In this document: positions 1 through 32,688 of the stretch, one piece after another
How positions within the stretch are numbered: the first letter of the stretch is position 1
Layout of the letters: the number at the start of each line of letters is the position of its first letter
Source of the DNA: Hoeflea sp. BAL378
GTDB taxonomy: Bacteria > Pseudomonadota > Alphaproteobacteria > Rhizobiales > Rhizobiaceae
Direction of reading: 5' to 3'
NCBI RefSeq assembly: GCF_000759435.1
Contig: NZ_JRJG01000036.1
Location: 1 to 32,688 of the forward strand
Length of the DNA stretch: 32,688 bases
Translations under genes and position numbers: made by a program
Notes under the pieces: model-generated
Database searches by the model: none
What the model was told of the DNA's origin: nothing
The model's input: the letters and a program-made list of their open reading frames with translations, nothing else

Positions 1-465
1 CCGGTCGAAGAGGTGGCCATCGGGTCGCTCGAGGACATGGTGGCGCTGGCCGAAAAATACCGCGACATCGCCATGAAGGTGCAGATCCGCACCAATGTGC
101 GCCTGGTGCGGATCGAGCCGGGCCGGCTCGAGATCAGCCTGACCCCGGACGCGAGCCCGAGCCTGCCGGGCGAACTGATCAAGAAGCTCACCGACTGGAC
201 CGGAACCAAGTGGAGCGTGGCGCTGAGCCGCGAGCAGGGCGCGCCGACGCTGTCCGAGCGCGAGGCCGCCAAGCGCGACGCGCTGGTTAGCGACGCCCGC
301 CAGGACCCCGACGTCGCGGCCATCCTGGCGCGGTTTCCCGGCGCCCGCATCACCGACGTGCGCATCGCCGTCACCGAGGAGAGCCTAGCGGAAGTGGCGC
401 TGACGCCGTCCGAGGAGGGCGACATTCTTCCCGACGACACCGAACCCGGCGACGAGGCGGACTGA
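1..465 (+). CDS. dnaX: DNA polymerase III subunit gamma/tau, C-terminal part (5' end outside window)
   Basis: The reading frame is open from the first base, so this is the 3' end of a longer gene; the internal GTG at position 13 is not taken as a start. The roughly 154 residues visible match the alphaproteobacterial C-terminal domain of DnaX tau (family DUF3646 as I remember it), including a segment beginning [15 protein letters not shown] and a later [11 protein letters not shown] stretch, ending in an acidic tail. DnaX is the clamp-loader subunit; the tau C-terminus contacts the polymerase and helicase. The ATPase domains are not in the window. It is followed by ybaB and recR in the same direction, the standard dnaX-ybaB-recR order, which strongly supports the call. 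Confidence 0.9.
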
Positions 466-529
466 TCCGCGTGCATTCGCGCCGCGGGCGCGCCGCCACC
501 GGCAAACCCCACACAAAGGAGACACCGCG

Positions 530-853
530 ATGAAAGACATCATGGGCATGATGGGCAAGATCAAGGACATGCAGGCCAAGATGGAGCGCATGCAGGAAGA
601 GCTGGCCGAGCTCGAATGCGAAGGCGTGGCCGGCGGCGGCATGGTCACCGTGCGGCTCTCCGGCAAGGGCCTGATGAAGGGGCTGAAGATCGACCCGTCG
701 ATGTTCAAGGAAGACGACGTCGAGATCCTCGAGGACCTGATCGTCGCCGCCCACAACGACGCCAAGGGCAAGGTCGAGGCGGCGATGGCCGAGCGCACCA
801 AGGAACTGACCGCCGGCCTGCCGATCCCCCCCGGCATGAAACTGCCGTTTTGA
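530..853 (+). CDS. ybaB: YbaB/EbfC family nucleoid-associated protein
   Basis: This is a 107-residue protein of the usual YbaB/EbfC length. It has the typical Met/Lys-rich N-terminal helix ([20 protein letters not shown]), a central Gly-rich strand region ([16 protein letters not shown]) and the C-terminal [10 protein letters not shown] ending found in alphaproteobacterial members. Family members are small dimeric DNA-binding proteins thought to act in nucleoid organisation and possibly with RecR in recombination. An AAGGAG ribosome-binding site lies about 7 bases before the ATG. It lies 64 bases after dnaX and 28 bases before recR, so co-transcription is likely. Confidence 0.95.
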
Positions 854-881
854 CAGCGGCTGACCGCACCCGGAGATCCAG

Positions 882-1487
882 ATGCAAAAACGTGTGACCG
901 GCCCGGAGATCGAGCGCCTGATCCAGCTTCTCGCCCGTGTCCCGGGGCTGGGGCCGCGCTCGGCGCGGCGCGCCGCGCTGCATCTGATCAAGAAGAAGGA
1001 CCAATTGATGGGGCCCTTGGCGCTGGCGATGAACGAGGCCTTCGACAAGGTCCGCATCTGCTCGACCTGCGGCAATGCCGACACGTCCGACCCCTGCGCG
1101 GTCTGCACCGATCCCACCCGCGACCAGAGCGTCATCATCGTCGTCGAGGACGTGGCCGACCTCTGGGCGCTCGAGCGCGCATCGGCGATGAACGCCGGCT
1201 ACCATGTGCTGGGCGGCACGCTCTCGCCGCTCGACGGCGTCGGCCCCGACGATCTGACCATCTCCAGGCTGGTCGACCGCGTCGCGAAGGGCGGGGTGCG
1301 CGAGATCCTGATCGCCGTCAACGCCACCGTCGAGGGCCAGACCACCGCGCATTACATCACCGACCAGCTCTCCGGTTTCGACGTCAAGATCACCCGGTTG
1401 GCCCACGGCGTGCCGGTCGGCGGCGAGCTCGATTATCTCGACGAGGGCACGCTGGCCGCCGCCATCCGCGCCCGCACCGCGTTCTAG
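882..1487 (+). CDS. recR: Recombination protein RecR
   Basis: This 201-residue protein has the full RecR layout. An N-terminal helix-hairpin-helix region ([20 protein letters not shown]) is followed by a four-cysteine zinc finger (CSTCGN...CAVC, about residues 58-73) and a Toprim domain beginning [14 protein letters not shown], with the conserved [16 protein letters not shown] stretch. RecR works with RecF and RecO to load RecA on gapped single-stranded DNA in the cytoplasm. The length is normal and no frameshift is seen. It is the third gene of the dnaX-ybaB-recR cluster. Confidence 0.97.
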
Positions 1488-1555
1488 CGGTGCGATCCGA
1501 CGGATGCTGCATCCGTGAGCCTCAATCGCCCCGCCACATCACCAGGAGACAGGCC

Positions 1556-1945
1556 ATGCCGCGCTTCTTCAATCCCGAATCCATGCCGAAGCCCGCGTCG
1601 AACTACGTCCAGGCTGTCGAGATAACCGCGCCGGGCCGCCGCCTGGTGGTCTCCGGCCAGATCGGGGTGACGCCCGAGGGCAAGATGCTGGAAGGCTATG
1701 CCGCCCAGGCCGAGCAGGCCTGGCGCAATGCGCTTTCGGCGCTTGCCGCGTCCGGCATGTCCGTCACCGACGTGGTGGCGATCCGCGTCTACGATGTGGC
1801 GCCGGGCAATGTCTCCGCCTATCGCGAGATCCGCGACCGGATGCTCGAAGGCCATGCGCCGGCCTCGACCTATGTCATCGTCGCCGGCCTCGCCCATCCC
1901 GCGCTGATGACGGAGATCGAGATCGAGGCCTTCCGCGAGAGCTGA
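1556..1945 (+). CDS. RidA (YjgF/YER057c/UK114) family protein
   Basis: The protein is 129 residues when started at the ATG at 1556, which has a good AGGAG ribosome-binding site just upstream; a longer in-frame extension to 1490 lacks one. Family features include VVSGQIGVTPEGKM near residue 30 and the C-terminal MTEIEIEAF strand. RidA proteins deaminate reactive enamine/imine intermediates from PLP enzymes, but the family is diverse. The canonical RidA arginine near the C-terminus (usually in an RVAVE-like strand) is not evident: the segment reads ALMTEIEIEAF. This protein therefore probably belongs to another subgroup, of unknown substrate. It follows recR by 68 bases and may be co-transcribed. 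Confidence 0.85.
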   Translation: MPRFFNPESMPKPASNYVQAVEITAPGRRLVVSGQIGVTPEGKMLEGYAAQAEQAWRNALSALAASGMSVTDVVAIRVYDVAPGNVSAYREIRDRMLEGHAPASTYVIVAGLAHPALMTEIEIEAFRES

Positions 1946-2059
1946 TTACGGCAGGGATTCTGCCTGTCACGGCGTCCTTTTCCCCTCCAATCGCCTGCGC
2001 GGCGCCGTAAGCACGGCCATCGCCGTTTTCCTGCCATGCCGTCCGGGTTAGTCTCGGGC

Positions 2060-3310
2060 ATGATTCGCACCCTGATCCTGTTCGCCCTTAGCCTTGTCCT
2101 CGCCGCCGCCGCGGCGCCGCTTCCCTCCCATGCCGCGACCAAGGCGGGCGTCGACGCCCAGTTCCGGCAGTGGCTCGAGGCCGATCTCTGGCCCGAGGCC
2201 AAGCGGTCGGGAGTCTCCCGAAGCGTGTTTGAGCGCGCCTTTTCCGGGGTCGATCTCGACTGGGACCTGCCGGACCTGGCGCCTCCGGGCTTCCCCAAGC
2301 CCAAGAGCCGCGCCCAGAGCCAGGCCGAATTCAAGAGCCCCGGCGCCTATTTCAGCGAAAAGAGCCTGCAGGGCCTGGCGGCCTCGGGCCGGTCGCTGAT
2401 GCAGCAGCACGCGGGCGTTATCGGCAGGATCGAACAGCGCTATGGCGTTCCGGCCTCCATCATTGTGGCGATCTGGGGCAGGGAGTCGGGCTTCGGCCGG
2501 GCCAAGATCCCCCATTCGGCGGTGCGGGTGCTGGCCACCAAGGCGTTCATGTCGACCCGGCCCGAGCTGTTCCGCAGGGAGATCCTGGCGGCGCTCAGGA
2601 TTCTCGAGCGCGGCGACATCCCGGCGTCGGCGATGAAAAGCTCCTGGGCCGGCGCCATGGGCCAGCCGCAGTTCCTGCCGTCAAGCTATCTCGAGCATGC
2701 GGTCGATTTCGACGGCGACGGCAAGCGCGACATCTGGAATTCCACGGCCGACTCGCTGGCTTCTATCGCCAATTACCTGGCGCAGAAGGGCTGGGTGCGC
2801 GGCCGCGACTGGGGCTTCGAGGCGGTGATCCCGGAGGGCGTCACCTGCGCGCTCGAGGGACCCGACCGCGCCAGGCCGATCAAGGCGCTCACCGACATGG
2901 GCATCATCCGCATCTCCGGCCGGCCGTTTCCCGACCACGAGCGCGGCGCGCCCGGCATGGTGCTGGTGCCTGCGGGCACCTTCGGCCCGGAATTCGTGGT
3001 GACGCCGAACTTCTACGTCATCAAGGAATACAACAACTCCGATCTCTACGCGCTGTTCATCGGCAACCTCGCCGACCGCATCGCCCATGGCGGCGGCGCC
3101 TTCGTCACCCCCTGGGCCAACACCGGCGCGATGCTGCGCTCCGACATCGCCCGGCTGCAGTCGTCGCTGGAACGCCAGGGCTACGATGTCGGCGGCGCCG
3201 ACGGCCTGCCGGGCTACAAGACCCGGCGCTCGATCGGCGAATGGCAGGCAAAGAACGGTGAGACGCCCACCTGCTTTCCCACGCCCGCGGCGCTCAAGGC
3301 GCTGCGCTGA
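2060..3310 (+). CDS. Lytic murein transglycosylase, MltB-like, with C-terminal peptidoglycan-binding domain
   Basis: About 416 residues from the ATG at 2060. That start puts a clean signal peptide at the N-terminus (MIRTLILFALSLVLAAAAA, likely cut after SHA). An in-frame ATG at 2036 adds eight non-hydrophobic residues. The catalytic SLT_2/MltB region carries WGRESGFG with the probable catalytic Glu near residue 142, followed by AMGQPQFLPSSYL and the DFDGDGKRDIWN motif. The C-terminal 60 residues (LQSSLERQGYDVGGADGLPG) are a PG_binding_1 type repeat. These enzymes cleave peptidoglycan glycan strands in the periplasm, releasing 1,6-anhydromuropeptides. No lipobox cysteine is visible, so the protein is probably soluble or secreted rather than a lipoprotein. 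Confidence 0.93.
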   Translation: MIRTLILFALSLVLAAAAAPLPSHAATKAGVDAQFRQWLEADLWPEAKRSGVSRSVFERAFSGVDLDWDLPDLAPPGFPKPKSRAQSQAEFKSPGAYFSEKSLQGLAASGRSLMQQHAGVIGRIEQRYGVPASIIVAIWGRESGFGRAKIPHSAVRVLATKAFMSTRPELFRREILAALRILERGDIPASAMKSSWAGAMGQPQFLPSSYLEHAVDFDGDGKRDIWNSTADSLASIANYLAQKGWVRGRDWGFEAVIPEGVTCALEGPDRARPIKALTDMGIIRISGRPFPDHERGAPGMVLVPAGTFGPEFVVTPNFYVIKEYNNSDLYALFIGNLADRIAHGGGAFVTPWANTGAMLRSDIARLQSSLERQGYDVGGADGLPGYKTRRSIGEWQAKNGETPTCFPTPAALKALR

Positions 3311-3554
3311 CCCCTGCGGCCTGCCCGGCCGGTCAGGACCGCCGCGGCAGCGAAAGTGTGCGCGTGGAGCTTGCCATCGCGCCCGGTCCCGCCCTAAACA
3401 TCTGCTGGCGAGAGAGCCGGGGAGCGATTGGCCCGCAAGTGCAGGGCGTTCTGGACCTTGCACGCGCCGGAGAACTGCATATCTGGAACGTGAAACGCCT
3501 TTTTGCGGCCCGCCCCCGGGGCGGCGTCCGTGTCAGCCCATATTGGAGAATGAA

Positions 3555-5000
3555 ATGATCGAGAAGCGCGAGTTCTACATCAACGGCGCCTGGGTGGCGC
3601 CGATCGCCGCCCGGGACTGCGAGGTCATCAATCCCTCGACCGAGGAACCCTGCGCGGTGATCTCGCTCGGGTCGACCGGCGACACCGATGCCGCCGTGAG
3701 CGCCGCCAAGGCCGCCTTCGAATTCTGGTCGCAGACCGATCCCGAAGTCCGGCTCGGCTATGTCAAGAAGATCCGCGAGATCTATGTCGAGCGCGCCGAG
3801 GACATGGCGCAGGCGATCAGCCTGGAAATGGGCGCGCCGATCGACATGTCGCGCAATGACCAGGTCACTTCGGGCACCTGGCACATCGACAATTTCATCA
3901 AGGCCTTCGACGCAATCGAGTTCATCCGCCCGCTCGGGCCTCACGCACCCGACGACCGCATCGCCATGGAGCCGATCGGCGTCGTCGGCCTGATCACCCC
4001 GTGGAACTGGCCGATGAACCAGGTGACGCTGAAGGTCATCCCGGCGCTGCTGGCGGGCTGCACCATGGTGCTCAAGCCGTCCGAAATCGCGCCGCTGTCC
4101 TCGATCGTCTTCGCCGAGATCGTCCATGCCGCGGGCCTGCCCAAGGGCGTGTTCAACCTGGTCAATGGCGACGGCGTCGGCGTGGGCACCGATCTTTCCA
4201 CCCACAAGGACGTGGAGATGATCAGCTTCACCGGCTCGGCGCGGGCAGGGGTTGCCATCTCCAAGGCCGCCGCCGACACCTTCAAGCGCGTCTGCCTCGA
4301 ACTCGGCGGCAAGGGCGCCAATGTGATCTTCGCCGATGCCGACGAAAAGGCGGTCGAGCGCGGCGTGCGCCGCTGCTTCAACAATTCCGGCCAGAGCTGC
4401 AACGCGCCGACCCGCATGCTGGTCGAGCGCCCGGTCTATGACCAGGCCGTGGAAAAGGCCATCGAAGTCGCCGCCACCGTCAAGGTCGGCCCCGCCGACC
4501 AGTCGGGCAAGCATATCGGCCCGGTGGTCTCGGCCGCCCAGTTCGACAAGATCCAGGGTCTGATCCAGAAGGGCATCGACGAAGGCGCGCGCCTGGTCGC
4601 CGGCGGCACCGGCCGTCCCGAAGGCTTCAACCGCGGCTATTTCGTCCGACCGACGATCTTCGCCGACGTTTCCAACGACATGACCATCGCCCGCGAGGAG
4701 ATCTTCGGGCCGGTGCTGTCGATCATTCCCTTCGAGAACGAGGAAGACGCGATCCGAATCGCCAACGACACGATCTACGGTCTCACCAACTACGTGCAGA
4801 GCCAGGACGGCAAGAAGCGCAACCGCATGGCGCGGCGGCTGCGCTCCGGCATGGTCGAGATGAACGGCAAGTCCCGCGGCGCGGGCTCGCCCTTCGGCGG
4901 CGTCAAGGCCTCGGGCCGGGCGCGCGAAGGCGGCGTCTGGGGCATCGAGGAGTTCCTCGAAGCCAAGGCGATCTCGGGCTGGGCCAGCGACGCCGAATAG
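3555..5000 (+). CDS. Aldehyde dehydrogenase family protein (NAD(P)+-dependent)
   Basis: 481 residues from the ATG at 3555, preceded by a GGAG site; in-frame codons further upstream run back into the transglycosylase gene and are not used. Catalytic elements of the ALDH superfamily are all present: Asn151 in ITPWNWPMNQ, Glu249 in LELGGKGAN and the nucleophile Cys282 in NNSGQSCNAPTR. The cofactor loop FTGSARAG is near residue 225 and EEIFGPVLSI lies later. The enzyme oxidises an aldehyde to a carboxylic acid. The substrate cannot be read from the sequence and no pathway genes flank it; it stands alone between a transglycosylase and an SMR exporter. A strong hairpin follows 25 bases after the stop. 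Confidence 0.95.
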   Translation: MIEKREFYINGAWVAPIAARDCEVINPSTEEPCAVISLGSTGDTDAAVSAAKAAFEFWSQTDPEVRLGYVKKIREIYVERAEDMAQAISLEMGAPIDMSRNDQVTSGTWHIDNFIKAFDAIEFIRPLGPHAPDDRIAMEPIGVVGLITPWNWPMNQVTLKVIPALLAGCTMVLKPSEIAPLSSIVFAEIVHAAGLPKGVFNLVNGDGVGVGTDLSTHKDVEMISFTGSARAGVAISKAAADTFKRVCLELGGKGANVIFADADEKAVERGVRRCFNNSGQSCNAPTRMLVERPVYDQAVEKAIEVAATVKVGPADQSGKHIGPVVSAAQFDKIQGLIQKGIDEGARLVAGGTGRPEGFNRGYFVRPTIFADVSNDMTIAREEIFGPVLSIIPFENEEDAIRIANDTIYGLTNYVQSQDGKKRNRMARRLRSGMVEMNGKSRGAGSPFGGVKASGRAREGGVWGIEEFLEAKAISGWASDAE

Positions 5001-5024
5001 GCCCGGGCCGGACCTCCGGAACCA

Positions 5025-5054
5025 AGCGGCTCGCCCCTCGCCGGGCGGGCCGCT
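5025..5054 (+). terminator. Hairpin terminator after the aldehyde dehydrogenase gene
   Basis: A 12-bp stem (5025-5036 with 5043-5054, one G-T wobble) and a 6-base loop begin 25 bases after the stop. The downstream run is only moderately T-rich, so termination strength is uncertain. Confidence 0.55.
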
Positions 5055-5263
5055 GTGCGTTTGGCCCCGGTTTTCTGCCGCGCAAGCCTTCGTCGCGAAG
5101 AGCTTTGACACGGCCCGTCCGGCGGAGTAATCCCGGATCGACAGGCCATCGGTGATGCCCGAAGCGCCGCGCATCCTGCCGGATGCGCAATGGCCGCTTT
5201 GCAACGACATGCCTTGAGAGCTCGTGGCCGGCACAGCAGCCGGACGAAGGACGCGGACCGCCC

Positions 5264-5593
5264 ATGACCTGGCTATATCTCATTCTCGCGATCATCGGCG
5301 AAGTGGTCGGCACGACCGCGCTCAAGGCGTCGGACGGTTTCAGCAGATGGGGCTATGGCGGCATTTCCATCCTGGCCTATGCATTCGCCTTCTATCTGCT
5401 CTCCATCGTGCTCAAGACCATGTCGGTGGGCGTGGCCTACGCCATCTGGTCCGGTGTCGGCGTGGCCTTCGTCACGCTTATCGGCATCGTCGTGTTCGGC
5501 CAGAAGCTGGATGTCTTCGGCTATCTCGGCATCGTCCTGATCGTCTCGGGCGTGGCCGTGCTCAACCTCCTGTCGGGGTCGGCCACCCACTGA
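5264..5593 (+). CDS. Small multidrug resistance (SMR) family transporter, Qac/EmrE type
   Basis: 109 residues from the ATG at 5264, the family's usual length. There are four hydrophobic helices. The essential membrane glutamate is Glu13 in the stretch IIGEVVGTTALKASDGF, equivalent to EmrE Glu14. The signature YAIWSGVGVAFVTLIG is in helix 3. The EVVGTT context resembles the Qac branch (proton-coupled efflux of cationic drugs) more than the guanidine exporters (Gdx), in which this segment usually reads differently. It acts as a dimer in the inner membrane. An upstream extension to 5183 has no membrane character and is ignored. The gene converges on an ArsR-type regulator. Confidence 0.93.
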   Translation: MTWLYLILAIIGEVVGTTALKASDGFSRWGYGGISILAYAFAFYLLSIVLKTMSVGVAYAIWSGVGVAFVTLIGIVVFGQKLDVFGYLGIVLIVSGVAVLNLLSGSATH

Positions 5594-5626
5594 TCCGGAT
5601 CACGGGTCCGGCCTTCGGCGGGTCTT

Positions 5627-5648
5627 CGCCGGCGGTGCAGGGCCGGCG
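5627..5648. terminator. Possible bidirectional hairpin between convergent genes
   Basis: A perfect 7-bp stem (CGCCGGC/GCCGGCG) with an 8-base loop lies in the 61-base gap between the converging SMR gene (stop 5593) and the ArsR gene (3' end 5655). No strong T-run is present on either strand. Confidence 0.4.
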
Positions 5649-5654
5649 GGCGCC

Positions 5655-6011
5655 TCAGCGGCACTCCTCGCAGAACTCCTCATAGAGGACCAGCAGGATC
5701 CGGCGGGTTCGGGCATGGGACAAGGTGTAGTAGATCTCCCGCCCGTCGCGCCGGAAGTCGACAAGGCCGGCGGCGCGCAAATTGGCCAGTTGCTTGGAGA
5801 CGACGGCCTGGGGGGCGCCGGACACATGCTCCAGCTCGCCGACATTGGCCTCGCCCTCGAGCAGCCGGCACAGGATCACCAGCCTGAGCGGGTGGGTCAG
5901 CGGCTTGAGAAACTCGCTCGCCTCCCCGGCATTCTCCAGCATGAAATCCGACACGCCGATGGCCTTGGCCTGGGCGGTGTCTTTCGCAGTCGGTCGGAAT
6001 CTGGAAGCCAT
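5655..6011 (-). CDS. ArsR/SmtB family regulator with BigR/SqrR-like cysteine pair
   Basis: 118 residues with a winged helix-turn-helix: LKPLTHPLRLVILCRLLEGE, then VGELEHVSGAPQAVVSKQLANLR as the DNA-reading helices, then the wing RRDGREIYYTL. Cys48 (in LVILCRLLEGE) and Cys114 (in LYEEFCEECR) sit where BigR and SqrR carry the cysteine pair that senses persulfide or redox state; a third cysteine, Cys117, is at the C-terminus. The metal-site motif of ArsR (ELCVCDL) is absent. It is therefore more likely a thiol/persulfide-responsive repressor than a metal sensor, but this is inference. A GAGGAA site precedes the ATG. No sulfide-oxidation genes are adjacent; the only close neighbour is the convergent SMR gene, so its targets are unknown. 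Confidence 0.88.
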   Translation of the reverse strand: MASRFRPTAKDTAQAKAIGVSDFMLENAGEASEFLKPLTHPLRLVILCRLLEGEANVGELEHVSGAPQAVVSKQLANLRAAGLVDFRRDGREIYYTLSHARTRRILLVLYEEFCEECR

Positions 6012-6438
6012 CGGATCGAATTCCTCGTTTCAAGCTATCATCTAGGGCGGCTGCGCTCTGCGCCAAGAACCCCCGAACCGGCGCAAGGCCTGCTGTCCGG
6101 CATTCGCAGAACGCGGAAGTCCATGGTTCAGTTCATCGCGGTGAGGGCCTAAATTGCCGGCGGAGCGCCGGGACCGCATGTCGGGCGCCGCAGGCTGATC
6201 TATGCTGGTCTGCCATCACATCTGTCCGTCTTGCCTGCGCGGTGTCGCCGCCGCCGAAAGGATCCGCGCCGCCCCCGTGCGGACCGGCGCTGTGCTTCGG
6301 ACGTTCCGGTCGGGACCGGAAGGCCGAGCCATTCAGGAATAGGCCGCCGTGGTTAACGCAAGCTGCCGCGCAGACCGCGAAATGTCGTTATGGAATCTGT
6401 CAGAAGGCGAGACATCCGCCCGCGACCCTCGTTGAACG
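6012..6438. other. Intergenic region between the ArsR regulator and the autotransporter 3' end
   Basis: About 430 bases without a convincing gene. The part next to 6011 must contain the promoter of the ArsR gene on the - strand; a CTTGAA element is visible near 6029-6034 but no clear -10 was identified. A 46-codon frame with three cysteines at 6202-6342 lacks a ribosome-binding site and was not accepted. No tRNA, repeat or riboswitch was recognised. Confidence 0.5.
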
Positions 6439-6476
6439 CAAACCCCGCGCGGACCGGATGATCCGCGCGGGGTTTG
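6439..6476 (-). terminator. Strong hairpin terminator after the autotransporter gene
   Basis: A perfect 15-bp inverted repeat (6439-6453 with 6462-6476) encloses an 8-base loop and ends about 50 bases past the autotransporter stop at 6527. The outer three A-T pairs place a short TTT at the 3' side of the stem on either strand, and a T-rich stretch follows on the + strand. Confidence 0.7.
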
Positions 6477-6526
6477 TCGTCATCTCTTTTCGGCCTTTCG
6501 GGCCGGGCCGGCCTGTTCCGGAAAGC

Positions 6527-9500
6527 CTACCAGCGCAGGGAAAGCGATCCCGACACCCGGTGCTGCTGGGCGTTCTCGCGGAGGTCGACATCGTAGCCCG
6601 CCGCGAAGGACAGCCTTTGGCCCTTGCCGGCCTCCAGGCGGATGCCGCCGACGAAGGCGTCCCGGCCGATCGGCGCGCCAAGGCTCGTGAAGCTGGTGCC
6701 GAGCACCGAAGCGGAGGCGTGGTCGGAGATCTCCATCAGGTCGTGCCGGTAGCCGAAGGTGGCCTGGGGGGTGACATGCAGGTCGTTGTCGAGATCGAAC
6801 CGGCGCGAGAGCGTGACGGCGGCCGTGACATGGCCTTCCTCGAAGGTCTTGCCCGGGGTCGACAGCGGCAGCACCGCGCCGCTCTCCGTCGTGCCGTCAA
6901 AGCCGAAGGCGCGGTAGCCGAAGGTGAGCGCGGGCACGGCCCGGGTTCCGCCCAGCTCGAAGGTCTTCTGCAGCGTGGCCTCGGCGAAGCCGCCGAACCC
7001 GGTGTCGCTGCCGCTCAGCGCGGAGGCGCTGCCGGCGCTAAAGCTGATGCGCCGGGAGACGTCGAGCCGGCCGTAGCTCAGGCCGGCGCGGCCGGCGAAA
7101 TCGACCCCGCCGAGCCCGACCTGCCCGAAGGCGGCGGCGTGATAGGCCTTGAGGTCGGCCTGGCCGTTGCTGCCGGCGGAAAGCCCGGTGCCCTCGTAGC
7201 GCACCGCGCCGCCGAGCCAGCCGCTGTCGAGCGGAATGTCGGCGCCGAAGGTGGCCGACGCGCTGTCGGTCTTGTAGCCGCTGTAATCGCCGACCCACCG
7301 GTCGCCCTGGGTCCAGACCCGGACGCTGTCGCCCGTGGGCGCGCCCGCAAGCGCCAGTCCGGTCTGGTGCTGCCAGAGCATGTCGGCGAAGCGGCCGACC
7401 GAGAGCGCCGCCGACTGGCCGCTGTCGATGTAGATCCGCCCCGTTGCCTGCTCGAGGCCCTGGGCAACGCCGGACGCGGTGCCGAGATAGAGGCTCGAAA
7501 ACAGCGGCGAGAGACTGTCGCCCGGACGCACCCCCGCAGCGGGTCGCGCCGCGTCGATCGCCGCGCCGACGCCCCTGGCCGCGCCGCTCTGCGCCACGCC
7601 AAAGGCTGCGAGGTTGGCGTAGCTCGCGGGCGTCGCCGCCAGCGTCAGGCTGCTGGCGCCGTAGACGACGTCGAAGCGGGTGTTGGCGGCGAGCCCGGCC
7701 GTGGGCTGCGCGAGGCTCGAAAACGAGCCCGTGACGCGGCCGTCGGCCACATCGAGGAACCGGAAGCCGGCGCCGAGCGACGGCGTGAAGCTGTTGCCGG
7801 CGGAGCCGGAAATGCCCCGCAGCACCGGCGCGAGAACCCCGCCCACGGCGGCGGTCCGGCCGCTTCCCGAAACCAGGATCCGGTCGAAGCCGCCTGCGCC
7901 GACCTGTGCTGCGGGTCCATCGACCTCGATCGCGGTCCGGCTGCCCGGCGCCAGCGTCAGGTTGCCGTTGATCGTCATGAGGCCGGGGGACTGGCCCGGC
8001 GACAGCGTGCCATAAGAGGTGACATTGGCCGTGATCGTGCCGTTGCCGGAAACGCGACCGCCCTTGGCGATGGTGACAGAGGCGCCGGTCAGGTTGCCGT
8101 CGACCCTGAGCTCGCCGCCCTCGACGACCACGCCCTGGGCGAACCTTGCATTGCCGGCCAGCACCAGCGTGCCCTGGCCCTGCTTGCCGAACGAGCCGGC
8201 ACTGTCGATCATCCGGGTCCAGACCATCTTCTGGCCGGCGAGTCCGCCGGCGCCGGCGACATAGGCGCCCTTGTCGGCCGGATTGAGGCCGGCGGGGCCG
8301 GACTGCAGCGCCAGGTCGAGCCGCAGGAAGCCGCGGCCATAGACGGCGTCCGTGCCGGCGGCGCCCAGATCCTCGGCCGTCTCCAGCAGGATGTTGGCGA
8401 TCTGCGCCGGCGTGTAGGTCGGGAACGCCTCGATCAGCACCGCCACCGCGCCCGCCACATGCGGCGCCGCCATCGACGTGCCCTGCAGCGCCTGATAGCT
8501 GCCGCCCGTATAGGTCGAGACGATCGGCCGCTCCACCCGGTCGTCATAGGCGCCGCCCGGCGCGGCGATGCACCATTCGGCGGCGACGCCGCAGGTGTTG
8601 GAATACTGGGCGATGACCTTGCTCGCATCCGTCGCCACCACGACGAGGATGCGGCCGCGCCGGATGCCGTCCGCCGCCTCGGCGGCAGTCAGGGCGGCGT
8701 CGGTCATGTCGCTGAAATCGGCGGTCTCCGAGCCCGTGTAGATGCGGGCGCCGGCGGAGTTGGTCCTCGACGCGTTGGCAGGCGCGATGAACGGGAAAAG
8801 GCCGATGCCCGACGGGTTCTCGCCATAGACCGGAGCCTTGGCCCTCTCGTTTCCGGCGGCGATCGTCAGGATCTGCCCGGCCCTGAGCGAGGCGCGCACG
8901 GCGGTGGCCTCGGCCGAAAGGTCGCCGGTGGCCCAGGTGACGGCGCCCGCTTGCGGATCGGGTCCGAACGAGCCGTTGATCACCCGGACATCCTTCTGGG
9001 TGGCCAGATAGGCGATGGCGTCGCTGGTGCCGATGCCCAAAGGATTGGCCTGGCGGCACTGGTCCTCGTCGGCGAGATAGGCGTCGCTGCCGCAATAGCT
9101 CAGCGCCACCGTGTTGTAGCTCGTGCCGTTGATCTCGAAATTGTTGCCTTCGTCGACATGCTCCGATTTCTGCACGGACGGCAGCGCCTGGATGGCGAGG
9201 AACGAGGCGCCGGGCGCCACGCCCTGCATGCCGCTGCCATTGGCGGCTGCGCCGATGATGCCCGCGACATGGGTTCCGTGCCCGTTGCCGTCCTCGGACG
9301 CGTCGGCCGGCCGGACGAAGCCGGCGGCCACGTCGCCGGCCTCGACGGCGAGATTGGGATCGTACCAGTGAAACAGCGAGGTCGAGCGCGGGTCGACCCG
9401 GCCCTGGAACTCCGAATGCGGCGCGCCGCTGGCGGTCCTGTCGATGCCGGTGTCGACCACGCCGACGACGACGCCCCGGCCGGTGAGGTTGCGGGCGACC

Positions 9501-10018
9501 GCGTCCTGCGCGCCGATGGCGCCAAGTCCCCAGTTGCGCTGGAATTCCGGGATGGCGGCGAGATTGACCGTGGGGTCCGCGCCCGGCGGAAGGGCCGTCG
9601 CCGCGGCCGGGCTGCCGAGGGCGGCGCCGGCGGCGGCCCGGGCATGGCCGAGCGCCATGTCGGTGGCAAGGTCGATCTGCCGTGAAAGTTCGGGCGCCAG
9701 CAACAGTGCCTGGCCGCGCACCGCCTCCGCCCGGAACGGCGTGACGCGCGCATTTTCGTAGACCGAGGCGATCAGCGAGGACTGGCCCTGGGATGCCGCG
9801 AGCCTCAGCGCCTCGGCCAGTTCCCAGGTAACAGCCTGAGCGCCGGCGTCCGCCGGGGAGGATGCCGCCGCCGGGCTCCCGCCGGCGGAACGGTCGGCCG
9901 CCATCGCCGGACCGGCGACGAGCGACGTCGAGGCGAGCAGCGCCGCCAGGATAAAGACCGGGCGCCGACCCCTGTACCGGTTGTGCTGAAGGACAGGATT
10001 AGCTGCGATAGAGGCCAT
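6527..10018 (-). CDS. Subtilisin-like (peptidase S8) autotransporter serine protease
   Basis: About 1163 residues from the ATG at 10018, chosen because a GGGGAA ribosome-binding site precedes it and a signal peptide follows (RRPVFILAALLASTSLVAG, likely cut after AMA near residue 40). The S8 catalytic triad is complete: Asp189 (VVGVVDTGID), His247 (GNGHGTHVAG) and Ser515 (QGTSMAAPHVAGA), with oxyanion Asn390 (AAGN). Residues about 605-700 contain a passenger-associated beta-helix repeat (GTLVLAGNARFAQGVVVEGG). The last ~280 residues form an autotransporter beta-barrel ending in an aromatic residue (SLSLRW), as type Va secretion requires. Four passenger cysteines (about residues 309, 321, 476 and 483) may form disulfides. 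The role resembles surface proteases such as NalP/SphB1; the substrate is unknown. It is downstream of kdpE but separated by 437 bases, so it is probably its own transcription unit. Confidence 0.93.
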   Translation of the reverse strand: MASIAANPVLQHNRYRGRRPVFILAALLASTSLVAGPAMAADRSAGGSPAAASSPADAGAQAVTWELAEALRLAASQGQSSLIASVYENARVTPFRAEAVRGQALLLAPELSRQIDLATDMALGHARAAAGAALGSPAAATALPPGADPTVNLAAIPEFQRNWGLGAIGAQDAVARNLTGRGVVVGVVDTGIDRTASGAPHSEFQGRVDPRSTSLFHWYDPNLAVEAGDVAAGFVRPADASEDGNGHGTHVAGIIGAAANGSGMQGVAPGASFLAIQALPSVQKSEHVDEGNNFEINGTSYNTVALSYCGSDAYLADEDQCRQANPLGIGTSDAIAYLATQKDVRVINGSFGPDPQAGAVTWATGDLSAEATAVRASLRAGQILTIAAGNERAKAPVYGENPSGIGLFPFIAPANASRTNSAGARIYTGSETADFSDMTDAALTAAEAADGIRRGRILVVVATDASKVIAQYSNTCGVAAEWCIAAPGGAYDDRVERPIVSTYTGGSYQALQGTSMAAPHVAGAVAVLIEAFPTYTPAQIANILLETAEDLGAAGTDAVYGRGFLRLDLALQSGPAGLNPADKGAYVAGAGGLAGQKMVWTRMIDSAGSFGKQGQGTLVLAGNARFAQGVVVEGGELRVDGNLTGASVTIAKGGRVSGNGTITANVTSYGTLSPGQSPGLMTINGNLTLAPGSRTAIEVDGPAAQVGAGGFDRILVSGSGRTAAVGGVLAPVLRGISGSAGNSFTPSLGAGFRFLDVADGRVTGSFSSLAQPTAGLAANTRFDVVYGASSLTLAATPASYANLAAFGVAQSGAARGVGAAIDAARPAAGVRPGDSLSPLFSSLYLGTASGVAQGLEQATGRIYIDSGQSAALSVGRFADMLWQHQTGLALAGAPTGDSVRVWTQGDRWVGDYSGYKTDSASATFGADIPLDSGWLGGAVRYEGTGLSAGSNGQADLKAYHAAAFGQVGLGGVDFAGRAGLSYGRLDVSRRISFSAGSASALSGSDTGFGGFAEATLQKTFELGGTRAVPALTFGYRAFGFDGTTESGAVLPLSTPGKTFEEGHVTAAVTLSRRFDLDNDLHVTPQATFGYRHDLMEISDHASASVLGTSFTSLGAPIGRDAFVGGIRLEAGKGQRLSFAAGYDVDLRENAQQHRVSGSLSLRW

Positions 10019-10455
10019 GGAAATTCCCCGCTTGCCCAAAATAAGATGACCAGAGTCAAGCCCGCACCCCGCCGCAAACCGCCGGCGCGAAGGAGAGGCC
10101 ATAGACTGATGCCGATGCCCGGTGGCGAAGACGTGCGGAGACGCCGGGTCTGTGTCGCAGCGAACGGATGTCATGCGGAAATCGGCGACTTCAAGCATGA
10201 ACCGGCCAGGACGAACGCGGAGTGTCCGGCACACATGCCTTGCGGCACAGGGCCCTAACGGAGTGTATAGGCGACGGCCGGGAGCGGCGAAACACGCCTC
10301 AACACCCATTTCGTCCCGCAATGATGGCATTTCGTTCCAGCCCCGGCACGAAGGCGCTGCGCCGGCGCACGGCGCCCCCGGACGCGGTCTCCTTTAAGGG
10401 ATTCCGGCCTCAATTCAGGGGCCCGGCCGTGGCCGGGACCTCCGCGCCTTCTGCC
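10019..10455. other. Intergenic region between kdpE and the autotransporter gene
   Basis: 437 bases without a supported gene. It should contain the autotransporter promoter on the - strand. A TTGACT element occurs about 40 bases before the start (around 10052-10057) with an AT-rich patch downstream of it, but the spacing to any -10-like hexamer is wrong for sigma-70. A weak hairpin close to the kdpE stop is listed separately. Confidence 0.45.
10422..10437 (-). terminator. Weak hairpin after kdpE
   Basis: A 6-bp GC stem (CCCGGC/GCCGGG) with a 4-base loop lies 19 bases past the kdpE stop. It extends with one mismatch but has no T-run. It may end the kdp transcript; this is a low-certainty call. 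Confidence 0.3.
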
Positions 10456-11148
10456 TCAATCGGCCTCGCGCAGCCGGTAGCCGACGCCGGTCTCGGTGGT
10501 GATGTGGTGCGGCTCGTTGGGGCTCTTCTCGATCTTCTGGCGGAGCTGCCGCACATAGATGCGCAGGTACTGGACGTCGGCCGATCCGCCCCAGACTTGG
10601 TTGAGCAGGTGCTGGTGGGTGATCACCTTGCCCGCATGCTGCACCAGCACCCTCAGGATGTCGTATTCCTTGGGCGACAGCTTCACCTCCGCGCCGCCGA
10701 CCTTGACGATCCGCTTGACCAGGTCGACGGAAAGCTCTCCGGTCTGGAAGACCGGCCGCTCGCCCTGCTGCTGCAGCCTGTGGCGCAGCGCGACTCGGAT
10801 GCGGGCCGCCAGCTCCCTGGTGCCGAACGGCTTGGCGACATAGTCGTCCGCGCCCAGTTCCAGCGCCTTGACAATGCCGGTCTCGTCGGTCCGGCTCGAC
10901 AGGATGATAATCGGCAGCTCGAGACCTTCGCCGCGCCATCTGGCCAGGAGATCGTGCCCCGCCATGTCGGGCAGCCCGAGATCGAGCAGGATCAGGTCGG
11001 GCCGTTCGGCGGCGACCTTCTCGATCGCGGTCCTGGCGTTGGTCGCGTCGACGATCGCGTAGCCCTCGGCCGTCAGGCCGACGCGCAGCAATCTGCGGAT
11101 GGCGGGTTCGTCGTCGACCACCAGTATCTTCACGCTCGAACCTGTCAT
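10456..11148 (-). CDS. kdpE: Response regulator KdpE
   Basis: 230 residues, the normal OmpR-family size. The receiver domain has the acidic pair in VVDDEPAIRR, the phospho-acceptor Asp56 (ILLDLGLPDM), Ser/Thr in ILSSR and Lys106 (VAKPFG). The C-terminal winged helix (about 133-228) contains LSPKEYDILRVLVQHAGKVITH and ends with TGVGYRLRE. KdpE, phosphorylated by KdpD under potassium limitation or osmotic stress, activates the kdp genes. Its start codon overlaps the end of kdpD by 4 bases (ATGA), indicating translational coupling. A probable binding site lies upstream of kdpF (see 18729-18747). Confidence 0.97.
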   Translation of the reverse strand: MTGSSVKILVVDDEPAIRRLLRVGLTAEGYAIVDATNARTAIEKVAAERPDLILLDLGLPDMAGHDLLARWRGEGLELPIIILSSRTDETGIVKALELGADDYVAKPFGTRELAARIRVALRHRLQQQGERPVFQTGELSVDLVKRIVKVGGAEVKLSPKEYDILRVLVQHAGKVITHQHLLNQVWGGSADVQYLRIYVRQLRQKIEKSPNEPHHITTETGVGYRLREAD

Positions 11149-13862
11149 TCCATGTCTTCCAGCTCTGGCATGGCGGCCGGGACCGGCATGCGGATGGTGA
11201 AGACCGCGCCGCTGCGGTCGGTCCTGTTGCCGGCCGCGATCGTTCCGCCCATCGCCTCGACGAAGCCCTTGCAGATCGACAGGCCCAGCCCGGTGCCGGC
11301 CAGCACGTGGTCGCGCTTGCGCACGCGGTGGAAACTGTCGAAGACGCGTTCGAGGTCGGCCTGCGGGATGCCCGCGCCTTCGTCCAGCACCTGGATAGTC
11401 ATCCAGCGCCCGTCATCCCAGGCGCGGATGCGGATCGCGGTGCCGGGCGGCGCGTATTTGGCGGCATTGTCGAACAGGTTGAACAGCACCTGCTCGAACA
11501 GCACCGGATCCACCTTGAGCATCGGCAGGTCGGAGGGAATGTCGGTGCTGATCGTGTGCTGCGCCATGATCTTGCGCGCGCGGCGCAGTGCCGAGCCGAC
11601 GATGTCGTCGAGATAGATGAGCGACGCATTGGGCTCCATCGCCCCGGTCTCCAGCCGCGACATGTCGAGAAGATTGGCGATGAAGCGGTTGAGCCGCTCG
11701 GCCTCGTCGACCACCGTCGCAAGCAGGTCGGCGCGATCGGCGGGCGACATGGCGTCGGAATAGTCCCGCAACGTCCCGGCCGCGCCGAGGATGGAGGCCA
11801 GCGGGGTCTTGAGGTCGTGCGAGATCGAGGCGAGCAGCGCCGAGCGCAGCTTGTCGGCCTCCGCCGCGAGCTTTGCCTTGTCGACCGCCTCGACCAACTG
11901 GATGCGCTCGATGGCCACCGCCGCCTGGTCGGCGAGCGAATCAAACAGCCGCTGCTGCTCGGGCGTGAGCAGCGGGCCGTCCCGGTCATTGTCGAGCCCG
12001 ATCACCCCCACCGGGGTGTTGCCGGTGATCAGCGGCAGATAGAGCCGCTTGGCGCCCGGCAGGGTGTCGGCGCCGCGGCCGGCCGGCCGATTGTGCTCCC
12101 AGGCCCATCGCGCCGCGGCGATGTCGGCGTCGATCAACGTGTCGTCGGGGGGATAGCCGGCCCTGACCGCGACCGTTCCGTCCTCGGGAAGCAGGATCAC
12201 CACGCGCACCTTCAGCATCGACGCCATCTGGTAGGCGGTCGCCCACAGCACGTCCTCGAGCACGCCGGCCCCGGCAAGCTTGCGGCTGAAGGAATAGAGC
12301 GATTGGGTGGCGCGCGCTCTCGTCTTGGCCGCCACCGTCTGGGTCCGCGCCCGTGCGGCGACATTGGAGACGATCACCGCGACGATCATGAAGAAGACGA
12401 CGGAGATGAACTCCCGCGGCCGGGAAATATAGAGCGTGTGGTAGGGGTCGGTGAAAAAGAAATTGTAGGCGAGCGCCGAGACCGCGCTGGCATAGAGCGA
12501 GGGCCAGAGGCCGTGGCGCACCGAGACCGCGACCACCGCCGTGATGAAGATCAGGCCGATATGCTCGACCCCGAGCCAGGGCCAGGGCAGCATCCCGATC
12601 GCCGTCGCCGCGGCGACGATCAGCGTGGAGAGGAGATAGGGCCTCCATTCGAAGGCGGGCCTGGGACGGGCGGGCTCGACCGCCCGCCTGGCGCTGCGCG
12701 CCTCCGGCGGCTCGCCCGCGACGACATGGACGCTGATGCTGCCGGCGCGGCGCACAAGCTCGTGCACGACCGATCCGTTGACGATCTCGAACCAGCGCGA
12801 CCGGTCGCTCTTTCCCAAGACGATATGGGTGATGTTGTTCGCCTCGGCATAGCCGACGAGGTCGTCGGCGACGGGATGGTCGCCGCCGGGGATGGTGACC
12901 GCGTCCCCGCCCAGGCTCTGCGCCAGGCGCAGCGCTTCGGCAATGCTGTCGCGCTCCTCCTCGCCAAGGCCGAGGCTGCGCCGGTCTTCCACATGCAGCG
13001 CCGTCCAGGGCGCATGCAGCTTGTCGGCCAGGCGCTTGGCATAGCGGACCAGGCCCGCCGAGCGCGCATCCTGGCTGACGCAGACGAGGATGCGCTCGCC
13101 CGCCGGCCAGGGCCCCTTGATGGCGCTCGCCTGCATCTGCGACAGAAGCTGCTGGTCGACCCGCTGCGCGGTGCGCCGCAGCGCCAGCTCGCGCAGCGCC
13201 GTGAGGTTGCCCGGCGAGAAATAGTTCTCGGCCGCGCGCTTGGCCGTCATCGGCAGATAGACCTTGCCCTCGTGAAGCCGCTTGATCAGATCATCCGGCG
13301 TCAGGTCGATGATCTCGACGTCGTCGGCGCGATCGATGACCGAATCGGGGACCGTTTCGCGAACCCGGATGCGGGTGATCTGCGCCACCACGTCGTTGAG
13401 GCTTTCGACATGCTGGATGTTGAGCGTCGTGTAGACGTCGATGCCGCGGTCGAGCAGTTCGAGCACGTCATGGTAGCGTTTGGGATGCCGGCTGCCGGGG
13501 GCGTTGGTGTGCGCCAGCTCATCCACCAGCACCAGCGAGGGAGCGCGCTCGAGCACGGCGTCGAGGTCCATTTCCTCGAGCACCCGGCCCTTGTAGGCGA
13601 TCCTTGTCCGCGGAATCACCTCGAGGCCGCGCACCAGCGCCTCGGTCTCCTTGCGGCCATGGGTCTCGACCACGCCGATGACCACGTCGCAGCCGTCGGA
13701 TTTGCGGGCCCGGCCGGACATTAGCATCTCGTAGGTCTTGCCGACGCCAGGGGCCGCGCCGAGGAAGATCTTGAGCCGGCCGCGGGTTTCCTGCACCGCC
13801 TTCTCGAGCAGCGCGTCCGGGGACGGCCGCAGGGCGTCGTTGCGCAGATCGTCAGAAGCCAT
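11145..13862 (-). CDS. kdpD: Sensor histidine kinase KdpD
   Basis: About 905-907 residues. Two in-frame ATGs (13868 and 13862) are possible; AGGA sits 8 bases before the second and only about 2 before the first, so 13862 is preferred. In the 907-residue numbering: KdpD domain with Walker A GAAPGVGKT (37-45) and LVLVDELAHTNAPGS; a USP-like domain (about 255-380, LGKSDRSRW); four membrane helices of the DUF4118 type (about 412-505); a GAF-like region (about 530-655); HisKA with phospho-His684 in SISHDLKTPL; and a HATPase domain (NLFDNAAKY, DEGAGIP, GTGLGLSICKG). It senses potassium limitation or turgor and phosphorylates KdpE. All domains are intact. Confidence 0.96.
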   Translation of the reverse strand: MASDDLRNDALRPSPDALLEKAVQETRGRLKIFLGAAPGVGKTYEMLMSGRARKSDGCDVVIGVVETHGRKETEALVRGLEVIPRTRIAYKGRVLEEMDLDAVLERAPSLVLVDELAHTNAPGSRHPKRYHDVLELLDRGIDVYTTLNIQHVESLNDVVAQITRIRVRETVPDSVIDRADDVEIIDLTPDDLIKRLHEGKVYLPMTAKRAAENYFSPGNLTALRELALRRTAQRVDQQLLSQMQASAIKGPWPAGERILVCVSQDARSAGLVRYAKRLADKLHAPWTALHVEDRRSLGLGEEERDSIAEALRLAQSLGGDAVTIPGGDHPVADDLVGYAEANNITHIVLGKSDRSRWFEIVNGSVVHELVRRAGSISVHVVAGEPPEARSARRAVEPARPRPAFEWRPYLLSTLIVAAATAIGMLPWPWLGVEHIGLIFITAVVAVSVRHGLWPSLYASAVSALAYNFFFTDPYHTLYISRPREFISVVFFMIVAVIVSNVAARARTQTVAAKTRARATQSLYSFSRKLAGAGVLEDVLWATAYQMASMLKVRVVILLPEDGTVAVRAGYPPDDTLIDADIAAARWAWEHNRPAGRGADTLPGAKRLYLPLITGNTPVGVIGLDNDRDGPLLTPEQQRLFDSLADQAAVAIERIQLVEAVDKAKLAAEADKLRSALLASISHDLKTPLASILGAAGTLRDYSDAMSPADRADLLATVVDEAERLNRFIANLLDMSRLETGAMEPNASLIYLDDIVGSALRRARKIMAQHTISTDIPSDLPMLKVDPVLFEQVLFNLFDNAAKYAPPGTAIRIRAWDDGRWMTIQVLDEGAGIPQADLERVFDSFHRVRKRDHVLAGTGLGLSICKGFVEAMGGTIAAGNRTDRSGAVFTIRMPVPAAMPELEDME

Positions 13863-13875
13863 CGTCATGTTCCTG

Positions 13876-13912
13876 TCGGGGGACGGCGGCGCTCGCCGCC
13901 GCCGTCCCCCGA
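13876..13912 (-). other. Perfect 16-bp intercistronic hairpin between kdpC and kdpD
   Basis: The stem pairs 13876-13891 with 13897-13912 with no mismatch and a 5-base loop. It starts 3 bases after the kdpC stop codon and ends directly against the kdpD ribosome-binding site. No T-run follows, so it is more likely an mRNA-stability or differential-expression element than a true terminator. Confidence 0.7.
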
Positions 13913-13915
13913 TGC

Positions 13916-14467
13916 TTACAGCTTGTCGAGCGCAAGGTTAAGCTCCAGCACATTGACGATGCGTTCCCGCGTCGGCAAGCCGCCCGGCGCCACGGCGGCC
14001 GACCGGATCAGCGCCTCGACCCGGGCCGGCTCCACTCCGCGCGCCGCGGCGACGCGGGCCGCTTGGTAGAGCGCGCCCGCCTCGGAGATATGCGGATCGA
14101 GCCCGGCGCCGGACGCGGCGGCGAGGTCGGCCGGCAGCGGAGTCTGAGGCGTGGCGCCGTAGCGATCGGCGATCTCCCGGCCGCGGACGGCCAGGTCCGG
14201 GCTGGTCGGCGACGTGTTGCTGCCGCCGGCGCCCGCCGCGTTGTAGTCGACGGCCGACGGCCGCGGCCAGACATACCCAGGTCGCGTGAAGGCCTGCGCC
14301 ACCTGCCGGCTGCCGATGATCGTGCCGTCCCCGGCCGTGATCAGCGAGCCCTTCGCCGCGTCGGGGGCGAAAGCCCGGGCCACGGCCCAGACGGCGGTGG
14401 TGTACCCCGCGACGCAGATCAGCAGGGTCGCGGCGGCGATGCGGATGCTTGCCAGTAGGGAATGCAT
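13916..14467 (-). CDS. kdpC: Potassium-transporting ATPase subunit KdpC
   Basis: 183 residues, typical of KdpC. A single N-terminal membrane helix (about residues 8-30, AAATLLICVAGYTTAVWAVA) is followed by a periplasmic domain. The family motifs are GSRQVAQAFTRPGYVWPRPSA, YNAAGAGGSN, and the C-terminal RIVNVLELNLALDKL. KdpC stabilises the KdpFABC complex and is thought to assist potassium or ATP binding. It begins 15 bases after kdpA and is separated from kdpD by the hairpin at 13876-13912. Confidence 0.96.
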   Translation of the reverse strand: MHSLLASIRIAAATLLICVAGYTTAVWAVARAFAPDAAKGSLITAGDGTIIGSRQVAQAFTRPGYVWPRPSAVDYNAAGAGGSNTSPTSPDLAVRGREIADRYGATPQTPLPADLAAASGAGLDPHISEAGALYQAARVAAARGVEPARVEALIRSAAVAPGGLPTRERIVNVLELNLALDKL

Positions 14468-14482
14468 GGTCGTGACCTCCGG

Positions 14483-16165
14483 TCAGTTCATGTAGGTGAC
14501 GTGTTCGGCGATCGGGCCGAGCGTCGCCGCCGGGAAGAAGGTGAGCGCGCCGACAACCAGGATGGTGGCGGCGAGCATGGTGGCGAAGACCCCGCCCTCG
14601 ACCGAGAGCGTGCCGCCCGATTCGGCGCTGCGGCGCTTGGACGACAGCGAGCCGACGATGGCGAGCGGCAGCAGGATCGGGATGAAGCGCGCCAGCAGCA
14701 TGATGATGCCGGTGGCGATGTTCCACGGCGCGGTGTTGTCGCCGAGTCCCTCGAAGCCCGAGCCGTTGTTGGCGCTGGCGGAGGAGAACTCGTAGAGGAT
14801 TTCCGAGAAGCCGTGCGGCCCGGCATTGGCGAGCGTGTCAACGCCCCATGGGGTCGCCGCAAACAGCGCCGTGCCGCCCAGGATGAACAGGCCGTGCGCG
14901 AGCAGGGCGAACACCGCAAGCTTCACCTCCCGCGATTCCACCCGCCAGCCCAGATAGTCCGGCGTGCGGCCGATCATCATGCCGGCGATGAACACGCCCA
15001 GGATGATGTAGAGGAACATGTTGATCATGCCGACGCCGACGCCGCCGAAGGTCGCGTTGAGCCACATGCCGACCATCGGCATCAGCCCGGTCAGCGGGTT
15101 GAGGCTGTCATGCATCGCGCCGACCGAACCGTTCGAGGTCGAGGTGGTCAGCACCGACCAGAGCGGGCCTGAGGCCGGGCCGAAACGCATTTCCTTGCCC
15201 TCGAGATTGCCCACGGCCTGGTCGATCGGCAGATGGGCGAAGGCCTGGGTGGGGGCGCTCTCGAAATAGACGGCGCCGGTGATCTTGACGGCGAGGAAGG
15301 CCAGCATCACCGCGAAGATCACGCCGGCATGGCGCATGCGGCCGATGATCCGCCCGAACATCCAGACGCAGGCCATCGGCACCAGCACGATGGCGATCAT
15401 CTGGACGATGTTGGTCCAGAAGGTCGGGTTCTCCAGCGGATGGGTCGAATTGGGGCCGAAAAAGCCGCCGCCATTGGTGCCGAGCTGCTTGATGGCGACA
15501 AAGGCCGCGACCGGGCCCCGCGCAATGGTTTGCTGCACGCCTTCGAGCGTGGTGGCGATGGCGCTGCCGTCGAACGTCATCGGCACCCCGCCGAGCACCA
15601 GCAGGATCGCCAGCGCGAAGGCCAGCGGCAGCAGCACGAGGAAGCAGGCGCGCTGCACGTCGATGAAGAAATTGCCGAGCGGCCGGCCGGCAAGCCCGCG
15701 GGCGAGCGCGGCAAGCGCCGCGATGCCGGTGGCGGCGGAGACGAACTGCAACCACATCAGCCCGCCGAGCTGCGACAGGTAGCTCAGCGACACCTCGCCC
15801 GAATAGTGCTGCAGATTGGTGTTCGAGGTGAACGACGCCGCCGTGTTGAAGATCAGGCTGCCCTCGAGCGCCTGCTTGCCATCGGGATTGAGCGGCAGAT
15901 GCTGCTGCAGCGCCAGCAGGGCGAAGGTGATCGTGAACATCACCCCGTTGAAGGCGAGCATGGCGACCATGTAGCGCTTCCAGTCCTGGTCCGGTGCGGT
16001 CAGCGGACCGCCCACGGCCCTGAAGGCGCGGGTCTGCCAGCCGGCAAGGCCGGACGAGGGATCGGCGGGGTCCATCGCCCATTTCATGTACCGGCCGAGC
16101 GGCCAGGAGAGGAGCGCTGTGCCGCCGACGACGAGAACGACGAAGAGTGTGGCGTATAACAACAT
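14483..16165 (-). CDS. kdpA: Potassium-transporting ATPase potassium-binding subunit KdpA
   Basis: 560 residues, with about ten membrane helices. KdpA is the channel-like (SKT superfamily) subunit that binds and carries potassium. All four selectivity-filter-like segments are visible: TSNTNLQHYSG (113-123), GTNGGGFFGPNS (229-240), STSNGSVGAMHDS (about 342-353) and ASANNGSGF (463-471). The length matches E. coli KdpA (557). Here it is placed after kdpB rather than before it, with a 26-codon ORF and short spacers between them. Confidence 0.97.
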   Translation of the reverse strand: MLLYATLFVVLVVGGTALLSWPLGRYMKWAMDPADPSSGLAGWQTRAFRAVGGPLTAPDQDWKRYMVAMLAFNGVMFTITFALLALQQHLPLNPDGKQALEGSLIFNTAASFTSNTNLQHYSGEVSLSYLSQLGGLMWLQFVSAATGIAALAALARGLAGRPLGNFFIDVQRACFLVLLPLAFALAILLVLGGVPMTFDGSAIATTLEGVQQTIARGPVAAFVAIKQLGTNGGGFFGPNSTHPLENPTFWTNIVQMIAIVLVPMACVWMFGRIIGRMRHAGVIFAVMLAFLAVKITGAVYFESAPTQAFAHLPIDQAVGNLEGKEMRFGPASGPLWSVLTTSTSNGSVGAMHDSLNPLTGLMPMVGMWLNATFGGVGVGMINMFLYIILGVFIAGMMIGRTPDYLGWRVESREVKLAVFALLAHGLFILGGTALFAATPWGVDTLANAGPHGFSEILYEFSSASANNGSGFEGLGDNTAPWNIATGIIMLLARFIPILLPLAIVGSLSSKRRSAESGGTLSVEGGVFATMLAATILVVGALTFFPAATLGPIAEHVTYMN

Positions 16166-16193
16166 CGGAAAATCTCCGGTCAGGCTTGAAGGA

Positions 16194-16274
16194 TCAGACC
16201 CGGTCGGCGCCGGCGGTCATCACCAGGAGACCCCCGAACACCGCCAGGCCGAGAAGGAAATAGAGATACGTCAT
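16194..16274 (-). CDS. 26-residue single-helix membrane peptide between kdpB and kdpA
   Basis: A 27-codon frame (ATG to TGA) encodes a peptide starting MTYLYFLLGLAVFGGLLV and ending TAGADRV, i.e. one hydrophobic helix with a short polar tail. An AGGAG ribosome-binding site lies 7 bases before the ATG, and it fits exactly between kdpB (17-base gap) and kdpA (28-base gap). It is not KdpF: a KdpF with the expected C-terminus is encoded upstream at 18472-18561. I recall short kdp-linked peptides of similar shape in other genomes but cannot name a family. It may be an accessory lipid-like subunit of the Kdp complex, by analogy with KdpF. Confidence 0.7.
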   Translation of the reverse strand: MTYLYFLLGLAVFGGLLVMTAGADRV

Positions 16275-16291
16275 GTCGTGAACTCCTGTGA

Positions 16292-18364
16292 TCAGGCGAG
16301 GCCGAGGGCGGTGACGGCGAGGTCGATCGCCTTGATGCCTATGAACGGCGCGATCAGGCCGCCAAGCCCGTAGATGAGAAGGTTGCGCCGCAGCAGCCCG
16401 TCCGCGCCGATCGCCTTGTAGGCCACGCCCCTGAGCGACAGCGGGATGAGCGCGATGATGATGAGCGCGTTGAAGATAATGGCCGACAGGATGGCGCTCT
16501 CGGGCGTAGCCAGCCCCATGATGTTGAGCGCGCCCAGCCCGGGGTAGAGTCCGATGAACATCGCCGGTACGATGGCGAAGTATTTGGCGACGTCATTGGA
16601 GATCGAGAAGGTCGTCAGCGCGCCGCGCGTCATCAGGAGCTGCTTGCCGATCTCGACGATCTCGATGAGCTTGGTCGGGTCGGAATCGAGATCCACCATG
16701 TTGCCGGCCTCCCGCGCCGCCACCGTGCCGGTGTTCATCGCCACGCCGACATCGGCCTGGGCGAGCGCCGGCGCGTCATTGGTGCCGTCGCCGCACATGG
16801 CCACGAGCTTGCCCTTGGCCTGTTCCTGGCGGATGAGCTGCAGCTTGTTCTCAGGCGTCGCCTCGGCGAGGAAATCGTCGACGCCCGCTTCGGCGGCGAT
16901 CGCCGCCGCCGTCATCGGATTGTCGCCCGTGATCATCACCGTGCGGATGCCCATGCGCCGCAGCTCGGAAAAGCGCTCGCGGATGCCGCCCTTGACGATG
17001 TCCTTGAGATGGATAACGCCCAGTAGCCTGCCGTCCTTGACCACGGCGAGCGGCGTGCCCCCCGACTTGGCGATGTCGCTGGCAATCGCCTCGAGGTCCC
17101 GCTTGCTGTCCGCACTGGCGCGGGTGGAGCCGCCTACCGCCGCCGCCTGCTCGACATGGCGGAGCACCGCATCGACGGCGCCCTTGCGGATTGAGGAGCC
17201 CTCGAAGTCGACGCCGCTCATGCGGCTCTGTGCGGTGAAGGGTACGAAATGCGCATGCAGCGACTGCATGTCGCGGCCGCGGATGCCGTAGTTTTCCTTG
17301 GCCAGCACGACGATCGAGCGGCCCTCGGGCGTCTCGTCGGCAAGCGAGGCCAGTTGCGCCGCGTCGGCGAGTTCCTGTTCGCTCACGCCCTTGACTGGCC
17401 GGAACTCGGTCGCCTGGCGGTTGCCGAGGGTGATCGTGCCGGTCTTGTCCAAGAGCAGCGTGTCGACGTCGCCCGCCGCTTCCACGGCGCGGCCCGACAT
17501 GGCGAGCACGTTGAAGCGCACCAGCCGGTCCATGCCGGCGATGCCGATGGCCGAGAGCAGCGCCCCGATCGTGGTCGGGATCAGCGTCACGAACAGCGCC
17601 ACCAGCACGATCACCGGGATCGAGCCGCCGGCATAGGCCGCAAACGCCGGGATCGTCGCGGTTGCCAGCACGAAGATCAGCGTGAGGCCCGCAAGCAGCA
17701 CGTTGAGCGCGATCTCGTTGGGGGTCTTCTGCCGTTCGGCGCCCTCGACCAGCGCGATCATCCGGTCGATGAAGGTCGACCCTGCGGCGGCCGTGATCCG
17801 GACCTTGATCCAGTCCGACAGCACCTGGGTGCCGCCGGTCACGGCCGAGCGGTCGCCGCCCGATTCGCGGATCACCGGCGCCGACTCCCCGGTGATCGCC
17901 GCTTCGTTGACCGAGGCGATGCCCTCGACGATCTCGCCGTCCGAGGGAATGATCTCGCCTGCCTCGACCAGCACCACGTCGCCCACCTTCAGGCTCGTGC
18001 CGGGCACAAGCGTGACGGCGCGGCTGTCCGGATCGGCGAGCAGCCGCGCCTGGGTCTCGCTGCGCGAGCGGCGCAGCGATTCGGCCTGCGCCTTGCCGCG
18101 CCCTTCGGCGACAGCTTCGGCGAAGTTGGCAAACAGCAGCGTGAACCAGAGCCAGAGAAGGATCTGGAAGGAAAAGCCGAGATTGCCCGCGCCGGTGGCG
18201 GCGTCCTTGAAGAAAAGCACGGTCGTCAGCACCGAGACGACGGCGACGACGAACATCACCGGGTTCTGCGCCAGCGTGCGGGGATTGAGCTTCCGGACCG
18301 CGCCGGAAAGGGCGGGGATGAGAATGCGGCCGTCGAACAGGCTCGCGGAGGGGGACTGGCTCAT
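16292..18364 (-). CDS. kdpB: Potassium-transporting ATPase ATP-binding subunit KdpB
   Basis: 690 residues from the ATG at 18364; an upstream extension to 18568 overlaps kdpF in another frame and is rejected. This is the P-type ATPase subunit that hydrolyses ATP to drive potassium uptake. The phosphorylated aspartate is Asp306 in [13 protein letters not shown]. The actuator motif is TGES at 158-161; its serine matches E. coli Ser162, which is known to be phosphorylated to shut the pump off at high potassium. [16 protein letters not shown] and [13 protein letters not shown] form the P-domain hinge. Membrane helices occur near residues 35-85, 220-275 and at the C-terminus. Length is close to the E. 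coli protein (682). Confidence 0.97.
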
Positions 18365-18447
18365 GGATGGCTCCCGTTGAGGACGAAACAAAGGCTCGCG
18401 GCGCTGGCAGGGCCGCGGAGAGGCGCTGAGGGCGCCGGCGAACGGCG

Positions 18448-18470
18448 CGGCCGGACACCCCGCCCGGCCG
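18448..18470 (-). other. Hairpin directly after kdpF
   Basis: A 7-bp perfect stem (18448-18454 with 18464-18470) and 9-base loop begin 1 base past the kdpF stop codon, in the 107-base kdpF-kdpB gap. It has no T-run. It could tune expression of kdpF relative to kdpB; the role is not known. Confidence 0.4.
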
Positions 18471-18471
18471 G

Positions 18472-18561
18472 TCAGAACCGTTCCGGGCGCAGCAGCGCGA
18501 TGAGAAGATAGGCGGTGATGAACAGCGTCACGGCGCCGCCCAGGGCATAGTCGAAAAACAT
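18472..18561 (-). CDS. kdpF: Potassium-transporting ATPase subunit KdpF
   Basis: A 29-residue peptide with one membrane helix: [20 protein letters not shown] at the C-terminal end. The ALLRPERF ending matches the typical KdpF C-terminus (E. coli has YALINAEAF), and the size is the same as E. coli KdpF. KdpF is a small lipid-like stabilising subunit of the Kdp complex. A longer in-frame extension to 18741 is not supported by a ribosome-binding site or by family length. It is the first gene of the kdp cluster, directly downstream of the candidate KdpE box. Confidence 0.9.
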
Positions 18562-18884
18562 GTCGCACCTCGTCTGTTGGGGCGCCGGCGGCGCCACGTC
18601 CCGTGCCGCCGCGCCCTTAGCCCGGTCTGCGACGCCTCGGGCATTCGCAGGATCGGGCCGGCCTGGCACCTGACGCAACCATGCCACGACGCCGCGTAAA
18701 GGTTCGAGACAGGCGAGCCCCCAACAAAATAGGAATCCCATAGGAATTTGCGCCGGGGCGGACGGCCCAACGGCCTCCTCGCCGTCGGCCAGGCTGGGAC
18801 GGTTTCGTCTTGAGCACGATGCGAGAGGCAGGCGGCTCGAGCCTGTCGAGCAGCTTCAGCCACGGCTTCCGCCCCGCGCCGGCG
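18562..18884 (-). promoter_or_regulatory. kdp promoter region
   Basis: This 323-base gap between the PucR-type regulator gene and kdpF carries no convincing gene and should hold the kdp promoter. A TTGTTG -35-like hexamer (18722-18727, - strand) directly abuts the tandem repeat at 18729-18747. A recognisable -10 is missing at 16-18 bases, consistent with an activator-dependent promoter. The leader to kdpF would be about 130 bases. Confidence 0.45.
18729..18747 (-). promoter_or_regulatory. Candidate KdpE box: tandem 8-bp repeat with 11-bp period
   Basis: On the + strand, ATAGGAAT occurs at 18729-18736 and again at 18740-18747, separated by CCC (ATTCCTAT twice on the coding strand of kdp). OmpR/PhoB-family regulators bind tandem direct repeats with this 11-bp spacing. 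The site lies upstream of kdpF and immediately next to a -35-like hexamer. Confidence 0.6.
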
Positions 18885-20849
18885 TCAGCGGGCGGGAGGC
18901 GCGGCTTCGTCGGGGCCGGTCTCGAGCAGATGGGCCAGGCGCAGCGCGATGTGCAGCTCCAGCGCGCGGACCGGGTCGTCCCAGCCGCCGGTGATCTGCC
19001 TTAGCGTGTCGAGCCGCTGGCGGACCGTGTTGATGTGGACGCCGAGAGTGTCGGCGGCGCGCCTGATGTTGTACTGGCCCTCGAGATAGCACAGCAGCGT
19101 CTTTTTCAGCTCCGCCGCCTGCCGCGGCCCGCGTGCGTCGATCGGGCGGAGCATCTGCTCCATGTATCGCGCCAGGCTCGCCGGATCACCGGTCTCGAAG
19201 ATCCGGGCGAAGAAATTGATCTCGGACTGGGCGATGAAACGGTCGAGCGGCTTCATCTTCATCATCACCGTGAGCGCCCTGCTCATCTGCCCGTAGCGGG
19301 CCGAGGCGGCCGTCAGCTCGGGGAACGGATCCGACAGCACGCCGCCCGGCTTCCAGCCTTTCGTGGTCCTTGCAAGCTGCTGCAGGAAGGCGCGCAGCGC
19401 GCCCTCTGAGCCCAGCCCCACATAGGCGTCGTCCAGGAGGTCGACCAGCACGTTGGTTCGCGACGCGCAGTCCTGGATGGCGGCCGAGTGCGCGACCCGG
19501 TCGTGCCGGGGGACGGCGATCAGCGCCAGCATGACCGGCTCGTCGGACGAAAGGCCCAGCCGGTCGCGGACGGCCGAGACCGTCGAGGGGTCGGCGGGCG
19601 TGACGGCGACCAGATGCCGCAGCAGCGTCGACGAGGCGATCAGCTTCTCGGTTTCCCGCTTTTCGTTCCACAGCTTGGCGATCGACAGGGCGACGGCGCT
19701 GCGCTCAAGGTTGCGGATCTCGATGGCGTCGAGTTCGCCCTGATGGCAGACGACCAGGCACTCGCCGCTGCCGATCCAGCCGTGCAGCGCGATCACGCGG
19801 CACTGTTCCTCGGCCGCGGCGTGCATGACCACCGACCGGCCGGTGTGCCGCGACTGTGAGGTCGAGCGGATCAGCGGCGTGGTCTCGAACTCGCCGGATT
19901 TGAGGTCGGCGGCGAAGCGGCCGCGATAGGCGCTCGCGACATATTCGTCGCGGATCCTGAGCTCGTCGTCGAACAGGAAGATGGCGCCTGAGATCTGGTT
20001 GGCCATCCGCTGCAGGAATTTCTGCATCTCGCCGCCGGCGGCGAGCAGCGACGTCATCTCGTCGTGGACCGCCGCCGACGCCTCGACCCGCTGGATGTGT
20101 TCGATCAGCGCATTGCGGTTGCGCTGCGCCTCGGCCAGCGCTTCCGACAGCAGCCGGAACGCGTTGGCGTTGCGCATCGCCACGCCGGCATGCAGCGCGA
20201 AGGAGCCGAGCACCGACATGTTGCGTCCGCTCAGCTTGCGGGCGTAGCGGTCGGCCACGAACAGGAAGCCGTGGACCTCGCCGTCGGCCATGATCGGGAA
20301 CCCCGCCAGCGAGACGATGTTCTCGATGCGGAAGGCCCGGTCGAGCTCGGGCAGGTGCTTGAAGCGGGTGTCGTTGAGATAGTCCTGGGTGTCGAAGAAG
20401 CTCTTCGACTGCATGATCAGGCTGACCGCGCCATATTCGAAATTGCTGGTCATGACGGCGGCAGAGGGCGAGAGATATCCTTCCGAGGCGACCGAGCGGA
20501 ACAGGCCGCTGTCCTCGTCGAGGATCGTCACCCAGGCGAGATTGGCGCCGACAAGGCTGCGGGCCCTGGAGACGATGGTCCGGAACAGGCTCGGCAGTTC
20601 CAGGGTTTTGGACAGGTCATGGGTTGTTTCGATGAGAAGGCTGAGTCCGTTTTCGGACAGCACCGTTTCGCGACGCGACTGGCTGATCTGTAGGATCGTC
20701 GATTGCAGATGATGCAGGTCCTCGGACCGCATCGCGGGCGGCGCAAGCCTCGCGAGCCTGTCCACCGCCGCCACGATGCCGGCCTCGTCCTCCTCGCGGT
20801 TGATCTTCTGGAGGATGTCCAGCACCGCCGTCAGGGCCTCGGTCTCCAA
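18885..20849 (-). CDS. GAF-domain transcriptional regulator with PucR-type C-terminal helix-turn-helix
   Basis: 654 residues from a TTG at 20849, preceded by GGGAG with 6-base spacing. In-frame ATGs at 20927 and 20939 lack ribosome-binding sites and lie in an AT-rich promoter-like stretch. A GAF domain spans about residues 85-230 (LFRTIVSRARSLVGANLAWV ... GFPIMADGEVHGFLFVADRY), then a helical linker (about 230-265), a middle sensor-like region, and at the C-terminus a PucR HTH: LKKTLLCYLEGQYNIRRAAD, then LGVHINTVRQRLDTLRQI. Such proteins are usually local activators of catabolic operons that respond to a ligand at the GAF or middle domain. Its divergent placement next to the transport and CoA-ester cluster at 21110-32688 suggests it controls that cluster. 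Confidence 0.85.
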   Translation of the reverse strand: METEALTAVLDILQKINREEDEAGIVAAVDRLARLAPPAMRSEDLHHLQSTILQISQSRRETVLSENGLSLLIETTHDLSKTLELPSLFRTIVSRARSLVGANLAWVTILDEDSGLFRSVASEGYLSPSAAVMTSNFEYGAVSLIMQSKSFFDTQDYLNDTRFKHLPELDRAFRIENIVSLAGFPIMADGEVHGFLFVADRYARKLSGRNMSVLGSFALHAGVAMRNANAFRLLSEALAEAQRNRNALIEHIQRVEASAAVHDEMTSLLAAGGEMQKFLQRMANQISGAIFLFDDELRIRDEYVASAYRGRFAADLKSGEFETTPLIRSTSQSRHTGRSVVMHAAAEEQCRVIALHGWIGSGECLVVCHQGELDAIEIRNLERSAVALSIAKLWNEKRETEKLIASSTLLRHLVAVTPADPSTVSAVRDRLGLSSDEPVMLALIAVPRHDRVAHSAAIQDCASRTNVLVDLLDDAYVGLGSEGALRAFLQQLARTTKGWKPGGVLSDPFPELTAASARYGQMSRALTVMMKMKPLDRFIAQSEINFFARIFETGDPASLARYMEQMLRPIDARGPRQAAELKKTLLCYLEGQYNIRRAADTLGVHINTVRQRLDTLRQITGGWDDPVRALELHIALRLAHLLETGPDEAAPPAR

Positions 20850-20904
20850 GCGTCTCTCCCATGCTGACCCGGGGCGGTGACCCGGATGCCGGTCCCGTGC
20901 TGCC

Positions 20905-20962
20905 GATCCAGTATATATAGCTGACATAAAATAGCACATCGACTGTAGGTAAAGCACATATA
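20905..20962. promoter_or_regulatory. AT-rich divergent control region with repeated AGCACAT
   Basis: This AT-rich patch in GC-rich surroundings contains AGCACAT at 20933-20939 and again at 20953-20959, same orientation, 20 bp apart (about two helix turns). A TATACT -10-like hexamer for the regulator lies on the - strand at 20910-20915. The repeats are candidate operator half-sites for the divergent regulator. Confidence 0.45.
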
Positions 20963-21109
20963 CGGCTTTGAATGCCCGGACTAGTGTCGACCCATTCGCG
21001 CAGGGAGAGCGCGGCGGGGGAGGACGATGCGACATTCCGGGCAAGGCGGTGCATTCGCGGCCGCGCAGACACGTCACAGCGGATCGACCGCCGCGCGGGA
21101 GCGCGGCCG

Positions 21110-22057
21110 ATGAAGCCCGTCCGGCGCAAGGTGATCATTTCCTGCGCGGTGACCGGCCGGGTCCACACCCCGTCGATGTCCGACAGCCTGCCGTTCACGC
21201 CCGACCAGATCACCAGGCAGGCGGTCGAAGCCGCGCGCGCCGGCGCCTCGATCCTGCATCTTCATGCACGCAATCCCTCCGACGGCAGCCCGACCGACGA
21301 TCCGGCCGTGTTCGACCTGGTCCTTCCCGGGATCGCCGCCGAGACCGACGCCCTGATCGAGATCCCGGCGCCGCGCGACGGCGCCCGGTTCCCGCGCGCC
21401 GTGACCCCCGATTTCTGCTCGATCGACATGGGATCGGTGAATTACTGTTTCAGCCGGGCCGCGCGCGGCGTCTCCGACTGGAAGTTCGCCTGGGAAAAAC
21501 CCTATCTCGAGGCCTCGGAAGACGGGGTTCTGAGGAACAGCTTCCGCGACATCAAATCCGCCCTTGCCCGGTTCGGCGACGGACACGATCCGCGCTACGC
21601 CTTCGCCTGCCATGATCTCGGCCACCTCCACAATCTGGCGCAACTGGTCGACGAGGGGCTGATCAAGGGGCCGCTGTTCCTGCAATGCAGTCTCGGCATC
21701 GCCGGAGGCCTCAATGCGGATCCCGAGAACCTGTTCCTGATCCGCAGCACGGCGGACCGGCTGTTCGGCCGCGGCGCCTATGAATTCTCGGTGCAGGCCG
21801 CCGGCCGCCACCAGATCCCGCTGGCGACCATGGGCGCCATCATGGGCGGACACGTCCGCGTCGGCCTCGGCGACAGCCTGTTCCTGGGCAAGGGCCTGCT
21901 CGCGGCCTCGAGCGCCGCGCAGGTGCTCAAGATCCGCAGGATCCTAGAGGAGCTGTCCTTCGAAATCGCAAGCCCGGAGGAAGCCCGGGAGATCCTTCAG
22001 ATCGAGGGCGGCGGCCAGACCGGCCGGGCCGGAAGGGAGATCGGGCTCAATGGCTGA
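21110..22057 (+). CDS. DUF849 / beta-keto acid cleavage enzyme (BKACE) homologue, divergent active site
   Basis: 315 residues from the ATG at 21110, with GGGA about 9 bases before it; the frame is open further upstream but without family similarity. BKACE enzymes condense a beta-keto acid with acetyl-CoA to give acetoacetate and a new CoA ester, using a zinc ion. Family features seen: AVTGRVHTPSMSDSLPFTP, ILHLHARNPSDG with the His50/His52 metal pair, DMGSVNYCF, and AAGRHQIPLATMGAIMGGHV. Two usual elements are altered. The segment that normally reads GLED (Glu as metal ligand in Kce) is GLGD, and the TTGG/STGG loop after the third strand is replaced by a shorter EIPAPRDGARFPRA stretch. Activity may thus differ. 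It overlaps the next gene by 8 bases. Confidence 0.85.
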   Translation: MKPVRRKVIISCAVTGRVHTPSMSDSLPFTPDQITRQAVEAARAGASILHLHARNPSDGSPTDDPAVFDLVLPGIAAETDALIEIPAPRDGARFPRAVTPDFCSIDMGSVNYCFSRAARGVSDWKFAWEKPYLEASEDGVLRNSFRDIKSALARFGDGHDPRYAFACHDLGHLHNLAQLVDEGLIKGPLFLQCSLGIAGGLNADPENLFLIRSTADRLFGRGAYEFSVQAAGRHQIPLATMGAIMGGHVRVGLGDSLFLGKGLLAASSAAQVLKIRRILEELSFEIASPEEAREILQIEGGGQTGRAGREIGLNG

Positions 22058-23057
22058 GATTCTCTCGATGCTCAGGACAAGCAAGCGTAAGGGCAGGCTG
22101 CTCGAAATCGTGGTGATGGCGGTCACCGTGGCGCTGGTGGCGGCCTTTTCCATCGCCGTCGATGGCTTCGCCACACCCGGCAACCTCGAGATCATCCTGT
22201 CGAACTCGGCGTCGCTGGTGATCCTGGGGTGCGGCATGGCCGTGGTCATCATCTCGCGCGGGCTGGACCTGTCGCTGATCGCCGTGATGGTCGCCGGCGC
22301 GACCACCTTCAGCATCTTCATCAATGCCGACATACCGGTCGTCACCGCGCTTGTGCTGACCGTCGCGGCGATGGCGATGGTGGGCCTGGCGAACGCCTGG
22401 CTGATCGCCTATGTCGAGATCCCGGCGATGCTGGCGACGCTCGCCTCGGCCATGGCCGTCACCGGGTTTTTCCGCTTCGCCATCCTGCGCGGCGAGTTCC
22501 TGCTGCTGCTGTCGAAGGACAATCCGGCGGTGATCTTCCTGTCGGGCGACATCGTGCCGGGCCTGCCGACGCCGGTCGCGCTGATGGTGGCGGCGCTGAT
22601 CGTCACCTGGGTCCTGCTGCGGGGGACGGCGGCGGGCCGGACGATCTACGCGATGGGCGACAATTTCCAGGCGGCGCGCCTGACCGGCCTGCCCGTGCGC
22701 ACCACGACCATCGTCGTCTATGTCTTCGCGGCGATGATGGCGCTCTGCGCCGGGCTGGTGACCTCGGCGGCGAGCGGCGCGGTCGATTTCCGCACGGTCA
22801 CCAACGGCACGCTGCTGTTCGAGGTCGTCCTCGTCGTGGTGCTCGGCGGCATCCCGCTGCGCGGCGGCCGCGGGGGCGTCTGGAACATCGTCATCGGCGT
22901 GGCGCTGATCGCGGTGCTGCGCAACGGCATGACGCTCATGAATTTCACATCCCAGACCCAGGACGTGCTCAAGGGGCTCGTGCTGATGGTTGCGATCGTC
23001 GCAGACAATTATCTCAACCCCAGGGACACGGAAACCGACGCCGTCGGCGATCTCTGA
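22050..23057 (+). CDS. ABC transporter permease, ribose (RbsC) type
   Basis: 335 residues of the BPD_transp_2 family, with about 8-10 hydrophobic helices. The family motifs are AVVIISRGLDLSL (about 64-75), LANAWLIAYVEIPAMLATLA, and the cytoplasmic loop GRTIYAMGDNFQAARLTGLP that couples to the ATPase, followed by VLGGIPLRGGRGG. It forms half of the membrane channel of a sugar-type importer. Its start overlaps the BKACE gene by 8 bases, so translation is probably coupled. Its natural partner is the second permease, which is fused to a propeller (24148-26277). Confidence 0.93.
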   Translation: MAEILSMLRTSKRKGRLLEIVVMAVTVALVAAFSIAVDGFATPGNLEIILSNSASLVILGCGMAVVIISRGLDLSLIAVMVAGATTFSIFINADIPVVTALVLTVAAMAMVGLANAWLIAYVEIPAMLATLASAMAVTGFFRFAILRGEFLLLLSKDNPAVIFLSGDIVPGLPTPVALMVAALIVTWVLLRGTAAGRTIYAMGDNFQAARLTGLPVRTTTIVVYVFAAMMALCAGLVTSAASGAVDFRTVTNGTLLFEVVLVVVLGGIPLRGGRGGVWNIVIGVALIAVLRNGMTLMNFTSQTQDVLKGLVLMVAIVADNYLNPRDTETDAVGDL

Positions 23058-23085
23058 CACGACCGAACCACCAATGGAGGAGACT

Positions 23086-24075
23086 ATGGTGATTAAATTG
23101 GGAAACAAGATCCGCAGTGCCGCGCATGGACTCATGATCGGAGCCGGCGTCCTGCTTGCATCCGGCACGCAGGCATCCGCCGACACCGACATTTCGGGCA
23201 AGAAGGTCGTCTTCGTGCCCATCGCGATGGGAATTTCCCTGACCGAGGGCTGGGCGCGGCGGATGCGCGAACATGCCGACATGCACGGCTACACGATCGA
23301 CGTTCGCGACGCGGCCTTCAACACCGGCGCGATGGCGGAGCTGCTCGCCAAGGCGATCAGCGAGAAGCCCGACGTGCTGGTGGTGCACAATCCGACCGTG
23401 CAGCTCCTGGCGCGCCAGATCAAGCAGGCCGAGTCCGAAGGCATCAAGGTGCTGCAGATCAACCTGCAATCGAACCAGCCGTCGGCGGCTTTCGTCGGCG
23501 CCAACTGGGAGCGCATCGGCCGGGAGATCGCCGAGGACATCGTCAAGGAATGCGGCGAGGGCAGCGGCAAGTCCGGCAAGGTGTCGATCGTGCCCGGCCA
23601 GTTGACTGCGGCCGACAGCGTCATCATGAACGAGGCCGCTTTCAAGGTGTTCGAGGCGCACAAGGAGATCGAGGTCGTCTCCAACCAGGCGTCGGACTGG
23701 GAGCCGGAGAAGGCGCGCCAGATCACCGCCACCGTGCTGCAGCAGCACCCGGACCTCTGCGCCGTCTTCGGCCACTGGGACGTCCACACCATGGGCGCGG
23801 GCAATGCGGTGAAGGACGCCGGCCTTGCCGACAGCGTGCTGGTCTACGCCACCGGCGGCGGCGACGACGTCGCCTGCAAGGCAGTCGAGGACAATGTGCT
23901 CGACCGGGTCTGGAGCTACGACGCCGACGGCCAGGGCCGCGACGCCGGCACGATGGTCGACCTGCTGCTGCAGGGCGCTTCGGGCGCCGACGGGGCGATG
24001 ATGTCGGTCGAATCGCCGATGAAGATCATCAAGGGCGGCGACGCCTACGATCCGGGCCTCTGCTGGAAGATGTAA
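23086..24075 (+). CDS. Periplasmic sugar-type substrate-binding protein of the ABC importer
   Basis: 329 residues from the ATG at 23086, which has a GGAGGAG ribosome-binding site. A signal peptide is present (hydrophobic GLMIGAGVLLASG, likely cut after ASA at residue 32). The mature part shows the Peripla_BP_4 fold: KVVFVPIAMGISLTEGWARR, DVLVVHNPTVQLLARQIKQA, GKVSIVPGQLTAADS, and CAVFGHWDVHTMGAGNAVKD. It would deliver the substrate to the RbsC-like permeases. The ligand is not evident; relatives bind sugars, but the neighbouring CoA-ester genes argue for another small molecule. Two cysteines lie near the C-terminal half and one two residues before the end. A hairpin follows the gene. Confidence 0.92.
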   Translation: MVIKLGNKIRSAAHGLMIGAGVLLASGTQASADTDISGKKVVFVPIAMGISLTEGWARRMREHADMHGYTIDVRDAAFNTGAMAELLAKAISEKPDVLVVHNPTVQLLARQIKQAESEGIKVLQINLQSNQPSAAFVGANWERIGREIAEDIVKECGEGSGKSGKVSIVPGQLTAADSVIMNEAAFKVFEAHKEIEVVSNQASDWEPEKARQITATVLQQHPDLCAVFGHWDVHTMGAGNAVKDAGLADSVLVYATGGGDDVACKAVEDNVLDRVWSYDADGQGRDAGTMVDLLLQGASGADGAMMSVESPMKIIKGGDAYDPGLCWKM

Positions 24076-24097
24076 CCGGCAACCAGAGGCACTCGTT

Positions 24098-24125
24098 CCC
24101 GCAGGGCTGTAGCCGGCCCTGCGGG
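24098..24125 (+). other. Perfect hairpin between binding-protein gene and fused permease gene
   Basis: A 10-bp perfect stem (CCCGCAGGGC/GCCCTGCGGG) with an 8-base loop starts 22 bases after the binding-protein stop. The bases after it are TCCTCCTTG, not a strong T-run. It probably protects the upstream mRNA or partly terminates, giving more binding protein than permease, as in other importer operons. Confidence 0.6.
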
Positions 24126-24147
24126 TCCTCCTTGATGGGACGTATCC

Positions 24148-26277
24148 ATGTCAGCCGATTTCAAGTTCTCCAGTCTGCCGAAGCAGCCGGTCCCGCGGTT
24201 CATGCTGTCGCCGCGGCGCATTCTCGCCGATGTCCTGTCGAGCGGCTGGGTCGAGAGCATGATCCCCTTCCTGGCCTTCGTCTGCGTGGTCGTGGGCGTC
24301 GCCTTGACCACGGAGAACTATTTCGTCGCCTCCAACCTGCGGAATCTCGCGCAGTACTCGGCCGATGGCGGGCTGATCGTGCTCGCCATGCTGATCGTCG
24401 TCGCGGTCGGCGGGATCGATCTGTCGGTGGGCTCGAATTTCGCCATGTCGGCCTTCGTGGCGCTGTTCTGCTTTCACATTCTTGGTCTTCCGGTGCCCGT
24501 GGTGCTGGCGGCAAGCCTCGCCTGCGGCGCCCTGATCGGCGCCACCAACGGCGTGCTCGCCGGCCTGATCGGCTGCGGCGCGCTTTTGACCACGCTTGCC
24601 ACCATGATCACCGTACGCGGCATCTTCACGCTGTCCTCGCAGGCGCAGATGGTGGAGATCTCCACCAGCGCCCGCATCGACGACCTGTGGGACTGGATCG
24701 GCTTCGAGAAGATCCTCACCATGCCGGTCGGCTTCTGGGTGCTGTTCGCCGTGGCGACCCTGATCTTCGTCATGTTCCGGCAGTCGGCCTTCGGCTGGCA
24801 CGTGCTGGCGGTGGGCGGCAACCGCAAGGCGGCGCGCCACGGCGGCATCCGCGTCAAGGCGACGATCTTCCTGTCCTACGTGCTGACCGGCCTGATCGTC
24901 GGCCTGTCGGGCTTCCTGTTCGCCGCCCGCCAGAACAGCATCAGTTCAGATACCGGGATCGGGATGGAGTTCTTCGTGCTGACCGCGCTGGTGGTAGGTC
25001 TCGGCGGGTTCGTGCCTGGCCGCGGCGCCGTGGTGCCGGTGCTGATCGGGTTTGCGACAATTTACCTTTTCAACAATGCGATGATCAATGCGGGGTTTCG
25101 CGGCGATTTCGTCCAGCTCTGCATGGGCGCGATCATCATCGTGATCCTGGCGATCGACGTGAAGTTCCGCAAGAACCGGCACCGCCTTCTGGCCTCGACC
25201 TATCTCGACCCCGTCAAGGTCACGCTCGAGCCCACCAAAGGCATGGCCGGCCTGATGCCGCACGAGAAGGCGCCGAAACTCGCCCAGGCGCGGATCCTCG
25301 GCGCGGGAGACCTCGACGGTCCCGAGGATGTCATCCTCGACCGCGACGGCAATCTCTATTGCGGCAACCGCGACGGGCGGATCCTCAAGCTCTCCGGGCC
25401 GGACCATTCCGAGATCAGCGTCCTGGCCAAGATCGGCGGCCGTCCGCTCGGCCTCGCCTTCGACGCCGAGGACCGGATCGTCGCCTGCGTCGCCGGCATG
25501 GGGCTCCTGCGCGTGACCCTTGACGGCGCCGTCGAACTGCTGACCGACCAGACCGGGCGCAGCCTCATGAGCGTCCAGGACGACACCTCGATCCGCATGG
25601 CCGACGATCTCGACATCGCCCCCGACGGCACGATCTATTTTACCGACGCGACCAAGCGCTACGACATCGACAACTGGGGCCTCGACCTGCTCGAGGGGCG
25701 GCCCAACGGCCGGCTGCTGAGCTACGATCCGAAGACGAAGAAGACGCGTACGGTCTGCGACAACCTGGTGTTTCCGAACGGCGTCTGCGTCACCCATGAC
25801 GGCAGGCATCTTCTGGTGGCGAGCACCTGGGGCTGCTCGATCCTGATCTTCGATCTGGCCGACCTTGCCGCCGGACCGCGGGTCTTCCTCGACGGCCTGC
25901 CCGGCTATCCCGACAACATCAACCGCTCGTCGGACGGCGGCTACTGGATCGCGCTGGCGGGCATGCGCAACGCCATCCTCGACCAGGCGATGAAATATCC
26001 GGGGTTGAGGCAGCGAATGACCAAGCGGGTGCCGCCGACCAACTGGCTGTTCGGCAATCTGAACATCGGTGGCGTGCTCAGGACCGATGGCGCAGGCAGG
26101 ATCGTCGACGCGCTGTGGGATGCGCCGGACGGGCCGCTCTACATGATTACCTCGATGCGCGAGCACGAGGGCGCGCTCTATCTGGGCGGCGTGACCAACG
26201 ACAAGATCGGCCGGCTCGAGCTCGCCGACGCGGATCGGCGCTGGACCGGGCCGCAGAGCTACTGGGGGAAAGGCTAG
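24148..26277 (+). CDS. Fusion: RbsC-type ABC permease plus strictosidine synthase/SMP-30-like beta-propeller
   Basis: 709 residues in one uninterrupted frame. Residues 1-345 are a complete BPD_transp_2 permease: GGIDLSVGS at 88-96, and FGWHVLAVGGNRKAARHGG at 215-233 as the ATPase-coupling loop. Residues about 380-700 are a six-bladed propeller: DGPEDVILDRDGNLYCG, ADDLDIAPDGTIYFTDATKR, NLVFPNGVCVTHDG, LPGYPDNINRSSDGGYW and HEGALYLGGVTNDKIGRL, the pattern of strictosidine-synthase-like/APMAP proteins within the SMP-30/lactonase superfamily. Such enzymes hydrolyse lactones or aryl esters using a central metal. RbsC termini are cytoplasmic in the E. coli protein, so the propeller probably faces the cytoplasm and could act on the solute as it arrives. 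No stop or frameshift separates the halves, so the fusion looks real. Confidence 0.9.
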   Translation: MSADFKFSSLPKQPVPRFMLSPRRILADVLSSGWVESMIPFLAFVCVVVGVALTTENYFVASNLRNLAQYSADGGLIVLAMLIVVAVGGIDLSVGSNFAMSAFVALFCFHILGLPVPVVLAASLACGALIGATNGVLAGLIGCGALLTTLATMITVRGIFTLSSQAQMVEISTSARIDDLWDWIGFEKILTMPVGFWVLFAVATLIFVMFRQSAFGWHVLAVGGNRKAARHGGIRVKATIFLSYVLTGLIVGLSGFLFAARQNSISSDTGIGMEFFVLTALVVGLGGFVPGRGAVVPVLIGFATIYLFNNAMINAGFRGDFVQLCMGAIIIVILAIDVKFRKNRHRLLASTYLDPVKVTLEPTKGMAGLMPHEKAPKLAQARILGAGDLDGPEDVILDRDGNLYCGNRDGRILKLSGPDHSEISVLAKIGGRPLGLAFDAEDRIVACVAGMGLLRVTLDGAVELLTDQTGRSLMSVQDDTSIRMADDLDIAPDGTIYFTDATKRYDIDNWGLDLLEGRPNGRLLSYDPKTKKTRTVCDNLVFPNGVCVTHDGRHLLVASTWGCSILIFDLADLAAGPRVFLDGLPGYPDNINRSSDGGYWIALAGMRNAILDQAMKYPGLRQRMTKRVPPTNWLFGNLNIGGVLRTDGAGRIVDALWDAPDGPLYMITSMREHEGALYLGGVTNDKIGRLELADADRRWTGPQSYWGKG

Positions 26278-26280
26278 GTC

Positions 26281-27324
26281 ATGTTTTTCAGATCCAGACG
26301 AGAGGCACCGCCGGCGATGACCCTGGAGGGCGTTCTCGGCCCCAACACGACCATCGACGATGCCGCGGGCATCAAGGTCGAAGCCCCGCAGGCGCTGTGC
26401 GTGGTGGATGACGCCCTCCTGCTCCTGAGCTCGGGCAACACGGTTCTGGCGATATCCCGCTGGGGGGACGAGCCCCGGCTCTGGTGCAGCTTCGACCAGC
26501 CGGTGACGGCGCTCTGCGCGAGCCCGGCTGGAGCAATCGGCATCGGCCTGGCCGACGGCAGCTTCGCCGTGCGTGACAAGGCGGGATCGGCGCTGGCTGG
26601 CTGGGGACAGCCGGAGGGTCTTGCCTCGGTGACCGACTGCCTGTTCCTCTCGGAAGAGGAGATCGCCATTGTCGACAGCGGCTACCGTGCGGGCGAGGAC
26701 ATCCTGTCGCGTGCGCCCTGGGACGAGGCCGGGCGCGGCCAGGTGGTGGCGATCAGCCGTAACGGCGCGACGCGGCAATTGGCGGCCGGTCTGCATTGCC
26801 CGATGGGGCTGGCCCGCGACGCGGGCGGCGAGCTGATCGTCAGCCTGCTCGAACGCGCGGCCATCGTCGATCTCGCGGGCAAGGTCCGGCAGTCGGGATT
26901 TCCGGCCTATCTCGGCCGCATCCGCGCCACCGGGACGGGCTATCTCCTCTCCTGCCTGTCGCGGCGCGACCCGCTGATCGAATTTCTCAAGACCGAGACG
27001 GAATTCGTGGCCGAGATGAAGGCCACGATCGATCCCCGTCACTGGCTCTCGCCCCGCGCCAATCCCGAGTTCAGCCACGACTTCCCGATCGAGCTCGGCG
27101 CCACGCGGCTGTTCGGGGAGATCAAGCCCTGGGCTCCGTCCTTTTCCTACGGCCTCGTGCTTGCGACCGACAAGGCCTTCATCCCCACCTCTTCCGCCCA
27201 TTCCCGCGCCAACGGCGCACGCCATGCGATCAGCGATGCCGTCGAGTGGAACGGCGACGTGATCGCGGTGAGCCGGGCCAGCGGCGAAGTCCTCCGCTTC
27301 TCGATTGCGAGGGAATCCGCATGA
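26281..27324 (+). CDS. Second beta-propeller-like protein, divergent strictosidine synthase/SMP-30 relative
   Basis: 347 residues, no signal peptide and no membrane helix. It starts 3 bases after the fused permease gene and overlaps the ATPase gene by 4 bases (ATGA), so it belongs to the transporter operon. Repeating strands resemble a propeller (LLLLSSGNTVLAISR, HCPMGLARDAGGELIVSLLE). A segment FPAYLGRIRATGTGYLLSCLSRRD lines up by eye with the GYPDNI...GGYW region of the preceding protein, but the metal-type Asp-Asn is replaced. It is probably a paralogue of the fused propeller with changed or lost catalysis, acting perhaps as a binding or regulatory partner. Function is unknown. Confidence 0.72.
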   Translation: MFFRSRREAPPAMTLEGVLGPNTTIDDAAGIKVEAPQALCVVDDALLLLSSGNTVLAISRWGDEPRLWCSFDQPVTALCASPAGAIGIGLADGSFAVRDKAGSALAGWGQPEGLASVTDCLFLSEEEIAIVDSGYRAGEDILSRAPWDEAGRGQVVAISRNGATRQLAAGLHCPMGLARDAGGELIVSLLERAAIVDLAGKVRQSGFPAYLGRIRATGTGYLLSCLSRRDPLIEFLKTETEFVAEMKATIDPRHWLSPRANPEFSHDFPIELGATRLFGEIKPWAPSFSYGLVLATDKAFIPTSSAHSRANGARHAISDAVEWNGDVIAVSRASGEVLRFSIARESA

Positions 27325-28817
27325 GCCGCCAGCCGATCATCAGCCTCGAAAACGTCACCAAGAGCTACGGCGGCATCAACGCGCTGGAGGACGCCAATTT
27401 CGAGCTCTATCCGGGCGAGATCCACGCGCTCGCCGGCGAGAATGGCGCCGGCAAGTCGACCCTGTGCAAGCTGATCGCCGGCGTCATCGCCCCGAGCGCG
27501 GGGACCTTGCGCATCAATGGCGAGGTGGTGAAGTTCTCCGCGCCCAAGGACGCGAGCCGGCACGGCATCTCGATGGTCTACCAGGAGACCAGCCTGGTGC
27601 CGCAGCTCACCGTGGCGCAGAACATGGTGCTGGGCCGCGAGAGCGCGTTCAACTCGGTGCGCAAGGTGCGCAATTCGGCCCGGCAGGTGCTGCAGCGGCT
27701 GAATTTCAAGGTCGACCCGTCGCAGCTCGCCGGCACCCTGTCCACCGCCAAACGGCAGATGGTGGAAATCGCCCGGGCTGTGCTGAACCAGGCCCGCGTG
27801 ATCATCCTCGACGAGCCGACGGCGGCGCTGACGCCCGAGGAGACCGACCATCTGTTCGACCTGATGCGGACCCTGCAGGCCGACGGCGTCGCCATGATCT
27901 TCATCTCGCATGCGCTCGAGGAGGCGCTCAACCATTCCGACCGGATCTCGGTGCTGCGCAACGGCCGGCTGATGGTCACGGGCGAGGCATCCGCCTTCGA
28001 CCGCAAGCGCCTCATTCACCACATGATCGGCGAGGAGCTGAACGAGCGGTTGCACGTGCCCAGGGCCCCGCATGCCGTGCGCTCGGCGCTGCCGGTGCTG
28101 AGAGTCGAGAACATCCGCATGGGCGCCATGGTCAACAACATGTCGTTCTCGATCTTTCCCGGCCAGATCACCGGCATCGCCGGCCTGATCGGTTCGGGGC
28201 GGAGCGAGGTCGCCAAGGTCATCATGGGCCACACCAAGCGCAATTTTGGGGGCGGCCGGATCTGGCTCGACGGCCGCGAGGTGCGCTACAGTCTCCCCGC
28301 CCAGGCGGTCGCCGACGGCATCGCCTATGTCAGCGAGGACCGCAAGCTCGACGGCTTCTTCGACACGCTCAATGTGAGCGAGAATATCGGGCTCGGCTGG
28401 CTCGCCAAGTTCGGCCGCCGGCGTGTGCTTGCGCCGCTTCAGAAGATGCGCGCGCTGTCGCGGGAGTGGGAGGGCAAGCTGTCGATCCGCTCCATCGGCA
28501 AGGACCAGTCGGTGCTGTATCTGTCGGGCGGCAACCAGCAGAAGGTGGTGATCGCCAAGTCCCTGGTGCAGGAGCCCAGGCTGGTGATCTTCGACGAGCC
28601 CACCCGCGGCGTCGATGTGGGCGCCATCGCCGAGATCCGGCAGATCGTCCGCCAATTCGCCGAGAGCGGGGCGGGCGTGATCCTGATCTCCTCCTACCTG
28701 CCGGAGATCCTCGACCTGTCGGACCGGATCCTGGTCGCCAAGAGCGGCACCATCGTCGCCGAATTTGCCCGCGCGGATGCGACGGCGGAGAAGATCCTGC
28801 ATGCTGCAATCCATTGA
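27321..28817 (+). CDS. Sugar-type ABC transporter ATP-binding protein (RbsA/MglA-like, two ATPase domains)
   Basis: 498 residues with two ABC domains, as in RbsA. Domain 1 has Walker A AGENGAGKST (38-47), a signature of the form LSTAKRQMVEIARA and Walker B VIILDEPTAAL. Domain 2 begins near residue 255, with GLIGSGRSEVAK at the Walker A position (degenerate, as is usual in this subfamily), YLSGGNQQKVVIAKSL and VIFDEPTRGVDVGA. It energises the importer formed by the two permeases and the binding protein. The ATG overlaps the stop of the preceding gene (ATGA). Confidence 0.95.
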   Translation: MSRQPIISLENVTKSYGGINALEDANFELYPGEIHALAGENGAGKSTLCKLIAGVIAPSAGTLRINGEVVKFSAPKDASRHGISMVYQETSLVPQLTVAQNMVLGRESAFNSVRKVRNSARQVLQRLNFKVDPSQLAGTLSTAKRQMVEIARAVLNQARVIILDEPTAALTPEETDHLFDLMRTLQADGVAMIFISHALEEALNHSDRISVLRNGRLMVTGEASAFDRKRLIHHMIGEELNERLHVPRAPHAVRSALPVLRVENIRMGAMVNNMSFSIFPGQITGIAGLIGSGRSEVAKVIMGHTKRNFGGGRIWLDGREVRYSLPAQAVADGIAYVSEDRKLDGFFDTLNVSENIGLGWLAKFGRRRVLAPLQKMRALSREWEGKLSIRSIGKDQSVLYLSGGNQQKVVIAKSLVQEPRLVIFDEPTRGVDVGAIAEIRQIVRQFAESGAGVILISSYLPEILDLSDRILVAKSGTIVAEFARADATAEKILHAAIH

Positions 28818-28892
28818 GGTCACGAGCGGCCTGACCGTGTAGAAGGCCCCGGCCAGGTCCGATTGGACCGACTGAAACACAGGAGAAATGTC

Positions 28893-30080
28893 TTGAGAGA
28901 AGCAGTCATCGTCAGCACCGCCCGCACCGGGATGGGCAAGTCCTATCGCGGCAGCCTGAACGCCATCAAGTCGCCGACGCTCACCGGCCATGTGCTCAGG
29001 CATGCGATCGAGCGGGCGGGCGTCGAGCCGGGCGAGATCGAGGATTTCGTGCTCGGCACCGTGCTCGGCGCGGGCACCGCGGGCATGAACCTCGCCCGCA
29101 ACGCCGTCTTTGCCGCCGGCTCGCCGGTGACGATCTCCGGGCAGACCATGGACCGCCAGTGCGCCTCGGGCCTGATGGCGGTGGCGACCGCGGCCAAGCA
29201 GATCATGGTCGACGGCATGGATGTCGTCGCCGCCGGCGGCCAGGAGAACATCTCCGCCGTGCAGGATCAGTATTTCCGCTGGGTCCAGGCCGAGGCCGAT
29301 CCGACCGTGACCGGCCATGTGCCGCATGCCTACATGCCGATGCTGCAGACGGCCGAATTCGTCGCGAAGAAATTCGGCGTGAGCCGGCAGGCGCAGGACG
29401 AGTACGCGCTGCAATCCCAGCTCCGCACCGCCAGGGCCCAGGCCGCAGGCCTCCTCGACGACGAGATCGTGCCGATCACCGCGACGATGATGGTCAAGGA
29501 CAAGATCACCGGCGAGGTGACCGGCCAAGAGGTGACGCTCGACCGGGACGAGGGCAACCGGCCGCAGACGACGCTCGAGTCGCTTGCCGGGCTGAACCCG
29601 GTGATCGAGGGCGGCGTCATCACCGCCGGCAATGCCAGCCAGCTCTCCGACGGCGCCTCGGCCTGCATCCTGATGGACTCGAAGCTTGCCGAACGGCGCG
29701 GCCTCAGGCCGCTCGGCATCTATCGCGGCATGGCGGTGGCCGGTTGTCCGCCCGAGGAGATGGGCATCGGCCCGGTCCATGCGGTGCCGAAGCTGCTCGA
29801 GCGGCATGGCCTGAAGATCGGCGACATCGGCCTCTGGGAGCTCAACGAGGCCTTCGCGGTGCAGGCGCTCTACTGCCGCGATCGCCTCGGCATCGATCCG
29901 GAGATCTACAACGTCAACGGCGGCGGCATCTCCATCGGCCATCCCTACGGCATGACCGGCGCGCGCCTGGTGGGCCATGCGCTGATCGAGGGCCGGCGTC
30001 GCGGCGTCAGATACGTGGTCGTCACCATGTGCATCGGCGGCGGCATGGGTGCTGCGGGGCTGTTCGAAGTCAACCAGTGA
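28893..30080 (+). CDS. Thiolase family protein (acetyl-CoA acyltransferase/acetyltransferase)
   Basis: 395 residues from a TTG at 28893, which has AGGAG 7 bases upstream; the nearer ATG at 28888 is out of frame and meets a stop after two codons, overlapping the TTG. The thiolase nucleophile is Cys90 ([13 protein letters not shown]). The NEAFA motif, [16 protein letters not shown] with the catalytic His, and the second catalytic Cys in [10 protein letters not shown] are all present. Thiolases cleave beta-ketoacyl-CoA with CoA, or condense two acyl-CoAs. Next to an acyl-CoA synthetase and an HSD17B4-like dehydrogenase, a degradative role is likely. The gap to the ATPase gene is 75 bases. Confidence 0.94.
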
Positions 30081-30146
30081 GACATCTCCGCGCCGCAAGC
30101 GGCGGTTTGGCTCGAAAGAGCAGGAAAGAGTGCGGGAAGAACCCAA

Positions 30147-31805
30147 GTGACAGCTCAAGACATGACCTCGGCCGCGGCGTCGGCCGCAGCGCCTGTGCCG
30201 GACGGCGGCGTTGCTATCGACGGGGCGATGCAGCCCTTCGGCCTGACGCTCGACAGGTTTCTCAGCCATGCCGCCAAGTGGCACCAGGACGCCGAGGTGG
30301 TGACCGCCGGGCCGGACGGGGCCGTCGCGTGCGTCTCCTATGCCGGGTTGAAGCAGAGGGCGCAGGGCGTCTCCCGCATCCTCGCCGGCCTCGGCGTCGC
30401 GCCCGGGGCCCGGGTGGCGACGCTGGCCTGGAACACCCAGGCGCATCTCGAGGCCTGGTACGGCATCATGGGCATGGGGGCTGCCTGCCACACGCTCAAT
30501 CCGCGCCTGACCGCCGAACAATCGGGCGCCATGCTGCGCCAGTCCGGCGCCCGGATCCTCATCGTCGCCGTCGATCTCATGCCGCTCGCCGGCCAGATCG
30601 CGGCGCATGCGCCTGGCGTGACCCGGATCCTGGTGATCGACGGCGCGGCCGGCGTCGGGCCGGCGGAAGACCAAGCCCTGCCGGTGGCGGCGCTCGAACC
30701 GATGGCAGGCGCGGGTGGCGAGCCGGTCGTCTGGGGAGCGTTCGAGGAGACCACGCCGTCGGGACTCTGCTTCACCTCCGGCACCACCGGCGCGCCCAAG
30801 GGCGTCACCTACACCCACCGTTCGAGCTATCTCCACACTCTCAGGGCGCTGCAGGCCGATGTCCTCGGCATCACCCGTCTGGATGCGGTGCTGGCCGCGG
30901 TGCCGATGTTTCACGCCAATGCCTGGGGACTGCCATTCGCCGCGCCCGCCGTCGGCGCAAAGCTGGTGCTGCCGGGGCGGTGGACCGATGGCGCGAGCCT
31001 GGCGCGGCTGATCGTCTCCGAAGGCGTGACGGTCGCGGCGGGCGTTCCCACCGTCTGGCTCGGGCTGGTCGAGCATCTGGAAGCCAATGGTGGCGAGGTG
31101 CCGAGCCTTGAGCGCATCCTCGTCGGCGGGGCGCCGCTGGCGCCGGCTCTGATGGAGCGGATCGAGCGCCGGCTGGGCGTGACGGTGCAGACAAGCTGGG
31201 GCATGACCGAACTGTCGCCGTCGGGAACCATGGCGCTGCCGGGCGACCCCGGCAGGACCGCCCCGGTGTCGGGCCGGCCGGCGGTGGGCCTCGACCTGCT
31301 CCTGACCGACGCCGAAGGCCGGGCGCTCGCAGAGCAGCGAAACACGGAAGGCCATCTCCGGGTCAAGGGCGCTGCCGTGGTCGAGCGCTATCTCGGCGAC
31401 AGCGAGCCCGCCACCGACGCGGACGGCTGGTTCGACACCGGCGATCTGGCGCGGATCGACGCTGAGGGAAACCTGATCATCACCGGCCGGGCCAAGGATC
31501 TCATCAAGTCGGGCGGCGAATGGATCAACCCCGCCGAAATCGAGGCCATCATCGGTGCGCTGCCCGAGATCTCGCTGGCGGCCGTCATCGGCCGGGCCGA
31601 TGCGAAATGGGGCGAGCGGCCGGTGCTGCTGGTGACGGTCCGCAAGGACCAGGCGATCGGCGACGAGGCGCTGCTGGCCGCGCTTACCGGCCGGGTCGCC
31701 TCCTGGTGGGTGCCCGACGCGGTCATAAGGCTCGAGGACATGCCGCGGGCGGCCACCGGCAAGATCGACAAGCTGCGCCTGAAAAAGCTGTATGGCGGCG
31801 CTTGA
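30147..31805 (+). CDS. AMP-binding acyl-CoA synthetase (fatty-acid/DmdB-like CoA ligase)
   Basis: 552 residues from a GTG at 30147 with GGGAAG upstream; an ATG at 30162 is an alternative but lacks a ribosome-binding site. Motifs of the adenylate-forming ligases are in order: phosphate loop CFTSGTTGAPKGVTYTHRS (208-226), TSWGMTELSP, GWFDTGDLARID, and the catalytic Lys539 in PRAATGKIDKLRLKK. The segment TLAWNTQAHLEAWYGIMGMG resembles medium/long-chain acyl-CoA and methylmercaptopropionyl-CoA ligases. It activates a carboxylic acid with ATP and CoA. Substrate unknown; the acid may come from the propeller hydrolase or arrive through the importer. Confidence 0.93.
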   Translation: MTAQDMTSAAASAAAPVPDGGVAIDGAMQPFGLTLDRFLSHAAKWHQDAEVVTAGPDGAVACVSYAGLKQRAQGVSRILAGLGVAPGARVATLAWNTQAHLEAWYGIMGMGAACHTLNPRLTAEQSGAMLRQSGARILIVAVDLMPLAGQIAAHAPGVTRILVIDGAAGVGPAEDQALPVAALEPMAGAGGEPVVWGAFEETTPSGLCFTSGTTGAPKGVTYTHRSSYLHTLRALQADVLGITRLDAVLAAVPMFHANAWGLPFAAPAVGAKLVLPGRWTDGASLARLIVSEGVTVAAGVPTVWLGLVEHLEANGGEVPSLERILVGGAPLAPALMERIERRLGVTVQTSWGMTELSPSGTMALPGDPGRTAPVSGRPAVGLDLLLTDAEGRALAEQRNTEGHLRVKGAAVVERYLGDSEPATDADGWFDTGDLARIDAEGNLIITGRAKDLIKSGGEWINPAEIEAIIGALPEISLAAVIGRADAKWGERPVLLVTVRKDQAIGDEALLAALTGRVASWWVPDAVIRLEDMPRAATGKIDKLRLKKLYGGA

Positions 31806-31844
31806 CCTTGCCGCTGCGTCGGGGTTCTGGTCCGCGCAGGCGGA

Positions 31845-31865
31845 GCGGCGCCCGCGCGGCGCCGC
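31845..31865 (+). other. Intercistronic hairpin between ligase and dehydrogenase genes
   Basis: A perfect 8-bp GC stem (GCGGCGCC/GGCGCCGC) with a 5-base loop sits in the 135-base gap. There is no T-run. It may be a processing or partial termination site, or the dehydrogenase may have its own promoter in the AT-richer stretch after it. Confidence 0.35.
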
Positions 31866-31940
31866 GGCCGGGGCTCGTCAAGGAATTCACGCTTGATCGC
31901 GTAGGACACTGAGCGCACCCGCTCAACAAAGGAGACAGGA

Positions 31941-32688
31941 ATGAAGCTGAAGGATCGCACCGCAATCGTCACCGGAGCCGGCGGGGGGCTGGGCAGATGC
32001 CATGCGCTGCTGCTCGCCCGGCAGGGCGCCCGGGTCGTCGTCAACGACATGAACGCCGAGAACGCCGAGCGCGTCGCCGCGGAGATCAGGGCTGCGGGCG
32101 GAGAGGCGATCGGGGTTGCCGCCTCCGTCACCGACGAGGCCGCGGTTGCCGCCATGATCGACCGGACCATGGCCGAATGGGGCCGGATCGACATCCTGAT
32201 CAACAATGCCGGCATCCTGCGCGACAAGAGCTTTGCCAAGATGGAGATCGCCGATTTCCGTGCCGTGGTCGATGTCCACCTGATGGGGGCGGTGATCTGC
32301 TCCAAGGCGGTCTGGGAGATCATGCGCAAGCAGGCCCATGGCCGCATCGTCATGACCACGTCGTCCTCCGGGCTCTACGGCAATTTCGGCCAGTCCAACT
32401 ACGGCGCCGCCAAGATGGCATTGGTCGGCCTGATGCAGACCCTGTCGCTGGAAGGCGAGAAATACGGCATCCGCGTCAACTGCCTGGCGCCCACGGCGGC
32501 GACCCAGATGACCGAGGGCGTGCTGACGCCGGAAGTGCTCGCGCAGCTTGCGCCGGAGCTGGTGAGCCCTGGGCTGCTGGCGCTGGTGGGCGCCGACGCG
32601 CCGACGCGGGCGATCCTGTGCGCGGGCGCCGGTCATTTCGCCCGCGCCAACGTGACGCTGACCCAGGGCGTCTATATCGGCGGGGGCG
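31941..32688 (+). CDS. SDR family oxidoreductase, HSD17B4/3-hydroxyacyl-CoA dehydrogenase-like (3' end outside window)
   Basis: The frame is open from the ATG at 31941 (GGAGACAGGA upstream) to the window end, giving 249 residues. The Rossmann motif is TGAGGGLG (11-18); Asp36 at the end of the second strand favours NAD(H) over NADP(H). NNAG (88-91), a catalytic serine in TTSSSGLYG and Tyr154/Lys158 (YGAAK) are present. The stretch GNFGQSNYGAAKMALVGLMQ resembles the dehydrogenase part of multifunctional enzyme type 2 (HSD17B4). These act on (3R)-hydroxyacyl-CoA. A MaoC-type hydratase would be expected next, but lies outside. It fits a beta-oxidation-like route with the ligase and thiolase. Confidence 0.92.
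   Translation, partial: MKLKDRTAIVTGAGGGLGRCHALLLARQGARVVVNDMNAENAERVAAEIRAAGGEAIGVAASVTDEAAVAAMIDRTMAEWGRIDILINNAGILRDKSFAKMEIADFRAVVDVHLMGAVICSKAVWEIMRKQAHGRIVMTTSSSGLYGNFGQSNYGAAKMALVGLMQTLSLEGEKYGIRVNCLAPTAATQMTEGVLTPEVLAQLAPELVSPGLLALVGADAPTRAILCAGAGHFARANVTLTQGVYIGGG

Follow-up and report, generated by a model that had tools for sequence, protein, structure and literature searches.

Among the closest described counterparts of the locus analysed here are the oxidative pathways for deoxyribonate. As described by Price et al. 2019 (PMC6365646), some bacteria consume deoxyribonate through an SDR dehydrogenase and a BKACE, accompanied by a lactonase in P. simiae, and a route through a CoA-synthetase, a dehydrogenase and a thiolase is proposed for Klebsiella. 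Strictosidine-synthase-like proteins that retain four metal ligands are described as likely hydrolases (PMC4215206), and a known propeller lactonase uses Glu-Asn-Asn-Asp ligands (PMC12362111). For the DUF849 family, the preprint PMC12871164 assigns a zinc-ligand role to a glutamate and a catalytic role to a tyrosine, and groups devoid of BKACE activity are reported to exist (PMC4922564).

The window, a 32,688-nucleotide stretch forming bases 1-32688 of contig 36 of its genome (Hoeflea sp. BAL378), brings members of these families together with a ribose-type ABC importer. A sequence-only reading had described a tightly spaced run of genes in one direction at 21110-32688, with a divergent GAF/PucR regulator, and this layout is borne out: nine genes lie on a single strand, each where it had been placed, with gaps of -8 to +135 bp, and the regulator is present on the opposite strand. 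The features are as follows.

18885-20930, minus strand: divergent regulator with GAF_2 (Pfam, 6.3e-14) and PucR HTH_30 (1e-13)
21110-22057, plus strand: BKACE-fold protein (DUF849; Pfam BKACE, 267 bits), canonical active site absent
22050-23057, plus strand: ribose-type ABC permease 1, unfused (BPD_transp_2, 1.1e-26)
23086-24075, plus strand: periplasmic binding protein (Peripla_BP_4, 2.8e-41; the Pfam listing starts the gene at 23080)
24148-26277, plus strand: permease 2 with a C-terminal propeller (permease about residues 1-345, propeller about 346-709) (BPD_transp_2, Str_synth, SGL and SSL_N)
25183-26277, plus strand: propeller domain of the permease 2 fusion (putative metal ligands, fold matches)
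26281-27324, plus strand: second propeller, paralogous to that of permease 2 (profile comparison, AlphaFold model)
27321-28817, plus strand: tandem ABC ATPase, ribose/xylose type (two ABC_tran stretches)
28893-30080, plus strand: thiolase, acetyl-CoA C-acyltransferase (TIGR01930, Thiolase_N/C; longest ORF from 28863)
30147-31805, plus strand: AMP-forming acyl-CoA ligase, motifs present (AMP-binding, 8.5e-64)
31941-32688, plus strand: SDR dehydrogenase, truncated at the 3' end where the contig stops (adh_short, 5.2e-53)

The regulator start is uncertain, most homologues aligning only from about residue 59-84 of the 730-aa ORF, and the thiolase may start at TTG 28893, after AGGAGA, as judged by eye. 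Between 28817 and 28893 a pattern scan placed neither a terminator-like nor a promoter-like site, an absence that counts as weak evidence because region-wide the scan returned fewer sites than the region's own shuffles.

The importer is of the ribose type, with Peripla_BP_4, BPD_transp_2 and tandem ABC_tran all present (Pfam). The best models for its ATPase are PRK13549 (xylose, 457 bits) and RbsA (456 bits), each scoring below its cut-off. The same five-gene importer is found in many bacteria; its order is kept across loci as permease, binding protein, permease-propeller fusion, second propeller and ATPase, and the fused gene is free of internal stops across 28 named loci. A search of the open-access literature by title or start of abstract found no paper on a permease-propeller fusion.

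Two propeller proteins had been proposed from the sequence, and both are confirmed: the fused one matches Str_synth, SGL and SSL_N, and the second is its paralogue. The best fold matches of the fused propeller are TGW6 and strictosidine synthases, followed by the RPA3624 lactonase and DFPase. It carries all four putative metal ligands of metal-dependent propeller hydrolases (N6P), namely Glu393 (25324-25326), Asp486 (25603-25605), Asn544 (25777-25779) and Asp589 (25912-25914). E393, N544 and D589 occur in 59 of 59 fused-propeller copies checked, and position 486 holds D in 54 of them and N in the other 5. The fused propeller is probably a cytoplasmic lactonase or esterase. A K/R-rich stretch, KFRKNRHR, directly follows the last permease helix and suggests that the propeller probably lies on the cytoplasmic side; the permease part is poor in the AlphaFold model of the whole fusion, so the location of the propeller is drawn from the charge rule and from family knowledge.

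Neither Pfam nor NCBIfam matches the gene at 26281-27324 at E 0.001. Profile comparison (98.9% probability, E 2.4e-17) makes its product paralogous to the fused propeller, and the AlphaFold model of that product (pLDDT 85.8) has a propeller fold. It does not carry the four metal ligands of the N6P enzymes: in the window copy all four positions are changed, to Gln, Thr, Met and Gly. Among the 56 copies compared, none has D at position 589 or D/N at 486 and only 3 have N at 544, but 43 have an acidic residue at position 393 (D in 37, E in 6). This second propeller is probably a pseudoenzyme, and a further lactonase of the usual metal kind was rejected because most of the metal site is lost.

The three genes at the end of the run encode CoA-ester enzymes. 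The thiolase scores 397.5 bits against the TIGR01930 cut-off of 240.55, which places it among acetyl-CoA C-acyltransferases, and carries the Cys/His/Cys catalytic motifs as QCASG, GHPYG and CIGGG. The ligase has the motifs of AMP-forming acyl-CoA ligases, and the SDR has its family motifs as TGAGGGLG, NNAG and YGAAK. The label HSD17B4-like given earlier to the SDR is not confirmed: the best model, PRK07791, gives the truncated copy (249 of about 298 aa; close homologues have 290-300 codons) 191.8 bits against a cut-off of 373, and the complete SDR of locus L072 likewise falls below it at 189. In plasmid records the ligase has no match at E 1e-140. SDR homologues occur in 29 such records, 12 of them listed at 54-68% identity, and in the five plasmid contexts viewed the neighbours include thiolases, acyl-CoA dehydrogenases or AMP ligases but give no substrate clue.

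That these genes form one pathway had been made to depend on whether homologues of the fused permease occur near thiolase, ligase and SDR genes. They do, with close homologues of all three within 10 kb in 11 of the 28 named loci (close meaning 57% or more for these enzymes). Across the same loci, close homologues number 15 for the SDR, 12 for the thiolase (one a remnant) and 11 for the ligase; the BKACE is adjacent in 7, and 10 have a regulator homologue (45-85%) close to the importer. The CoA genes stand downstream as in the window, downstream in the order ligase-SDR-thiolase, upstream on the same strand, upstream on the opposite strand, or split. This recurrence of the fused permease with thiolase, ligase and SDR in several arrangements supports one pathway. 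The exact set is no fixed unit: importer, BKACE, full thiolase, ligase and SDR coincide in 3 of the 28 loci (L072, L073 and L099, the last from Hoeflea marina DSM 16791).

The pairing of such an importer with acyl-CoA enzymes, earlier called unusual, does recur, but its enrichment over unfused ribose-type importers is not significant. CoA-ester enzymes lie near 8 of 14 fused importers and 4 of 18 unfused ribose-type importers of the same genomes (p = 0.07), a comparison biased in favour of enrichment because the search seeds were all taken from fused-importer loci, and a general enrichment near the wider importer clade was not upheld. The 5 of 13 plasmid loci with a CoA-ester match are partly circular, four of the five holding seed sequences. 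In the sequence available, 13 of the 28 named loci have no close homologue of any of SDR, thiolase and ligase, three of the 13 (L083, L092 and L093) being short contigs, and farther from close relatives the importer is adjoined by many other genes. Locus L199 keeps the thiolase and SDR with no propeller importer in the 20 kb viewed, and these genes adjoin a branched-chain-type ABC importer. On the supporting side, a carboxylesterase lies near the same SDR there and in L075 and L077 (63-71% identical among the three). A glycine-cleavage-type gene in L085 and a carboxylase with HMGL-like genes in L091 were found unshared between loci and set aside as evidence.

The first gene of the run belongs, as had been proposed, to the DUF849/BKACE family but lacks its canonical active site, and the BKACE cleavage step assigned to it is not supported: neither the zinc-ligand Glu nor the catalytic Tyr is present, and the TTGG loop is missing. 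The two histidines of the His-His-Glu zinc set are kept as His50 and His52, with Glu replaced by Gly254; the counterpart of Tyr173 of PdKce, matched by alignment and residue counting, is His168; and Arg250 and Asp255 are also retained. On these altered residues the protein was rejected as a carbon-cleaving step in the window. The 3,5-dioxohexanoate BKACE model NF053538 gives it 371.5 bits, short of the cut-off of 430 that importer-linked intact BKACEs exceed (491-506 bits). Among BKACEs beside thiolase/SDR genes, Glu and Tyr are changed in 6 of 6 and a TTGG-type loop is absent in 6 of 6, whereas the other BKACEs have Glu in 33/33, Tyr in 32/33 and the loop in 32/33; three importer-linked BKACEs without thiolase/SDR genes are unaltered. 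Five of the six altered proteins fall in one tree clade (support 100/99) and the sixth, from L199, lies outside the tree sampling, so that the link between site loss and thiolase/SDR genes rests on one clade and possibly on one event. The window BKACE is nevertheless under purifying selection. Its dN/dS (Nei-Gojobori, single pairs) is 0.16 to L072, 0.18 to L073 and 0.30 to L099, the first two values resembling those of the ligase and permease 1, and a decaying pseudogene was rejected on these figures.

Sibling importers offer a hint about substrates. In L060 and in L071 (Shinella sp. HZN7) the HMG-CoA reductase gene upstream of them is of the degradative kind (431 and 434 bits against a cut-off of 260), and in L060 an HMG-CoA lyase encoded on the opposite strand (411 bits, cut-off 246) adjoins the ATPase. 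The position of the L060 importer between HMG-CoA reductase and lyase genes points to mevalonate or its lactone. Elsewhere a TRAP importer follows a related HMG-CoA reductase gene, and one Rhizobium plasmid has related reductase and lyase genes with no importer annotated between them; no paper on mevalonate catabolism was found in the open-access literature search. Candidate substrates for the window are 2-deoxyaldonolactones, 3,5-oxygenated hexanoate lactones and mevalonolactone-like compounds, and triacetic acid lactone, deoxyribonolactone and mevalonolactone were likewise considered.

The best reading of the locus is that a compound is taken up, hydrolysed and activated with CoA, then oxidised at a 3-hydroxy group and cleaved by thiolysis, and we lean modestly towards it in the form of lactone or ester import, hydrolysis at the membrane and oxidation of the resulting 3-hydroxy acid by ligase, SDR and thiolase. 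The substrate, a lactone or small ester derived from a 3-hydroxy acid, would enter through the binding protein and importer, and the fused propeller would hydrolyse it on entry with a bound metal, trapping it as the acid. The second propeller, probably a dead paralogue, may serve as a structural or regulatory partner. The ligase would then form the CoA ester of the released acid, the SDR would oxidise the 3-hydroxyacyl-CoA, and the thiolase would split the 3-ketoacyl-CoA into acetyl-CoA and a shorter acyl-CoA. The sequences themselves establish gene content, recurrence, which residues are retained or lost and the purifying selection; from these we infer the cytoplasmic placement, the hydrolysis, this order of steps and the 3-hydroxy acid intermediate. 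In some related loci an SDR and an intact BKACE beside the importer would perform this carbon chemistry with the acid in its free form. The thiolase route would have replaced this older SDR-BKACE route in the window's lineage, whose BKACE stayed under selection while losing its canonical site. In a more specific and more tentative version, an active propeller lactonase built into the permease and an inactive twin devoted to it would sit together where the importer opens into the cytoplasm, coupling lactone uptake to hydrolysis. It adds a DUF849 protein with a rebuilt zinc site, possibly three-His or two-His-Asp, that would have taken on a new reaction after the CoA-dependent route replaced the BKACE route.

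The locus could instead be an ordinary sugar importer whose propeller does no enzymatic work and acts as a sensor or scaffold, the acyl-CoA genes being separate and downstream by chance. The ribose type of its binding protein and permeases, an xylA about 4 kb from one locus and wider-clade neighbourhoods in which no CoA enzyme was matched (6 of the 14 in genomes, 8 of the 13 on plasmids) would suit this account, but retention of metal ligands in 59/59 fused propellers, the recurrent linkage to thiolase, ligase and SDR homologues in varying arrangements, and the sibling importer within a mevalonate-type gene group make it unlikely. We give still less weight to an oxidative deoxyribonate or deoxyribonolactone pathway of the kind described by Price et al., in which an ABC importer would stand in for the MFS transporters. 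The locus has enzymes of the kinds seen in both published variants, a putative lactonase, an SDR and a ligase with a thiolase, and a ribose-type importer suits a polar sugar lactone; the ten window genes scanned with Pfam, however, include neither a glycerate kinase nor a CoA-transferase, the lack of glycerate kinase speaking against deoxyribonate itself. The window BKACE is, moreover, not canonical, and the related intact BKACEs pass the 3,5-dioxohexanoate cut-off.

The most doubtful alternative has the window BKACE still cleaving a beta-keto acid via another residue set, with both routes in parallel. It would account for the purifying selection (dN/dS 0.16-0.30), the four kept residues and the gene's place at the head of the run, but it must contend with the complete loss of Glu, Tyr and loop in the six proteins beside thiolase/SDR genes against their near-constant presence in the others, and with the DUF849 groups without BKACE activity described in PMC4922564.

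If import with hydrolysis at the membrane is correct, the locus represents a transporter family that carries the first catabolic enzyme on its channel protein, together with a conserved enzyme/pseudoenzyme pair, and provides a handle on lactone and hydroxy acid uptake in marine and soil Alphaproteobacteria. The mevalonate-type sibling importer offers a direct substrate test. In addition, the window's lineage seems to have exchanged one route for shortening 3-hydroxy acids for another of equivalent chemistry, in which case the old enzyme was altered and not lost.

Compared with known systems, the importer shares its binding protein, permease and tandem ATPase families with Rbs, Ara, Als and Xyl, but its permease 2 bears a propeller, a propeller paralogue is encoded beside it, and the window proteins reach none of the NCBIfam cut-offs of those importers. 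The oxidative deoxyribonate pathways, as described in PMC6365646, resemble the scheme proposed here in that a lactonase is followed either by an SDR and a BKACE on the free acid or, as proposed for the window, by a CoA-synthetase, a hydroxyacyl-CoA dehydrogenase and a thiolase. They have MFS transporters in P. simiae and Klebsiella, a separate lactonase and a glycerate kinase, whereas the window has an ABC importer that bears a fused propeller, and the site of its BKACE is altered. PdKce (8RIP) and the triacetate acetoacetate-lyase CsTAL belong to the same family as the window protein (PF05853, with likeness of fold by family); in the window protein the zinc-ligand Glu and catalytic Tyr are replaced and the loop is missing. 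BsfD, a DUF849 enzyme of divergent chemistry, is described in the preprint PMC12871164 as having Tyr changed to Phe with His-His-Glu kept; in the window the Glu is lost. The fused propeller shares its fold and four putative metal ligands with strictosidine-synthase-like/SMP-30 hydrolases (N6P superfamily), TGW6, RPA3624 and DFPase, and differs from the N6P hydrolases in its fusion to an ABC permease. The Deinococcus Cu/Zn-SOD joined to a propeller lactonase, as described in PMC12362111, is likewise a natural fusion with another domain, but the partner there, unlike that in the window, is not a transporter.

The importer built around a propeller-fused permease is real and recurrent; it has a built-in propeller that is a probable lactonase, and in the window's lineage it is linked to a cassette for CoA-dependent degradation. 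The plus strand of the window, which is contig 36 in a genome of 5.48 Mb, carries, from 21110 onward, genes for a BKACE-fold protein (DUF849 family, beta-keto acid cleavage enzymes), permease 1, a binding protein, a permease-propeller fusion, a second propeller, an ABC ATPase, a thiolase, an AMP-forming ligase and an SDR, the last cut by the contig end. The sequence-only reading described a tightly spaced, one-strand run with a divergent GAF/PucR regulator gene, and this description holds: the genes are as named, with intergenic gaps of -8 to +135 bp. Elsewhere in the window (10456-18568, minus strand), the ORFs, judged by eye, resemble a kdp potassium-transport operon together with its two-component regulators.

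In 14 genome loci of a wider clade (L038, L053-L065) and in 12 annotated plasmid loci, the importer genes stand in one conserved order: permease, binding protein, fused permease, second propeller, ATPase. The exception is L066, where the record breaks off past the second propeller. L106, a further plasmid importer locus that brings the total to 13, carries no annotation. At E <= 1e-100, the fused permease occurs in 35/297 genomes of the order, 10/385 of the class and 24/151 of the family, the window's own genome included, and most of the matches listed are ~36-47% identical to the window's copy. The window's genome itself encodes a second copy (44% identity). Close homologues (61-93%) lie at 28 named loci, the nearest in a Hoeflea, and from the record names we take these loci to be alphaproteobacterial. 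A second, more distant propeller-fused importer (31-55% by gene part) lies a short way upstream of the window-type one in four of them (L072, L074, L084, L085). Since 10 of 15 plasmid records already annotate the fusion as 'SMP-30/gluconolactonase/LRE family protein', it is present in databases, though as far as we have seen apparently unstudied; titles and abstract openings in the open-access literature yielded no description of the fusion or of this gene set.

The proposed synteny with degradation genes was borne out in part. Close homologues of the SDR (57-91%), thiolase (64-94%, the L075 copy a remnant) and ligase (66-86%) occur in 15, 12 and 11 of the 28 close loci, and all three together in 11, in varied arrangements; the window's full set, however, recurs in only three (L072, L073, L099), and 13 have no close homologue of any of the three in the DNA stretches examined, some having distant ones (27-37%) and three (L083, L092, L093) being short contigs.

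Arrangement of thiolase, ligase and SDR genes relative to the importer
thiolase-ligase-SDR, downstream: L072, L073, L099
ligase-SDR-thiolase, downstream: L081, L082, L084
ligase-thiolase-SDR, upstream, same strand: L078, L098
thiolase/ligase/SDR genes, upstream, opposite strand: L076, L089
thiolase/ligase/SDR genes, split around the importer: L087

A BKACE gene (58-87%) adjoins the importer in 7/28 close loci, a regulator homologue (45-85%) is found in 10/28, and eight loci have a gene of one TetR-type family close to the importer, two members of this family having been checked with Pfam. In genome G777, homologues of the SDR (79%) and the ligase (70%) lie upstream of the importer; in G804, which also carries the importer, a ligase search at E 1e-100 gave no match above 42%. 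In the L075 remnant (16277-16684), the match to the window's thiolase is confined to residues 11-101 and 371-404. A conserved carboxylesterase (63-71% identical among the three loci) lies near the SDR at L075 (14653-16257), L077 (4057-5742) and L199 (11668-13260), and no close ligase homologue was found near these genes.

In the wider clade, at least one match to 16 CoA-ester enzyme queries, all drawn from the window or fused-importer loci, was found at 8/14 genome loci and at 5/13 plasmid loci, four of these five themselves containing seed sequences, versus 4/18 unfused ribose-type importers (up to three best-ranked per genome from seven of the same genomes; two of these control stretches <20 kb), each locus being searched within the stretch available. 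With Fisher p = 0.07 for 8/14 versus 4/18 and seeds inside the plasmid loci, the link to CoA-ester enzymes is only suggestive for the wider family; for close relatives it is well supported. Ligase and enoyl-CoA hydratase pairs lie just past the ATPase in L038, L054, L055 and L058 (56-67% and 47-63% identical, respectively, to the L085 copies).

The BKACE-fold proteins of the window, L072, L073 and L099 read RVGLGD, and those of L075 and L199 RVGLAD, where others have RVGLED or RVGIED. In all six, His replaces the catalytic Tyr of characterised BKACEs and the TTGG-type loop is missing; L075 and L199 additionally carry His52 to Asp. A sample of 33 other family members was compared, 29 of them taken from further genomes of the order, three from the window's own and one from L088: all 33 have the Glu, 32 have the Tyr (the remaining one has Phe) and 32 have the loop, and the importer-linked BKACEs of L079, L080 and L096 keep all three. 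Two further BKACE genes in the window's genome (G000:C6:42411-43334 and C135:11092-12009; L137, L138) keep the canonical Zn-ligand residues. Passages of the preprint PMC12871164 give the BsfD Zn ligands as His48, His50 and Glu247, with a Tyr thought catalytic, and show a DUF849 enzyme with different chemistry; part of PMC4922564 lists groups of DUF849 proteins that lack BKACE activity. In a tree, eight BKACEs linked to the importer fall into a single clade (99/100), within which the five altered copies then known form a clade of their own (100/99); L199 came from a later search. For the BKACE, dN/dS is 0.16 to L072 and 0.18 to L073, values similar to those of the ligase and permease 1; to L099 it is 0.30. 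L199 (genome G879) fits the pairing of altered BKACE with thiolase (84%) and SDR (79%), here with the carboxylesterase between; it has a branched-chain-type ABC importer, its 20 kb lack the propeller importer (a 42% copy lies elsewhere in G879), and a G879 ligase search at E 1e-100 gave no match above 41%.

At L079, L080 and L096, the importer and intact BKACE accompany a distant SDR (27-32%), and the stretches examined gave no match to either the ligase or the thiolase; these BKACEs score 491-506, above the NCBIfam 3,5-dioxohexanoate cleavage cut-off of 430. Ligase, SDR and thiolase can perform on CoA esters the same shortening as SDR and BKACE. Both alternatives are described or proposed for deoxyribonate in part of Price et al. 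(PMC6365646), and PMC10470551, on phloroglucinol, pairs a dehydrogenase with a BKACE-family lyase, a thiolase homologue lying in the cluster. Because the two gene sets would give the same shortening, as in these precedents, a 3-hydroxy acid may be the intermediate common to both routes. A sibling importer at L060 has on one side genes for a degradative HMG-CoA reductase, a CoA-transferase and an enoyl-CoA hydratase, and on the other side an HMG-CoA lyase gene on the opposite strand. In Shinella (L071), the reductase gene immediately precedes permease 1, and in Ruegeria and Tistrella a TRAP importer follows such a gene; one Rhizobium plasmid has no importer annotated between reductase and lyase. 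The L060 sibling therefore probably takes up mevalonate or its lactone. The gene group around it (2480-13723), with a MocR-type regulator gene upstream, is probably for mevalonate degradation.

KFRKNRHR directly follows the last permease helix of the fusion, and by the positive-inside rule, under which a positively charged stretch marks the cytoplasmic side, the propeller would be cytoplasmic. The AlphaFold model is confident in the propeller part only. The second propeller aligns with the fused one across most of its length, and its 56 copies have Asp589 in none, Asn544 in three and Asp or Asn at 486 in none. One metal ligand may persist in many copies, the window's (Gln) excepted, because position 393 is acidic in 43/56 (Asp 37, Glu 6). 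In the fused propeller, Glu393, Asn544 and Asp589 are present in 59/59 copies, and position 486 is occupied by Asp in 54 and by Asn in five. Among solved structures, 8kg3 (TGW6) is the closest to this domain in both sequence and fold; strictosidine synthases come next, and the fold matches also include the RPA3624 lactonase and DFPase. Its residues match the four-ligand pattern that part of PMC4215206 describes for propeller hydrolases, as well as the Glu-Asn-Asn-Asp site that a passage of PMC12362111 gives for a lactonase of Deinococcus.
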